Assembly: GCA_022827165.1 (NCBI GenBank)
Contig: JAJDTN010000316.1
Location: 1-52,618 of the forward strand
Length of the DNA stretch: 52,618 nt
DNA from: Candidatus Latescibacterota bacterium
GTDB taxonomy: Bacteria; Latescibacterota; UBA2968; UBA8231
Direction: 5' to 3'
Both the position numbers and the translations under genes were made by a program. A model generated the notes under the pieces. It did no database searches. It was not told where the DNA came from and saw only the letters and a program-made list of their open reading frames with translations. Of the stretch, positions 1 through 52,618 are shown one piece after another (position 1 is the stretch's first letter; the number at the start of each line of letters is the position of its first letter).

Positions 1-1811
1 GACGCACGGCCGGTCTGGCGATCGACTTCGTCCTGCCCGAAGAGCACGACAAGGCCGTGGTGGAGATCACCGACTTCCTCCGTTCGGAACTGGAGCAGGT
101 CCGGGCGGACCATCCCGGCATCGACTGCTACCTGACGGGCGACGTCGTCATGAGCCGGACCTTCGCCGACGCCACCCGGGACGATCTGGAGACCCTGACT
201 CCGATCGTCTTTGTCATCATCGTCGGCCTCACGGTGCTGATCCTGCGATCCGTTCTGGGAGCCGCCGCGATCGTGGCGGTGCTGGTCTTCGTCGTCAATT
301 CCACGGTGGGCTTCGCCGGATGGAGGGGGGTCGTCTTCAGCCCCACCAATGCCGGCGTGCCGATCATCGTCATGGTCATCGCCATCGCCGATTCGATCCA
401 CATCGTCACGAGCGTCCTGCTGGGCCTGCGCCGCGGCCTGGAAAAGCACGCGGCGATCGCCGAATCGATGCGCATCAACGCCTATCCGGTCCTCATCACC
501 TCGGTGACCACGGCCATCGGGTTCCTCAGTCTGAACGCCTCGGACTCGCCGCCCTTCCGCGTCCTCGGCAACTACGTGGCCTTCGGCGTGCTCTGCGCCT
601 TCCTCTACACCATGACCCTCCTGCCCGCCCTGCTTTCCCTGCTGCCATTGCGGGCCCGTGCCGCTCCCGCCCAGGGAGGGAGACCGGCGTTCTTCGACCG
701 GCTGGCGGACTTCGTCATCGCCCGGCGCAAGCTCCTCCTCGGATCCCTCTCCCTGGGAGTAGTGGTCCTGATCATCGGCATCCCGCGCATCGAGCTGAGC
801 GACAACATGGCCCGGTACTTCGACGACCGCTACGAGTTCCGGCGCCACACGGACTACATCGTCGACAACCTGACGGGCGTGGAGAAGCTGGAGTACTCCC
901 TTGTTTCCGGGAGCGAAGGCGGCATCACCCGGCCCGAGTACCTGCGCAAGGTGGAGGCCTTCGCCGATTGGTTCCGCCAGCAGCCCGAGGTCACCCACGT
1001 GCAGGCTTTCCCGGACATCATGAAACGTCTCAACAGGAACATGCACGGCGACGATCCGGCATACCATCGCGTGCCCGAAGACCCGGATCTGGCGGCGCAG
1101 TACCTGTTGCTCTACGAGCTCTCCCTTCCCTTCGGCAGCGACCTCAACGACCGCATCGACGTGGCCAAGTCGGCCACCCGCATGGTGGTGGTGACACGGA
1201 ACGCCTGGTCCCGGGACCTGCGCGCTCTCGACCAGCGGGCCCTCGACTGGCTCGATGCGAATGTGCCCGACTTCTCCCAGGAGGCGTCCGGACTGAGCGT
1301 CGTCTTCGCCCACCTGTCCCTGCGGAACATCCACAGCATGCTGCGCGGGACGATCGTGGCCATGGCCCTCATCTCCTTCGTCCTCATATGGATCTTCCGG
1401 AGCGTCCGGGTCGGGCTCCTGAGTCTGCTTCCGAACTTCATACCGGCCCTCATGAGCTTTGGCCTGTGGGGCTATCTCGTGGGCCACGTGGGCATCGCTT
1501 CCTCCGTGGTGATCGCCGTCGTCTTCGGCATCGTCGTGGATGACACGGTTCACTTCCTGAGCAAGTACCTGAAAGCGCGGCGGGAGGGCCTCGAGGCCGC
1601 CGAGGCGGTGAGGTCCGCCTTTCACACGGTGGGTCATGCCTTGTGGACGACGACGGCGGTCCTCTCGGCCGGCTTCCTGGTCTTTGCCACATCGGGATTC
1701 GAGGTGAGCTGGGCCCTCGGCCTCCTCGTGACGTTCACGATCGTCTTCGCCCTGGTCGCCGATTTCCTGCTCCTTCCACCCCTGCTGATCGCCATCGACC
1801 GGAGGAAGTAG
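1..1811 (+). CDS. RND/MMPL-family exporter, 5' end outside the window
   Basis: The reading frame is open from the first complete codon (position 3) to TAG at 1809-1811, giving 602 visible residues, so the start lies upstream. A GTG at 57 is possible but would cut off periplasmic-loop sequence. What remains fits the second part of an RND-type permease: a block of about five hydrophobic helices, a charged periplasmic loop of roughly 200 residues, and a second helix block. Paired acidic motifs typical of the superfamily are present, IADSIHI in the first block (about nt 385-405) and VVDDTVHF in the second (about nt 1530-1556). The family moves lipids or other hydrophobic compounds across the inner membrane using the proton gradient. 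The LolA-like and barrel genes directly downstream suggest a trans-envelope lipid or hydrophobic-compound route. The substrate cannot be read from sequence. Confidence 0.85.
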   Translation, partial: RTAGLAIDFVLPEEHDKAVVEITDFLRSELEQVRADHPGIDCYLTGDVVMSRTFADATRDDLETLTPIVFVIIVGLTVLILRSVLGAAAIVAVLVFVVNSTVGFAGWRGVVFSPTNAGVPIIVMVIAIADSIHIVTSVLLGLRRGLEKHAAIAESMRINAYPVLITSVTTAIGFLSLNASDSPPFRVLGNYVAFGVLCAFLYTMTLLPALLSLLPLRARAAPAQGGRPAFFDRLADFVIARRKLLLGSLSLGVVVLIIGIPRIELSDNMARYFDDRYEFRRHTDYIVDNLTGVEKLEYSLVSGSEGGITRPEYLRKVEAFADWFRQQPEVTHVQAFPDIMKRLNRNMHGDDPAYHRVPEDPDLAAQYLLLYELSLPFGSDLNDRIDVAKSATRMVVVTRNAWSRDLRALDQRALDWLDANVPDFSQEASGLSVVFAHLSLRNIHSMLRGTIVAMALISFVLIWIFRSVRVGLLSLLPNFIPALMSFGLWGYLVGHVGIASSVVIAVVFGIVVDDTVHFLSKYLKARREGLEAAEAVRSAFHTVGHALWTTTAVLSAGFLVFATSGFEVSWALGLLVTFTIVFALVADFLLLPPLLIAIDRRK

Positions 1812-1814
1812 ACC

Positions 1815-2636
1815 ATGCCCCTGCCCCGGGTCCGACACGTGCTCCGCCTGTTCTTCATGCCGGCTATGGCGTGGGCCCTTCTGGAAGTCCCGTCTCCCGC
1901 TCCATCCCGGGGATCCCCCGAGGAGGCGGCCGGGCTCCGGATCGCCAGGGAAGCCCGGTCCCTGGAGGAGGGCTTCGGCAGCTTCAGCGCCCGGCAGGTC
2001 ATGGTGCTGCGCAACAAGCAGGGGCAGGAGAGCCGCCGCCAGCTGCGCGTGAGGGTTCTCGAGGTCCCGGGGGAGGGCGACAAGAGCCTCTTCGTCTTCG
2101 ATGACCCTCCCGACGTGGAAGGCACGGCCCTGCTCATCCATGCGAACAAGGAAGACTCGGACGATCAGTGGCTGTATCTCCCGGCGCTGAAGCGCGTCAA
2201 GCGCATCAGCTCGTCGAACCGGTCGGGCTCCTTCATGGGCAGCGAGTTCGCCTATGAAGACCTGACCCCCCAGGCGGTGGAGAAGTTCACCTACCGGTAC
2301 CTGCGGGACGAACCCTGCGGCCCGTCGACCTGCACGGTCTCCGAGCGGTTCCCCGTGGACAGGAAGTCGGGGTACAGCCGCCAGGTGGTCTGGCGCGACA
2401 AGGAGGAGCTCCGGGTGTGGAAGGTCGAGTACTACGACCGCAAGGATGCCCATCTGAAGACGCTCACCCTCGATGACTATCAGCAGTACCTGGGGCGTTA
2501 CTGGCGGGCGGGCGAGATGACGATGGAGAACCACCTCACCGGCAAGAGCACCGTCCTGACCTGGACCGACTACCGGTTCGGTACCGACCTGGACAAGCGC
2601 GACTTCACACGGACCGGGCTGAGACGCGCCCGTTGA
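1815..2636 (+). CDS. LolA-like outer-membrane lipoprotein-sorting protein
   Basis: 273 residues. ATG at 1815 lies 8 bases after GGAGGA (1801-1806), inside the end of the exporter gene, so the two are probably translated together. A hydrophobic signal segment covers about residues 8-25. The signature of the periplasmic LolA-like family is clear: DDQWLYLPALKRVKRI at 116-131 and SGSFMGSEFAYEDL at 137-150. Family members have a half-barrel that shields lipid or lipoprotein acyl chains and are often encoded beside RND/MMPL exporters, as here. It probably carries hydrophobic cargo through the periplasm for the upstream permease (inference). A conserved-looking Cys pair (EPCGPSTC) could form a disulfide. 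It is not classical LolA of the LolCDE system. Confidence 0.8.
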   Translation: MPLPRVRHVLRLFFMPAMAWALLEVPSPAPSRGSPEEAAGLRIAREARSLEEGFGSFSARQVMVLRNKQGQESRRQLRVRVLEVPGEGDKSLFVFDDPPDVEGTALLIHANKEDSDDQWLYLPALKRVKRISSSNRSGSFMGSEFAYEDLTPQAVEKFTYRYLRDEPCGPSTCTVSERFPVDRKSGYSRQVVWRDKEELRVWKVEYYDRKDAHLKTLTLDDYQQYLGRYWRAGEMTMENHLTGKSTVLTWTDYRFGTDLDKRDFTRTGLRRAR

Positions 2637-3904
2637 TGGGGCTTCGGGGCGGTCTGCACCGCGCGCTGCCCCCGGCGGTCTGGATCCTGGCCTCGGCTCT
2701 CGCCGGAGGAGCGGGAGCCGCCCCCTGGCTGGAACACCGGTTCTCCGGGAGCGCCCGTGTCGAGACGCGCTGGTTTCCGGAGGCCCCGGCCCACGCGGTG
2801 CAAGGCCGTCACGCGAGCGGGTTCGTGACGGCCCCGCGCCTCTACCTCTCGGACCCCGGGGGCCGGAGCCTCACCGTCGCGCCAATCTTCCGATATGACT
2901 CCGCGGACCCCCGCCGCACCCATGCCGACCTTCGGGAGGCGGCGCTGCTGCTCTTCGGGGAAGTCGGCGACGGGGAGTGGGAGCTGCGGGCGGGCCTCGA
3001 CCAGGTCTTCTGGGGCGTCGCCGAATCCCAGCATCTGGTCGACATCGTGAACCAGGTCGACTTCGTCGAGCATCCCGACGGCGAGGCCAAGCTGGGACAG
3101 GCCATGGTTCATCTCACCTGGTCCGGCGACTGGGGGGCGCTGGAGTTGTTCGGCCTTCCCTTTCACCGGGCCCGGACCTTTCCGGGCTCCTCGGGCCGGC
3201 TGCGCCTGCCTCTTGCCGTGAAGGAGAGTCCAGTCGAGTACGAGAGCGAAGCCGGGGCGCGGCACCTGGATCTGGCCGCCAGGTACAGTCAGGGTATCGG
3301 CCCCGCCGACGTCGGCCTGAGCCTCTTCCGGGGCACCAGCCGGGAGCCCTTCCTGCTCCTGGGCGCGGAGCCGGAACGCGGGCCGGCCCTGATCCAGTAC
3401 TACGAGCAGATCCGGCAGGCCGGGCTGGACGTGCAACTGACGACCGGTTCGTGGCTGATCAAGCTGGAGGCCATTCACCGCGCCGGAGCCCGCAACCGCC
3501 TCGGCCGGGACGAGGACTACGCCGCCTCGGTCATGGGGGCGGAGCAGACGCTCTATTCAGTGCTTGGCACCACGGCCGATCTCGGCCTGCTCGGCGAATG
3601 GAGCTACGATGGACGGGGGCCCAGGGCCACGCCGGGACGCACCCCGAATACCCTGGAGAACGACCTCTTCGTCGGCGGACGCCTCGCCCTGAACGATGTG
3701 CAGAGCACCGAGATTCTCGGCGGCCTGGTGATGGACCTGGAGCGTTCCACGCGCACCTTCGCCATCGAGCTCAACCGGCGGATCTCCGGCCGCTGGTCCC
3801 TGCGCCTGGAGGCGGTCGGTCTTCTCGCCATCGACGCGGCGGATCTCCACTACCCGACGCGCCGCGACAGCTTCGTCGATCTGGGTCTGAGCTGGAATCT
3901 GTAA
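2636..3904 (+). CDS. Probable outer-membrane beta-barrel protein
   Basis: 422 residues from ATG at 2636, which overlaps the preceding TGA by one base (TGATG). A TTG codon just before it is a less likely start. A signal peptide covers about residues 1-28, ending near GGAGAAP. The mature part is rich in alternating aromatic/hydrophobic and polar residues (for example FRYDSADPRR, WELRAGLDQVFWG) and ends in an aromatic-plus-Leu strand, LGLSWNL, as many outer-membrane barrels do. I cannot name the family; DUF1302-type barrels found with RND exporters are similar in context. Third gene of the exporter/LolA-like/barrel set, it may be the outer-membrane end of that route (inference). Confidence 0.6.
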   Translation: MGLRGGLHRALPPAVWILASALAGGAGAAPWLEHRFSGSARVETRWFPEAPAHAVQGRHASGFVTAPRLYLSDPGGRSLTVAPIFRYDSADPRRTHADLREAALLLFGEVGDGEWELRAGLDQVFWGVAESQHLVDIVNQVDFVEHPDGEAKLGQAMVHLTWSGDWGALELFGLPFHRARTFPGSSGRLRLPLAVKESPVEYESEAGARHLDLAARYSQGIGPADVGLSLFRGTSREPFLLLGAEPERGPALIQYYEQIRQAGLDVQLTTGSWLIKLEAIHRAGARNRLGRDEDYAASVMGAEQTLYSVLGTTADLGLLGEWSYDGRGPRATPGRTPNTLENDLFVGGRLALNDVQSTEILGGLVMDLERSTRTFAIELNRRISGRWSLRLEAVGLLAIDAADLHYPTRRDSFVDLGLSWNL

Positions 3905-3913
3905 CGGATGCGG

Positions 3914-3933
3914 CGGAGCCGGGTGCGGCTCCG
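3914..3933. terminator. Hairpin between convergent genes
   Basis: Seven-base perfect inverted repeat CGGAGCC (3914-3920) and GGCTCCG (3927-3933) around a six-base loop. It lies in the 37-base gap between two convergent stop codons. There is no U-tract on either side, so it could act as a weak bidirectional terminator or simply protect mRNA ends. Confidence 0.4.
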
Positions 3934-3941
3934 AGCCCTCG

Positions 3942-4880
3942 TCAGGCGCTGGCGAGGCCGGGATTCAGGATGTCGGGAAGGCTGAAGCGCACGTTCTCGA
4001 CGATCCCGTCCATCGTCGAGATCTCCAGTTGGGCGTGTCCCTTCAACCTGTCGATGAGCTCGTGCACCAGCTCCTCCGGCGTCGAGGCGCCGGCGGTGAT
4101 GCCGATGCTCTCGACTCCCGCCAGCCACTCGGGATCGAGCTTTGAAGGATCCTCGATCAGATAGCTGGGCACGCCGATGTCGTTGCCCACCTCGCACAGG
4201 CGATTGGAGTTGGAGCTGTTCTCCGCGCCCACGACCAGCAACAGGTCGACCTCGGCGGCGAGGGCGCGCACCGCGGCCTGGCGGTTCTGGGTGGCGTAGC
4301 AGATGTCCTTCACGTCGGGTCCGAGGATCTTCGGGAAGCGTCGCCGCAGGGCCGTGATCACCTCCCGCGTATCGTCGACGGACAGGGTCGTCTGGGTTAT
4401 GTAGGCGACCTTTTCGGGATCCCGCACCTCGAGGGCCTCCACCCCTTCCGCGTCGCTCACCAGGAGAACCGGCCCCGGGATCTGTCCCACCGTGCCTTCC
4501 ACCTCGGGATGGTTCTCGTGGCCGATGAGGATGATGTCGTACCCCTTGGCGGCGTAGCGCCGGCCCTCCTTGTGTACCTTGGAGACCAGGGGGCAGGTCG
4601 CATCGAGGGAACGCAGGTCACGCGTCGCGGCATCCTCCTCGACCTTCCTCGATACGCCATGCGCGCTGAAGACGGTGATCGCGCCGTTGGGTACCTGGTC
4701 GATCTGTTCCACGAACCGGACCCCCTTGGCCCGGAGGTTCTCGACGACCCGTGGATTGTGGACGATCTCGTGCCGTACGTAGATCGGAGGGCCGTACTGC
4801 TCCAGCGCTGCCTCGACGATCTCGATGGCCCGCTCAACGCCGGCGCAGAATCCGCGGGGCTGGGCAAGAATGACTCGCAT
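3942..4880 (-). CDS. ispH: 4-hydroxy-3-methylbut-2-enyl diphosphate reductase
   Basis: 312 residues, the usual family length. It catalyses the last MEP-pathway step, reducing HMBPP to IPP and DMAPP with a [4Fe-4S] cluster in the cytoplasm. The three cluster ligands are visible: Cys12 (PRGFCAGV), Cys96 (DATCPLV) and Cys194 (DICYATQNR). The catalytic Glu126 is in HPEVEGT and the SSNSNRL substrate-binding motif is present, so the enzyme should be active. ATG at 4880 is 18 bases downstream of the squalene-synthase-like gene on the same strand, so isoprenoid precursor supply and a C30-forming enzyme are probably co-transcribed. Confidence 0.97.
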
Positions 4881-4898
4881 CGTCTCTCCTCCTCTCGG

Positions 4899-6020
4899 CT
4901 ACCTGTCGGCGACCTTCTTGAGGCCTGGGCGTTCTTCGGTGTTCAGGTCAGGGGAAGGCGGCGGCTCGAAACGCCCTCCCATGCGAGGTCGGGGGAGCCC
5001 TCGAGTCCACGCTTTGAAGAGGAGCTTCAAAGCCAGGTTGGAGCGCACCAGGGCACTGGTGACGAGGGCAACGGCCCGCACGCTGCGGCGGGAGATCTTC
5101 ACTTCCTGTCCGTCCTTGAAGGACGGAGTGGCGTGAATGCGGCGCAAGGTGAGCACCGCCATCCCCAGGGCCCACAGACAGTGGCGGCGGATGCCGGTCT
5201 CGCGGGCGGGGATGATCAGGATGTAGCCCAAGGCCTTCTCCAGGTGCCAGTGGGCGATGGCCACCAGCTCCAGGAGCCCGTCGATGAAGGCGGGGTCGTC
5301 CCGCCCGGCGGGAAGGGAGCGTATCTCGGAGCCGGCCTCGAGGAAGACGTCGCGCGGCAGCCAGCAGGCGCCGCGGCGGCGGTCGTCCCACATGTCCTTG
5401 AGGATGTTGGTCATCTGCAGGCCCTGCCCGAAGGAGACGGAGAGGGCGAGCAGGTCCTTGCGCCGTTCTGCGATTTCCGGTGAGTAGTCGCAGAACAGCT
5501 CGGTGAGCATCTCGCCGACGACGCCGGCCACATGGTAGCAGTAGCGGTCGAGGTGTGGCAGATCGTCCAGGCCGTCCACCGTCGCCTGCTGCTGAAACTC
5601 GGACATCCCCCGGGACATGATCCTCACGCAGCGCTCGAGGGCGGATCGCTGGGCGGGGCGGAAGCCCCGGGTGAGGCGGATGACCCGGGCGGTGTTGGCC
5701 ACCAGGTCGTGCTCGCTCTCGGTCGTGGCGGAGGAGAGCAGGGCGCCGAGGTCGCGAGCGAAGGGCTGCGCCCCTTCGCGGCCGCCGACGACCTCGACGA
5801 AGCGCTCCGAGAAGGCCCGCTTCTGCGGGGCCGACAGGGCCGGCTCGTCCTCGATGGTGTCCGTGATCCGGCACAGGAGGTAGGCGTTGCCCACCACCTC
5901 GCGCAGCGGATCCGGAAGCTGCGGGATGGTGAGGGCGAAGGTCCGCGAGACCCCCTGGAGGATCTCCTCCTGGTAGGCGAGGTCGCTGTCTCTCGACCCG
6001 TTCGCCGAGGACCGCGTCAT
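4899..6020 (-). CDS. Squalene/phytoene synthase family enzyme, squalene-synthase-like
   Basis: 373 residues. The ATG at 6020 overlaps the MFS stop codon as ATGA; the frame stays open further upstream, but that part lies over the MFS gene and is not coding. Trans-isoprenyl head-to-head synthase motifs are complete: first Asp-rich motif DTIED (54-58), [10 protein letters not shown] (160-169), and the second Asp region QMTNILKD...WDD (202-213). The closest pattern I recognise is the single-protein squalene synthase type (two farnesyl-PP to presqualene-PP and squalene) rather than phytoene synthase; the product is inferred. The C-terminal tail is basic and lacks an obvious membrane anchor. Squalene could feed hopanoids or other triterpenoids, but no cyclase gene is in this window. 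Confidence 0.85.
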
Positions 6021-7321
6021 CCCGGGGCCCTGCCGGCCGCCGGTATCCCGAAACGGTCGAGGGTGTTCTCCAGCGTCGGACGTCCGAGGCGGATCCGCCC
6101 GTCGTTCAACAGGAAGGAGAACAGGTACCCGGCGGCGAGCATGAGGATGCCGATGAGGAAGCAGTACATGACGGCCCTGTCGGGATAGACGTCCTTCAGG
6201 TGCCCCACGTAGAGCGGTCCGGCGATGCCGGCGGCGGCCCACGCCGTGAGGACCGCTCCGTAGATGGTGGACATCTTCTTCGTGCCGAAGACGTCGAGGA
6301 CGAAGGGCGGCATGGTGGCGAAGCCTCCCCCGAAGCAGAGAAGAACGTAGCAGACGAGGACGGAGAAGATCCAGGGGTTGGTCTCGGTCATGAGGATCCC
6401 GAAGACCACCATCTGACTGGCGAGAATGACTCGGAAGATCGTCACCCGTCCGAAGCGGTCGGAGAGCAAACCCCAGAACAGGCGCCCCAAGCCGTTGCAG
6501 ATCGAGCTCACGGCGATGAGGGTGGCGCCGTACTCGGCCAGAGTGGTGGGCTCGATGGTGGCGTCCGCCAGGCCCCAGATCTCCTGGAGGAGCTCCGACT
6601 GGAAGCTGATCACGGAGATCCCGGCGGAGATGTTGAAGAAGAAGACGATCCACATGATGGTGAACTGGGTGGTGCGCAGGTAGGGGCCGGCGGAGTCGGG
6701 CTCGTCGAATCCGGAGGCCTCCTCGGCGGCGGCGGGCAGTGCGGACTTCGGGGGATCGCTGAGGGCCAGGCTGCTGGGAATCAGGATGCAGGCGAAGACG
6801 ATGCCGAGCCAGAAGAAGACCTGGGGCAGGGCTCCGGCGGTGTGGATGATCAGGAAGGGAGCCAGCCCCTTGCTCAGGAGAAAGGCCCCCACGCCGAAAC
6901 CCATGACGACGATGCCGGTGGCCAGCCCCTTGCGGTCGGGGAACCACTTGGCAACCGTCGCCACCGGGGTCACGTATCCGAGGCCGATGCCCGCCCCGCC
7001 CACCACGCCGTAGCCCAGGTAGAAGAGGGGCACCGAATCCAGGTGGAGGGCGGCCCCCGAGATCAGGTATCCAACCGAGAACAACAGGCTGCCGGCCACG
7101 GCGAGCCATCGCGGCCCGACCTTGGGAAGCATGTTGCCCGCCCAGGCGGCGGAGACGCCCAGGGTGAAGATGGCGATACTGAAGGCCCAGGCCGTCTCGG
7201 TATGGGTCCAGCCGACCTGCCGCACCAGCATGGTCTGGAAGAAGCTCCAGGCGTAGACCGTGCCGAAGCAGACCTGGAGGACCGTGCAGAAGAGGGCGAT
7301 GACGCTTCGCGGCATGCGCAT
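6017..7321 (-). CDS. MFS transporter, oxalate/formate-antiporter-like (OFA) family
   Basis: 434 residues with about twelve hydrophobic segments. The N-terminus ([13 protein letters not shown]), [16 protein letters not shown] and [25 protein letters not shown] after helix 4 are hallmarks of the OFA family, which exchanges small monocarboxylates or dicarboxylates. The substrate is not determined by these motifs. ATG at 7321 follows the cache-HAMP gene by 15 bases and the stop overlaps the next gene by four. It sits between a ligand-binding/sensing module and isoprenoid enzymes, so it may import or export the ligand detected upstream (inference). Confidence 0.85.
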
Positions 7322-7336
7322 CGCTGAACCGATCCC

Positions 7337-8080
7337 CTAGGGACGGCTCTCCGGCGGCGCCCCCGGCCCGTCCGGGGCCGGGGATCCACCCGAGACGTGG
7401 CGGAAGAGGCGGGCCAGGTCCCCTACCTCGTCATCGCGGGCCAGGAGCTCCTCCTTGGCGGCCTCCTCCTCAACCTCGCCGCCGGACAGCTCCACGGCGT
7501 AGGAGAGCAGCGCGCCCAGCGGCTTGGCGGCGAGGTTGACGAGCCAGATGGAGGCCAGGACGCCGACGACGAGGAAGATGCTGATGAGAATCACCTGCTG
7601 GCCGATGGCCCGCTGAATCTTGAGACCGATGATGTCGAGGTCCATGCCCACGTGGACGGTGCCGCCCACGCCGGCCAGGATCGGGCTGCCGACTTCCATG
7701 AAATCGCCCATCCCCGGAATGCTGCGTTGGACGGGCTCGGTGCTGGAGGGATCGCTGGCGAGGACCTGCTCGGGTATGCCGGGCACGAAGGTGTGGGCCA
7801 GGTACTCGCCTTCTTCGCTGGTGATGTAGATGTAGCGGATCCCCTGGATCTCGACGAACTGGTCGATGAGGGATTGCAGCGTCGCCAGGTTTCTGTTGAG
7901 AAGGATGTCGACGCTGGAGTCGGCGATGCTCTTGGCGATGTTCCTGCAGTTGGTCTCGTACTCCTTCGACAGCTGGGTGTCCACCGTGTAAATGCACAGG
8001 GCGGAGGTGGACAGGACGATCAGCCCGAAGAGGGCGAAGATGCCGAAGCGGGTCTTCTGAAAGAGCTTCTGGATCTTCAT
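7337..8080 (-). CDS. Membrane protein with periplasmic cache-like sensor and HAMP region, no output domain
   Basis: 247 residues from ATG at 8080, which overlaps the upstream TGA by one base (TGATG); an in-frame GTG at 8092 is the alternative. Helix 1 spans about residues 11-31, a periplasmic domain 32-158, helix 2 163-184, and a HAMP-like segment ([19 protein letters not shown] and following) about 185-232. The periplasmic part ([37 protein letters not shown]) resembles single-cache sensors of histidine kinases and chemoreceptors. Translation stops soon after HAMP in a Pro/Gly-rich tail, so there is no kinase, cyclase or methyl-accepting part. It probably senses the ligand of the adjacent binding protein and signals through protein contact (inference). 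Confidence 0.75.
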
Positions 8081-9417
8081 CAGGAGAGCCACCCCTGCCA
8101 GTCGTCGAGGGTCACGAAGCGGCCGTCCCGGACGACGGTGTAGTAGACCCGCTGCAGCCCCTGCCGGCGAGTGGGTCCGAAGGAGACCTGCTCGCCGATG
8201 CCGAGATCGAAGTCGCGCACCGAGAACACCGCTTCCTCCAGCCCGGCCCTGTCGGGGGCGCCCTCCAGGCGCCGCAGGATCTCGGCCATCAGCTTGGCGT
8301 CGAGGAAGCCCTCCAGGCTGACGAAGCTCTGGGGGAACGGGCTGTAGGGTTCCTTGACGAGCTCCTCGGGGATCTGGGGGTCGTAGTGCGCCATCCGCTC
8401 GCGGTACTCCCGAACCGCGGGAATGGAGGTGTCCTCGTAGCTGGGTACGACCTGGGAGTTGACCAGGAGCCGCGTGTAGGGTTCGGGGTCGTCGCGGCCC
8501 TCGGTGAGCAGCTTGAGGAGGTTCTCGCTGCCCACGAAGGAGAGATTGGCGATCGGCACCCGAAGGCCCAGGTCGACAGCGTCGCGGGCGAAGCCGGCGC
8601 AGGCCGCGTAGGACCCGATGCAGATGACGGCGTCGGGCGAGGCCCCCGTCAGGATCTCGACCTGACGCCTCATGCTGCCGGTGAACCTCTGACCCCGGCG
8701 GTAGGTCGCCTCGCCGACGATCTTGCCGTCATGCTTCCTGAGGGCCGCCCGCACCCCCGCCCAGCCGCTGCGGCCGTAGGCGTCGGCCTGGTAGAACACG
8801 GCGATGCGCTTCCGGCCCGCGCGAACGAAGTTGTCCACGAGGCCGGCGGTCTCCTGGCGGTAGGAAGCGCGGAGGTTGAAGGCGAAGTCGCCGTAGGGCG
8901 GCTCCCTCTGGGGCTGGGCCCCGGTGAAGGGGAAGAACAGGTAGACCCGCTCGTCCTGGAACTTCTTCAGCAGCGGCAGGACGCGGGTGACGGTAGGCGT
9001 GCCCACGTAGCCGAAGAGCAGGAAGACGCGGTCCTCCAGCATGAGCTTCATGGTGTTGCGCACGCACGGGTCCGGCTGGTAGCCGTCGTCGTAGAGCTTG
9101 AGGGTGATCCGGCGGCCGCCGATGCCGCCGTTGTCGTTGACGTGGTTGAAGCAGGCCTTGGCGCCGCGGTAGAGCTCGCTGCCCAGGCCCCGGGAGGGAC
9201 CGGAGAAGGCGGCGGACATGCCGAGGACGATCTCGTCCTCGGAGGCCCGGTAGGGCTCGACCCCGCCGGCCCGGCCCGCCGACAAGAGCACGCCGGCGGC
9301 CCCGGAGCCGGCGCCCCACCCCAGCCAGGGCGCCGCCAGGAGCCCGGACAGGCCGCGGCGGAGCAGGGCCCTCCGCGTCAGGACCTTCTCTTGGCCGGCA
9401 GCCTCGGGCGGGTGCAT
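8080..9417 (-). CDS. Tat-exported periplasmic ligand-binding protein, branched-chain amino-acid type (Peripla_BP_6)
   Basis: 445 residues from ATG at 9417, overlapping the porin TGA by one base (TGATG). A twin-arginine signal, TRRALLRRGLSGLLAAP (residues 14-30), is followed by a small-residue region. The mature fold is LivK-like: LGMSAAFSGPSRGLG, NDNGGIGGRRITL, VFLLFGYVGTPTV, AVFYQADAYGRSGW. These proteins bind amino acids, amides or aromatic acids in the periplasm. No ABC permease or ATPase gene is nearby; the next genes are a cache-HAMP protein and an MFS carrier, so it may serve signalling rather than ABC import (inference). Confidence 0.88.
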   Translation of the reverse strand: MHPPEAAGQEKVLTRRALLRRGLSGLLAAPWLGWGAGSGAAGVLLSAGRAGGVEPYRASEDEIVLGMSAAFSGPSRGLGSELYRGAKACFNHVNDNGGIGGRRITLKLYDDGYQPDPCVRNTMKLMLEDRVFLLFGYVGTPTVTRVLPLLKKFQDERVYLFFPFTGAQPQREPPYGDFAFNLRASYRQETAGLVDNFVRAGRKRIAVFYQADAYGRSGWAGVRAALRKHDGKIVGEATYRRGQRFTGSMRRQVEILTGASPDAVICIGSYAACAGFARDAVDLGLRVPIANLSFVGSENLLKLLTEGRDDPEPYTRLLVNSQVVPSYEDTSIPAVREYRERMAHYDPQIPEELVKEPYSPFPQSFVSLEGFLDAKLMAEILRRLEGAPDRAGLEEAVFSVRDFDLGIGEQVSFGPTRRQGLQRVYYTVVRDGRFVTLDDWQGWLS

Positions 9418-10532
9418 CAGAAGTTGTAGGTGAAGTGGAGGTCCACCCGGTTGGCCGTGCCGTCGTCGAGTCCCTTGTACTCGGTCGTCCAGTGGATGTA
9501 CTCGATGGCGGCCTGGAAGCTCTTCCACGGCCGGTAGCGGTTCACCACGTAGAAGGCCTGATTCGCGGTACGACCTCCTTCGGGCACGCCATCTTCTTCA
9601 GGCGTGTCCATCATCGCCCCGGCGTACAGCTTCCAGCCGTCGCCCGGCTTGACCAGGAGATGCACCCAGCCTCCGTAGGAGTCGATCTCCTCGCCGGTCT
9701 CCTTGTTGACGCCCTGGCCGATGCCGCCGCGGATGTCGGAGAGGTTGCTGCCCGTCCAGCCTTCTCCCTCGACTGTCAGCCTGTCGGCGGGGGATACCGA
9801 GAAGTCCACTCCCACCACCATGGAGGTGAAGCTGGTATTGCCACCCACGGGAGTGGCCGTCTTCTCCGACCCCCGGTGGGCCCAGGCTCCGGCCTTGAAC
9901 TTCGCCTGCTCCATCCCGACCCGCGCCTGCACGAAGGGCACCGTCGCCTCCGAGCCGTCGAGGGTCCCGTTCTTGTCCAGGTCCTTCTTGTCCACCGCCC
10001 CGGTCTGGCCGAGGGCGACCGCGGCGGAGACGCCGGTCCCCGGATTCCAGGTGAGCCGCGCCTGGGGATGCCGGTCTCCGAGGTTGCCGGTGTTCCACAT
10101 CATGCCGTCGTTGTTGGCCGCCGGGAACAGGGGAGAGACAAGGTCCCAGGTCTGGCCGGCCAGGAAGTGCCAGTCCCCACTCTTCAGGTTGAAGTATGCC
10201 TTGCGCAGGCGCAGGACCTGTCGCGATTCGCTGCCGCCGTTCTGGAAATCGGTCTCGATGACCCCGCTGATCTCGCGGCCCCCCCCCAGGTCGACCGGGG
10301 CGAGCTTGGCCCCGAGCCGGGTCAGCCGGGGGTGGATGGTCAGGTTGCCCTTGTTCTCCGCGCCCGGTGCCTCTGGCAGCACCCAGTTGGGATACTGATG
10401 GTGGCTCAGCTTGGAGTCGTCGAGGACGGCGTCGAAGCGGACGAACCCGTAGGGGGTGAGCTCACCGGCGGGGGCAGGGCCCATCCAGCCTGGAAGACAG
10501 CCCAGCACGGCAACTGCAAGCACCTTCTTCAC
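9417..10532 (-). CDS. Outer-membrane porin
   Basis: 371 residues. I chose GTG at 10532 because AAGGAG lies 8 bases upstream and the protein then begins with a good signal peptide (VKKVLAVAVLG, cleavage near PAPAG). Upstream open frame is GC-driven noise. The mature chain is a general or DcaP-like porin: ELTPYGFVRFDAVLDDS at the N-terminus, RLTRLGAKLAP, WHFLAGQTWDLVSPLFP, alternating strands, and a terminal Phe strand (VDLHFTYNF). It is the first gene of a six-gene minus-strand run, and would admit the small molecule handled by the binding protein and MFS carrier downstream (inference). Confidence 0.85.
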   Translation of the reverse strand: MKKVLAVAVLGCLPGWMGPAPAGELTPYGFVRFDAVLDDSKLSHHQYPNWVLPEAPGAENKGNLTIHPRLTRLGAKLAPVDLGGGREISGVIETDFQNGGSESRQVLRLRKAYFNLKSGDWHFLAGQTWDLVSPLFPAANNDGMMWNTGNLGDRHPQARLTWNPGTGVSAAVALGQTGAVDKKDLDKNGTLDGSEATVPFVQARVGMEQAKFKAGAWAHRGSEKTATPVGGNTSFTSMVVGVDFSVSPADRLTVEGEGWTGSNLSDIRGGIGQGVNKETGEEIDSYGGWVHLLVKPGDGWKLYAGAMMDTPEEDGVPEGGRTANQAFYVVNRYRPWKSFQAAIEYIHWTTEYKGLDDGTANRVDLHFTYNF

Positions 10533-10575
10533 GGATCTCTCCTTGGCAAGGGGTCCTGTCGTCGGGTGGCCGGTA

Positions 10576-10604
10576 ACTCTAGGCAGGCCATGCCGGGCTG
10601 TCGA
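10576..10604 (-). promoter_or_regulatory. Sigma70-like promoter of the porin operon
   Basis: On the minus strand TCGACA (10604-10599) and TAGAGT (10581-10576) are separated by 17 bases. This gives a 5' leader of roughly 35-40 bases before GTG at 10532. The -35 matches five of six consensus bases and the -10 four of six. Confidence 0.45.
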
Positions 10605-10686
10605 GCGGACCGGGAGCCGCTGCCGGATTCGGGAAGGGAGGCGCGGGCGGGACGGTGGGAGGCGCCGGGAGCGCATCCTCGGCGGG

Positions 10687-10914
10687 CTAGATCTCGACGG
10701 TCTCCTTCTCGCCGTCGCGGTTGCGGAACCGGTCCACGTAGGTCTGGCCCTTGTCATACGCTTCGGAGACTCCGCGGCGCACCGAGTCGCGGGACTCGCG
10801 GCCGCTGCGGGGAGCGAGCAGGATGCCGGCGGCCAGTCCGAGGGCCAGGCCGCCCATCAGGCCGGCGCCGAAGAGTCCCATGGAGAGCCCTATGGTCTTG
10901 GCATGACGATTCAC
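10687..10914 (-). CDS. YtxH-like small membrane protein
   Basis: 75 residues. GTG at 10914 follows AGGAGG by 6 bases, an almost ideal ribosome binding site; longer open frames upstream lack one. One glycine-rich transmembrane helix (GLFGAGLMGGLALGLAAG) is followed by the YtxH-type ILLAPRSGRESR and a charged amphipathic tail ending in DGEKETVEI. YtxH-like proteins are linked to general stress and envelope homeostasis; the molecular role is unknown. It has its own promoter candidate and lies 154 bases before the porin operon. Confidence 0.75.
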   Translation of the reverse strand: MNRHAKTIGLSMGLFGAGLMGGLALGLAAGILLAPRSGRESRDSVRRGVSEAYDKGQTYVDRFRNRDGEKETVEI

Positions 10915-10974
10915 GCGATCCTCCTGTGAGATGGGTAGAGCCTGGTTTCGGGAGATCCGCATACCCATTTGGCT

Positions 10975-11004
10975 AGGATAACCGCAACTCGCCGATTTCG
11001 TCAA
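10975..11004 (-). promoter_or_regulatory. Sigma70-like promoter of the YtxH-like gene
   Basis: Minus-strand TTGACG (11004-10999) and TATCCT (10980-10975) with an 18-base spacer lie in the short gap between the PhyH stop and the YtxH-like GTG, in a locally AT-richer stretch. The predicted leader is about 55 bases. Confidence 0.5.
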
Positions 11005-11009
11005 TCGGA

Positions 11010-11786
11010 TCATTCGCCGATGACACTGGGCCTGTGCTGGTTGCCGCACAGCAGTTGGGTCGCCAGATCGCCGGGGTCGTCGATCCTGGCGAGCTGGCTG
11101 CGCATGTCCTCCTGGGGGATGAACCACGGCATCAGGTACATGCCGAGCAGGCAGGAACGCGGCCGGTCGCTGCGGTTCGGCCGCGACGTGTGCCACCAGG
11201 CGCCGTGGGCCACCACCACCGAGCCGCGTCGCCCGGTGAGGATCTCGCCCTCGGGGCGCCACCGGTCGGTGGGGGCGTCGGGCGGGTGTCCCTTGCGGTG
11301 CGAGAACGGGATGGTCCCGGTGGCCCCGTTCTCCTCGGTGAAGTCGTCGAGGAGCCACATGGTCTGACCCGCGAACCGGCCCGCCGGCCAGGGCGGTTTC
11401 AGGGACCAGAAGGGATAGTCGGCGTGCCAGCCGATGGCGTCGTGGCCCGGGTAGATGGTGTTGGCCGTCCACGAGGAGCACATGATGTCGTCGCCGAGGT
11501 AGCGCTTCCAGAGCGACACGATCAGCGGATGGCACATCAACTCCAAAAAGACCGGGTCCTTGTGGGCAATGCCGCCGACGCGCTGGTGCCTGCTCTCGCG
11601 GGCGCCGTCGTCGATCTCCGCCTGCAGGAGTCCTTCGAGAATGGTGCGCGCCTGGTCCGCCCGTTCCGGGGAGATCACGCCCTGGAGGACGCAGTAGCCC
11701 CGGTCGTCGATCTCGGCGATCACCGCGTCGAGGTCGATGGAGTTGGTGGCTGCGTTCATGGGCTGGCCGTGAGGCTGCGTTTGCAT
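11010..11786 (-). CDS. Phytanoyl-CoA dioxygenase (PhyH) family Fe(II)/2-oxoglutarate oxygenase
   Basis: 258 residues from ATG at 11786; a second ATG at 11759 has no better binding site. PhyH-type double-stranded beta-helix proteins hydroxylate small molecules using Fe(II), 2-oxoglutarate and oxygen. The iron facial triad is visible as His121-x-Asp123 (IGWHADYP) and His199 (WWHTSRPN); Arg209 or a neighbour would bind 2-oxoglutarate. NGATGTIPFSHRKGH is the usual loop before the distal half. The substrate is unknown; bacterial members act on ectoine, mitomycin-like or halogenated metabolites and many are orphans. It is divergent from the metal exporter 49 bases away, so they may share a control region. 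Confidence 0.88.
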   Translation of the reverse strand: MQTQPHGQPMNAATNSIDLDAVIAEIDDRGYCVLQGVISPERADQARTILEGLLQAEIDDGARESRHQRVGGIAHKDPVFLELMCHPLIVSLWKRYLGDDIMCSSWTANTIYPGHDAIGWHADYPFWSLKPPWPAGRFAGQTMWLLDDFTEENGATGTIPFSHRKGHPPDAPTDRWRPEGEILTGRRGSVVVAHGAWWHTSRPNRSDRPRSCLLGMYLMPWFIPQEDMRSQLARIDDPGDLATQLLCGNQHRPSVIGE

Positions 11787-11835
11787 TTCCGTTGACTCCG
11801 TTCGGCGGTTGACGCGTTCACCCTTGGAGAAGAGC

Positions 11836-12798
11836 ATGACCTTGGCGCACTGGGTACGACCGCTCGTGCTCGCGGCCGTGCTGGCCGCGGCTCCCGCCGC
11901 GGTGGAGGCCGGGACCCCCGACGACCACGGCGATGAGGGGACGTCGGGTCTGGAGAACACCCTCAAGGAGATGGTGGGCTCCGAAGAGCTGAGCGCCGGC
12001 ATCATCCTCGGAGCCCTGGCGCTGGCCCTCCTGGCCGGCGCCGCCCACGGCCTGGAGCCGGGCCACGGCAAGACGATCGTCGCCGCCTACCTCGTGGGCA
12101 GCCGCGGCACCGTGAGCCATGCCATGTTCCTCGGGGGCGTGGTCACCTTCACCCACACCTTCAGCATCCTTCTCCTGGGCCTGATGGCCCTCTTCGCCAC
12201 CCAGTGGATCGATTACAAGGAGATCATGCCGTGGATGGGCACGGCCTCCGGGCTGCTCATCGTGGCCCTGGGCGGGTGGCTGCTGGTCAACCAGCTCAGG
12301 GGCCCCGGCCATGGTCACCACCATCACCACCACGGCGACCACGACCATGGGGGAGGCCACGACCATGGAGACCATCACCACGAGGATCATGACCACGGGG
12401 ATCACGAGCACGGCCACGGAGAGGGTCATCACCACGGCCATGGCCACAGCCACGAGATTCCCGCCAAGGTAACCCTCGGGAGCCTGCTGACCCTGGGCAT
12501 CTCCGGAGGGATCGTGCCCTGTCCGGGGGCCCTGGTGATCCTGCTGCTGGCCGTGGGCCTGGACCGGATCGCCTTCGGCCTGGTGCTCCTGGTGGTATTC
12601 AGTCTCGGCCTGGCGGCGGTGCTCATCGCCGTGGGCGTGCTCTTCGTCAAGGCGCGGCCGCTGGTGGAACGCTTCTCCGGCGACGGCAAGTGGATCCGGC
12701 GTCTTCCCATGGCGAGCTCGGCCTTCATCATCTGCGTGGGCATCGCCATCACCTTGAAGACGCTCACGGACATGGGCGTGCTGGACATCCACCTGTAA
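11836..12798 (+). CDS. Nickel/cobalt exporter, RcnA/NiCoT-like, with His-rich loop
   Basis: 320 residues. ATG at 11836 with GGAG 7 bases upstream is preferred over TTG at 11809. A signal-like hydrophobic segment (1-25) is followed by about six helices. AHGLEPGHGKT (70-80) is the family metal-site motif, and GISGGIVPCPGAL (221-233) is the second-half counterpart. Between helices 3 and 4 lies a cytoplasmic or periplasmic loop, residues 158-207, made almost wholly of His, Asp and Gly, as in RcnA-type efflux proteins. The role is most likely Ni/Co export or high-capacity metal handling in the inner membrane. No RcnR-like regulator is adjacent. Confidence 0.85.
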   Translation: MTLAHWVRPLVLAAVLAAAPAAVEAGTPDDHGDEGTSGLENTLKEMVGSEELSAGIILGALALALLAGAAHGLEPGHGKTIVAAYLVGSRGTVSHAMFLGGVVTFTHTFSILLLGLMALFATQWIDYKEIMPWMGTASGLLIVALGGWLLVNQLRGPGHGHHHHHHGDHDHGGGHDHGDHHHEDHDHGDHEHGHGEGHHHGHGHSHEIPAKVTLGSLLTLGISGGIVPCPGALVILLLAVGLDRIAFGLVLLVVFSLGLAAVLIAVGVLFVKARPLVERFSGDGKWIRRLPMASSAFIICVGIAITLKTLTDMGVLDIHL

Positions 12799-12816
12799 GT
12801 CGGCCAGGGACCGCCA

Positions 12817-14235
12817 TCACTTCGGCTTCCGGGCCACGGCGACGAGGGCCAGCCCCGGGAGCGGCACGACGCGGTCGAGGATCCGCCAGAGCCACACGAG
12901 GGAGTCGAAGGTCTTGAGCTGAATCAGGCCGAGCCTCCTCCTCCTCAGGATCCTGCCGCTCACGAGCCACGGCAGGCAGCTGATCCGGTTGAAGTCGAAG
13001 AGCTTCTCGACCTCGAGTCCCGCCGCTTCGCAGCTCTCGCGCAGGAGCTTCTTCGAATAGCGCCGCCGGTGTCCCAGGGCCCGGTCGAGGGCCCCCATGA
13101 GCAGGCGGCCCTGGGGCACCAGCACGATGGCGGTCCCTCCCGGCTCGAGGGCGCGGCGGATGTTGGCCAGCCCCCGTTGCGGCTCCGCCACGTGCTCCAG
13201 GACGTTCAGGCAGACCACCGTGTCGAAGCTCTCTTCCAGCGTGTCGAAGTCCCCCTCCTCCTGCACGTCCAGGCGCCGCACCTCGACGTGGGGATAGCCC
13301 CGGAACCGGTTCTCCAGGTACTCCAGGTGCAGCTCGTCCGAGTCGGTCACGGCGTAGCGGTCCGTGGGGATCAGCTGCAGGGTGATGGTGCCCAGTCCCG
13401 CCCCGATCTCGAGGACGCGGTCACCCACGTGGGCGCGGACGGCGTCGGCGATCCAGCGGTTGAACCGGTGCGTCCGGGAGAGCGAGTGGAGAAGGGTGTG
13501 GCCGTAGCGCTCCTCGTAGAGGTCGTCGACGATGCGGTACCAGACCATGGTGGCGAAGGCCTTCACGCCGTCCCACCAGGTGATCTTCTTGCCTTCCTGG
13601 TAGCTCCGGCCCCGGTAGGAGATGGGGACCTCGTAGATCCGGCAGCCCCGCCTGGCGAGCTTGGCCGTGAGCTCGGGCTCGATGCCGAACCGGTCGCTGC
13701 GGATGGGGAGGGACTTGAGGAGGCTGGTCTTGACGACCTTGTAGCATGTCTCCATGTCCGTCAGATTGAGATTCGTGAAGGCATTCGACACGAGGGTGAG
13801 GAACTGGTTGCCCACGGAGTGCCAGAAGAACAGGACCCTGCGGTACTCGCTGCCCGCGAACCGCGAGCCGTAGACGACATCGGCGTCGCCGGCCAGGAGC
13901 GGCCGCAGGAGCCGGGGGTAGTCGGCGGGGTCGTACTCCAGGTCGGCGTCCTGGATGATGCACAGGTCTCCCGTGGCCAGCCCGATGGCGGTGCGGATCG
14001 CCGCCCCCTTGCCCTGGTTGGTCTGGTGGAAGTGAAGGCGGACATGCTCCGGATGAGCCTGGGCGAGTTCCTCGAGGATGTCCCGGGTGCCGTCGGTGGA
14101 GCCGTCGTCGACGATGACGAGCTCCCTCTCCAGGCTCCCGGGAAGCGCCTGGGCCAGCACCAGGGAGACGATCTCGCGGATGGTGAAGCGCTCGTTGTAC
14201 GCGGGGATGAGGATGCTCAGCTTCTGGAAAGTCAT
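12817..14235 (-). CDS. GT2 glycosyltransferase fused to a class I SAM-dependent methyltransferase
   Basis: 472 residues. Residues 5-240 are a dolichyl-phosphate-mannose-synthase-like GT2 domain: LSILIPAYNERFTI, DDGSTDG (43-49), NQGKGAAIRTA and the metal-binding QDADLEYDP (95-103). After a linker, residues about 255-470 are a Rossmann methyltransferase with LEIGAGLGT (275-283) and a VCLNVLEHV acidic-loop region. The C-terminus carries a hydrophobic segment. It probably acts on a lipid-linked or nucleotide sugar in cell-surface glycan synthesis, coupling sugar transfer and methylation (inference). The fusion is a recurrent architecture. No clear ribosome binding site precedes ATG at 14235. It converges with the metal exporter, 18 bases between stop codons. 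Confidence 0.88.
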   Translation of the reverse strand: MTFQKLSILIPAYNERFTIREIVSLVLAQALPGSLERELVIVDDGSTDGTRDILEELAQAHPEHVRLHFHQTNQGKGAAIRTAIGLATGDLCIIQDADLEYDPADYPRLLRPLLAGDADVVYGSRFAGSEYRRVLFFWHSVGNQFLTLVSNAFTNLNLTDMETCYKVVKTSLLKSLPIRSDRFGIEPELTAKLARRGCRIYEVPISYRGRSYQEGKKITWWDGVKAFATMVWYRIVDDLYEERYGHTLLHSLSRTHRFNRWIADAVRAHVGDRVLEIGAGLGTITLQLIPTDRYAVTDSDELHLEYLENRFRGYPHVEVRRLDVQEEGDFDTLEESFDTVVCLNVLEHVAEPQRGLANIRRALEPGGTAIVLVPQGRLLMGALDRALGHRRRYSKKLLRESCEAAGLEVEKLFDFNRISCLPWLVSGRILRRRRLGLIQLKTFDSLVWLWRILDRVVPLPGLALVAVARKPK

Positions 14236-14445
14236 CGGCGAAGTCGGGGGTGCAGGGGGGGCCGCGGCGGGCCATCGGGCCGGATCTGTGACCGGCGGCC
14301 CCTATAGTAAGGGCGGGTCCGAAACCGGTCGATACGGACTCGCCCGAGGCCGGAGGACCCCGGGCGGACCCCGCAACGGGGGCGGTGTGGTGCGCGCCGG
14401 GCGCACCCCTATTTTCCCCGGCACACCGACTCATGGGAGAACGAC

Positions 14446-16551
14446 TTGAACAGCGCGCCTGAGCCGGCGGGCGGGACCATCCTCTCCGTCGACATCGGCG
14501 GGACCTTCACCGACCTCGTCATGTGCCACGGCCCCACGGGCCGCATGGCGGTGGCCAAGGTGCTGACCACCGACCCGGACCCGTCCGAGGGGGTGCTGGG
14601 CGGCGTCCGCCAACTGCTGGCCGGCGGCGGGCCGACGGCGGAGGTGAGCCGGCTGATCCACGGCACGACGCTGATCACCAACGCCCTCATCGAGCGCAAG
14701 GGGGCCCTCACCGGGCTGATCACCACCGAGGGGTTCCGCGATGTCCTCGAGATCGGCCGCGAGGGCCGCTACGACATCTACGATCTGTTCCTGGAGTTGC
14801 CCGAGCCCCTGGCCGAGCGCCGGTTGCGGCTGGAGGTGGCCGGGCGCCTGAAGTCCAGCGGCGAGGTGATGGCGCCCCTCGACGAGGAGGGCCTGCGCCG
14901 CGCCTGCGCCGTCCTCCGGGAGGCCGGCGTCGAGGCGGTGGCCGTGGCCTTCCTGCACTGCTACGCCAACCCCGGACACGAGCGCCGGGCCGCGGCGGTC
15001 GTGCGCGAGGAGCTGCCCGGGGCGGCCCTCTCCCTGTCCCACGAGGTGGCCCCGGAGGTGCGCGAGTACGAGCGCACCTCGACGGCGGTGGCCAACGCCT
15101 ACGTGCAGCCCATGGCCTCGGGCTACCTGGCCAACCTGGAGCGGGGCCTGCGGGACGAGTGCGGGATCGAGGCGCCGCTGCACATCATGCTCTCCAACGG
15201 CGGCACCTGCGCCGCCGACACGGCGGCGAGGTTTCCCGTGCGCCTCGTGGAGTCCGGCCCCAGCGGCGGCGTTCTGGCGGCGATCGACGCCGGCCGCCGG
15301 TCGGGCTTCGAGCGGGTGCTGGCCTTCGACATGGGCGGCACCACGGCCAAGGCCTGTCTGAGCGAGGACGGCGAGCTGCCGGTGACCACCGAGTCGGAGG
15401 TGGCCCGCGTCTACCGCTTCAAGAAGGGCAGCGGCCTGCCGTTGCTGGTGCCCGTCCTCGACATGATCGAGATCGGCGCCGGCGGCGGCAGCCTGGCGCG
15501 GATCAACGAGCTGGGCCTGCCCCAGGTGGGGCCCGAGAGCGCCGGCTCCGAGCCCGGTCCGGCCTGCTACGGCCGCGGGGGCCGCGAGCCCACGGTGACC
15601 GACGCTGATCTCGTCCTCGGCCTGCTGAACCCGGGGTTCTTTCTGGGGGGGCGCATGGAGCTGGACGCCGGCGCCGCCGAGACGGCGGTCCTGTCCCTGG
15701 CGCAGCGCCTGGAGCAGGAGGGCGTGGCCGCGGCCCGGGGCATTCACCAGCTGGTCAACGAGAACATGGCCAACGCCGCGCGCGTCCACGCCGCCGAGCG
15801 CGGGATCGACCTGCGCGGCTTCGCCATGGTGGCCACCGGCGGCGCCGGCCCGGTGCACGCCTGCGGGGTGGCGGAGCGCCTCGCCATCGACACCGTGATC
15901 GTGCCCGGCGCCGCGGGGGTGGGGTCCGCCGTGGGCCTGATGCTGGCCCCCATCAGCTTCGACTTCGCCCGCAGCTACGTGACCCGCCTCGGCGAGGTCG
16001 ACCTCGGCCGGCTGCGCGGGCTCTTCGAGGAGATGGAAGCCGAGGGCCGCCGCATCGTGGCCGAGGCGGGCGTGCCAGCGGCCCGGATGCAGGTGGAACG
16101 GACGGCGGACCTGCGCTACGTCGGCCAGGGCCACGAGATCCGCGTTCCCGTCTCCGGCGGCGACCTCGACCCGCCGGCCCTGCAGCGGCTGCAGGCCGAC
16201 TTCGACCGCGAGTACACCCGGCTCTACGGGCGCACCTGCGAGGGCGTCGACGTGCAGTGCATGCACTGGCGCACCACGGTCTCGGGTCCGCGCCCGGCCC
16301 TGGGCCGGCTGCACCAGGACCGGCCCGGCGCCACCCGGTCGGCGGAGAAGCCCTCGCGGCAGGTGTGGTTCGAGAGGCCGGGAAAGGAGGGAGAGACCCC
16401 CGTCTACGACCGCTATGCCCTTGCAGAGGGCTTTGGCGCCGCGGGTCCGGCGATCGTGGAGGAGGCGGAGTCGACCACGGTGGTCCCTCCCGGATGGGGC
16501 CTGGAGGTCGATGCGGCAGGCAACCTCATCGTCAGGAGAGCGGAGGGATGA
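14446..16551 (+). CDS. Hydantoinase/5-oxoprolinase family, subunit A
   Basis: 701 residues. The start is TTG at 14446 with GGGAGA ending 5 bases before it; the nearby ATG at 14433 is in another frame. A TATTTT box at 14410-14415 could be its -10. The N-terminal actin-like ATPase motif DIGGTFTDLV (16-25) and a second AFDMGGTTAK motif are typical of HyuA/OplA. With subunit B it performs ATP-dependent ring opening of hydantoins, 5-oxoproline or related cyclic amides, or carboxylation of ketones such as acetone; the substrate cannot be fixed from sequence. It overlaps hyuB by four bases (ATGA), so the two are made together in the cytoplasm. Confidence 0.92.
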   Translation: MNSAPEPAGGTILSVDIGGTFTDLVMCHGPTGRMAVAKVLTTDPDPSEGVLGGVRQLLAGGGPTAEVSRLIHGTTLITNALIERKGALTGLITTEGFRDVLEIGREGRYDIYDLFLELPEPLAERRLRLEVAGRLKSSGEVMAPLDEEGLRRACAVLREAGVEAVAVAFLHCYANPGHERRAAAVVREELPGAALSLSHEVAPEVREYERTSTAVANAYVQPMASGYLANLERGLRDECGIEAPLHIMLSNGGTCAADTAARFPVRLVESGPSGGVLAAIDAGRRSGFERVLAFDMGGTTAKACLSEDGELPVTTESEVARVYRFKKGSGLPLLVPVLDMIEIGAGGGSLARINELGLPQVGPESAGSEPGPACYGRGGREPTVTDADLVLGLLNPGFFLGGRMELDAGAAETAVLSLAQRLEQEGVAAARGIHQLVNENMANAARVHAAERGIDLRGFAMVATGGAGPVHACGVAERLAIDTVIVPGAAGVGSAVGLMLAPISFDFARSYVTRLGEVDLGRLRGLFEEMEAEGRRIVAEAGVPAARMQVERTADLRYVGQGHEIRVPVSGGDLDPPALQRLQADFDREYTRLYGRTCEGVDVQCMHWRTTVSGPRPALGRLHQDRPGATRSAEKPSRQVWFERPGKEGETPVYDRYALAEGFGAAGPAIVEEAESTTVVPPGWGLEVDAAGNLIVRRAEG

Positions 16552-18248
16552 GCGATTCCCGGGCCGCCATGGATTCCGTGCTGCTCGAGGTCCTGTGGAA
16601 CCGGCTGATCTCGATCGTCAACGAGCAGGCGGCGGCGCTGATGCACGCCTCCTTCACCACCGTGGTCCGCGAGGCGGGCGACCTGTCGGCGGGGATCTTC
16701 GACCGCGGGGGCAACATGCTCGCCCAGGCCGTTACCGGCACGCCGGGCCACATCAACACCATGGCCACCGGCGTCCGGCACTTCGTGCGCGCCCATCCGA
16801 TCGATTCCCTGGAGCCGGGGGACAGCCTGCTGACCAACGACCCGTGGATGGTCTCCGGCCACCTCCACGACATCACCGTGGTCACGCCCGTCTTCCACGG
16901 CGGCCGCGGCATCGGCTGGTTCGCCAACACCTGCCACGCCATGGACATCGGCGGCCGCACCCTCGGGGCCGACGCCCGCGAGGTCTTCGAGGAGGGGCTG
17001 GCGATCCCGATCATGAAGCTCTTCGACCGGGGGCGGATCAACGACGACCTGGTGCGCATCGTGCGGGCCAACGTGCGCGAGCCGGACGCGGTGGTGGGCG
17101 ACCTCTACGCCCAGCAGGCCGGCAACGACGTGGGCGCCGCCAAGCTGGCGGACATGATGGAGGAGTACGGCCTCGCCGACGTGGAGGACCTGGGGGAGCA
17201 GATCCGGGGGCGCTCGGAGCAGGCCACGGGGGACGCCATCGAGGCGGTCGGCGACGGCACCTGGGAGGACGAGGTGGAGATCGACGGCTTCGACGAACCC
17301 CTGGTGATCCGCATCGCCCTGACCGTGGAGGGCCGGCGGCTGCTCGTCGACTACGCCGGCACCTCGCCCCAGGTCGACCGCGGCATCAACGTCGTCTACA
17401 ACTACACCCACGCCTACACCACCTATCCCCTGGCCTGCGCCATCAGCCCCCACGTGCCCAACAACGAGGGCAGCTTCCGGCCGGTGACGGTGACCGCCCC
17501 CGAGGGGTCGATCCTCAACGCCCGCCGCCCCTGCGCCGTCGGCGCCCGCCACCTGATCGGCCACTTCCTCTCCCAGGCGGTCTTCGGCGCCCTCTCCCAG
17601 GTGGTGCCCGGCCGCGTCCTCGCCGACGGCTCCGCCGGCCTGTGGAACACGCAGCTGGAGGGCCGCGGCCCCGACGGCCGTCTCTTCGCCTACATCTTCT
17701 TCTCCGCCGGCGGCATGGGCGCCCGCCCCACCGCCGACGGGCTGTCGGCCACGGCCTTCCCGAGCGGCATCCGCGGGGTCCCGGCGGAGGCGATCGAGTC
17801 GGTCTCGCCGACGCTCATGCTCAAGCGGGCCCTGCGCCCCGACTCGGGCGGCGCCGGACGCTTCCGCGGCGGCCTCGGGCAGGAGATGGTCCTCGCCGTG
17901 GACAGCGACCACCCCGCCCTGCACTCGCCGATGTACGACCGCACCCGCTGCGCCGCCCGCGGTTTCGCCGGCGGCCGGGACGGCGCCGTGGGCCAGATGG
18001 TGCTCTCCGACGGCACGGCCCTGCACCCGAAGCGGAAGTACCTGCTCCAGCCCGGCCAGCAGGTGACCCTGCGGCTGCCGGGGGGCGGCGGCTACGGCCC
18101 GCCCTTCGAGCGGGACCCCCAGGCGGTCCTGGAGGACGTGCGCCAGGGCCGGGTTTCGGCGGAAGCGGCCCGGCGGGAGTACGGCGTCGCCGTGGACGTG
18201 GAGGGGTGGACCGTGGACGAGGAGGAGACCCGCCGGCTGCGCGGGTAA
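16548..18248 (+). CDS. Hydantoinase/5-oxoprolinase family, subunit B
   Basis: 566 residues from ATG at 16548 in the ATGA overlap with subunit A. Hallmarks of HyuB are present: DRGGNMLAQAVTGTPGHIN, LLTNDPWMVSGHLHDIT near the N-terminus, HLIGHFLSQAVFGALSQV in the middle, and the family C-terminus LPGGGGYGPPFERDPQAV followed by RVSAEAARREYGV. It forms the catalytic heteromer with HyuA. Length is normal and no key region is missing. No racemase, carbamoylase or dedicated transporter is adjacent, so the pathway is open. Confidence 0.92.
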   Translation: MSDSRAAMDSVLLEVLWNRLISIVNEQAAALMHASFTTVVREAGDLSAGIFDRGGNMLAQAVTGTPGHINTMATGVRHFVRAHPIDSLEPGDSLLTNDPWMVSGHLHDITVVTPVFHGGRGIGWFANTCHAMDIGGRTLGADAREVFEEGLAIPIMKLFDRGRINDDLVRIVRANVREPDAVVGDLYAQQAGNDVGAAKLADMMEEYGLADVEDLGEQIRGRSEQATGDAIEAVGDGTWEDEVEIDGFDEPLVIRIALTVEGRRLLVDYAGTSPQVDRGINVVYNYTHAYTTYPLACAISPHVPNNEGSFRPVTVTAPEGSILNARRPCAVGARHLIGHFLSQAVFGALSQVVPGRVLADGSAGLWNTQLEGRGPDGRLFAYIFFSAGGMGARPTADGLSATAFPSGIRGVPAEAIESVSPTLMLKRALRPDSGGAGRFRGGLGQEMVLAVDSDHPALHSPMYDRTRCAARGFAGGRDGAVGQMVLSDGTALHPKRKYLLQPGQQVTLRLPGGGGYGPPFERDPQAVLEDVRQGRVSAEAARREYGVAVDVEGWTVDEEETRRLRG

Positions 18249-18257
18249 GGCCGCGGC

Positions 18258-19202
18258 TCAGCCCCGGAGCCCGGGCCCCGGCAGCTTCAGCAGATTGACC
18301 CGCGCCGGGCCCTCCGCGTTCTCCAGCAGCTCGATCTGCCCCTTTGTCTCGTCCAGCACCGTGACCCGCCCCCGGGGGACGGGCAGGATCGGGCGGTCCC
18401 GGGTGGTGTCGGGCGGCTGGGCCTGCAGATGGCCTTCCAGTTGTTGAAGCACCTTCCCCCGAACCGCCGCCGCCATGGCCGGCCCGTCGAAGCAAGTGGC
18501 GGTGAACCGTTCGATGCCGGCGCGGGCCACCGGCAGGCGCAGACGGTCGAGGGCCAGGGCCGCCACCAAGTGCCGCAGGAGCAGGGGAAAGTCGGCCGGG
18601 GGGTGCCACCGCCGCACCAGGGGACGGAGGGCGTCTTCGGGCAGGCTGCCGAGGAACCGGGCCCGCTCCGACACGTGCAGGTAGCGGGCGAACTCCGCCG
18701 CCGGGTCCACGGGCTCGGGCGCGCCTGTTCCGGCGGCGGTCCAGGACTCCGGGACCAGCGTCGTCCAGCGTTCCAGCTCGGGCCTCCACTCGTCCAGCAG
18801 CTCCGGCCACGGCCCGCGCAGGTGCGCCGCCGACTCTCGGCGCATCTCGTCGAGGGAGTTCCAGGCCCTTTCCCAGCCCTGCCGGCGGAGGTCCTCCAGG
18901 TCGCTGTCGGCGAGCAGGTCGATCGCCTGCTCCACGTCGTCCCCGGCGGCGGCCTGAAGCCCCGCCTCCACGCAGGTGAAACCCTGCCTCACCCCGGCCT
19001 CGAGGGAATCCCGGTCGATGGCGATGCCCGTCCGGTAGCGGCGCGCATGGTTCGTGGCGTGGAGGCGGAGGAAGGCCATCAGCCCGTCCTCGAGTCCGCG
19101 GGGCAGGCGGTGGTGGTCCCGTCCGATGACCAGGACCCTGCCGAGGAAGCGGTCCGTGCCGGCCGCGATCCGGTTGAGATCGGGGTGCGCGAGACCGGTC
19201 AT
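18258..19202 (-). CDS. Helical protein of unknown function (downstream member of a pair)
   Basis: 314 residues from ATG at 19202, overlapping the upstream stop as ATGA. No signal peptide or membrane helix is visible; composition is rich in Leu, Ala, Arg and Glu, suggesting an all-alpha cytoplasmic protein. Segments such as GFTCVEAGLQAAAGDDVEQA and AIDLLADSDLEDLRRQGWER recall the second half of DUF6178 proteins, which I know from deltaproteobacteria as single chains of over 500 residues; that match is from memory and weak. The C-terminus has a short beta-like RGRVTVLDETKGQIELLE. It converges with hyuB, 9 bases between stop codons. Function unknown. Confidence 0.7.
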   Translation of the reverse strand: MTGLAHPDLNRIAAGTDRFLGRVLVIGRDHHRLPRGLEDGLMAFLRLHATNHARRYRTGIAIDRDSLEAGVRQGFTCVEAGLQAAAGDDVEQAIDLLADSDLEDLRRQGWERAWNSLDEMRRESAAHLRGPWPELLDEWRPELERWTTLVPESWTAAGTGAPEPVDPAAEFARYLHVSERARFLGSLPEDALRPLVRRWHPPADFPLLLRHLVAALALDRLRLPVARAGIERFTATCFDGPAMAAAVRGKVLQQLEGHLQAQPPDTTRDRPILPVPRGRVTVLDETKGQIELLENAEGPARVNLLKLPGPGLRG

Positions 19203-19948
19203 CCGGTGCCGTGGAGCCGGCGGGTGGCGTTGACGACGGCCGGGGCCAGGAGCTCGGGCGCCGCTTCCCACAAGGCGTCGAGGACCTCCGCCGCGGCCGG
19301 ATCGGTGACGTACTCCCCGGGCCGGTCTCCGACGAATCCCTCGGTGAGGGCCTGGTAGCGGCTGACGGCGGCGACCTCGGTGCCGGGGAGGGTCCCCCCC
19401 AGGTCGAGGTCGGTGAGCCTGTCCATGACCGCCTCTTCCAGGGCCGCGGGGTCGACGGCGCGCAGCAGCGCCGCCGCCTGGTTCGGGTCGTTGAGGGCGG
19501 CGACGGCCTCGAGCCACTCCCAGGCGACGCGGGTGCGCAGGTCGGGGTTGTCGATGGGATCGAGCACGTCCCACACGGTGCGGTCGAAGACCCGCGGCGA
19601 CATGGCCCGCAGGATCGCGGGGTTGTAGCGGCCGTGCCGGGCGTCGGGGGCGGCGAGCCGGGCGAGGAGCTCGGAGGGAAGGCGGTCGACCACCTCGCGG
19701 CTGTAGGCGGGCAGACCCCGGCCGTCGGTGGCGGTCAGGGCCAGGACCTGCTCGGGGTCGGCGTCGATGGCGACGAGGGCCGCCTGCTCTTCGGCGGACC
19801 GGGACCGCAGCAGGGCGCGGGCCTCGTCGGCTCGCTCCTCGGACAGCAGGCGGTGGATCCGCCGGCTGTCGTCCGCCAGCTCGGCCAGGGTGCCGGACCA
19901 GTCGCCGGAGCGGACGATCGATCCTTCGACGCGGACGTTGTCGGCCAT
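19199..19948 (-). CDS. Helical-repeat protein of unknown function (upstream member of a pair)
   Basis: 249 residues. ATG at 19948 follows a strong AGGAGGTG site. No signal or membrane helices are visible. The chain is built of short helices with recurring Leu/Ala and Asp-Pro turns, for example WDVLDPIDNPDLRTRVAWEW and LRAVDPAALEEAVMDRLTD. This pattern resembles the first part of DUF6178-type proteins (recalled, not verified). Together with the overlapping gene downstream it could be one ancestral protein split in two. The promoter region upstream is unusually AT-rich and contains a palindrome, suggesting regulated expression. Function unknown. Confidence 0.7.
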   Translation of the reverse strand: MADNVRVEGSIVRSGDWSGTLAELADDSRRIHRLLSEERADEARALLRSRSAEEQAALVAIDADPEQVLALTATDGRGLPAYSREVVDRLPSELLARLAAPDARHGRYNPAILRAMSPRVFDRTVWDVLDPIDNPDLRTRVAWEWLEAVAALNDPNQAAALLRAVDPAALEEAVMDRLTDLDLGGTLPGTEVAAVSRYQALTEGFVGDRPGEYVTDPAAAEVLDALWEAAPELLAPAVVNATRRLHGTG

Positions 19949-20002
19949 CCCACCACCTCCTTCGAAGGGGACTGCAAGGAAGAAGGTGCCGCGCCTGGAC
20001 AA

Positions 20003-20026
20003 TGTCAATAAATATTTGTAAATATT
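20003..20026 (-). promoter_or_regulatory. AT-rich palindrome and TTGACA box upstream of the helical pair
   Basis: A perfect 7-base inverted repeat with a 2-base spacer, AATATTT-GT-AAATATT (20011-20026), lies next to TTGACA read on the minus strand (20008-20003). The site is 63 bases from ATG at 19948 in a stretch that contrasts sharply with the GC-rich surroundings. It could be a repressor operator or UP element over a -35 box. No convincing -10 is found 17 bases downstream, so the exact promoter is uncertain. Confidence 0.4.
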
Positions 20027-20134
20027 GCAGTTACGTAATACCTGTCATTTGACGGGAAGAGCTTCGGAGTCTATTTTCTACATATCGCGGCAAGCTCGGA
20101 CCGCAGGTTCCTCCGCTCGGTCACACCGCCCGCC

Positions 20135-20959
20135 CTACCCCTCCACACAGCGTTTCAGCTTCTCAAGTCCCTCACGGGCCACGGCCGCCGGACCCCTGGC
20201 GCGGTAGCCCTCGTTGAAGAGCTCCAGCGAGAGCATCCCCTCGTAGCCGATCCCCTCGAGCATGGCCACGATCCGCGGCCACGGGGCCAGCCCGTCCCCC
20301 GGATAGACGCGGTCGGCATCGGTCACCTCCGACCGCCCCGGCGCCGCCGGGTAGTCGTTCACATGAACCAGCCCCAGCCGGCCGCTGCCGAAGTGCTCGA
20401 GCCCGAAGTGGTGGCCGCTGCCCTTGTACATGTGGAAGACATCGGTCAGCATCTGCACCCCCGGCCGTCCGCACTCCGCCGCCACGAGCAGGATCTCGCC
20501 CGTGCTTCCAAGGGTCTGCGCGACTCCCCAGTACTCCAGCAGCGGGGTCACTCCGGACTTGGCGGCCAGGTCCACCAGGGCGGCGTAGCGCTCGGCCACC
20601 GGGCGCAGCTCCACGCGGCGGTCGTGGATCCCCGAGGGCGGCGCAGCCACGTGGGGGCAGCCCAGCTCGCGGGCGATCTCGAAGCAGCGGGCCGCCTCCT
20701 CCAGTCCCCGGGACCGGCGGTCGTCCTCCGGCACCGCCCACTCCGGGAAGCCGATGAGGTTGACGATCGCCAGGTCCCGCTCCCGCGCCCGGGCGCGGAC
20801 TTGCCGCAGGCTCCCGCCGCCGGCGACCCAGTGGTCCAGCTCCTGCGCCCACGGCTCGATGCCGTCCCAGCCGGCGTCGGCGGCGATGTCGATGGCGTCC
20901 ACGATCGAGAGGCCCTCGGTGCGGATGGTGCTGGTGTTCAGGCAGTAGGAGAATGGCAT
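20135..20959 (-). CDS. Sugar phosphate isomerase/epimerase, xylose-isomerase-like TIM barrel
   Basis: 274 residues from ATG at 20959. AP-endonuclease-2/IolE-like barrel features are visible: MPFSYCLNTSTIRTE, AADAGWDGIEPWAQE, TPLLEYWGV (metal-ligand Glu), MLTDVFHMYKG, LGLVHVNDYP and MLSLELFNEGY (C-terminal Glu). Such enzymes isomerise or epimerise sugars, inosose or related polyols with a divalent metal. The exact substrate is unknown. It is transcribed alone, divergently from the GPP34 operon; the 100-base gap between them probably holds both promoters. Confidence 0.88.
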   Translation of the reverse strand: MPFSYCLNTSTIRTEGLSIVDAIDIAADAGWDGIEPWAQELDHWVAGGGSLRQVRARARERDLAIVNLIGFPEWAVPEDDRRSRGLEEAARCFEIARELGCPHVAAPPSGIHDRRVELRPVAERYAALVDLAAKSGVTPLLEYWGVAQTLGSTGEILLVAAECGRPGVQMLTDVFHMYKGSGHHFGLEHFGSGRLGLVHVNDYPAAPGRSEVTDADRVYPGDGLAPWPRIVAMLEGIGYEGMLSLELFNEGYRARGPAAVAREGLEKLKRCVEG

Positions 20960-20991
20960 TTCTCATCCCTTGCGAGTGTGGTGCCGGCCGC

Positions 20992-21022
20992 TTGCCGCTG
21001 CCCGGCAGGTGCGCCACCTTTG
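20992..21022 (+). promoter_or_regulatory. Possible FCB-type promoter of the GPP34 operon
   Basis: TTG (20992-20994) and CACCTTTG (21015-21022) are 20 bases apart and end 37 bases before ATG at 21060. The second element differs by one base from the Bacteroidetes-type TAnnTTTG box. Weak evidence taken alone. Confidence 0.3.
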
Positions 21023-21059
21023 GCGATGAACCTAACCTCAAGAACAGGCGGGGACTTCC

Positions 21060-21719
21060 ATGCTGAGATTCCCGGAAGAGCTCATGCTTCTCATCCTCGA
21101 CGACGAGGACGGGAGGTTCGCCAGGGTGCCCGACCGCCAGCTGCGCTACGCCCTCGCCGGCGGCGTGCTGATGGACCTGGCCCTGGAGAACCGCATCGAC
21201 ACCGACCTCAAGCAACTCATGCTCGTCGATTCGACCCCCCTGGGCGACGACCTCCTCGACCCGACACTGGCCGACATCGCCGCGGTGACGGAGACCCACG
21301 ACGCGCGCTTCTGGGTGGAGCGCACCGCCCTGCGCAGCGCCGAGGCCATCCGCGAGGCCGCCCTCGATCGCCTGGTGGAACGGGGGATCCTGCAGCGCCA
21401 GGAGGACCGCTTCCTGTGGGTCTTCCGGTCGCGGCGCTACCCGGCCATCGACGACCGGGTGGAGCGGGAGGTCAAGCTGCGGATCATGGAGATCCTCTTC
21501 AGCGACGAGATCCCCACCCCGCGCGACGTCGTCATCATCGGCCTGGCCCACGCCTGCAACCTCTTCGAGCAGATCCTCTCGGCCCGCGAGGTCGAGCACA
21601 TCGCCCCCCGCATCGACGAGGTGCGGCGTCTCGACCTGATCAGCCAGGCTATGTCGCAGGCGATCTCCGACATCGAGGTCTCCCTGGCCCTGGCCATGCA
21701 CATGCCTCCCTACAGCTAG
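21060..21719 (+). CDS. GPP34 (GOLPH3-like) family protein
   Basis: 219 residues. The N-terminus LRFPEELMLLILDDEDGRF and YALAGGVLMDLALENRI are the recognisable start of the GPP34/Vps74 fold, followed by AIREAALDRLVERGILQRQEDRF and a helical C-terminal half. Eukaryotic members bind phosphatidylinositol-4-phosphate on Golgi membranes; bacterial members, best known in actinobacteria, have no established role but are assumed to bind anionic membrane lipids peripherally. First gene of a plus-strand operon, 3 bases before the next start. Presence beside catabolic genes rather than secondary-metabolite genes is unusual. Confidence 0.8.
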   Translation: MLRFPEELMLLILDDEDGRFARVPDRQLRYALAGGVLMDLALENRIDTDLKQLMLVDSTPLGDDLLDPTLADIAAVTETHDARFWVERTALRSAEAIREAALDRLVERGILQRQEDRFLWVFRSRRYPAIDDRVEREVKLRIMEILFSDEIPTPRDVVIIGLAHACNLFEQILSAREVEHIAPRIDEVRRLDLISQAMSQAISDIEVSLALAMHMPPYS

Positions 21720-21722
21720 AGG

Positions 21723-22997
21723 ATGGACGAGCGCCTGGAGGTGCGTCTCGGCGCCCCGGCGCGTTTCGACTGGCGCGTCGAGCGCGTTACCGACACCGCC
21801 GGGCACCGCCTCTCCGGGGGCAGCGGCGCCAGCGGCTGGGGCTACAACCAGTCCAACCTCGTTCGCCGCGGCGACGACCTCTACGCCCTCAGTTGGCGCG
21901 ACGACCTCACCCTGTGCGTCTTCCGGCGGGTGTCCGAAGGGACCTGGGAGGCGGGGCCGGTGCTGCCGCCCGTCCCGCAGAACGGCAACCTCCTGGTCGA
22001 CTCCTCCGGGCGCCTGCACGTCATCGGCGGCGAGTGCGCCAGCTGGCACGCGCGCTTCGACGAGCCCGGCCGCCTCGACCGCTGGGAGCTGCGCCGCCGG
22101 GTCAGCGCCGACTCCCGCTTCGGCGCCGCCATCGACGAGCGCGACCGCGTGCTCGTCGCCGGGGGGCTGCCGCGCCTCGCCTGGTACGTCCTCGACGGCT
22201 CCGCCGACTTCGCTGCCGCCGCCGAGGGCCAGATCCCCCACGCCACCGCCCGCGGATACCAGTTCGTCCTCTTCCGGGACGGCGCCGGCCACACCTTCTG
22301 CTCCGACGACTACTTCGTCGCCGGCGACCGCTTTCCCGACCAGCGCATCACCGTGCCCGACCCGGCCACGGGCGGCACCCGCACGAAACGCACGCCCAAG
22401 GGCATCTACCCGGTCCTGAAGGCATACTACTACTACAATCCGGATCTTCTGGGCTCCCCGGGGGACTGGCGGTGCACCCTGGTCAGCGACGTGAGCGACA
22501 CCTGGGACGAGGACTCGGGGGCGCGGGGCACCACCGACCACCAGGACCTGTTCGCCGACGACGAGGGGCTGATCCACCTGGTCTACTACGAGAACCGCCA
22601 GCCGGCGCGCAGCGTGTGGGCCGCCATGGAGCAGGACGCCGCCCGCTCGCGCCTCTACCACGCCGTGGGACCGCCGGGCGGGCCCTTCCGCGCCTGGTGC
22701 CTGGGCGCCTTCAACAGCGGCCGCCTCTACCAGACCCCGGACGGACGCGTCCACTACCTGCTCACCCGGGGCCGCCGCTCGGCGGCCGAGTCGGTGTGGT
22801 ACGCCGCCGGCGAGCCCGGCGACTGGGGGCGCATCAGCGAGCCGGTGCAGCTCGAGGGCATCGGGCCCCTGTGGCACCTGTTCCTCAACTCGACCCGCGC
22901 CGGCGGCACCCGCGCCGGGGTGATCGACGCGTACTGGACCGGCCCTTACGGCGGCCACAGCAACGAGGTGTTCTACGGGTGCCTGAAACCCTCGTGA
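21723..22997 (+). CDS. BNR-repeat-like beta-propeller protein
   Basis: 424 residues, no signal peptide. Repeated blade-like stretches are seen, for example LVDSSGRLHVIGGE, AAIDERDRVLVAGGL, DLFADDEGLIHLVYYENR and YQTPDGRVHYLLTRG, consistent with a six- or seven-bladed BNR_4-like propeller. Aromatic residues are plentiful, so a carbohydrate ligand is plausible, but no sialidase Arg triad is evident. Start ATG at 21723 is 3 bases after the GPP34 stop, implying coupled translation. Its last 25 codons and the 13-base spacer to the next gene recur 6638 bases downstream as part of the direct repeat around the inserted block. Confidence 0.65.
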   Translation: MDERLEVRLGAPARFDWRVERVTDTAGHRLSGGSGASGWGYNQSNLVRRGDDLYALSWRDDLTLCVFRRVSEGTWEAGPVLPPVPQNGNLLVDSSGRLHVIGGECASWHARFDEPGRLDRWELRRRVSADSRFGAAIDERDRVLVAGGLPRLAWYVLDGSADFAAAAEGQIPHATARGYQFVLFRDGAGHTFCSDDYFVAGDRFPDQRITVPDPATGGTRTKRTPKGIYPVLKAYYYYNPDLLGSPGDWRCTLVSDVSDTWDEDSGARGTTDHQDLFADDEGLIHLVYYENRQPARSVWAAMEQDAARSRLYHAVGPPGGPFRAWCLGAFNSGRLYQTPDGRVHYLLTRGRRSAAESVWYAAGEPGDWGRISEPVQLEGIGPLWHLFLNSTRAGGTRAGVIDAYWTGPYGGHSNEVFYGCLKPS

Positions 22998-23079
22998 GAG
23001 GTCTGCCATCATGAACGTCTGCATCGTCGGCGCCGGCATCTTCGCCATGGCCGCCGCCCTGGAGCTGCGCCGGCGCGGC
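22924..23079 (+). repeat. Left copy of the direct repeat bounding the inserted block
   Basis: From 22934 to 23079 (146 bases) this sequence aligns without gaps to 29572-29717 with 7 mismatches; ten further weaker bases (3 mismatches) extend it left to 22924. It contains the last codons of the BNR-like gene, the spacer, the ribosome binding site and the first 23 codons of the FAD oxidase gene. Identity stops abruptly at 23080. Confidence 0.95.
23011..23079 (+). pseudogene. Truncated 5' end of the FAD-dependent oxidase gene
   Basis: The first 23 codons of the oxidase gene, complete at 29649, remain here. The dinucleotide-binding motif reads GAGIFA instead of GAGIFG, so the third glycine is lost, consistent with decay after loss of function. 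The frame happens to stay open into the protease gene, so this remnant start could produce a chimeric protease with 32 extra N-terminal residues. Confidence 0.9.
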
Positions 23080-23106
23080 GTCTTCGAATACAAGGAGATC
23101 CATGTG

Positions 23107-24120
23107 ATGAGACTGACTACAGGAAGCTGTCTGCCGCTGTTGCGCGGTGTAGTTCTCCTACTCGTTGGCGCGAGTACGGCAAGTGGCCAAACGGCTCAGG
23201 ATATCGCCAAGCAGGCCTTCAGCTCTACTGTTTTGCTTGTCATGGAGGACGCAAACGGCCAACCGCTTTCCCTTGGCAGCGGCTTCTTCATCGGTGCCGG
23301 ACAGATCGCCAGCAACCTACATGTCGTCGAGGGAGCAGTACGCGGATACGCTAAGCTGGTCGGTCAGAAGAGGAAGCACGACCTTGAAGGCATCACAGCA
23401 GTTGATGCCGAACGAGATCTGGTGGTGCTCAAGATTGCAGTCGCGGGAGCGCCGGTCCTGGCTCTTGGCAACAGCGACGCCGTGCAGGTTGGCGAGGCTG
23501 TCTACGCCGTAGGGAATCCCCAGGGATTGGAGGGGACCTTCTCTCAGGGAGTGGTGAGCAGCATCCGAGAAGTCGGCACTGACAGGCTGCTCCAGATCAC
23601 GGCTCCGATCTCGCCCGGTAGCAGCGGCGGCCCCGTTCTCAACGATAGGGGTGAAGTGATCGGTGTTTCCGTTGCCACCTTCAGAGGGGGACAGAACCTG
23701 AATTTCGCCATCCCTTCAGATTACCTGAAGACGCTACTTGGGAAGACAGGGCCTGTGAAGCCACTTGCACAAGGGAAACCCGTCAAGGTCGAGCCTTCGA
23801 TCTTGGCAGGCCTCGGGGGACGTAGCTTGGAAGGGGTCGTCGGTAGCCATTTTTCTTGGAGTGATTTTGCAATAATCGGACACTATACGTTCTCTGTCCG
23901 AAATCAGCTGCGCGAGCCGGTCAAGGATGTTGTCTGCTTAGTCATCTTCTTTGCACAGGACGGGCTACCAATCGAGACTGAGATGGTAACCATATACGGC
24001 CCAATCGGGGGGAATTTGGCCCGGCGTTCACCCGAAATGGGTCGTCTTGAAGCAGATCAGGTACGCAATCTCACAGCGAAGACAGAGATACGAATTCTGG
24101 ACTTCAGGCTAGTTGACTGA
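23107..24120 (+). CDS. Secreted trypsin-like serine protease (S1C/HtrA-like, no PDZ domain)
   Basis: 337 residues from ATG at 23107, which has AAGGAG 9 bases upstream inside the inserted block; the in-frame ATG at 23011 belongs to the oxidase remnant. A signal peptide covers about residues 1-27 (LLRGVVLLLVGASTASG). The catalytic triad is visible: His72 (SNLHVVEG), Asp104 (AERDLVVLK) and Ser173 (PGSSGGPV). After the protease domain (about 35-215) there is no PDZ; instead about 100 residues with beta-rich HYTFSVRNQL and VKDVVCLVIFF form an unrecognised C-terminal domain. It would act in the periplasm or outside. Its co-carriage with two cytoplasmic-looking proteins is odd for one system. It is likely driven by the host operon promoter. 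Confidence 0.85.
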   Translation: MRLTTGSCLPLLRGVVLLLVGASTASGQTAQDIAKQAFSSTVLLVMEDANGQPLSLGSGFFIGAGQIASNLHVVEGAVRGYAKLVGQKRKHDLEGITAVDAERDLVVLKIAVAGAPVLALGNSDAVQVGEAVYAVGNPQGLEGTFSQGVVSSIREVGTDRLLQITAPISPGSSGGPVLNDRGEVIGVSVATFRGGQNLNFAIPSDYLKTLLGKTGPVKPLAQGKPVKVEPSILAGLGGRSLEGVVGSHFSWSDFAIIGHYTFSVRNQLREPVKDVVCLVIFFAQDGLPIETEMVTIYGPIGGNLARRSPEMGRLEADQVRNLTAKTEIRILDFRLVD

Positions 24121-24195
24121 CCGTGTCGGAAGGTTCCCTACTCCTATCCATGACCTCGAAGAGCATTAGGCGGCTTCGTCTGTGAGAACAATGTC

Positions 24196-24912
24196 GTGAG
24201 GAAAACCTGGGATCCCTTCTGGATAAGCGCATTTCAAACGGAATTCGTACCTGAGCTGAAGGCAATCGGTGATATACTTGAGAGCCGACTGCTACCGACT
24301 CTTGGGAGAGACGACATCGAGGAAGAGTCAGACCAGATCAGGGATAGAGCCTTTGAGCGGTACATGTCGATGCCAGGTACCGGAGAGGAGGATCCGTCCA
24401 GTCTCGCTGACCGAGCCGAAAGAGCTGGAATCTCACATTACATTCTCATGAGCGGGATTCGCCAAGGGATGCTCAACCTGTTCGCAGCAGCACTCTATCA
24501 TGCTTTCGAACAACAACTCATGCTTCTTCATCGGGGGAGCGTCCTGTACAAGGAGGAGGAAGATGAATCAAGGAAACTCAGCCTGCGAGAATTCGGCCGT
24601 CGACTGAGGGAGTGCGGCATCGACATAAGGGAATTCTCTTCTTGGGTGAAGATAGATGAACTGCGCTTGGTGGCGAATACCGCCAAACATGGCGCGGGAG
24701 ATTCGTCACACAAACTCCGGCAGCTCCGGCCGGACATGTTCCAGAATCCACACATCTCAGGTTTCTCGCAGTTCATATCTGGCTCCACTTCACAGGTACT
24801 TCAGCCACTCGTCGGCGAGGGTCTATACGTGACGGTCCAAGATGTCAGTGATTACCGTGATCATCTGGTACGGTTTTGGTCGGAACTTGCCAATGCAGTG
24901 GAACGCAATTGA
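24196..24912 (+). CDS. Unrecognised 238-residue protein of the inserted block
   Basis: Starts at GTG 24196 (MRKTWDPFWISAF); the ribosome binding site is poor and no better start preserves the N-terminus. No signal or membrane helix is seen. The protein looks mainly alpha-helical, with DIREFSSWVKIDELRLVANT followed by AKHGAGDSSHKLRQLRPDMF. The central NTAKHGAGDS stretch resembles the conserved Arg/Asn...His region of HEPN-like helical proteins common in defence and toxin loci, but the R-to-H spacing is longer than the usual Rx4-6H, so this is only a hint. It lies 53 bases before the large ATPase gene and probably works with it. Function unknown. Confidence 0.75.
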   Translation: MRKTWDPFWISAFQTEFVPELKAIGDILESRLLPTLGRDDIEEESDQIRDRAFERYMSMPGTGEEDPSSLADRAERAGISHYILMSGIRQGMLNLFAAALYHAFEQQLMLLHRGSVLYKEEEDESRKLSLREFGRRLRECGIDIREFSSWVKIDELRLVANTAKHGAGDSSHKLRQLRPDMFQNPHISGFSQFISGSTSQVLQPLVGEGLYVTVQDVSDYRDHLVRFWSELANAVERN

Positions 24913-24965
24913 CCTAGGGATTTCGTATTCCTCTTCTCCCGAGGACTCTTCAGAGAGCGAACTGG

Positions 24966-27900
24966 ATGAGTCGAGTGAACGCCAAGACCAATAAACGAAA
25001 ATCATTCGTCTTGAGGTTGGCCCAAGAGAACCGGGACTTCTACGGATCGCGGGATGGTCGCGGCACACTACGCGCATTCGAGTTGGCCTTCGAGAATCCA
25101 TGGGTATACCTGTTTGAACTGGTGCAGAATGCACTCGATGCAGGCGCACGCTCCATCGCCGTTCGGCTTGGAGAAGCTGGCGACGCTCTGACCTTCCAGC
25201 ACGACGGGGGTCATTCGCTCGAAGAGGAGGACGTCGAGGGACTCTCGAAGGTCTTCCGGTCGACCAAGGGCGCCTCGTCCGTGGGTTTCATGGGTATCGG
25301 CTTCAAGAGCGTATTCGGGAGGTTTCAGGAGGCCCGAGTCTCTGGGAGCGGCTGGACATTTCGCTATGAGACCACCCAAGTGGTGGGTGAGGAGTATGGA
25401 GACGTACAACGCGATCTTCTGGGGGCGGTCATCCCGGTCTGGGATGACTCGATTCGGGCACCCGAACGTGGTTTCACGACCCGTTTCGAGATGCATCGGC
25501 CGACGGAAGAAGGAGCGGATGTCCAGGCGGACCTGGCGCACTTTCTTCCCGAGGGAGATCGCACCCTACTCGCGATCTTGGCGGCGTCCGGGCTGAAGCG
25601 TCTGGAAGTGAACGGTCAGGCATGGGAATTGAGCATCAGTGAAGAACCCGGTGAGAGCTTGGTGGCGACCGCGTCTACGCACGACGAGAACCGGCTCTGG
25701 CGGCTATTTCGGGCGCAATTCCGGCCTTCCAGGGAAGCGGTTGCCTGCTTTCTCGAACACAGGAGAATCCAGCCTTCCGAGGGAGAGCGCGAGCAGGTCT
25801 ACGCTGAAGCGGCCAGAGATCGCCAGCTGTTGGGCGTGCTGCCCCTGGACAACGACGGCATGCCCAAGCCACCGGCCAGGGGACGGGTCTGGGCCACCTT
25901 GCCAACAGAGGTTTTTCTGCCTTTCGGCCTGCACATCAATGCCGACTGGCTGTTGAACATCTCCCGGACCGGCCTCCGGGAGATCGAGGACAATCCCTGG
26001 CAGCGCGGTATCGCAGACAGCATCGCGGGGATATTGGCGGGCTTCCTCGAGTGGTCCGCTGATACGTTTGCGGAGCCCGACAGGGCCAAGGCGGCCTTCA
26101 AGGCCCTCGCGTTGCCATCGCCCGAAGCTGGAGGACTTGAAGCGCTGCTTGCCGAGGAGCGCTGGCTATCGGGGTTGCGGAGTCGCCTTGAGGAAGCTGC
26201 GGTGTTGCCCGTCTGGACCGAGGAGATCGGCACGCTGGCGTTCGCGACACCGGGCGATACCGTGGTCCCGCCCGCCCCGTTGGCGAGAGCATTCAGCAAG
26301 TATCCGGAGCTGCAACCGGCGGTTCTCTTGAGAAGGTCCGTGCTCATGGGCGATGTGCTTGGTCCCGATGCGCTCAAGTTTCTGCGCCGAATTGGCCTTC
26401 TCGGAGAGATGTCGCCGCAAGAATTGGAGCAAGTGTGGCAGGGTGGTCTGGAAGGTTGGTGGAAACAGTTCTCCGGAGAGCGCGAGAGCCGGCGGCGCCT
26501 GCTTTTTCGCCTATGGGCTGCTGTCGCCGATCTGCTTTCTGATGAGGTCTGGCGGGAGGTCGATCTTCATTGCATTCGTTCCGTGGTGGGCAAATGGCAC
26601 CCGGTGACCGAGGTCGTATTCCTCAACGAGAGGCTTCCAACCAAGAGGGAGCCGGGCGGAGCCCAAACCCGCGGATTTGTGGAGCCGTTCGTTCCGGACG
26701 AGAACCGCTTGGGGGACGAATCGGTTGCCACGCTTCGCCAACGGAGAAGCAACGAGCCTGAGCAGACGATCCTGTCGCAAGCCTGGGATTGGATCGAGAG
26801 CCACGCCCGCGGCATCAGTCTACAGGAGGTCGTGGAGGCTGCCGTGAACGATCTGAAGTCATCGGGAAATCTGGACTGGTCGGTGCTCGTACCACTCGGG
26901 CACTGGTCGAAGCACCGTAGTCGTTCTGACCTGTTGACTCACGTGCTTGTGGAATCGGAGAGCGGTCAGCGGGGTCTGCCGGTCGTCGAGGCACTCCTGG
27001 CAACCCCGTATGTCGAATACGGTCGGGATCTCGCCCTCCTGTTTCGGGCGAACCCGGCGATTTCGTCGGCATACTTGGACCAAGACCCAAAGCACGCAAG
27101 TTCAAGGGAATGGCGGGCGTTCTTCGAGAAAGCTGGCGCAAGGGGGGGGCTCGAAGTTCGTACTGTGGAGAAATGGGTTGGCCGAGGATGGGGAAAAGGG
27201 CGTGTTGCGGAGTTTCTGGGCTGGGAGGTAAGTGCGGTGCCTTGGCCGAATCAGGCAGGCTACAAACTTCGGGACTTCGACATCGAGCCAAGTCTTCCCG
27301 GTCTGGATGCACCAAAGAAACTGCGAGCGGCTCTCGCTGCTTGGATAGAGGATGGTTTCCAATTCCTCCATGCCACGGGGCGGCGGCAGTGCTCGTATTC
27401 CTATTACGGTTCCAACACCCGCCTTGGAACCGCGAGCGCCTGGGTCATCAAGCTGTCCAAACTGGCATGGGTACCTTGCGAAGATGGCGAACTCCGGCGT
27501 CCGCAGGACGTACTTCCATCGCCGGACCCGGCACGGGAGGACGCACCGGTTGCGGAACTCTCCTCCGAACTTCTGTCCGTATTGGAGGAGGAAGGCGTGA
27601 ACTTCGGTACGGCCATTCCGGAGGCTACATCGCTCCGCAGACTGGCGGCAGTAGGCTCTCGACTCGATGCAGAAGAGCTGGCGCAGCTTCTCTCCGAGTG
27701 CCGCGAACAGGTGGCGACGGACACGGACTGGGCCTTATTTGAACGAGCTCTCCAAGAGCTTACAGTGGCGTCGAGTGACAACCAGCGTTTCCCGCTCGAC
27801 CGGATCGTCCGGTGGGTCGGGGGTAGCCACCGAGGCGGGCTGGGCGGTTGGGTCGTACCGCTGGATCGGATCGAAGACGTGTTGCGAAGGGAGTTGGAAC

Positions 27901-29537
27901 ATCCCGACTTCCCCCGCGATTTCCCGGACGCTACCACCGGCGGCCAGGCTCTGGATTACATCCGGGAGGTCTGGAAGCGTGCCCGTTCGTCTCCCGAAGG
28001 GTTGGCCAACGAGGTGCGCGACCTGCTCCCGACCGCCTATGCCTACTGCTTGGAAGACTGTGCAGAGGATGCGGCGCTCTCTGAACGATGGGAGGAAGCT
28101 GCAACGGAGGCGGTGGTCTTTGCTGACCGGGAGTGGGTCGTATTGGCCGAGGCCGAAAACACCTATTTGGACGACATCGAAGAGCGGCGATTTCTCCCAA
28201 GCCAACTGCAGGTGCGAATTGTCACGGGCGGACACCTGGGTCACTCGAAGTCCCAGCAGATTCGCACTGCGGAAGCGATTTGCCTGCCGCTTCTGTCGTC
28301 TTCGGTAACGATGGAGTGGCATTTCGGAGAAGAGACGTCTGTCTCCGATGATTGGGTCTTCAGGCTCGACCTCACCTGGCAGCTTCTCCAACGGGTTCGT
28401 GGGAGCGAGCGGGAGGAGAGCGACGGGGCGGGAATCGAGACCGAGAAGCTCCCGAGGCTGACCTGCGTTCATGAGCTTGCTCTCGATGTCAGTGTCGGGA
28501 GCGTCGCCGCCGAGCGCGTACCCGTGAACGCCCGCCTGCACGAACGCGCTCTGACCGTAGCGGGGCGCCCGGTTCAGTTCGCGTCCGACGCGGCCAAGGA
28601 GTTACTCCGAGAGTATTCCTTCGGACAGCGCGCGGACCTTGCTGCCGACCTCACTGGCATGTTGACCGCAATCGACGCCGAACAGGATTTCCGTTTGGCT
28701 GCGGATAAGTTCCGGCGCTCCCATGCTCCCAAATTCGAAATGCCGCCAGAGTTTCGGCCGGATCTGGAGCATGAGGAAGCAACCGGCCGGGGAGACGAGC
28801 CGGCTGGACCCGCCAGTACCGCTGCACCGACCGGGCACGAAAGGCCGGAAGCGGATGCTCTGACTGACCAAGGGCCCACTTCCGGCACTCCTGGGCGTGG
28901 AGAATCTGATCTGAGAGGCGATACCAAGGCGGTCGATGCCCAGGGGCAACCCGTGAAGCCCGAGCACAAGGAATCTGGTGCAACGGGCGGCTCTTACACT
29001 ATGGACAGAGCTCTTTCCCAACAGAACGCCTTGGCCGATCAGTTGAGGAGTTCGCTGAAAGGGGAGATCGCGCCGAACCGTGAAGAGGACGATCTAGGCG
29101 AGACCGGGATGTCCAACGAAGACGGGGCCACGGCTCTCGGGGACGAAGAGTACCGAGAGGTTGCGGCGCGGTACGAGAGAGAGGCAGGCCGCGAGCCGGA
29201 ACTTGGCGATGCCCGTCAAACCGGCTGGGATATCCGCAGTGCGGACCCGAGGACCAAGGCGGTCCGCCTGATCGAGGTGAAGGGGAAGGGCCGTCCATGG
29301 GATGAAGACGAGGTCGTGGAGCTGACGCGAGCGCAGATAGGCAAGGCGTTTGAAACGACGGACAGGCAGGCGACGGATTCGTGGTACCTCTATGTAGTGG
29401 AGAAGACGGATGGCGGTGACTACCAAGTGCTCCCCATCGCAAATCCGGTTCGCGTTGCCGCCAAGTGGATACTTCTCGGCAAAGCGTGGCGGATGGTCGC
29501 GGAAAGCCCCAAGTCTGTTGCCGGCCCTCGAGACTGA
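24966..29537 (+). CDS. Giant sacsin/Hsp90-type ATPase protein with C-terminal DUF3883 domain
   Basis: 1523 residues, the largest gene here. Residues about 40-200 form a GHKL ATPase: N-box ELVQNALDAGA (Glu51, Asn55, Asp58), G1 box HDGGH (Asp80, with His replacing the usual last Gly), and the sacsin-like ATP-lid and G2 box STKGASSVGFMGIGFKSVF (99-117). About 1,000 residues without recognisable motifs follow, then a low-complexity charged linker (about 1255-1395). Residues about 1400-1510 match DUF3883, with GWDIRS (Asp1422) and LIEVKGKG (Glu1437, Lys1439) forming a PD-(D/E)XK-like core and a later Gln-containing helix (RAQIGKAFE). GHKL ATPases joined to restriction-type nuclease folds occur in prokaryotic antiphage loci. 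I infer nucleotide-driven conformational control of a nuclease or nucleic-acid-binding end. No known named system is matched. Confidence 0.85.
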   Translation: MSRVNAKTNKRKSFVLRLAQENRDFYGSRDGRGTLRAFELAFENPWVYLFELVQNALDAGARSIAVRLGEAGDALTFQHDGGHSLEEEDVEGLSKVFRSTKGASSVGFMGIGFKSVFGRFQEARVSGSGWTFRYETTQVVGEEYGDVQRDLLGAVIPVWDDSIRAPERGFTTRFEMHRPTEEGADVQADLAHFLPEGDRTLLAILAASGLKRLEVNGQAWELSISEEPGESLVATASTHDENRLWRLFRAQFRPSREAVACFLEHRRIQPSEGEREQVYAEAARDRQLLGVLPLDNDGMPKPPARGRVWATLPTEVFLPFGLHINADWLLNISRTGLREIEDNPWQRGIADSIAGILAGFLEWSADTFAEPDRAKAAFKALALPSPEAGGLEALLAEERWLSGLRSRLEEAAVLPVWTEEIGTLAFATPGDTVVPPAPLARAFSKYPELQPAVLLRRSVLMGDVLGPDALKFLRRIGLLGEMSPQELEQVWQGGLEGWWKQFSGERESRRRLLFRLWAAVADLLSDEVWREVDLHCIRSVVGKWHPVTEVVFLNERLPTKREPGGAQTRGFVEPFVPDENRLGDESVATLRQRRSNEPEQTILSQAWDWIESHARGISLQEVVEAAVNDLKSSGNLDWSVLVPLGHWSKHRSRSDLLTHVLVESESGQRGLPVVEALLATPYVEYGRDLALLFRANPAISSAYLDQDPKHASSREWRAFFEKAGARGGLEVRTVEKWVGRGWGKGRVAEFLGWEVSAVPWPNQAGYKLRDFDIEPSLPGLDAPKKLRAALAAWIEDGFQFLHATGRRQCSYSYYGSNTRLGTASAWVIKLSKLAWVPCEDGELRRPQDVLPSPDPAREDAPVAELSSELLSVLEEEGVNFGTAIPEATSLRRLAAVGSRLDAEELAQLLSECREQVATDTDWALFERALQELTVASSDNQRFPLDRIVRWVGGSHRGGLGGWVVPLDRIEDVLRRELEHPDFPRDFPDATTGGQALDYIREVWKRARSSPEGLANEVRDLLPTAYAYCLEDCAEDAALSERWEEAATEAVVFADREWVVLAEAENTYLDDIEERRFLPSQLQVRIVTGGHLGHSKSQQIRTAEAICLPLLSSSVTMEWHFGEETSVSDDWVFRLDLTWQLLQRVRGSEREESDGAGIETEKLPRLTCVHELALDVSVGSVAAERVPVNARLHERALTVAGRPVQFASDAAKELLREYSFGQRADLAADLTGMLTAIDAEQDFRLAADKFRRSHAPKFEMPPEFRPDLEHEEATGRGDEPAGPASTAAPTGHERPEADALTDQGPTSGTPGRGESDLRGDTKAVDAQGQPVKPEHKESGATGGSYTMDRALSQQNALADQLRSSLKGEIAPNREEDDLGETGMSNEDGATALGDEEYREVAARYEREAGREPELGDARQTGWDIRSADPRTKAVRLIEVKGKGRPWDEDEVVELTRAQIGKAFETTDRQATDSWYLYVVEKTDGGDYQVLPIANPVRVAAKWILLGKAWRMVAESPKSVAGPRD

Positions 29538-29561
29538 TCCAGGGAGGTCTGAGGTGGCGAC

Positions 29562-29635
29562 TCGACACCTGCTGGACCGGCCCTTACGGCGGCAACAGCA
29601 ACGAGGTGTTCCACGGGTGCCTGAGGCCCTCGTGA
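29562..29635 (+). pseudogene. 3' fragment of the BNR-like gene
   Basis: Carries the last 24 codons and TGA (29633-29635) of the BNR-like gene with three amino-acid changes in the well-aligned part (His to Asn, Tyr to His, Lys to Arg) relative to the complete gene. There is no start or remaining gene body here. Confidence 0.85.
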
Positions 29636-29717
29636 AAGGTCTGCCATCATGAAGGTCTGCATCGTCGGCGCCGGCATCTTCGGCATGGCCGCCGCCCTGG
29701 AGCTGCGCCGGCGCGGC
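29562..29717 (+). repeat. Right copy of the direct repeat bounding the inserted block
   Basis: Ungapped counterpart of 22924-23079 at an offset of 6638 bases. In this copy the oxidase start is intact and the BNR-gene end is the non-functional fragment. It restores ribosome binding site (GAAAGGT, 8 bases before ATG), start codon and first 23 codons of the oxidase. Confidence 0.95.
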
Positions 29718-30788
29718 CACGCGGTGACCCTGGTCGAGCGCGGCGAGATCCCCAACCCGGAGGCGTCGAGCACCGATGTCTCCAAGGTGATCCGCCGCAC
29801 CAACTACCCGAACGAGATCTACGTCGAGCTGGTGACGCGGGCGGCGGCCCAGTGGCGGGAGTGGCACGAGCGCACCAGCCGCTCGATCTACTTCCAGACA
29901 GGCAAGCTGATCGCGGTACGCGGCTTCGGACCCGACCACGAGGCCCTGACCGGCTGGGAGACCCTGAGCCGCCTGGGCAAGGATGTCACCGAGCTGACGG
30001 TGGAGGAGGTGAACCGGCGGTTCCCCCAGTTCTCCGTCGGCGCCGAGGACCGGCTGTTCCACGATCCCTGGGCCGGCTACCTGCGCAGCGGCCAGGCCCT
30101 GGCCGACCTGGCGGGTCTGGCCCGCGAGGCGGGAGTGGCGATCCGGGAGAACACGCAGGTGACCGCCGTCGAGGAGACCGCTTCCGGCGCCAGGGTGAGA
30201 TGGGCCTCGGGGTCCCGCGACTGGGACCGCGTGATCGTGGCCGCCGGCCCCTGGATCGGGGAGCTGCTGCCGGCGATGAAGCCCCGGGTGCGCATCACGC
30301 GGCAGCAGATGGCCTTCTTCGTCCCGGTGGACCCGGCCCCGTTCGAGCGCGGCCGCTTCCCCGTGTGGTCGATCCTGTCGCCCGGCAACCTCTGGTACGG
30401 CTTCCCGCGGCTGCCCGAGGGGTTCGTCAAGATCGCCGAGGACAGCAAGGTCGATGACGCCGCCGTCGACGTCTCCCGCGAGCCGACGCCGGAGTTCCTG
30501 GACTGGGCGCGGGAGTTCGCAGCCGAGCGCATTCCCGCCCTCGGCGCCGAGATCGTCGGCGGCCGGTCGTGCCTCTACACCAACATGGCCGACATGGAAG
30601 ACGAGCAGTTCGTCATCGACTGGGCCCCGGGGTGCGAGCGGGTGCTGATCGCCGGCTGCGGCTGCGGCCACGGCTTCAAGTTCGGGGGCGCCATCGGCCC
30701 GGTGATCGCCGACGCCCTGGAGGACCGAGAGAACCACCTCGGAGATCTGTTCAGGATCGGAAACCGTTTCGAGAAGGGAGCGGCGTGA
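29649..30788 (+). CDS. FAD-dependent amine oxidase, sarcosine-oxidase-like (DAO family)
   Basis: 379 residues from ATG at 29649. The Rossmann motif GAGIFG (Gly7, Gly9, Gly12) and LVERG mark FAD binding. Near the C-terminus, SCLYTNMADMEDEQFVID followed by GCGCGHGFKFGG matches monomeric sarcosine oxidase and N-methyltryptophan oxidase; Cys308 corresponds to the residue that binds FAD covalently. It would oxidise a secondary amine such as an N-methyl amino acid, releasing an aldehyde and hydrogen peroxide. The true substrate is unknown. It shares a TGATG overlap with the downstream dipeptidase-like gene. Before the insertion it lay 13 bases after the BNR-like gene. Confidence 0.88.
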   Translation: MKVCIVGAGIFGMAAALELRRRGHAVTLVERGEIPNPEASSTDVSKVIRRTNYPNEIYVELVTRAAAQWREWHERTSRSIYFQTGKLIAVRGFGPDHEALTGWETLSRLGKDVTELTVEEVNRRFPQFSVGAEDRLFHDPWAGYLRSGQALADLAGLAREAGVAIRENTQVTAVEETASGARVRWASGSRDWDRVIVAAGPWIGELLPAMKPRVRITRQQMAFFVPVDPAPFERGRFPVWSILSPGNLWYGFPRLPEGFVKIAEDSKVDDAAVDVSREPTPEFLDWAREFAAERIPALGAEIVGGRSCLYTNMADMEDEQFVIDWAPGCERVLIAGCGCGHGFKFGGAIGPVIADALEDRENHLGDLFRIGNRFEKGAA

Positions 30789-31795
30789 TGTCGAGCGAGG
30801 CGAGGAGGATCTACGACGAGGCAGTGGTCATCGACGGGCTCAACGTCAGCAACTGGGAGAGCGACGCCGTCTTCGAGGGGCTGCGGGCCGGCGGCGTGAC
30901 CGCCATCAACGCCACGGTGGCCACGTGGGAGAACTTCGCCCAGACCATGGCCCACCTGTCGGTCTGGATGCGGCGCTTCCGCGAGCGCGACGACATCCTG
31001 CAGGTGAAGGAGACGGCCGACATCCACGCCGCCAGGGAGCAGGGAAGGACGGGGATCATCCTCGGCTTCCAGAACGCCTCCCCCATCGAGAACGAGCTCG
31101 ACCGCCTGGGGCTGTTCCTGGCCCTCGGGGTGCGGGTCATCCAGCTGACCTACCACGAGACCAACCTCCTCGGCAGCGGCTGCTGGGAGCGCAACGACGC
31201 CGGCCTCAGCAACTTCGGCGTCGACGCGGTGCGCGAGATGAACCAGCTCGGCATCGTCATCGATCTGTCCCACGTCGGTCCGAAAACGACCTTGGAGGCG
31301 ATCGAGGTCTCCGAGCAGCCGGTGGCCATCACCCACGCCAACGCGCTCAGCTTCTGCGGCCACCCGCGCAACAAGGAGGAGGAGGCCCTGGTGGCCGTCG
31401 CCGAGAAGGGAGGCGTGGTGGGCGCCACGTCCTTCGCCAACTTCCTTCCGAGGGGGTTCGACTCGACGGTGAAGGACTTCGTCGATGCCATCGACGACAT
31501 GGTGGAGCGCATCGGCATCGACCACGTGGCCATCGGCACCGATTCCACCCACGATCAGCCCCTCGAGTTCTGGCACTACATCGTCTCGCAGCAGGGCACC
31601 AAGTTCCCCTCCACCTTTGCCGATGGGTCGGTGCCGTACACGGAGCTGAGCTTCCAGCCGAAGGGGATGGAGACCCCGGCGGAGTTCCCCAACCTGGCGG
31701 AGGTCCTGGCCGGCCGCGGCTACGGCGCCGACGACATCGGCAAGCTGCTGGGCGGCAACTGGCTGCGTCTCTTCGAGCGGGTGTGGAACCCCTGA
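30788..31795 (+). CDS. Membrane-dipeptidase (M19) family protein with altered metal site
   Basis: 335 residues from ATG at 30788 (TGATG overlap with the oxidase). The fold is clear: LGVRVIQLTYHETNLLGSG, GIVIDLSHVG, ITHANALSF and HVAIGTDSTHD. In canonical M19 enzymes two zinc ions are held by HxD near the N-terminus, a bridging Glu and two later His. Here the HxD position reads DGLNV (Leu18, Val20) and the Glu is Gln95 (GFQNA), while His162 and His183 are kept. At least one metal site is therefore missing, as in a divergent M19 subfamily. It may be a mono-metal hydrolase with a different substrate. The context suggests processing of a modified amino acid or small amide (inference). Confidence 0.85.
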   Translation: MSSEARRIYDEAVVIDGLNVSNWESDAVFEGLRAGGVTAINATVATWENFAQTMAHLSVWMRRFRERDDILQVKETADIHAAREQGRTGIILGFQNASPIENELDRLGLFLALGVRVIQLTYHETNLLGSGCWERNDAGLSNFGVDAVREMNQLGIVIDLSHVGPKTTLEAIEVSEQPVAITHANALSFCGHPRNKEEEALVAVAEKGGVVGATSFANFLPRGFDSTVKDFVDAIDDMVERIGIDHVAIGTDSTHDQPLEFWHYIVSQQGTKFPSTFADGSVPYTELSFQPKGMETPAEFPNLAEVLAGRGYGADDIGKLLGGNWLRLFERVWNP

Positions 31796-32712
31796 TGGAG
31801 GGACCGCGGAGCGAGGAGATCGCCCGCATCGGGGACCTCACCGGCCGGCGCCCCACCGGCTTCCGCCGGGCCGCCGGCGGCTACACGCCGGCCGAGCGCT
31901 GGGTGGTGGAGCTGGAAGGCGGCGACAGGGCCTTCGCCAAGATCGGCGTCGATGCGAGGACGGCAGGGTGGCTGCGCGACGAGCACCGGGCCTACTCCGT
32001 TCTCGCCGGGGAGTTCATGCCGCGGCTGCGCGGATGGGACGACGGCGAGCGGCCGCTGCTGCTGCTGGAGGACCTGAGTGGCTGCTTCTGGCCGCCTCCC
32101 TGGGCCGCCTCCCGGGTCGATCAGGTGCTCGAGGCTCTGGCCGCGCTCCGGGCGGTCGATGCCGCCGGCGTCCTGCCCCCGGTGGGCGAGCTGACGGGCG
32201 GCTGGCGGCAGGTCGCCGCCGACCCGGAACCGTTCCTGTCCCTCGGGCTGGCCACCGGGCGCTGGCTGCGCGACAACGCCCCGGTGCTGGCCGCCGCCGA
32301 GGACGAGGCGTCCCTCGACGGACCCTCTCCCGCCCACCTGGACGTGCGCAGCGACAACCTCTGCTTCCGCGGCGGCCGGGCGGTGCTGGTGGACTGGAAC
32401 CACGCCGTTCTCGCCCACCCCGACCTCGACATCGCCGGTTGGGCGCCGAGCCTGCATGCCGAGGGCGGCCCACCGCCGGAGCAGATCCTGCCCGGCGCGG
32501 GACCCCTGGCCGCCGTCATCAGCGGCTACTTCGCCGACAGGGCCGGCCAGCCGGTGATCCCCACGGCGCCGCGGGTGCGCGACGTGCAGCGCCGGCAGTT
32601 GCGCACGGCCCTGCCCTGGGCGGTGCGCGCCTTGGGGCTGGCGTCCCTCGACGGACCCGCCGCCGGCGGAGAAGCGTCCCTCAACCCCATTCAAGGGAGA
32701 ATGACCCCGTGA
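31795..32712 (+). CDS. Aminoglycoside-phosphotransferase-like (APH) small-molecule kinase
   Basis: 305 residues; ATG at 31795 overlaps the previous stop by one base (TGATG). The kinase-like fold is indicated by an N-lobe with AFAKIGVDA (candidate ATP-binding Lys), PLLLLEDLSG hinge, the Brenner motif AHLDVRSDNLCF (His, catalytic Asp, Asn) and VLVDWNHA (metal-binding Asp). Such proteins phosphorylate aminoglycosides, choline, homoserine, sugars or fructosamines. With an amine oxidase and an M19-like hydrolase in the same operon, a metabolic kinase is more likely than a resistance enzyme (inference). Confidence 0.82.
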   Translation: MEGPRSEEIARIGDLTGRRPTGFRRAAGGYTPAERWVVELEGGDRAFAKIGVDARTAGWLRDEHRAYSVLAGEFMPRLRGWDDGERPLLLLEDLSGCFWPPPWAASRVDQVLEALAALRAVDAAGVLPPVGELTGGWRQVAADPEPFLSLGLATGRWLRDNAPVLAAAEDEASLDGPSPAHLDVRSDNLCFRGGRAVLVDWNHAVLAHPDLDIAGWAPSLHAEGGPPPEQILPGAGPLAAVISGYFADRAGQPVIPTAPRVRDVQRRQLRTALPWAVRALGLASLDGPAAGGEASLNPIQGRMTP

Positions 32713-33278
32713 CAACCCTGCCCGAGCTGTGGCTTCCCATCGTGGTGTCGGGAGCCCTGGTCTGGATCGTCAGCGCCGTCGTGTGGATGGCGCTGCCCCA
32801 CCACAAGTCAGACTACCGCGGCCTGCCCGACGAAGAGGCGGCGCGCCAGGCGCTGCAGCCGCAGGAGCTGGCGCCCGGACTCTACAACATCCCCAACCTC
32901 GCCTCGCGGGCGGCGATGAAGGAGCCCGAGAACCAGAGGAAGTTCGCCGAGGGCCCCGTGGCGTTCATGACGGTGCTGCCCAAGGGGGACCCGGCCATGG
33001 CCCGCCAGATGGTGACCACCTTCGCGTACTTCCTCGTCGCCGGGGCCGCCGTGGCCTACGTCACCGGCCGCGCCCTCGGGCCCGGGGCGGAGTCGATGGC
33101 GGTCTTCCGCCTGGCCGGCGCCGTGGCCTGGCTGCTCTACGGCTGGGGGCGCGTCCTGGAGTCGGTGTGGTTCGGACTGCCGTGGTCCCAGCAGGTCAAG
33201 CAGCTCTTCGACGCCCTGCTCTACGCCCTGGTGACCGCCGCCGTCTTCGCCTGGCTGTGGCCGGCCATGGGCGGGTAG
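32709..33278 (+). CDS. Small integral membrane protein, unknown function
   Basis: 189 residues from GTG at 32709, overlapping the kinase stop as GTGA, with GGGAGA about 9 bases upstream. One N-terminal helix (LWLPIVVSGALVWIVSAVVW) is followed by a conserved-looking cytoplasmic or periplasmic stretch (LPHHKSDYRGLPDEEAAR, ELAPGLYNIPN) and two or three more helices after residue 100. I recall similar short proteins of unknown function in uncultured FCB-type genomes but cannot name a family. Last gene of the operon. Confidence 0.7.
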   Translation: MTTLPELWLPIVVSGALVWIVSAVVWMALPHHKSDYRGLPDEEAARQALQPQELAPGLYNIPNLASRAAMKEPENQRKFAEGPVAFMTVLPKGDPAMARQMVTTFAYFLVAGAAVAYVTGRALGPGAESMAVFRLAGAVAWLLYGWGRVLESVWFGLPWSQQVKQLFDALLYALVTAAVFAWLWPAMGG

Positions 33279-33339
33279 CCGCCCATGGCGCCGCGCAGGG
33301 TCTCGATGCGGCCGGTTCGTCCATCGTGCGGCGCCGGCC

Positions 33340-33348
33340 TATCCTTTG
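33340..33348 (+). promoter_or_regulatory. Possible -10 element upstream of the repeat lipoprotein
   Basis: TATCCTTTG, 27 bases before ATG at 33376, can be read as a sigma70 -10 (TATCCT) or as a near match to the TAnnTTTG box. The -35 region is weak. Confidence 0.3.
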
Positions 33349-33375
33349 CCCGCGGCCCTTCGAAAGGAGCGCAAG

Positions 33376-34500
33376 ATGACGATGTCGAAGATCCCCGGGT
33401 CGAGCGGGTGGCCCCTGCTGGCGCTGGTGCTGCTGGCCGCGTGCGGCCCGTCCGAGGAGAGGGAGTGGCAGGACGCCAGGATGAAGCGCAGCGCCGAGGC
33501 GTATGAGCAGTTCCTGGAGAACTACCCCGAGGGCGAGTTTGCCGCCGACGCCCGCGAGGCGCTGGAGACCCTGCGCTTCAAGCAGGCCCAGAAGGAGAAC
33601 ACCCTCGACGCCTTCACCGGATTCCTGGAGCTCCATCCCGACGGCCAGCATGCCGAGGAGGCCACCCGGACGGTGGAGATGATGCACTGGGTCCAGGCCC
33701 AGAGGCAGAATACCCAGGGCTCCTACGAGCGCTACCTCGAGAAGTACCCCGAGGGCCGCTTCGCCGACGACGCCGGGGAGCGCATAGCCCCCTTCCTGCT
33801 GGCCGGGCTCGCCCGCAGCCGCGAGCCCGCCGACTTCGAGGCCTTCCTGGAGCGCAATCCCGAGGGCGCGGCGGCGGACCACGCCCGCTCCCTCCTCGAG
33901 CGGCTGCTCTACCAGGAGGCGCGCGCGGCGGGCACGCCGGAGGCCTACCAGGCCTTCCTGGAGCGCTTCCCGGAGGGCAGGTACTCCGAGGAGGCGCGGC
34001 GCCGGGGAGCTCCCGGGATCCGTGCCGCCGCCGGCGAGTCGCGCTCGTGGACGCACTACGACGGCGGAGCGCCGGCCGCGTCCGGTGGAGACTGGTCCTT
34101 CGCCGCGGGAGGGCCCCCCGCCGCCGTCTCCTACGGCGAGGGCGAGGCGCCGGCACCACGGACCGGGGCTTGGCGCGAGGTGATCGTCCGGCTCGAGAAC
34201 AAGGCGTCCGAGAGCCGGAGCCTCACCTTCGAGGAGACGCTGGCCACGGGTTCGAGCGCCCTGGTCGCCGATGGCCGGCGGACGCTGGAGCGGCCGGTGG
34301 AGTTGCAGGCCTTCCGGATTCCCGGCACCCCGGCGGAGGCGGCCTCGCTGCTGGCCCCGGAGCTTGCGGGCGCGCTGGAGCTGCGCCTCGGCGCCGGCGG
34401 GAAGACCTGGCTCCTGCTGCTCTTCGATGTCCCTCCCAACCGCAACTCCCTGACGGTCGAGGTGGCGGGCCTGGACCCCGTGGAATTCGCCCTGCAGTAG
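33376..34500 (+). CDS. Lipoprotein with TPR-like repeats
   Basis: 374 residues. ATG at 33376 is preceded by AAGGAG at 7 bases. The lipobox LLAAC puts the lipidated Cys at residue 23. Residues 30-210 contain five copies of a roughly 37-residue unit of the pattern YxxFLExxPEGxxAxxA (for example YEQFLENYPEGEFAADA, YERYLEKYPEGRFADDA, YQAFLERFPEGRYSEEA), a BamD/Tol-Pal-like helical hairpin repeat. A beta-rich domain follows (EVIVRLENKASESRSL to the end), with a Gly/Pro linker between. It is probably a periplasmic scaffold on the inner or outer membrane; no partner can be named. Confidence 0.8.
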   Translation: MTMSKIPGSSGWPLLALVLLAACGPSEEREWQDARMKRSAEAYEQFLENYPEGEFAADAREALETLRFKQAQKENTLDAFTGFLELHPDGQHAEEATRTVEMMHWVQAQRQNTQGSYERYLEKYPEGRFADDAGERIAPFLLAGLARSREPADFEAFLERNPEGAAADHARSLLERLLYQEARAAGTPEAYQAFLERFPEGRYSEEARRRGAPGIRAAAGESRSWTHYDGGAPAASGGDWSFAAGGPPAAVSYGEGEAPAPRTGAWREVIVRLENKASESRSLTFEETLATGSSALVADGRRTLERPVELQAFRIPGTPAEAASLLAPELAGALELRLGAGGKTWLLLLFDVPPNRNSLTVEVAGLDPVEFALQ

Positions 34501-34513
34501 GGGACACGGGCGC

Positions 34514-35671
34514 GTGAGGGGGGTGCGGGGCAAGGTCCTGCTGGCGGTCGGCGGCCTGACGGCCGGCCTGCTGCTGAGCGAAGGGCTGCTCGCCTGGTGG
34601 AAGCCGCAGGTCTCCCGCCAGCCCTCCCTGTGGCGCTTCGACGACCGGCTGGGATGGCACCACGTCCCGGGCGCCTCGGGGTGGATGCGGCGGCCGGAGT
34701 TCGAGGTCGAGATGCGCATCAACGCCGACGGGCTGCGGGACCGGGAGTATCCGCTGGACAGGCCGTCCGGCGGCTGGAGGCTCCTGGTCTTCGGCGACTC
34801 CTTCGTCGAGGGCTGGGGGGTGCAGGCGGAAGACATGGTGAGCAGCCGGCTGGAGGCGCGGCTGCAGTCCGAGGCGCCCGACACCCCGGTGGAGGCGATC
34901 AACTTCGGCGTGGCGGGGTACGGCACCGACCAGGAGCTGCTCCTCTTCGAGCAGTCGGGCAGGCGCTACCGGCCCGATCAGGTGCTCCTGTTCTTCTACG
35001 CCAACGACCTGATCAACAACGCCAGCGACAAGGGGATCGGCTCGGAGCGCGGGTACAAGCCGTACTTCCGCGTCGATCCGCGGGGCCGGCTGCGCCTCCT
35101 CGGGGTGCCGGTGAAGAGGAGCCGCTTCTGGGACGGATCGAGCGCCTGGCCGTGGGAGCACCGGCTGGACAAGTACCTCAAGGAGCGTCTCCACGTGTAC
35201 GCCGCGCTGCGCAAGGCCCTCTCCGGCGCGGGGGTGCCCGAAGGGTCCCGGCAGCGGTTCTACGAGGTCCTCTACGGGGTGGAGGACGATCCGGCGGCCG
35301 AGCGCTACTGGCGGCTCACGGGGCAGATCCTGCGGGCCTTCCGGGAGAGCGCCTCGCGGGCCGGGGCCGAGCTGATCCTGGTGTACGCGCCGGCCATCGT
35401 GCAGGTGGAGGAGGAGAACTGGCGGATGAAGCGGGACCTCTTCGGGCTCATCGGCGAGTTCGACCTGGACAAGCCCAACCGCCGCCTGGCGGCGGCGGCG
35501 GCCCGGGACGGCATCCCGCTGCTTGACCTGTCCCCGGCGTTCCGCAAGCACACCGGGCCCCGGCGCCTCTACTACGAGGAGAGCCACTGGACGCCGGAGG
35601 GGCACGCCCTGGCGGCGCGTCTGGCGGCCGACTACCTGCTCCAGCGGCGGCGGCAGGAGGCCTCCCGCTAG
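34514..35671 (+). CDS. SGNH/GDSL-family hydrolase with N-terminal membrane anchor
   Basis: 385 residues from GTG at 34514, with GGGGA about 9 bases upstream. One N-terminal helix (VLLAVGGLTAGLLLSEGLL) anchors or exports it. SGNH blocks are visible: VFGDSFVEGWGV with the nucleophile Ser96, NFGVAGYGTDQELL (Gly), LLFFYANDLINN (Asn), and SHWTPEGHALAA (catalytic Asp/His region; here Ser-His-Trp replaces the DxxH form, so the acid is unclear). Family members include carbohydrate esterases and AlgJ/AlgX-like acetyl transferases. It likely modifies acyl groups on a surface polymer or lipid (inference). Confidence 0.82.
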   Translation: MRGVRGKVLLAVGGLTAGLLLSEGLLAWWKPQVSRQPSLWRFDDRLGWHHVPGASGWMRRPEFEVEMRINADGLRDREYPLDRPSGGWRLLVFGDSFVEGWGVQAEDMVSSRLEARLQSEAPDTPVEAINFGVAGYGTDQELLLFEQSGRRYRPDQVLLFFYANDLINNASDKGIGSERGYKPYFRVDPRGRLRLLGVPVKRSRFWDGSSAWPWEHRLDKYLKERLHVYAALRKALSGAGVPEGSRQRFYEVLYGVEDDPAAERYWRLTGQILRAFRESASRAGAELILVYAPAIVQVEEENWRMKRDLFGLIGEFDLDKPNRRLAAAAARDGIPLLDLSPAFRKHTGPRRLYYEESHWTPEGHALAARLAADYLLQRRRQEASR

Positions 35672-35766
35672 CCCGTGGGAGGCGGCGTCCCGGTTGTCCC
35701 CGCCAGGCCCGGAGGGCCCGAAGGCCGCCCGCCAGGCGCGCCGCCGCCGGGGGGCGGTGAGCGCCG

Positions 35767-37008
35767 ATGAACGCCGTCGCCGCGGTGCGCGGCTTCCGGC
35801 CGCGCAGCTTCAACCGCAACGTCCGGTCGTTCTACCTCTACGGGTTGTCCATCAACGCCGGGATGACCCTCTACTGGCTGCTCTACAACCTCTACCTGCT
35901 GCGCCTGAGCTACCAGGAGGACTTCATCGGCCAGTTGGCGAGCATGGCGCCCCTGGCCACGGCCCTGCTGGCCCTGCCCACGGGGGTGCTCAGCGACCGC
36001 CTGGGGCGCCGCCCCTTCCTGATCGCCTCGGGTCTGCTCCTGGCCCTGTCCCAGGTGGGGCTGTGCCTGTCCACGGCCTCCACCGCCCTGCTGGCCTTCT
36101 CCTTCGTCGGCGGCGTGGCCAACGCCTTCATCTGGGTCAACCACGTGCCCTTCCTCTCCGACAACGCCCATCCCTCCCGGCGGGCCGAGGCGATCGTCGT
36201 CTGGTCCGCGGTGCAGATCGTGGTGCGCATGCTCCTGAGCCTCGTGGGCGGCTTCCTCCCCGGAGCGATGGCCTGGTTCCTCGGGACCTCCACCGAGCTG
36301 CCCGAGCCTTTCCGCTACGCCCTGTTCCTCGGGGCCGCCTGCTCCCTGGTCTCGGTGGTGCCCCTGCTGCGCATCCGCCGGCAGCCGGATGCGGCGCCGG
36401 TGCCGGAGCGAGACCCGGACGAGGAGGAGGACCCCCGCCGGCCGAGGGGCGTCTTCGCCGTCGTCGCCGTCACCGCCGGCATGCGCGGCTTCTCCATGGG
36501 GCTCACCTACCCCTTCTTCAACGTCTTCTTCGAGGAGGAGCTGCACATCGGTCCGGCGGCGATCGGCGCCGTGTTCTTCCTCAGCCACCTCGTGGGCCTG
36601 CCCTTCACCTTCAGCGTGCCGGCCCTGGTGCGCCGCTTCGGCGCCACCCTGACGATCCTGGCCAGCCGGGCGGTCTCCGGCGGAGCGGTGGGGATCATGG
36701 GCGCCCTCGTCACCCTGCCGGTGGCGCTGCCCATGTTCCTGCTGGCGCGCGCCGGTGAGGTCATCGACATCCCCGCCGACCAGCACTTCACCACCCAGGT
36801 GCTGCCGCGGCGATACTGGGCGCGGGTGCAGTCCATCCGCGTCTGCGGCTTCCAGCTGCTGGCCTTTCTCGGCAGCCTGGCCGGCGGCGTCCTCATCCTC
36901 GAGCACGGCTACCTCCTGGTCTTCGGGCTGGCCGCTCTCTCGCGGACGGCGAGCGGACTGGTCATGGCGGCCTGGTTCGGGATGAGGCCGGACCGAGCGG
37001 CGCCATGA
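35767..37008 (+). CDS. MFS transporter
   Basis: 413 residues, about twelve hydrophobic helices split by a charged acidic loop (PERDPDEEEDPRRPRG) in the middle. The A-motif between helices 2 and 3 reads GVLSDRLGRRPFLI, typical of drug/sugar-type MFS carriers. The substrate is unknown. ATG at 35767 has only a weak purine-rich leader. The stop overlaps the next MFS gene as ATGA, so two different carriers are made from one message. Confidence 0.83.
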   Translation: MNAVAAVRGFRPRSFNRNVRSFYLYGLSINAGMTLYWLLYNLYLLRLSYQEDFIGQLASMAPLATALLALPTGVLSDRLGRRPFLIASGLLLALSQVGLCLSTASTALLAFSFVGGVANAFIWVNHVPFLSDNAHPSRRAEAIVVWSAVQIVVRMLLSLVGGFLPGAMAWFLGTSTELPEPFRYALFLGAACSLVSVVPLLRIRRQPDAAPVPERDPDEEEDPRRPRGVFAVVAVTAGMRGFSMGLTYPFFNVFFEEELHIGPAAIGAVFFLSHLVGLPFTFSVPALVRRFGATLTILASRAVSGGAVGIMGALVTLPVALPMFLLARAGEVIDIPADQHFTTQVLPRRYWARVQSIRVCGFQLLAFLGSLAGGVLILEHGYLLVFGLAALSRTASGLVMAAWFGMRPDRAAP

Positions 37009-38612
37009 GCCCGGGTCCCGAGGGCTCGGCGCGAGGCCGCCGCAAGGTCCTGGCCACGGGTGGACTCGCCCATGCCATCCACGACGGCTTCACCGACTGC
37101 ATCTACGTGCTGCTGCCGATGTGGGCGGCGGCCTTCGCCCTGACCCACACCGAGGTGGGGGCCCTCAAGCTGGTCATGTCGGGCTTTCTGGCGGCGACCC
37201 AGGTGCCGGCAGGCATCGTCGCCGAGCGCTACGGAGAGCGGGCCGTGCTCGTCGTCGGCACGGTCCTGGCCGGGGTCGCCTACGTGCTGCTGGGGTGGGC
37301 GGGCGGCTTCCTGAGCCTGGCCGCCTTCCTGGTCGTGGCGGGAACGGGCTGCGGCACCCAGCACCCCCTGGTCTCGGCCATCATCTCGAGGGCCTACCCG
37401 GCGTCGGGGCGGCGGGCGGCGCTGGGCACCTACAACTTCACCGGGGACCTCGGCAAGGTGGTGGCGCCGGCGGCGGTGGCGGCGGGGGCGGCGGCGTACG
37501 GATGGCCGGCGAGCGCCGCGGCGTACGGGATCTTCGCCCTCTGCGGCGCCGTCGCCCTGGGGGCGCTGCTCCCGGGGCGGACCGCCTCGCCCGGGGAAGC
37601 GGAGCCCCGGCCGCGGAGGCAGGAGCCGAAGGGATGGGGCATCACCGACCGGCGCGGCTTCGCCATCCTCTCCGCCATCGGCATGATCGACAGCGGCGCC
37701 CGCCTCTCCTTCCTCACCTACCTGCCCTTCCTGCTGGTGGAGAAGGGCGCCTCGATCGCGACGATCGGCCAGGCCCTGGCGCTGGTCTTCGCCGGAGGGG
37801 CTGCCGGCAAGCTGGTCTGCGGCCACGTGGCCGAGCGCGCCGGCATCCTGCGGACGGTGGTCCTCACCGAGGCCGCCACCACGGCGCTCATCGCTGCCGC
37901 CATCCTGCTGCCCCTGGACATGACGATGGCGGTCCTCCCACTTCTCGGGGTGGCTCTCAACGGCACCTCCTCCGTCCTTTACGGGACGATCGGCGACTTC
38001 GTGGAAGGCGACCGCCAGGCTCGCGCCTACGGCCTGTTCTACACCCTGGGGATCGGCGCCGGCGCGGTCTCCCCCCTGGTCTTCGGCGTGGTCAGCGACC
38101 TGTGGGGCGTGGCCACGGCCCTGGCGGCGATCGCCGGGTTCGTGGTCCCCGTGCTGCCCATGTGCCGGGTGCTGGGGCCGCGCCTGCGGGGAGCGGACTC
38201 GGAGCGGCGGCTGGTGCTGCGGCCGGCGAAAGCCGAGGATTCGGAGTTCGCCTTCGGCGTGAGGGCGGCGGCGTTTGGGTGGGACGAGGGCGAGGAGCGC
38301 CGGCGGCACGAGAGGCGCTTCCGGGAGCAGGAGTTCGAGGTGATCGAATGGGAGGGTGAACCCGCCGGCATCGTGGCCCTGGCCATGTCCGAGAACTGCC
38401 TGTGGCTGAAGCAGATCTGCATCGCTCCGAGCCACCAGGGGCGGGGCATCGGCGGCGCCTGCCTGCGGCGGCTGCTCGAGCGCGCCGAAAAGCGCGGCGT
38501 GCCGGTGCGCCTGCAGTCGCTGAAGGTCAACCCGCGGGCCCTGGCCTTCTACGAGCGTCACGGCTTCCGCCGCACCGGCGAGACCGACACCCACTACCTG
38601 TTGGAGCGTTGA
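37005..38612 (+). CDS. MFS transporter fused to a GNAT acetyltransferase domain
   Basis: 535 residues. Residues 1-395 form a complete MFS carrier of twelve helices (HAIHDGFTDCIYVLLP, GIVAERYGERAVLV, GTYNFTGDLGKVVAP); the N-terminal half resembles fosmidomycin-resistance-type carriers. From about residue 403 an acetyltransferase domain begins (RLVLRPAKAEDSEFA), with the acetyl-CoA loop QGRGIGGACL at about 478-487 and the C-terminal VNPRALAFYERHGFRRTG. There is no stop or frameshift between them. The cytoplasmic C-terminal GNAT could acetylate a substrate during uptake or before export (inference). Confidence 0.87.
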   Translation: MSPGPEGSARGRRKVLATGGLAHAIHDGFTDCIYVLLPMWAAAFALTHTEVGALKLVMSGFLAATQVPAGIVAERYGERAVLVVGTVLAGVAYVLLGWAGGFLSLAAFLVVAGTGCGTQHPLVSAIISRAYPASGRRAALGTYNFTGDLGKVVAPAAVAAGAAAYGWPASAAAYGIFALCGAVALGALLPGRTASPGEAEPRPRRQEPKGWGITDRRGFAILSAIGMIDSGARLSFLTYLPFLLVEKGASIATIGQALALVFAGGAAGKLVCGHVAERAGILRTVVLTEAATTALIAAAILLPLDMTMAVLPLLGVALNGTSSVLYGTIGDFVEGDRQARAYGLFYTLGIGAGAVSPLVFGVVSDLWGVATALAAIAGFVVPVLPMCRVLGPRLRGADSERRLVLRPAKAEDSEFAFGVRAAAFGWDEGEERRRHERRFREQEFEVIEWEGEPAGIVALAMSENCLWLKQICIAPSHQGRGIGGACLRRLLERAEKRGVPVRLQSLKVNPRALAFYERHGFRRTGETDTHYLLER

Positions 38613-38625
38613 AGGGGACCCCGAA

Positions 38626-40194
38626 ATGATGGCGCGGCTCTCCGGCCTGGTCCTGCTGCTCCTCGGCGCCTCCGTCCAGAACGGCTCGGCCCGCGAGGAT
38701 GCCGTTCTGAGGGGCGAGGCCGTCCTGTCCGGCGGCATCGCCTGGTCGCCCGACGGCGCCTGGCTGGCGGTGCCGGGCAGCTCGGGCATCTGGCTCCACG
38801 ATGCGCGCAGCGGACGGCTCGAGATCCATCACGACGCGGGTCTGGCCAGGTCCGTTGCGTTCTCGCCGGACAGCGGGACCCTGGCCGCCGGCATCGGCAG
38901 CGAGGTCCGGCTGTGGGAGGTCGACACGGGCCAGCCGAAGGCCGGCTGGGACGGCCAGGCCTTCGTCCGGTCCGTTGCGTTCTCGCCGAACGGCGGGACC
39001 CTGGCCGGCGGCGGAGCGGACCACGCGGTCCGGTTGTGGGAGGTGGAGACCGGCCGGCTCGAGGCCACTCTCGAAGGACATGCGGGCGAGGTCGAGTCCG
39101 TTGCGTTCTCGGCGGACGGCCGGACCCTGGCCAGCGGCGGCGGCGACTACACCGTCCGGTTGTGGGATCTGGAGACCGCCGCGCCGAGAGCCGTCCTTCA
39201 GGGGCATTCGGGCCGGATCGAGTCCGTCGCGTTCTCGCCGGACGGCAGGACCGTGGCCAGCGGCGGTTGGGACGGGACCGTCCGCCTGTGGGATGCGGAG
39301 ACCGGACAGCCCGGGGCCATTCTGGAAGGGCGGGGGAGGTACGGGTCCGCCGGCTGGGTCTGGTCCGTAGCGTTCGTGGATGACGGGACGGTGGTCAGCG
39401 GCCATGACGACGGGATCCGCCTGTGGGATGCGGAGACCGGCCGGCTCGAGTCCACCCTCACCCTCGACGGACACACGAGCTGGGTGTCGTCGGTGGCGGT
39501 CTCTCCCGACGGCCGGACCCTGGCCAGCGGCAGCCGGAGCGGCGGGGAGAGCCGCAGCGACGGCCGGTTCTACACGGTGCTGCCGTGGGATCTCCGGCCC
39601 CGGGCAAGGGTGGAGGCCAGGGTGACGGATCCGGGGGCCGCGGGCCTGACCATCGATTTCTCCAGGAGCATCTCGGGCCGCCGGCCGCACTACGCCTGGA
39701 GCGCCGTCACCGACGCGTCCGGGCGCCTGCGACTGACCCTCTTCGGCGGAGACACCGGTCTCTACCAGGCCCGCGCCCTGACTACCGCCGGCGAGGCGGT
39801 GGCCAGTTGGTACAGCCTGCCCATCAACAGTCACAGGCTGGAGTCGCTGAACCTGACCGGTCCGGTGGCGGCCGGCCCGGCTCCGGCGGGCAAGGCGGCG
39901 GCTTCCGGGGAGGCGGCCGGGAGCGAGTTGCACCCGAACACGCCGAATCCCTTCAACGCCGGCACGCAGATCGCCTACCGGCTGGCCGACGCCGGCCCGG
40001 TGCGGCTGAGGATCTACAATCTCCTGGGACAGCCGGTGCATACGCTGGTGGACGAGGTCCAGCCCGCGGGGGAGCACCGGCTGTCCTGGGACGGACGCGA
40101 CCTGCGCGGCGCCCCGGTGGCGGCGGGCATCTATGTCGTACGGCTGGACCATCCCGGAGGCGTGCAGACCCGGAGAGTGATGTGCCTCAAGTAG
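38626..40194 (+). CDS. Secreted WD40-repeat protein with FlgD-like C-terminal sorting-type domain
   Basis: 522 residues from ATG at 38626 (a second ATG follows directly). A signal peptide spans about 1-22. Residues 30-330 hold six to seven WD40 blades, each with a VAFSPDGRTLASGG-type strand and VRLWDxETG end. After a linker, residues about 435-522 form a FlgD-Ig/T9SS-type tail: HPNTPNPFNAGTQIAY, VRLRIYNLLGQPV, and GIYVVRLD. Such tails are typical of exported proteins in FCB-related candidate phyla and may direct cell-surface attachment. The WD40 part presumably binds proteins outside the cell. It begins a run of three secreted proteins. Confidence 0.88.
   Translation: MMARLSGLVLLLLGASVQNGSAREDAVLRGEAVLSGGIAWSPDGAWLAVPGSSGIWLHDARSGRLEIHHDAGLARSVAFSPDSGTLAAGIGSEVRLWEVDTGQPKAGWDGQAFVRSVAFSPNGGTLAGGGADHAVRLWEVETGRLEATLEGHAGEVESVAFSADGRTLASGGGDYTVRLWDLETAAPRAVLQGHSGRIESVAFSPDGRTVASGGWDGTVRLWDAETGQPGAILEGRGRYGSAGWVWSVAFVDDGTVVSGHDDGIRLWDAETGRLESTLTLDGHTSWVSSVAVSPDGRTLASGSRSGGESRSDGRFYTVLPWDLRPRARVEARVTDPGAAGLTIDFSRSISGRRPHYAWSAVTDASGRLRLTLFGGDTGLYQARALTTAGEAVASWYSLPINSHRLESLNLTGPVAAGPAPAGKAAASGEAAGSELHPNTPNPFNAGTQIAYRLADAGPVRLRIYNLLGQPVHTLVDEVQPAGEHRLSWDGRDLRGAPVAAGIYVVRLDHPGGVQTRRVMCLK
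38851..39375 (+). repeat. Imperfect tandem repeat encoding WD40 blades
   Basis: The core TCCGTTGCGTTCTCGCCG and variants recur at 38851, 38971, 39097, 39223 and (more diverged) 39364, giving spacings of 120, 126, 126 and 141 bases, all multiples of three. It reflects recent blade duplication and is fully explained by the protein. Confidence 0.85.
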
Positions 40195-40247
40195 GCGGGC
40201 GGCCCGGGAGCCGCCGGACCGGCTTGACCACGGAAAGGAACCCTGCC

Positions 40248-40985
40248 ATGCGCGTCGTATGGAACACGCTCCTCGTCCTCGCCTGTCTCCTCGGGCACGG
40301 GGTGACCGCGGCCGGAGCGCAGGACGCCTCCTCTTTCGTCGTCGATGGAGACTGGCGCGACTGGGGCGGCGGCGGACCGGGTGAAGGGGACGAGCTATAC
40401 GACGTCGCCCCCGACTCCAACAACACCATAGATGTCATCACCTACGCCTACGGACACGGCTCCTTCGGCGAGCGCCGCCTCTTCACCTTCATCTTCCGGT
40501 TCCTGGAGGCTCCCTTCCAGGGATCCAGCGACACCTCGGTGCAACTGTTCTTCGACGTCTCGGCGGACACGACCCAGGGCGAGGCCCAGCCTCCGTGGGT
40601 TGCCTTTCTCCCCGAGTACCAGATCGAGATCGTCGGCCGCGACGGCGGCCTCACGACGGAGATCCACCGCCGTCTCGCCGGCGATGAGTGGGTCGTGACC
40701 GAAGGGGACGACATCGCCGAGGTGGAGGTGGCCCTGTCGGGTGAGTGGCTGGAAGGAGCGGTCCCCTGGCCGGCGCTGGGCGATCCCGGGACCACGGCGG
40801 AAGAGGAAGAGCGGGGGTACTGGCATTTCAAGTGGACGGTCCGGACGGGGCAGGACGGCTCCCATGACTACGTGCCGGACGGCACGAGCTATCCGGGAGT
40901 GCCGTGGGGTCCCATGGGAGGGCGCGTCTCGACCATGGTCTCCTCCGGAGGCTGGGGGTGGATCAAGAACGGGGTGTCGGAGTGA
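40248..40985 (+). CDS. Secreted beta-rich protein, unknown function
   Basis: 245 residues. ATG at 40248 has AAGGA 9 bases upstream. A signal peptide ends near GVTAAGAQ (about residue 25). The mature part has VDGDWRDWGGGGPGEGDE at its start, similar to the N-terminus of DOMON/CBM9-like modules that open with a 'DGxxxDW' pattern, then beta strands (RRLFTFIFRFLEAPF, VQLFFDVSAD). A CBM9-like carbohydrate or ligand binding fold is possible. Its stop overlaps the next gene as GTGA, suggesting it works with the glycosidase-like protein. Confidence 0.65.
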   Translation: MRVVWNTLLVLACLLGHGVTAAGAQDASSFVVDGDWRDWGGGGPGEGDELYDVAPDSNNTIDVITYAYGHGSFGERRLFTFIFRFLEAPFQGSSDTSVQLFFDVSADTTQGEAQPPWVAFLPEYQIEIVGRDGGLTTEIHRRLAGDEWVVTEGDDIAEVEVALSGEWLEGAVPWPALGDPGTTAEEEERGYWHFKWTVRTGQDGSHDYVPDGTSYPGVPWGPMGGRVSTMVSSGGWGWIKNGVSE

Positions 40986-43117
40986 GGGTCCTCGGGCTGC
41001 CGCGTCTGGCGCTGTTGTTCCTGTGCCCGGGCATGGGGCTGGCACAGGAGGAGTTTCCCATCGGGGCCTGGTTCCCGGGTCTGTTCAACGATCAGTCCGA
41101 GCGGTTCGCAGAGCGCCTCGACCAGGTCGAGGCGGCCCACTTCAACACGATCCACTCCGCCATCGAGGTCAGGAATGACGCCGCCGTCAACCGCGTCTTC
41201 ATGGACCTGGCCCACGAGCGGGGGCTGAGGGTCCAGCTCTACAGCTGGAACGTGCCTCCGGGGTGGAGGGCCGCCAGCCGCCGCTACTGGACCAAGTCCC
41301 TGGAAGCGACGAGCCCCAGGTACTTCGTCCATCCCGTGGGAGAGCGGGCCGGAGGCGCATGGTTCGCCAATACCGGGGAGCACACCCCCGGCCTGATGCT
41401 GGACACGCCGTCCGAGGGCCGCGGCATCTTCCTGCGCTACCGGGAGCAGAAGCTGAACAGCCGGGGCCAGATCGTGGCCCCCAGGGCGCGGTACGTGGTC
41501 CATGTCTTCCGCATGAAGACCGACGACAATGCCGGCGCCGACATAGTCGCCACTCTGCGCATTCTGCGACACTCGGATGGAGCCGTGCTGCGCACGCGAA
41601 GCGTGCGCAAGCTGCAGTTCCATGCCGCCGACACGTACCAGGACTTCGTGCTCAGGTATGTCCCGGCTGCCAACACCTATGTCAGGTACCAGGTGGAGTG
41701 GACCGGAGCGGCGAACCTCTGGGTGGACCAGATCCGGGCCCACGACGACTACTCCCACAGGCTCTTCGCGGGGCACCATGACGAGGCGATCCGGAGCGAC
41801 CTGGCCGCCTATGACGGTGTCTCCGCCCCCGAGCCATGGCGGTTCTATGCCGACGACGAGCCCCAGTGGACGGAGAAGGACGAGAGCGTCGCCTACGTGA
41901 ACCGCTTCATCAGGGAGCAGACCGGCAAGTCGGGGGTGGTGGCCTTCAACCGGCCGCAGAGGGACCTGCTGCGGCACTTCGTGGGCACGGTGGAGCCGTC
42001 GGAACTCCTGGTGGACTTCTACACCTTCGGGCTCAACGTGCCGAGCCCCGGTCAGAGTGGCTATGCCGCCGGTCTGCAGGGCGCCCTGTCCAGTCTCGTC
42101 TCCTGGTACGGGACCGCGCGGGAGGTGGTCCGGGAGGCGGGCATCCCGCTGTGGGTCCTCGTACAGGCCCATAGCTGGCCCGGCGGCCTGCGGGACCCGT
42201 CACCGCAGGAGATCCGCGTCCAGGTTCACCTGGCCCTGGCCCACGGTGCCAGGGGCATCTACTACTTCATGTACTCCAGCCACACCAACGACGATGGCCG
42301 GCCCGACCTGCAGGGCCTGGTGGACCCACACTACAGAATCACCCCCAAATGGCGCGAAGTACAGGCCCTCAACCGGATGTTGCAGGAACACGACGACACC
42401 CTCCTGCGGTTGGCTTCCGAGGCTGTCTTCGCCGGCGATGCGCCAACATCGTTCGTGCAGGGCCTCTCGGATCCGTCCGACTACCACCTCGGCACCTTCA
42501 CCCACGCCGATGGAACCCGCTACCTGATGGTGGTCAACCGCCGCTGCCAACCCTCCCGCAACCTTCGCACAGTGACCATCGACCTGGACCCCTCTCGCCT
42601 GAACGGACCGGGTCGTCCCTACTTGGTGAGGGAGCTCTACGAGAAGGACGCGGTCGTCACCAACGGCGCCTTCCCCTCCGTTACCGCCTCCTTCGCTCCG
42701 GGTGAGGGCAAGCTGTTCCGGGTCGAGCCGTGGCCGGAACACGTCACCCACACCCCCGACGTGACGAATACCGCGGGGGTGCAGCACACCCACCCCCACG
42801 GCGGCACCGTGGTGTTCGCCCCGGGCGACGAAACCGGGGGCGGTGAGGACGAGATGCGCTCGGAAGTCATCGTCGAGGGGGCTCTCGACGCCGGCGCGGG
42901 GGGCGTCACCTTCCGGTCATCGGATGACGCCGACAGTTCGTCCGGCAGCTGGTACGGCATCCGCGTGGCCCCGACGGGTCATGCCGACTTGTCCGGCGCC
43001 ACGATCCAGGGCGGGCTCCGCTGCGTCGAGGCCTGGGAGGCGAGCAGCCTCGATGTGACGGGCGCGAACCTGGTCGACTGCGGCGAGGGGATCGCGCGGC
43101 TCCCGGCGGCGCCCTGA
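40982..43117 (+). CDS. Secreted glycoside-hydrolase-like protein (TIM barrel)
   Basis: 711 residues from GTG at 40982 in the GTGA overlap. A short signal peptide (LGLPRLALLFLCPGMGLAQ) is followed by EEFPIGAWFPGLF, which starts a barrel in which FNTIHSAIEV, YSWNVPP, WRFYADDEPQWTEKDE (candidate acid/base Glu), LWVLVQAHSW and HGARGIYYFMYSS resemble GH42/GH5-like enzymes. An embedded beta-sandwich lies at about 100-250. After the barrel come a small beta domain and a C-terminal stretch (EVIVEGALDAGAGGVTFRSS, HADLSGATIQG) resembling a parallel beta-helix module, ending rather abruptly. Glycan degradation outside the cell is likely; substrate unknown. Confidence 0.7.
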   Translation: MRVLGLPRLALLFLCPGMGLAQEEFPIGAWFPGLFNDQSERFAERLDQVEAAHFNTIHSAIEVRNDAAVNRVFMDLAHERGLRVQLYSWNVPPGWRAASRRYWTKSLEATSPRYFVHPVGERAGGAWFANTGEHTPGLMLDTPSEGRGIFLRYREQKLNSRGQIVAPRARYVVHVFRMKTDDNAGADIVATLRILRHSDGAVLRTRSVRKLQFHAADTYQDFVLRYVPAANTYVRYQVEWTGAANLWVDQIRAHDDYSHRLFAGHHDEAIRSDLAAYDGVSAPEPWRFYADDEPQWTEKDESVAYVNRFIREQTGKSGVVAFNRPQRDLLRHFVGTVEPSELLVDFYTFGLNVPSPGQSGYAAGLQGALSSLVSWYGTAREVVREAGIPLWVLVQAHSWPGGLRDPSPQEIRVQVHLALAHGARGIYYFMYSSHTNDDGRPDLQGLVDPHYRITPKWREVQALNRMLQEHDDTLLRLASEAVFAGDAPTSFVQGLSDPSDYHLGTFTHADGTRYLMVVNRRCQPSRNLRTVTIDLDPSRLNGPGRPYLVRELYEKDAVVTNGAFPSVTASFAPGEGKLFRVEPWPEHVTHTPDVTNTAGVQHTHPHGGTVVFAPGDETGGGEDEMRSEVIVEGALDAGAGGVTFRSSDDADSSSGSWYGIRVAPTGHADLSGATIQGGLRCVEAWEASSLDVTGANLVDCGEGIARLPAAP

Positions 43118-43122
43118 GCCGA

Positions 43123-43920
43123 TCAGGCAGGCAACTCGAAGTACCCCAGCTCTTCCATCCTCCGCAGCCAGCGGCCCCGCCTCGGGCTGCCGCCGGGATT
43201 CGTCAGCCATTCGGGCGGGTAGGAGGGCTCTCCCGGCCGTCCGAACTGGGCGCCCACATCCTTCGAGCCGAGGGCGCGCTTGCGGGCGGCGGCCTCCTCG
43301 ACCTCACCCCGGGGATTGTTGTAGAAGACGCAGGTGCACATGCGGCGGCCGGCGGCGCCCCCCGAGCTGGCGTGCCAGCAGCGCATGTCGAAGGCGACCA
43401 CGTCGCCGGGTTCCGACCGGCAGACGTACGCGGGGACGTCGGCCACCTCGAGCTCGAGGGCGCCCAGGGCGTCGCGCAGGTGTTCGTGGAAGCCGCGGCG
43501 GTGCGACCCCGGGATGAGCCGCAGGGCGCCGCTGCCGGCGTCCACCGGATCGAGGTAGAAGGCGAACTTGACGCCGTGGCAGTCCTCGTCCGGATCGGCC
43601 CGGTGGTCGGGGTGCCAGCGGGTGTCGCCCACGTAGCGGTTGGCGTCGGTGCCGATGCCGATGACGTCCTCGCCGTAGAGCTGCTCGGCCACCCGGCAGA
43701 ACCGCTCGTCCTCGAGGAGGCTGGCGAAGAGGGGGGTGCGCGGGTGCAGCATCATCGCCCAGTAGCGCTTCTCCCCGGTGAAGGGCCGGTCGGCGTAGAG
43801 ATGGTCGAGCTCGGTCTCGTACTCGAGGCGCAGGGTCTCCACCTCCTCCGGCGTGAAGAGGCCGCGGAGGGTGACGAAGCCGAAGGTCCGGTAGTGGGCG
43901 AGTTGCTGTTCGGTCAACAT
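43123..43920 (-). CDS. Phytanoyl-CoA dioxygenase (PhyH) family oxygenase
   Basis: 265 residues from ATG at 43920. Iron ligands are His103-x-Asp105 (TRWHPDHRA) and His183 (MRCWHASSG), with Arg192/193 (GRR) placed to bind 2-oxoglutarate. GALRLIPGSHRRGFHEH is the standard PhyH loop. It is clearly different from the PhyH protein at 11010 and not a recent copy. Substrate unknown. Only 5 bases separate its stop from the glycosidase-like gene, and it is divergent from the ceramidase-like operon with a 112-base shared upstream region. Confidence 0.88.
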   Translation of the reverse strand: MLTEQQLAHYRTFGFVTLRGLFTPEEVETLRLEYETELDHLYADRPFTGEKRYWAMMLHPRTPLFASLLEDERFCRVAEQLYGEDVIGIGTDANRYVGDTRWHPDHRADPDEDCHGVKFAFYLDPVDAGSGALRLIPGSHRRGFHEHLRDALGALELEVADVPAYVCRSEPGDVVAFDMRCWHASSGGAAGRRMCTCVFYNNPRGEVEEAAARKRALGSKDVGAQFGRPGEPSYPPEWLTNPGGSPRRGRWLRRMEELGYFELPA

Positions 43921-44001
43921 GGAAGGCTCTCCCGCGGGGGTGATCGATCGAGTGGGATCAAAGCCCCGGCCAGCGGGAGGTGCAAGTCCGGGACGGCTGG
44001 C

Positions 44002-44009
44002 TATCTTTG
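44002..44009 (+). promoter_or_regulatory. TAnnTTTG-type element upstream of the ceramidase-like gene
   Basis: TATCTTTG matches the Bacteroidetes-type -7 box exactly and lies 23 bases before ATG at 44033. No clear -33 TTG is seen; TATCTT could equally be a sigma70 -10. Confidence 0.35.
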
Positions 44010-44032
44010 GCCGGCCTACGAGGAGAGACGAG

Positions 44033-45355
44033 ATGACGAAGGAACTGCTCGCCGGCGCCGGCGGCACCCGGATCACGCCGCCCACCGGGCATCCCATGGG
44101 CGGCTACGGCGCACGCGATCACGGAGCCGAGGGCGTCCACGATCACCTGCATGCCCACGCCCTGTTCCTCGACGACGGCACCACGCGGGCGGTGATCATC
44201 GCCAGCGACCTGATCGGCATGCGCTTCGAGCAGGTGGCCCGGGTGCGCGAGCTGGTGCACCGCGCCACGGGAGTGCCCGCGGCCAACGTCTTCCTCGCCT
44301 TCTCCCACACCCACGGCGGCCCCCTGATGTACACCGACTTCAGGGAGATGGAGGAGGCGGAGGCGACCTTCATCGACGCCCTCTGCCACCTCATGGCCGG
44401 CACCGCCCGGCAGGCGGCCACCGCGGCGGGGCCGGTGCGCTGGGGCACGGGCCGGCAGCCGCTGCGGGTCGGCGTCAACCGCCGCGAGCGGCAGCCGGAC
44501 GGCACCACCCGCATCGGCGTCAACCCGGAGGGCCCGGTGGCGCCCTGGGTCGACTCGGTCTGGTTCGAGCGCCTCGACGGCACGCCGCTGGTCGTGCTCT
44601 GGCAGCACGCCGCCCACGGGACCTGCCTGGTGAGCGACAACTACCTGTTCACCGCCGACTGGATGGGCGCCGCCATGCGCCGGATCGAGGGCCAGCGCCG
44701 GGGGGAGACGGCCCTCTTCCTCAACGGCTGCGCCGGCAACATCAACCCCCATCCACGCGGCTCCTACGAGTTGGCCGGGGTGCACGGGACCCGCGCCGGA
44801 GAGGCCGTGCTGAAGACGGTGCCGGAGGCGGGGGAGATGCGGCGTGGAGGACGCCTGCGCTGCGCACAGCACGCCTTCGAGCTGCCCCTGGAGCCGATGC
44901 CCTCCCTGCAGGAGTGCGAGCGCGAGTTGGCCGAGTGGGAGCCCGCCTTCCTTGAGCTCGAGGGAGAGGTTCACCGCAACTGGCGGGTCTGCCGCCACTA
45001 CTTCGCCGCCCGGGAGCGGCTGCAGGCCCACCGGAGCAATTCGGTAGCGTCGGGCCTGCCCCTTCAGATCCAGGCCCTGGCCCTGGACGATGTCGCCCTC
45101 GTCGGCCTGCCGGGGGAGATCTTCGTCGAGACGGGGACGGCCATCGCCGAGGCCTCGCCCTTCGCCCTCACCCTGCCGGTGGGCTACGCCAACGGCGCCA
45201 TCGGCTACGTCCCCACGAGCGAGGAGGTGCCCCACGGCGGCTACGAGGTCCTCGACGCGAGGGCCCGCCACCAGGGGCGCATGCTCGCCGACGATGCGGA
45301 CCGGGCCCTGGCGGCCGGCGCTCTGCGGGCCCTGGAGCTGGCCGCGGAGGGCTGA
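44033..45355 (+). CDS. Neutral/alkaline ceramidase-like hydrolase
   Basis: 440 residues from ATG at 44033, after AGGAGA. No signal peptide, unlike secreted ceramidases. The N-terminus GAGGTRITPPTGHPMGGYG, AVIIASDLIG, LAFSHTHGGP (91-97; zinc-binding His residues), QHAAHGTCLVSD and ETALFLNGCAGNINP follow the neutral ceramidase N-terminal domain (Asn-amide hydrolase with one zinc). The family acts on N-acyl sphingoid lipids, but many bacterial members of this shorter type act on other amides. It is followed 10 bases later by a SIS-like gene, so a role in amino-sugar or envelope lipid turnover is possible (inference). Confidence 0.82.
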   Translation: MTKELLAGAGGTRITPPTGHPMGGYGARDHGAEGVHDHLHAHALFLDDGTTRAVIIASDLIGMRFEQVARVRELVHRATGVPAANVFLAFSHTHGGPLMYTDFREMEEAEATFIDALCHLMAGTARQAATAAGPVRWGTGRQPLRVGVNRRERQPDGTTRIGVNPEGPVAPWVDSVWFERLDGTPLVVLWQHAAHGTCLVSDNYLFTADWMGAAMRRIEGQRRGETALFLNGCAGNINPHPRGSYELAGVHGTRAGEAVLKTVPEAGEMRRGGRLRCAQHAFELPLEPMPSLQECERELAEWEPAFLELEGEVHRNWRVCRHYFAARERLQAHRSNSVASGLPLQIQALALDDVALVGLPGEIFVETGTAIAEASPFALTLPVGYANGAIGYVPTSEEVPHGGYEVLDARARHQGRMLADDADRALAAGALRALELAAEG

Positions 45356-45365
45356 CCTCTTTCCC

Positions 45366-46520
45366 GTGGACTACCTGAGAGCGCTGCTGGCAGGTGTCGA
45401 GGCAGTGAGGCAGCGTCTGCCGGCGGTTTCCCACGCCGCCGAACGGGTGGCCGCGCGCCTCGACACCGGCGGCCGGCTCTGCCTGGCCAGCGTCCGTCCC
45501 GACTTCACGTGCGAAGGTTACACGCGTTCAGGGGGCCTGATGCTGGCCGAGGAGTGGACGCCGGAGACGGCGCTGTCGCCGCAGGACGCGGTGATCCTCG
45601 GCTGGTCCGGCGCCCCGCCGGAGCGGGAGATGGCGCTGCTGGAGCAGCTGCGCTCCACGGGCGCATTGGTCGCCGCCATCGGTCCGGCCGGGTGGCCGGG
45701 GGCGGATCCGCGGGCGGACGATCTCGCCCTGGAGAGCTCGTTCGCTTGGCCCGAGGCGGCGACCGCCCCCTTCGGCGGTCAGGCCTACCCGCTGACCTCG
45801 CTGCAGAACCTGCTCCTCCTGTGGGCCCTCACCGGGGAGATCGTGGCCGCCCTCACCCGTTCCGGGCGCATGCCCGCCATGTACCAGAGCGTGCTGGTGC
45901 CGGGAGCGAGGGAGCGCAACGCCCGCTTCGCCGGTTCCCCCTTCCACGAGACCCACGAGGTGCCGGCGATCCCCGCGGGGCGGCTGGGCGGCGACTACCT
46001 GGATCGCATGGCGGCGATCCTGCGGGCCCTGATAGCGGAAGAGGCGGGGGCGATCGAGGCCGTCGGCGCGCTCTGCGCCGAGGTCCTGGAGGCCGGCGGA
46101 TGCATTCACGCCGGGCTGATCTCGCACTTCCCCATGTATCAGCTCGGGGCGCCGGGGGACCCGCCCTACATGCGGCCCCTGGCGCGGCTGCAGGGCGAGT
46201 CCCCGCGGGTGTCCGAGCTCGAGGAGAAGCTGCGGCCCGGGGACCTGCTCTTCTTTCTCGGATACTACCGGCGGCCGGTGGATGCGTACGCCGCCGCGAG
46301 ACGGGCGGGGGCGCGCGTCGTCGAGGTGATCACCGGCGACGGCACGGACGATCCACCGGCGCCGGATCACGTCATCCGCCCGAAGTGGCCCTTCGGCGAC
46401 GCGGTGACGCCGGTGCCGGGGTACGACGTGGAGATCCTGCCCAGCTCGGGGATCGTGCAGGCGGCGGTCTACTGGGCGGTGGTGGCGTCGATCAAGCACG
46501 CCCGGGCGGGCAATGGATGA
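45366..46520 (+). CDS. SIS-domain-like protein, possible sugar isomerase
   Basis: 384 residues from GTG at 45366, chosen as the first start after the upstream stop; the ribosome binding site is weak (GGAGG about 15 bases away). Two alpha/beta halves resemble the SIS fold of amino-sugar isomerases: YLRALLAGVEAVRQRLPAVS, RLCLASVRPDFTCEGYTRSG, DAVILGWSGAPPEREMALL in the first, and AVGALCAEVLEAGGCIHAG, PGDLLFFLGYYRRPVDAYA in the second. I am confident of the overall fold class only moderately. It may bind a phosphosugar. Second gene of the ceramidase-like operon. Confidence 0.6.
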   Translation: MDYLRALLAGVEAVRQRLPAVSHAAERVAARLDTGGRLCLASVRPDFTCEGYTRSGGLMLAEEWTPETALSPQDAVILGWSGAPPEREMALLEQLRSTGALVAAIGPAGWPGADPRADDLALESSFAWPEAATAPFGGQAYPLTSLQNLLLLWALTGEIVAALTRSGRMPAMYQSVLVPGARERNARFAGSPFHETHEVPAIPAGRLGGDYLDRMAAILRALIAEEAGAIEAVGALCAEVLEAGGCIHAGLISHFPMYQLGAPGDPPYMRPLARLQGESPRVSELEEKLRPGDLLFFLGYYRRPVDAYAAARRAGARVVEVITGDGTDDPPAPDHVIRPKWPFGDAVTPVPGYDVEILPSSGIVQAAVYWAVVASIKHARAGNG

Positions 46521-46563
46521 TGCGGCGCGAGGCGAAGAGCCGGCGCCCGAGGAGGAGGAGGCG

Positions 46564-47640
46564 ATGAGCACGGCGAAGAGAACGACAGTCCCCCTCGGCA
46601 CCGGGGACAGGCTCACCGTCCGGGTGTGCGAGCCCCCCTTTGCCGGCGGCGGGGAGGACCTCTGCTGGTGGGGGGACGTCGCCGCCGACGTGATGGCGGG
46701 GAAGCTGCGGCCGTGGCTGCGCACGGCCTGGTACCTCGGGGAGATCGACGGCGAGAGGGCCGGGTACATGAGCTGCTGGACCCCCGCCGGTCGCCGCGAG
46801 ATCGGGATCGTGGAGTTCGTCCGGACGGCGGAGGCGCACCAGCGAAAGGGGGTCGCTTCGGCCCTCCTCGGCCGCCTCGTGGCGGACTTCACCCGGGCCG
46901 GGGGCTTGGCCCTCTACCTGTGCACGACCAACCCCCATGCCGGCCGGCTCTACGAGAGCCGCGGGTTCCGCTACCTCGTCGGCGACGGGATGCGCTACCT
47001 GGCGCCCGGCGCCGGGGAGTTCGACCGCGACTACCTCGGCGGCGGCGGTCCGGCCGTGGTCCGCGATGCCACTTGGGCGGACCTGCCCGGGGCGGCCGCC
47101 CTCTTCAATCACCCGGAGCCGCGGTGGATCGTGAAGGACTCCCTGAGCCGGTGCTTCCACGACACCCGCTACGAGAGCCACTTCCTGAAGACCTTCCGGC
47201 GGCTGGAGGGCGGGCGGGGGGTCTGCGTGGCCCTGGCGAACGCCCCCGGCCGACTCGTCGGCCTGGCCACGGCCGAGCGGCGGGACACCTTCGCCGAGCA
47301 GCACACGGCGGTGCTCAGCTTCCGCGTGGCGCCGGCCTTCACGAGCCGCTCCGCCGCCCTGCTCGGCGCGGCCGTGGAGCGCAGCGCCGCCCTGGGGATC
47401 TCGGTCCTCCACGTCCACGCGGCCGACTGCGACGAGGACCAGAAGCAGCTGCTGCAGGAGGCCGGGTTCGCCGAGGAGGCGCGCTTCAGGGACCGGCTGC
47501 GTGTCGGTGGCGGCTTCGTGGACCTGGTGGTCTACGGGCGGAGGTCATCGCCGCCGGCGGCCCCTTCCTCCGACGAGGGCGAGTTCTACGGCGGGCGCCA
47601 GCCGTGGCAGCGGCAGCGCGTGGCCGAAATGGGAGAGTGA
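46564..47640 (+). CDS. GNAT acetyltransferase with two GNAT-like domains
   Basis: 358 residues. ATG at 46564 follows a strong GGAGGAGG run; an ATG at 46513 adds 17 acidic residues and lacks a site. Domain 1 (about 15-150) has the acetyl-CoA loop HQRKGVASALLGRL (92-105) and NPHAGRLYESRGFRYL. Domain 2 (about 160-335) keeps the fold (PAVVRDATWADLPGAAALF, LHVHAADCDEDQKQLLQEAGF) but its acetyl-CoA loop is degenerate, a common pattern where one domain binds substrate. The target is unknown. It ends 25 bases from the convergent kbl gene. Confidence 0.82.
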   Translation: MSTAKRTTVPLGTGDRLTVRVCEPPFAGGGEDLCWWGDVAADVMAGKLRPWLRTAWYLGEIDGERAGYMSCWTPAGRREIGIVEFVRTAEAHQRKGVASALLGRLVADFTRAGGLALYLCTTNPHAGRLYESRGFRYLVGDGMRYLAPGAGEFDRDYLGGGGPAVVRDATWADLPGAAALFNHPEPRWIVKDSLSRCFHDTRYESHFLKTFRRLEGGRGVCVALANAPGRLVGLATAERRDTFAEQHTAVLSFRVAPAFTSRSAALLGAAVERSAALGISVLHVHAADCDEDQKQLLQEAGFAEEARFRDRLRVGGGFVDLVVYGRRSSPPAAPSSDEGEFYGGRQPWQRQRVAEMGE

Positions 47641-47665
47641 TCACCGACGCGCCAGGACCCAAGAA

Positions 47666-48847
47666 CTAGAACCCGTACTCCTCCTTGACCTCCGCGAAGG
47701 AGCGGACGGCGAAGTCCAGATCGTCCCGGGTGTGGGCCGCCGAGATCTGGGTGCGGATGCGCGCCCTGCCCTCGGGGACCACGGGATAGAAGAAGCCGAT
47801 GGCGAAGACGCCCTTCTCCAGCAGGCGGGCGGCCACCTTCTGGGCCAGCGCGGCGTCGCCGAGCATGATGGGGACGATGGGGTGATTGCCGTCGTTGAGC
47901 TCGAAGCCGCGGGCCGACATGGCGGCCTTGAAGTACCTCGTGTTGGCGTGCAGCCGCTCGCGCAGCTCGCCGGAGGCGGAGATGATCTCGAGAGCCTTGA
48001 GGGAGGCGCTGACGATGCTCGGCGCCAGGGTGTTGGAGAACAGGTACGGCCGCGAACGCTGGCGCAGCAGGTCGACGATCTCCCGCCGGCCGCTGGTGTA
48101 GCCGCCGCTGGCGCCTCCGAGGGCCTTGCCGAGGGTGCCGGTGATGATGTCGACGCGGTCCATGACCTGGCAGAGCTCGTGGGTGCCGCGGCCGTTCTCG
48201 CCCAGGAAGCCGACGGCGTGCGAGTCGTCGATCATCACCAGGGCGTCGTGCTCGTCCGCCAGGTCGCAGACCCCCTTCAGGTCGGCGATGATGCCGTCCA
48301 TGGAGAACACGCCGTCGGTGACGATCAGGCGGAACCGGCAGCCGGCGGCCTCCACCAGCTTCGCCTTCAGGTCCTCGAGGTCGGAGTTCCGGTAGCGCAG
48401 CCGCTTCGCCTTGCACAGGCGGATGCCGTCGATGATGCTGGCGTGGTTCAGCTCGTCGCTGATCACCGCGTCCTCGGGCCCGAGCAAGGTCTCGAAGAGG
48501 CCGCCGTTGGCGTCGAAGCAGGAGCTGTAGAGGATCGCCGCTTCGGCGCCGAGGAACTCCGCGATCCGGGACTCCAGCTCGTGGTGGATCGGCTGGGTGC
48601 CGCAGATGAAGCGCACCGACGACAGGCCGTAGCCCCACTCGTCGAGACTCGCCCGGGCGGCCGCGACGATCTCCGGGTGGCCGGCCAGCCCCAGGTAGTT
48701 GTTGGCGCACATGTTGAGCACGCGGCGGCCGGCCACGTCGACCCGGGCCTGCTGCGGTCCGGCGATCACCCGCTCGCGCTTGTAGAGTCCTTCCTCCTCG
48801 ATCCGCGCCAGTTGATTCCTGAGGTGCTCCTTCATCGTTCCGTACAT
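47666..48847 (-). CDS. kbl: Glycine C-acetyltransferase (2-amino-3-ketobutyrate CoA ligase)
   Basis: 393 residues, matching the E. coli enzyme almost end to end ([15 protein letters not shown] [40 protein letters not shown]). It is a cytoplasmic PLP enzyme that cleaves 2-amino-3-ketobutyrate with CoA to glycine and acetyl-CoA in threonine degradation. The PLP Lys is Lys241 in [10 protein letters not shown] and the cofactor Asp/His are in [13 protein letters not shown] at 48847 with GGAG 7 bases upstream. The usual partner threonine dehydrogenase (tdh) is absent; instead an SDR gene precedes it by 11 bases. Confidence 0.96.
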
Positions 48848-48858
48848 CGATCACTCCA

Positions 48859-49614
48859 CTAGATCATGAGATCGCCGCCGTTGATGTCGAAGGCGGCGCC
48901 GGTGATGTAGGGCGCGTCCCTCACCAGGAACAGCACCAGCCGCGCCACCTCCGCGGGCGTCCCGAGGCGGGAGATGGGGAAGCTCTCCTCGTAGGCCCGC
49001 AGCCGTTCGGGAGTGCAGTTGGCGCGGACCATCTCCGTGTCGATCAGGCCGGGGCAGATCGAGTTCGCGGTGATGCCGTGGGGCGCCATCTCCTTGGCGA
49101 GGGCCCGCGTGAAGCCGAGGACCCCGGCCTTGGCGGCCGTGTAGTGGGCGCCGCCGAGGGTGCTGACACTGCGGCCGGCTGACGACGACATGTTGATGAT
49201 CCGTCCGTATCCGTTCGCCTTCATCGAACCGAGGACCGCCCGGCTGCACAGGAAGGTCCCCTTGAGATTGGCCTCCACCACGAGGTCCCACTCCGCCGCC
49301 GAGATCTCCTCGACTCTCGTCGGGCGCAGGACGCCGGCGTTGTTCACGAGGATGTCGACCTTGCCGAACCTCTCCAGGGCCCCGGCCACCAGCTCGTCGA
49401 CGGCGGACTCGTCGGTCACGTCACAGCGCCGGCCCACGGCGCGGCCGCCGTCGGGGTCGATCTCGGCCGCGGTCCGCTCGACCTGATCGCGGTTCAGGTC
49501 ACAGAGCACGACCCTCGCGCCGTCCTCCGCCAGGGTCCGGGCGATCTGCGCGCCCATCCCTTGCGCGGCGCCGGTGACGATGGCGACCCGGCCCGTCGGC
49601 TCCGCCTGTGACAT
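48859..49614 (-). CDS. Short-chain dehydrogenase/reductase (classical SDR)
   Basis: 251 residues; ATG at 49614 with GGGAGGATCC just upstream. All classical SDR motifs are intact: TGAAQGMG (14-21), CDV, NNAG (91-94), Ser143-145 and Tyr158-x3-Lys162 (YTAAK). Similar to 3-oxoacyl-ACP reductase or sugar/amino-alcohol dehydrogenases. The Asp at the end of strand 2 (LCDLNRD) favours NAD over NADP. Its 11-base spacing to kbl suggests it could make the 2-amino-3-keto acid used there, but known SDR-type threonine dehydrogenases are the extended type, so another substrate is likely. Confidence 0.9.
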   Translation of the reverse strand: MSQAEPTGRVAIVTGAAQGMGAQIARTLAEDGARVVLCDLNRDQVERTAAEIDPDGGRAVGRRCDVTDESAVDELVAGALERFGKVDILVNNAGVLRPTRVEEISAAEWDLVVEANLKGTFLCSRAVLGSMKANGYGRIINMSSSAGRSVSTLGGAHYTAAKAGVLGFTRALAKEMAPHGITANSICPGLIDTEMVRANCTPERLRAYEESFPISRLGTPAEVARLVLFLVRDAPYITGAAFDINGGDLMI

Positions 49615-49646
49615 GGATCCTCCCGTGTCTCGCGCCGCCGTCGGGG

Positions 49647-51773
49647 TCAGTCGGCCTCCGGCCACTGATACACGTGGACCTCCAGGGGCTGGAAGAGGTC
49701 GGTGAAGCTGCGGGACTCGGCCCCCGCCGAGCGGTCCTCGAACATCGCCCGGGGCCGCACCGACCGGTCGAAACGCCACGTGCCCAGGGCCAGCTCCGGC
49801 GTCACGTTGACGGCGATCAGGGTGTGGACCCCGTCGTGGAGCCGCTCGGTGAAGTGGATCGCCTCTCCTTCCTGCTCCAGCTGCACGCTCCGCACCGCGG
49901 CGCCGGCGGCCAGGGTCGGGGCCAGGTGGCGGATCTCGCTGGAGAGCTTGAGGACCTCCGTCCATTGCCGCGGATAGATGGCCACGTCGTTGGTGTACGG
50001 GGTACCGGGGATCCTGCCCCCGGCCGCGTAGAACACGAGCCCCTTCACGCCCCGCACCAGGGCCAGGTAGTTCATGGCCCGGATCTCCTCGCGGCTGGGG
50101 CGGAAACCCCCCTCGAGGGTGACGATCCGGCCGCGGTTGCTGTCGAGGCGGTAGTCGAAGGTCTGGGAGCAGAACCACACCTGCTTGCCCTCGGCTCCGG
50201 CGGCCTCGAAGGCCGCGTCGAGGGTCAGCTCGTCCATGGAGGTGATCGAGTTGTCGGGCAGCAGCGGGTTGAGGATGGGGTAGGAGTAGACGAAGTAGGC
50301 GTCCCCCAGGGCCCCACCCCACTGGAGCATGAAGGTGACGGGGTGGTTCGGGTCCCTCTCGCGGATGAACCGGTAGGTCTCGGCGGCCAGAGCCGCCTGG
50401 TTCTCGCTGGCGTACTCGTTCCACCAGGCCAGGGTGGCGGGGTGGTCCTTGACTCGCGCGATCAGGTCGGTGAGATGGCCGGGGTCGCCGCGGCCCAGGG
50501 CCTGGGAGGCGTAGTAGAAGTGGATGAGCCCCTTCATTCCGATGGCCAGCAGGTCGTCCAGGGTCCGGGTGGAGGCTTCGCCGATGAGCTTGTAGTTGAT
50601 CCCGGCCTCGACCGCCTGGGCCAGGTAGGGCATGTGACTCTTCTGCGAGACGTTGGAGGAGTAGATGCCGACCGGGAAGAAGGGCTCGCCGTTGACGCGG
50701 AAGACATCCCCGTCGAAGCCCGACTTCACCGGGACGGGCGCGTTGACGCCGAAGCGCCAGCGCAGCCGGTTGCCGGCGTTGCCCGCCCGGTCGGAGAGGG
50801 TCACCTCCACCTGGTGGACGCCGTCGGCCAGGGCCCCGGCGGCGTAGCGGAACCCCTCCCCGGTGATCTCGGCGCGGGAGGTGACGTCCTCGCCGTCGAC
50901 CAGGATCCGGATCGAGGCGGGGTCGATCCCCGAGCCGTCCTCGCGGAACCCGGCCGAGAGCAGCGGCGGACCCTCCACCGTCGAGTCCGGGGTCGGCCGC
51001 GGGAGCACCAGGGCCGGGGGCGTCGTGTCCTCTTCGGAGACCGGGGAGATCTGCGCCTTCATCCGGTCCAGCACCGAGATCCTCAGTTCCTTCCCGGCCT
51101 CGTACTGGGCGGCGATCTCGGCCTCGGAGAGAGCCCGGCCGTAGAGCCGGACGTCGTCGATCTGGCCGGTGAAGAAGCCGCCCGGGCCCGGACCGTACAC
51201 GCGGGTCCCCACGTAGAGGGACGCCTCGAGGGTGCCGGCCTCGAAGGGGTCGTTGTCCTGCGTTCCCCGAAGCTGGCCGTTCACGTAGACCCGGACCTCG
51301 CCGTCCTCGAAGGTGCCGGCCAGGTGGGCCCAGGTCTGCTGGCCGGGGCCGGGCCCGGAGGCGTTCCTGCCCTCGGGACAGTCGGTGACGCCGAAGTTCA
51401 CCCGGTTCCGCGCCAGACTGAGACGGTAGTTCTGGCGCAGGATGCTGCAGCCGTTCTTCGCCAGCACTGCCTGCGAGGAGTTGACGGGGGTGTTGATCCA
51501 GCAGCTCACGGTGTGCGGACCCGAGAACCGCAGGTGCTCCGAGTCGGGGATCTCCACGTGATCGTCCTGGCCGTCGAAGCGCAGGGCGTACCCCTCCGGC
51601 AGCGGCACGTACTCCGCCCCGTGGATGACACCGTCGAGGCCGTGGCCGCCGGCGTCGCGGGCGACGGTGCCTTCGCCCTCGTCGAAGGGGTAGTGGGCCA
51701 CGAGGCCGTCCTCCTGGGCCAGGGCGCCGGCGGCGAGGAGGAGACCGAGGAGGATCAGCGTTCTGGATCGCAT
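49647..51773 (-). CDS. Secreted LamG / Ig-like / glycosidase-like multidomain protein
   Basis: 708 residues from ATG at 51773 (GGAG 9 bases upstream); the frame is open further but without signal peptide. Signal peptide 1-20 (LLGLLLAAGALAQ). Residues about 22-225 are a LamG/concanavalin-like module (GLVAHYPFDEGEG, RDAGGHGLDGVIHGAE, GQIDDVRLYGRALSEAEI). About 255-350 is an Ig-like module (DTTPPALVLPRPTPDSTV, GVHQVEVTLSDRAGN). About 360-700 is a barrel like GH2/GH42-type enzymes (RVNGEPFFPVGIYSS, LAWWNEYASENQAAL, NYLALVRGVKGLVFYAAGG). It likely binds and degrades a polysaccharide outside the cell. It may be co-transcribed with the SDR gene 32 bases downstream. Confidence 0.8.
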   Translation of the reverse strand: MRSRTLILLGLLLAAGALAQEDGLVAHYPFDEGEGTVARDAGGHGLDGVIHGAEYVPLPEGYALRFDGQDDHVEIPDSEHLRFSGPHTVSCWINTPVNSSQAVLAKNGCSILRQNYRLSLARNRVNFGVTDCPEGRNASGPGPGQQTWAHLAGTFEDGEVRVYVNGQLRGTQDNDPFEAGTLEASLYVGTRVYGPGPGGFFTGQIDDVRLYGRALSEAEIAAQYEAGKELRISVLDRMKAQISPVSEEDTTPPALVLPRPTPDSTVEGPPLLSAGFREDGSGIDPASIRILVDGEDVTSRAEITGEGFRYAAGALADGVHQVEVTLSDRAGNAGNRLRWRFGVNAPVPVKSGFDGDVFRVNGEPFFPVGIYSSNVSQKSHMPYLAQAVEAGINYKLIGEASTRTLDDLLAIGMKGLIHFYYASQALGRGDPGHLTDLIARVKDHPATLAWWNEYASENQAALAAETYRFIRERDPNHPVTFMLQWGGALGDAYFVYSYPILNPLLPDNSITSMDELTLDAAFEAAGAEGKQVWFCSQTFDYRLDSNRGRIVTLEGGFRPSREEIRAMNYLALVRGVKGLVFYAAGGRIPGTPYTNDVAIYPRQWTEVLKLSSEIRHLAPTLAAGAAVRSVQLEQEGEAIHFTERLHDGVHTLIAVNVTPELALGTWRFDRSVRPRAMFEDRSAGAESRSFTDLFQPLEVHVYQWPEAD

Positions 51774-51867
51774 GGGGATTCGCTCCGGAAAGGGGCGTGA
51801 CTTGCTCTCGGGCTGGGAATCCCCAAGTCTAGGCGCCTCGCTCGCCATCAGCCACGGAGGCCAGGAG

Positions 51868-52618
51868 ATGCCGGAACACCGCACGAAGCCGGGGCCCGAC
51901 TGGGAATGCGTCACCCGCCAGGCCCCCTGGCAGGCCCGCGACTCGCAGGGGGAGTTCGTCCACGACGGCCACCTGTGGATCCTGGGCGGCTGGTTCTCGC
52001 CCACCACCACGGGCCCCCGGGACGTGTGGAAGTCGCCGGACGGCGCCCGCTGGACCTGCACGGTCGCGGAGGCGCCCTGGGAGTACGGCGACCTGCCGGC
52101 GACCCTCTCCTACGGCGGCCGCATGTGGGTCATGGGCGGCCGGCGCATGCCCGGCGCCGCCAACTGCAACCAGGTCTGGTCCTCCACCGACGGCGCCGAC
52201 TGGAGCTTGGTGAACCCCAGCGCCGGCTGGTGCCCCCGGGTCTCGCCCTCCTTCGCCGTCTTCCGCGATCGCATGTGGATCATGGCCGGCACCGAGAACT
52301 TCTACGAGGACACGGCCGACACCCTGAAGAACGACGTCTGGTCCTCCGCCGACGGGAAGAGCTGGCGCCTGGAGACCCGCCGCGCCGAGTGGCCGAAGCG
52401 CACCCACGCCCAGGCCGCCGTCTTCGACGGCAGACTCTGGATCCTGGGCGGCGGCGCCTGGCGGCCGAAGACGATCCCCCGCAACGACGTCTGGTGCTCG
52501 GAGGACGGCGTCCGCTGGACCTGCGTCACCGAGGCGGCGCCGTGGAAGCCGCGCATGTGGTTCTCGGTGGTCGTCTACCGGGGGTGCATGTGGCTCCTGG
52601 GCGGCTGGAACCGCGAGG
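51868..52618 (+). CDS. Kelch-like beta-propeller protein, 3' end outside the window
   Basis: 250 complete codons are visible from ATG at 51868 (GGAGG 6 bases upstream); the frame is still open at the window end. There is no signal peptide. About five blades repeat the pattern of WILGGW/WVMGGR/WLLGGW strands alternating with DVWxSxDGxxW (for example DVWKSPDGARW, DVWSSADGKSW, DVWCSEDGVRW), as in kelch/galactose-oxidase-like propellers. It is divergent from the LamG protein, 94 bases apart. Ligand unknown. Confidence 0.8.
   Translation, partial: MPEHRTKPGPDWECVTRQAPWQARDSQGEFVHDGHLWILGGWFSPTTTGPRDVWKSPDGARWTCTVAEAPWEYGDLPATLSYGGRMWVMGGRRMPGAANCNQVWSSTDGADWSLVNPSAGWCPRVSPSFAVFRDRMWIMAGTENFYEDTADTLKNDVWSSADGKSWRLETRRAEWPKRTHAQAAVFDGRLWILGGGAWRPKTIPRNDVWCSEDGVRWTCVTEAAPWKPRMWFSVVVYRGCMWLLGGWNRE

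Follow-up and report, generated by a model that had tools for sequence, protein, structure and literature searches.

A defence-like gene block between two copies of a 156-bp host segment in a Latescibacterota genome

Introduction

How does a block of foreign genes come to lie between two neighbouring host genes, leaving both of them whole, when it encodes no recognizable recombinase? This question is raised by a contig of a Candidatus Latescibacterota bacterium (JAJDTN010000316.1, assembly GCA_022827165.1), all 52,618 bp of which were analysed here and are referred to as the window. The original prediction, made from these letters alone, described a low-GC block inserted between near-identical direct repeats of host sequence, called the mechanism unusual and named, as one option, that a circle bearing host sequence had integrated by a single crossover. 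We examined the anatomy of the repeat, the corresponding site in relatives, the cargo and its homologues elsewhere, and the distribution of the differences between the two repeat copies.

Results

Self-comparison of the window revealed an ungapped direct repeat of 156 bp on the forward strand, with a left copy at 22924..23079 and a right copy at 29562..29717 (spacing 6638). The copies are 94% identical, differ at 10 positions when compared base by base, and match far beyond chance (blastn E 1.15e-61). The predicted repeat of 146 bases with seven mismatches is therefore real and indeed ungapped, but it is the core of a longer unit. As proposed, and as borne out by the open reading frames and the base-by-base comparison, the unit comprises the end of the upstream gene (its final 74 bp including the stop codon), a 13-bp spacer and the 23 opening codons of a FAD oxidase. 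The insert is thus bounded by direct copies of a host segment, the arrangement that insertion-duplication by a single crossover requires.

Both host genes are complete, in agreement with the original prediction. The upstream open reading frame (21723..22997, forward strand, 424 aa) ends at 22997 within the left copy. It belongs to a conserved family of unknown function with at least 62 homologues, five of which are labelled Latescibacteria, Latescibacterota or Handelsmanbacteria by their sources. Its earlier label of BNR-like found no support, as the protein matched no Pfam family at E 0.1. The downstream gene, a FAD-dependent oxidoreductase of the DAO family (29649..30788, forward strand, 379 aa; PF01266, 1.1e-51), starts at 29649 within the right copy. 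Each copy also carries a redundant remnant: the 5′ end of the oxidase gene on the left (23011..23079, forward strand), which lies in frame with the first inserted gene, and the 3′ end of the upstream gene on the right (29562..29635, forward strand), recognized by sequence comparison with relatives. In the left oxidase remnant, a glycine of the GxGxxG motif has become Ala at codon 12.

Between the copies lies a block of 6,482 bp (23080..29561, forward strand; GC 0.597, 97% coding). Its three genes share the orientation of the host genes and have GC contents of 0.566, 0.526 and 0.617, versus 0.73 and 0.71 for the host pair. The predicted low-GC three-gene block is also apparent at third codon positions, where GC3 is 0.61, 0.57 and 0.69 in the block and about 0.95 (0.955 and 0.945) in the two neighbouring genes.

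The first inserted gene (23107..24120, forward strand) encodes an HtrA/Do-like trypsin-type serine protease of 337 aa with a signal-peptide-like N-terminus. The longer open reading frame matched Trypsin_2 at 4.1e-28. Further matches were to degP_htrA_DO (1.8e-32, under the curated cut-off of that family), to phrog_11383 (3.8e-33) and, for the protease part only, to the PADLOC model RT-Protease_XI (3e-19). The ATG at 23107 appears to be the best start candidate, judging by eye from a Shine-Dalgarno-like AAGGAG and the signal-peptide-like N-terminus; the host-derived ATG at 23011 simply happens to be in frame. An automatic gene caller may fuse the oxidase remnant and the protease (23011-24120) into a protein of 369 aa.

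The second gene (24196..24912, forward strand) encodes an all-helical protein of 238 aa with a possible HEPN fold. In a family alignment of 30 rows, H165, N161 and K164 are invariant and A160 and R157 nearly so. The catalytic motif of HEPN proteins is R-x4-6-H, and this spacing does not occur in the 238-aa protein, where seven residues separate R157 from H165. Searched against a phage collection, the 238-aa protein and the protease each hit one family with no assigned function.

The third and largest gene (24966..29537, forward strand) encodes a TmtA-like (Tiamat-like) protein of 1,523 aa with a sacsin-type ATP-binding N-terminus and a NOV_C C-terminus. It scored above the cut-off for NF047352 (1.2e-15) and PF13020 (1.1e-7). 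Seven PADLOC TmtA models, from a library that displays no cut-off, matched at E <0.1 (best 2e-31, weakest 2.8e-4), and their strongest stretches lie at the N-terminal and C-terminal ends. The protein resembles Tiamat in these two parts and differs in its setting, since the tmtA-like gene here adjoins genes for a helical protein and a protease. A literature search for the TmtA domain combination returned no match, which we do not take as absence from print. Taken by its family matches, the block looks like a defence cassette and may have an anti-phage role.

Nothing in the block resembles machinery for its own movement. None of the three genes, which fill 97% of its length, matched a recombinase, integrase or transposase family in Pfam, PADLOC, curated protein families or phage families, in line with the original prediction. 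The block ends have only their first 3 bases in common (by eye over 60 bases) with no evident terminal inverted repeat, and a repeat search of the window found no inverted pair of 20 bp or more linking them. The block thus has neither the transposase nor the terminal inverted repeats of a transposon, and lacks the integrase gene of an integrase-type genomic island. In the window as a whole, ARAGORN detected no tRNA and an Rfam scan at the gathering threshold was empty. A promoter scan of 22900-29800 gave no hit where 1.4 were expected by chance, a result that is uninformative for a high-GC organism. No DNA match to the block was found among plasmids.

To look for the empty site, genome contigs were scanned with a 34-row alignment of the upstream gene, which yielded 13 loci. 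Two of these are close relatives of the window: L002, in a genome titled Gemmatimonadaceae COS4_bin_9 (G002), and L001, a 4.9-kb contig of genome G001. The upstream gene is 91% identical in both. The block is absent at the same site in each of them. G002 carries a single copy of the 156 bp, with the upstream gene and the oxidase 13 bp apart; L001 also carries a single copy, with a spacer of 11 bp. No oxidase match was found within the stretches fetched for the remaining 11 of the 13 loci, so that both relatives holding the gene pair (2/2) show one copy and no host loss. Contig C80 of G002 is collinear with the window from 1 to 52618 at 87-94% identity, and the block is the sole gap above 0.2 kb. 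Compared with G002, no host bases were lost at the insertion target. A 480-bp query (22600-23079) against 25 genomes of the family of G002 returned one full-length match, in G002 itself. L001 (1-4941) is about 89% identical to the window, yet its genome is titled Acidobacteria and stands outside the phylum list of G002; the contig is probably mis-binned.

The single-copy empty site that the original prediction had named as a check is therefore present in two relatives, supporting the view that a foreign block was inserted and host sequence duplicated in the process. On this sequence comparison, the insertion is near certain, as a gain in the lineage of the window; clean loss of the block from both relatives is the less likely course. 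Because the flanks are common to the empty-site genome, nothing mobile arrived with them. The repeat or its junctions might in principle have been misbuilt from metagenome reads; we consider this highly improbable given that the copies differ at 10 sites with private changes in each, that the flanking sequence follows G002 collinearly throughout the window and that the block holds an intact gene set.

We then asked whether such repeats travel with the cargo. With tmtA as query, 3 of 64 genomes of the phylum of G002 (E 1e-20) and 2 of 396 genomes drawn from the phylum of G001 (E 1e-50; at most two candidates scored per genome listed) were positive. In none of these five loci (L035, L036, L037, L028 and L029; 18-20 kb each) did a direct repeat reach 40 bp, and neither the 238-aa protein nor the protease was found beside tmtA in the stretches fetched. 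L028 and L029 are distant (27-37% identical), and L037 is a decayed fragment (9018-10195 of that locus, contig C82 of G043) with internal stop codons. The absence of repeats at these loci indicates that the repeats belong to the insertion event and not to the cargo. The 1,523-aa protein, used as a single query sequence, found no match in 13 genomes, and neither did the protease in the compared loci at E 1e-5.

The 238-aa family is present in 2 of 64 genomes, at loci L016 and L017, with neither tmtA nor the protease nearby in the stretches examined and with no repeats in the layout seen in the window. Two dispersed repeats (65 and 46 nt) flank the homologue in L017, with far copies of 65% and 78% identity. 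The L016 homologue (10748-13436) has a type III restriction-like helicase as its neighbour, which gives the family a second setting of defence-like character. Viral contigs held no relatives of the 238-aa protein and a single weak 40% match to the TmtA C-terminus. Plasmids yielded 16 records with distant homologues of the 238-aa protein (24-40% identity) and a single weak TmtA match. A 13,186-base contig (P0177) carries a TmtA homologue that is 96% identical over 76% of the query, ends early and runs on into unrelated sequence; it may be a broken copy of the cassette described here.

These comparisons also bear on a site-specific, integrase-type element with a long gene-restoring attachment region that later lost its integrase. 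Some known elements restore the end of a gene by means of a duplicated segment, and the two matches to phage-collection families would suit such an origin. We nevertheless judge it very unlikely, as three genes without a recombinase match make up nearly the entire block, the window has no tRNA and the five other tmtA loci are free of repeats.

A search for further repeat pairs covered 815,320 bases (the window, some 449 kb of G002 and 17 further loci) and admitted direct pairs of 60 bp or more with 85% or more identity, 0.8-40 kb apart. Of the 10 resulting rows, the pair of the window alone encloses DNA whose GC lies 0.09 or more below that of the sequence carrying the pair. The pair on C77 is a common coding sequence for a C-terminal domain, three rows on C80 reflect a partial duplication of two genes, and three rows on C78 resemble tandem gene duplicates, judged from their spacing alone. 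The remaining rows belong to L011 and L017, and, with the C77 and C80 rows inspected, no second pair of the kind seen in the window was found.

Two side observations emerged from these comparisons. In G002 (C80, about 45.0-49.8 kb; L041 5016-6248 and 9171-9827), two host genes, which we take to be YfbR-like and phytanoyl-CoA-dioxygenase-like, are present again in decayed form behind two open reading frames of 508 and 303 aa that are blank in Pfam and PADLOC. This second copy is 81-93% identical in pieces and may stem either from an earlier insertion accompanied by duplication or from a tandem duplication that has decayed. Within the window, a 76-nt repeat occurs five times at 38820-39534; its copies, mostly spaced by 120-126 bp, are 66-79% like the reference copy and probably sit inside a gene for a repeat-domain protein.

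To ask whether the two copies were identical at birth, we polarised their differences with G002 and L001 as outgroups. Nine of the 10 could be assigned: five changes are private to the left copy (22931, 22933, 22956, 22988 and 23045) and four to the right (29567, 29612, 29636 and 29654). Position 22987 was left unpolarised, 29636 was polarised by G002 alone because the spacer of L001 differs, and the oxidase part of L001 was aligned by eye. Each copy has one redundant half once the block is in place, so that drift from an identical start should concentrate in the redundant halves; two copies drawn from separate lineages should instead show equal numbers of changes in used and redundant parts. 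Between the window and G002, divergence in these genes is about 0.20 at fourfold sites and about 0.08 at all sites.

Drift from identical birth expects about 6.7 redundant and 2.3 used changes, versus 3 and 6 observed. On these nine changes only, the likelihood ratio test gave p 0.0085 (0.004-0.0185 over four variants) and the binomial test p 0.011 (0.004-0.030 over variants), the three extra variants omitting the spacer or adding 22987 either way. The fit prefers a split between the copies about 0.7-0.8 times as deep as that from G002, combined with a recent insertion. The counts thus mildly favour a two-lineage origin of the copies over a duplication that began identical, although allelic recombination at either copy after the insertion could mimic this signal. 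In the redundant coding parts, all three changes (3/3) alter an amino acid, including the lost glycine of the FAD motif, which fits some drift since the insertion.

An identical birth is what a staggered break or a replication template switch would entail, in which a foreign fragment was captured, fill-in duplicated the 156 bp and the copies later diverged by drift or by recombination with alleles of other strains. The final anatomy would be the same, Ku is encoded by G002, and the uniformly amino-acid-altering changes in the redundant parts agree with it. The distribution of the nine changes is not what drift alone would produce, and a rescue requires later allelic recombination, so that we regard this course as possible but doubtful.

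Discussion

The absence of host loss relative to G002, together with the restoration of both genes, is the textbook outcome of insertion-duplication. The explanation we prefer, to which we give about an even chance, is homology-anchored single-crossover integration of DNA carrying a short chromosome piece of a related strain. The incoming DNA would have consisted of the cassette adjoining a short piece of the same locus (the end of the upstream gene and the start of the oxidase), most simply circularised by trimming and re-joining of a linear fragment. One crossover within the homologous piece would then place the cassette between two copies of it. Homologous recombination needs no enzyme borne by the element and would presumably depend on RecA. 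Both neighbouring genes stay intact, and the cassette may be expressed from the host operon. This explanation must postulate a donor with exactly this neighbour sequence; no donor, circle or junction was found in another genome.

The genome of G002, used as a stand-in for that of the window, encodes ComEC and Ku, compatible with DNA uptake and end joining. This evidence is not specific. ComEC is present in 10 of 14 control genomes as well, and a search of 5 genomes found Ku in only 1.

Laboratory precedent comes from E. coli, where, in one study, 56 of 60 selected clones had part of the homologous locus duplicated, over 109-950 bp in 14 sequenced clones (PMC3240628). The authors attribute these duplications to a circle, shortened in its homology and integrated by one crossover, that probably arose through cutting, trimming and re-circularisation. 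The present case shares the foreign DNA between two short copies of a host segment, the lack of host loss and a duplication, at 156 bp, within the range observed in that study; it differs in being a natural event in which no vector or circle is seen and the copies are 94% rather than fully identical. The single-crossover circle of the original prediction therefore stands as the best option with laboratory precedent, although unproven; its description of the mechanism as unusual was overstated, because only housekeeping recombination is needed.

The same study assigns 4 of the 60 clones to homology-facilitated illegitimate recombination, a deletion-forming route. At our locus, a linear fragment anchored on the oxidase side would have been joined illegitimately at its left end, 156 bp inside the start of the anchor. 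This would likewise yield a donor right copy and a recipient left copy, as the change counts suggest, and shares the one-sided homology anchor and the gain of foreign DNA. As described there, however, that route generally, if not obligatorily, deletes recipient DNA (PMC3240628), whereas here host sequence was duplicated and none was lost relative to G002. Together with its rarity among the clones, this makes the route unlikely in our view.

A study of 80 species describes gene turnover without integrases, through homologous recombination at core flanks (PMC5635113). Such turnover likewise places accessory genes between host genes without an integrase; the difference is that a double crossover operates there, whereas 156 bp were duplicated at our locus.

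We also considered, as a very unlikely possibility, that an integrase-free, promoterless defence cassette moves between related strains with a short host stretch, by an undescribed route duplicating about 150 bp. If true, such cassettes would enter operons and leave genes unbroken; a second insertion of this kind was not encountered in this analysis.

The locus is probably a neat gene acquisition and not a revolutionary one, because ordinary recombination can produce such a layout. Its anatomy matches insertion-duplication, which ordinary recombination is known to produce; here it comes with defence-like cargo and an exact duplication of the host segment. It provides a clean natural example, complete with the empty site, of how accessory defence-like genes enter a gene cluster without an integrase and with the neighbouring genes unbroken. 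The drift test on the halves of the copies offers a simple way to ask whether duplicated segments were identical at birth or came from two lineages, and, applied over many insertions, it could measure how often plain homologous recombination spreads defence genes.
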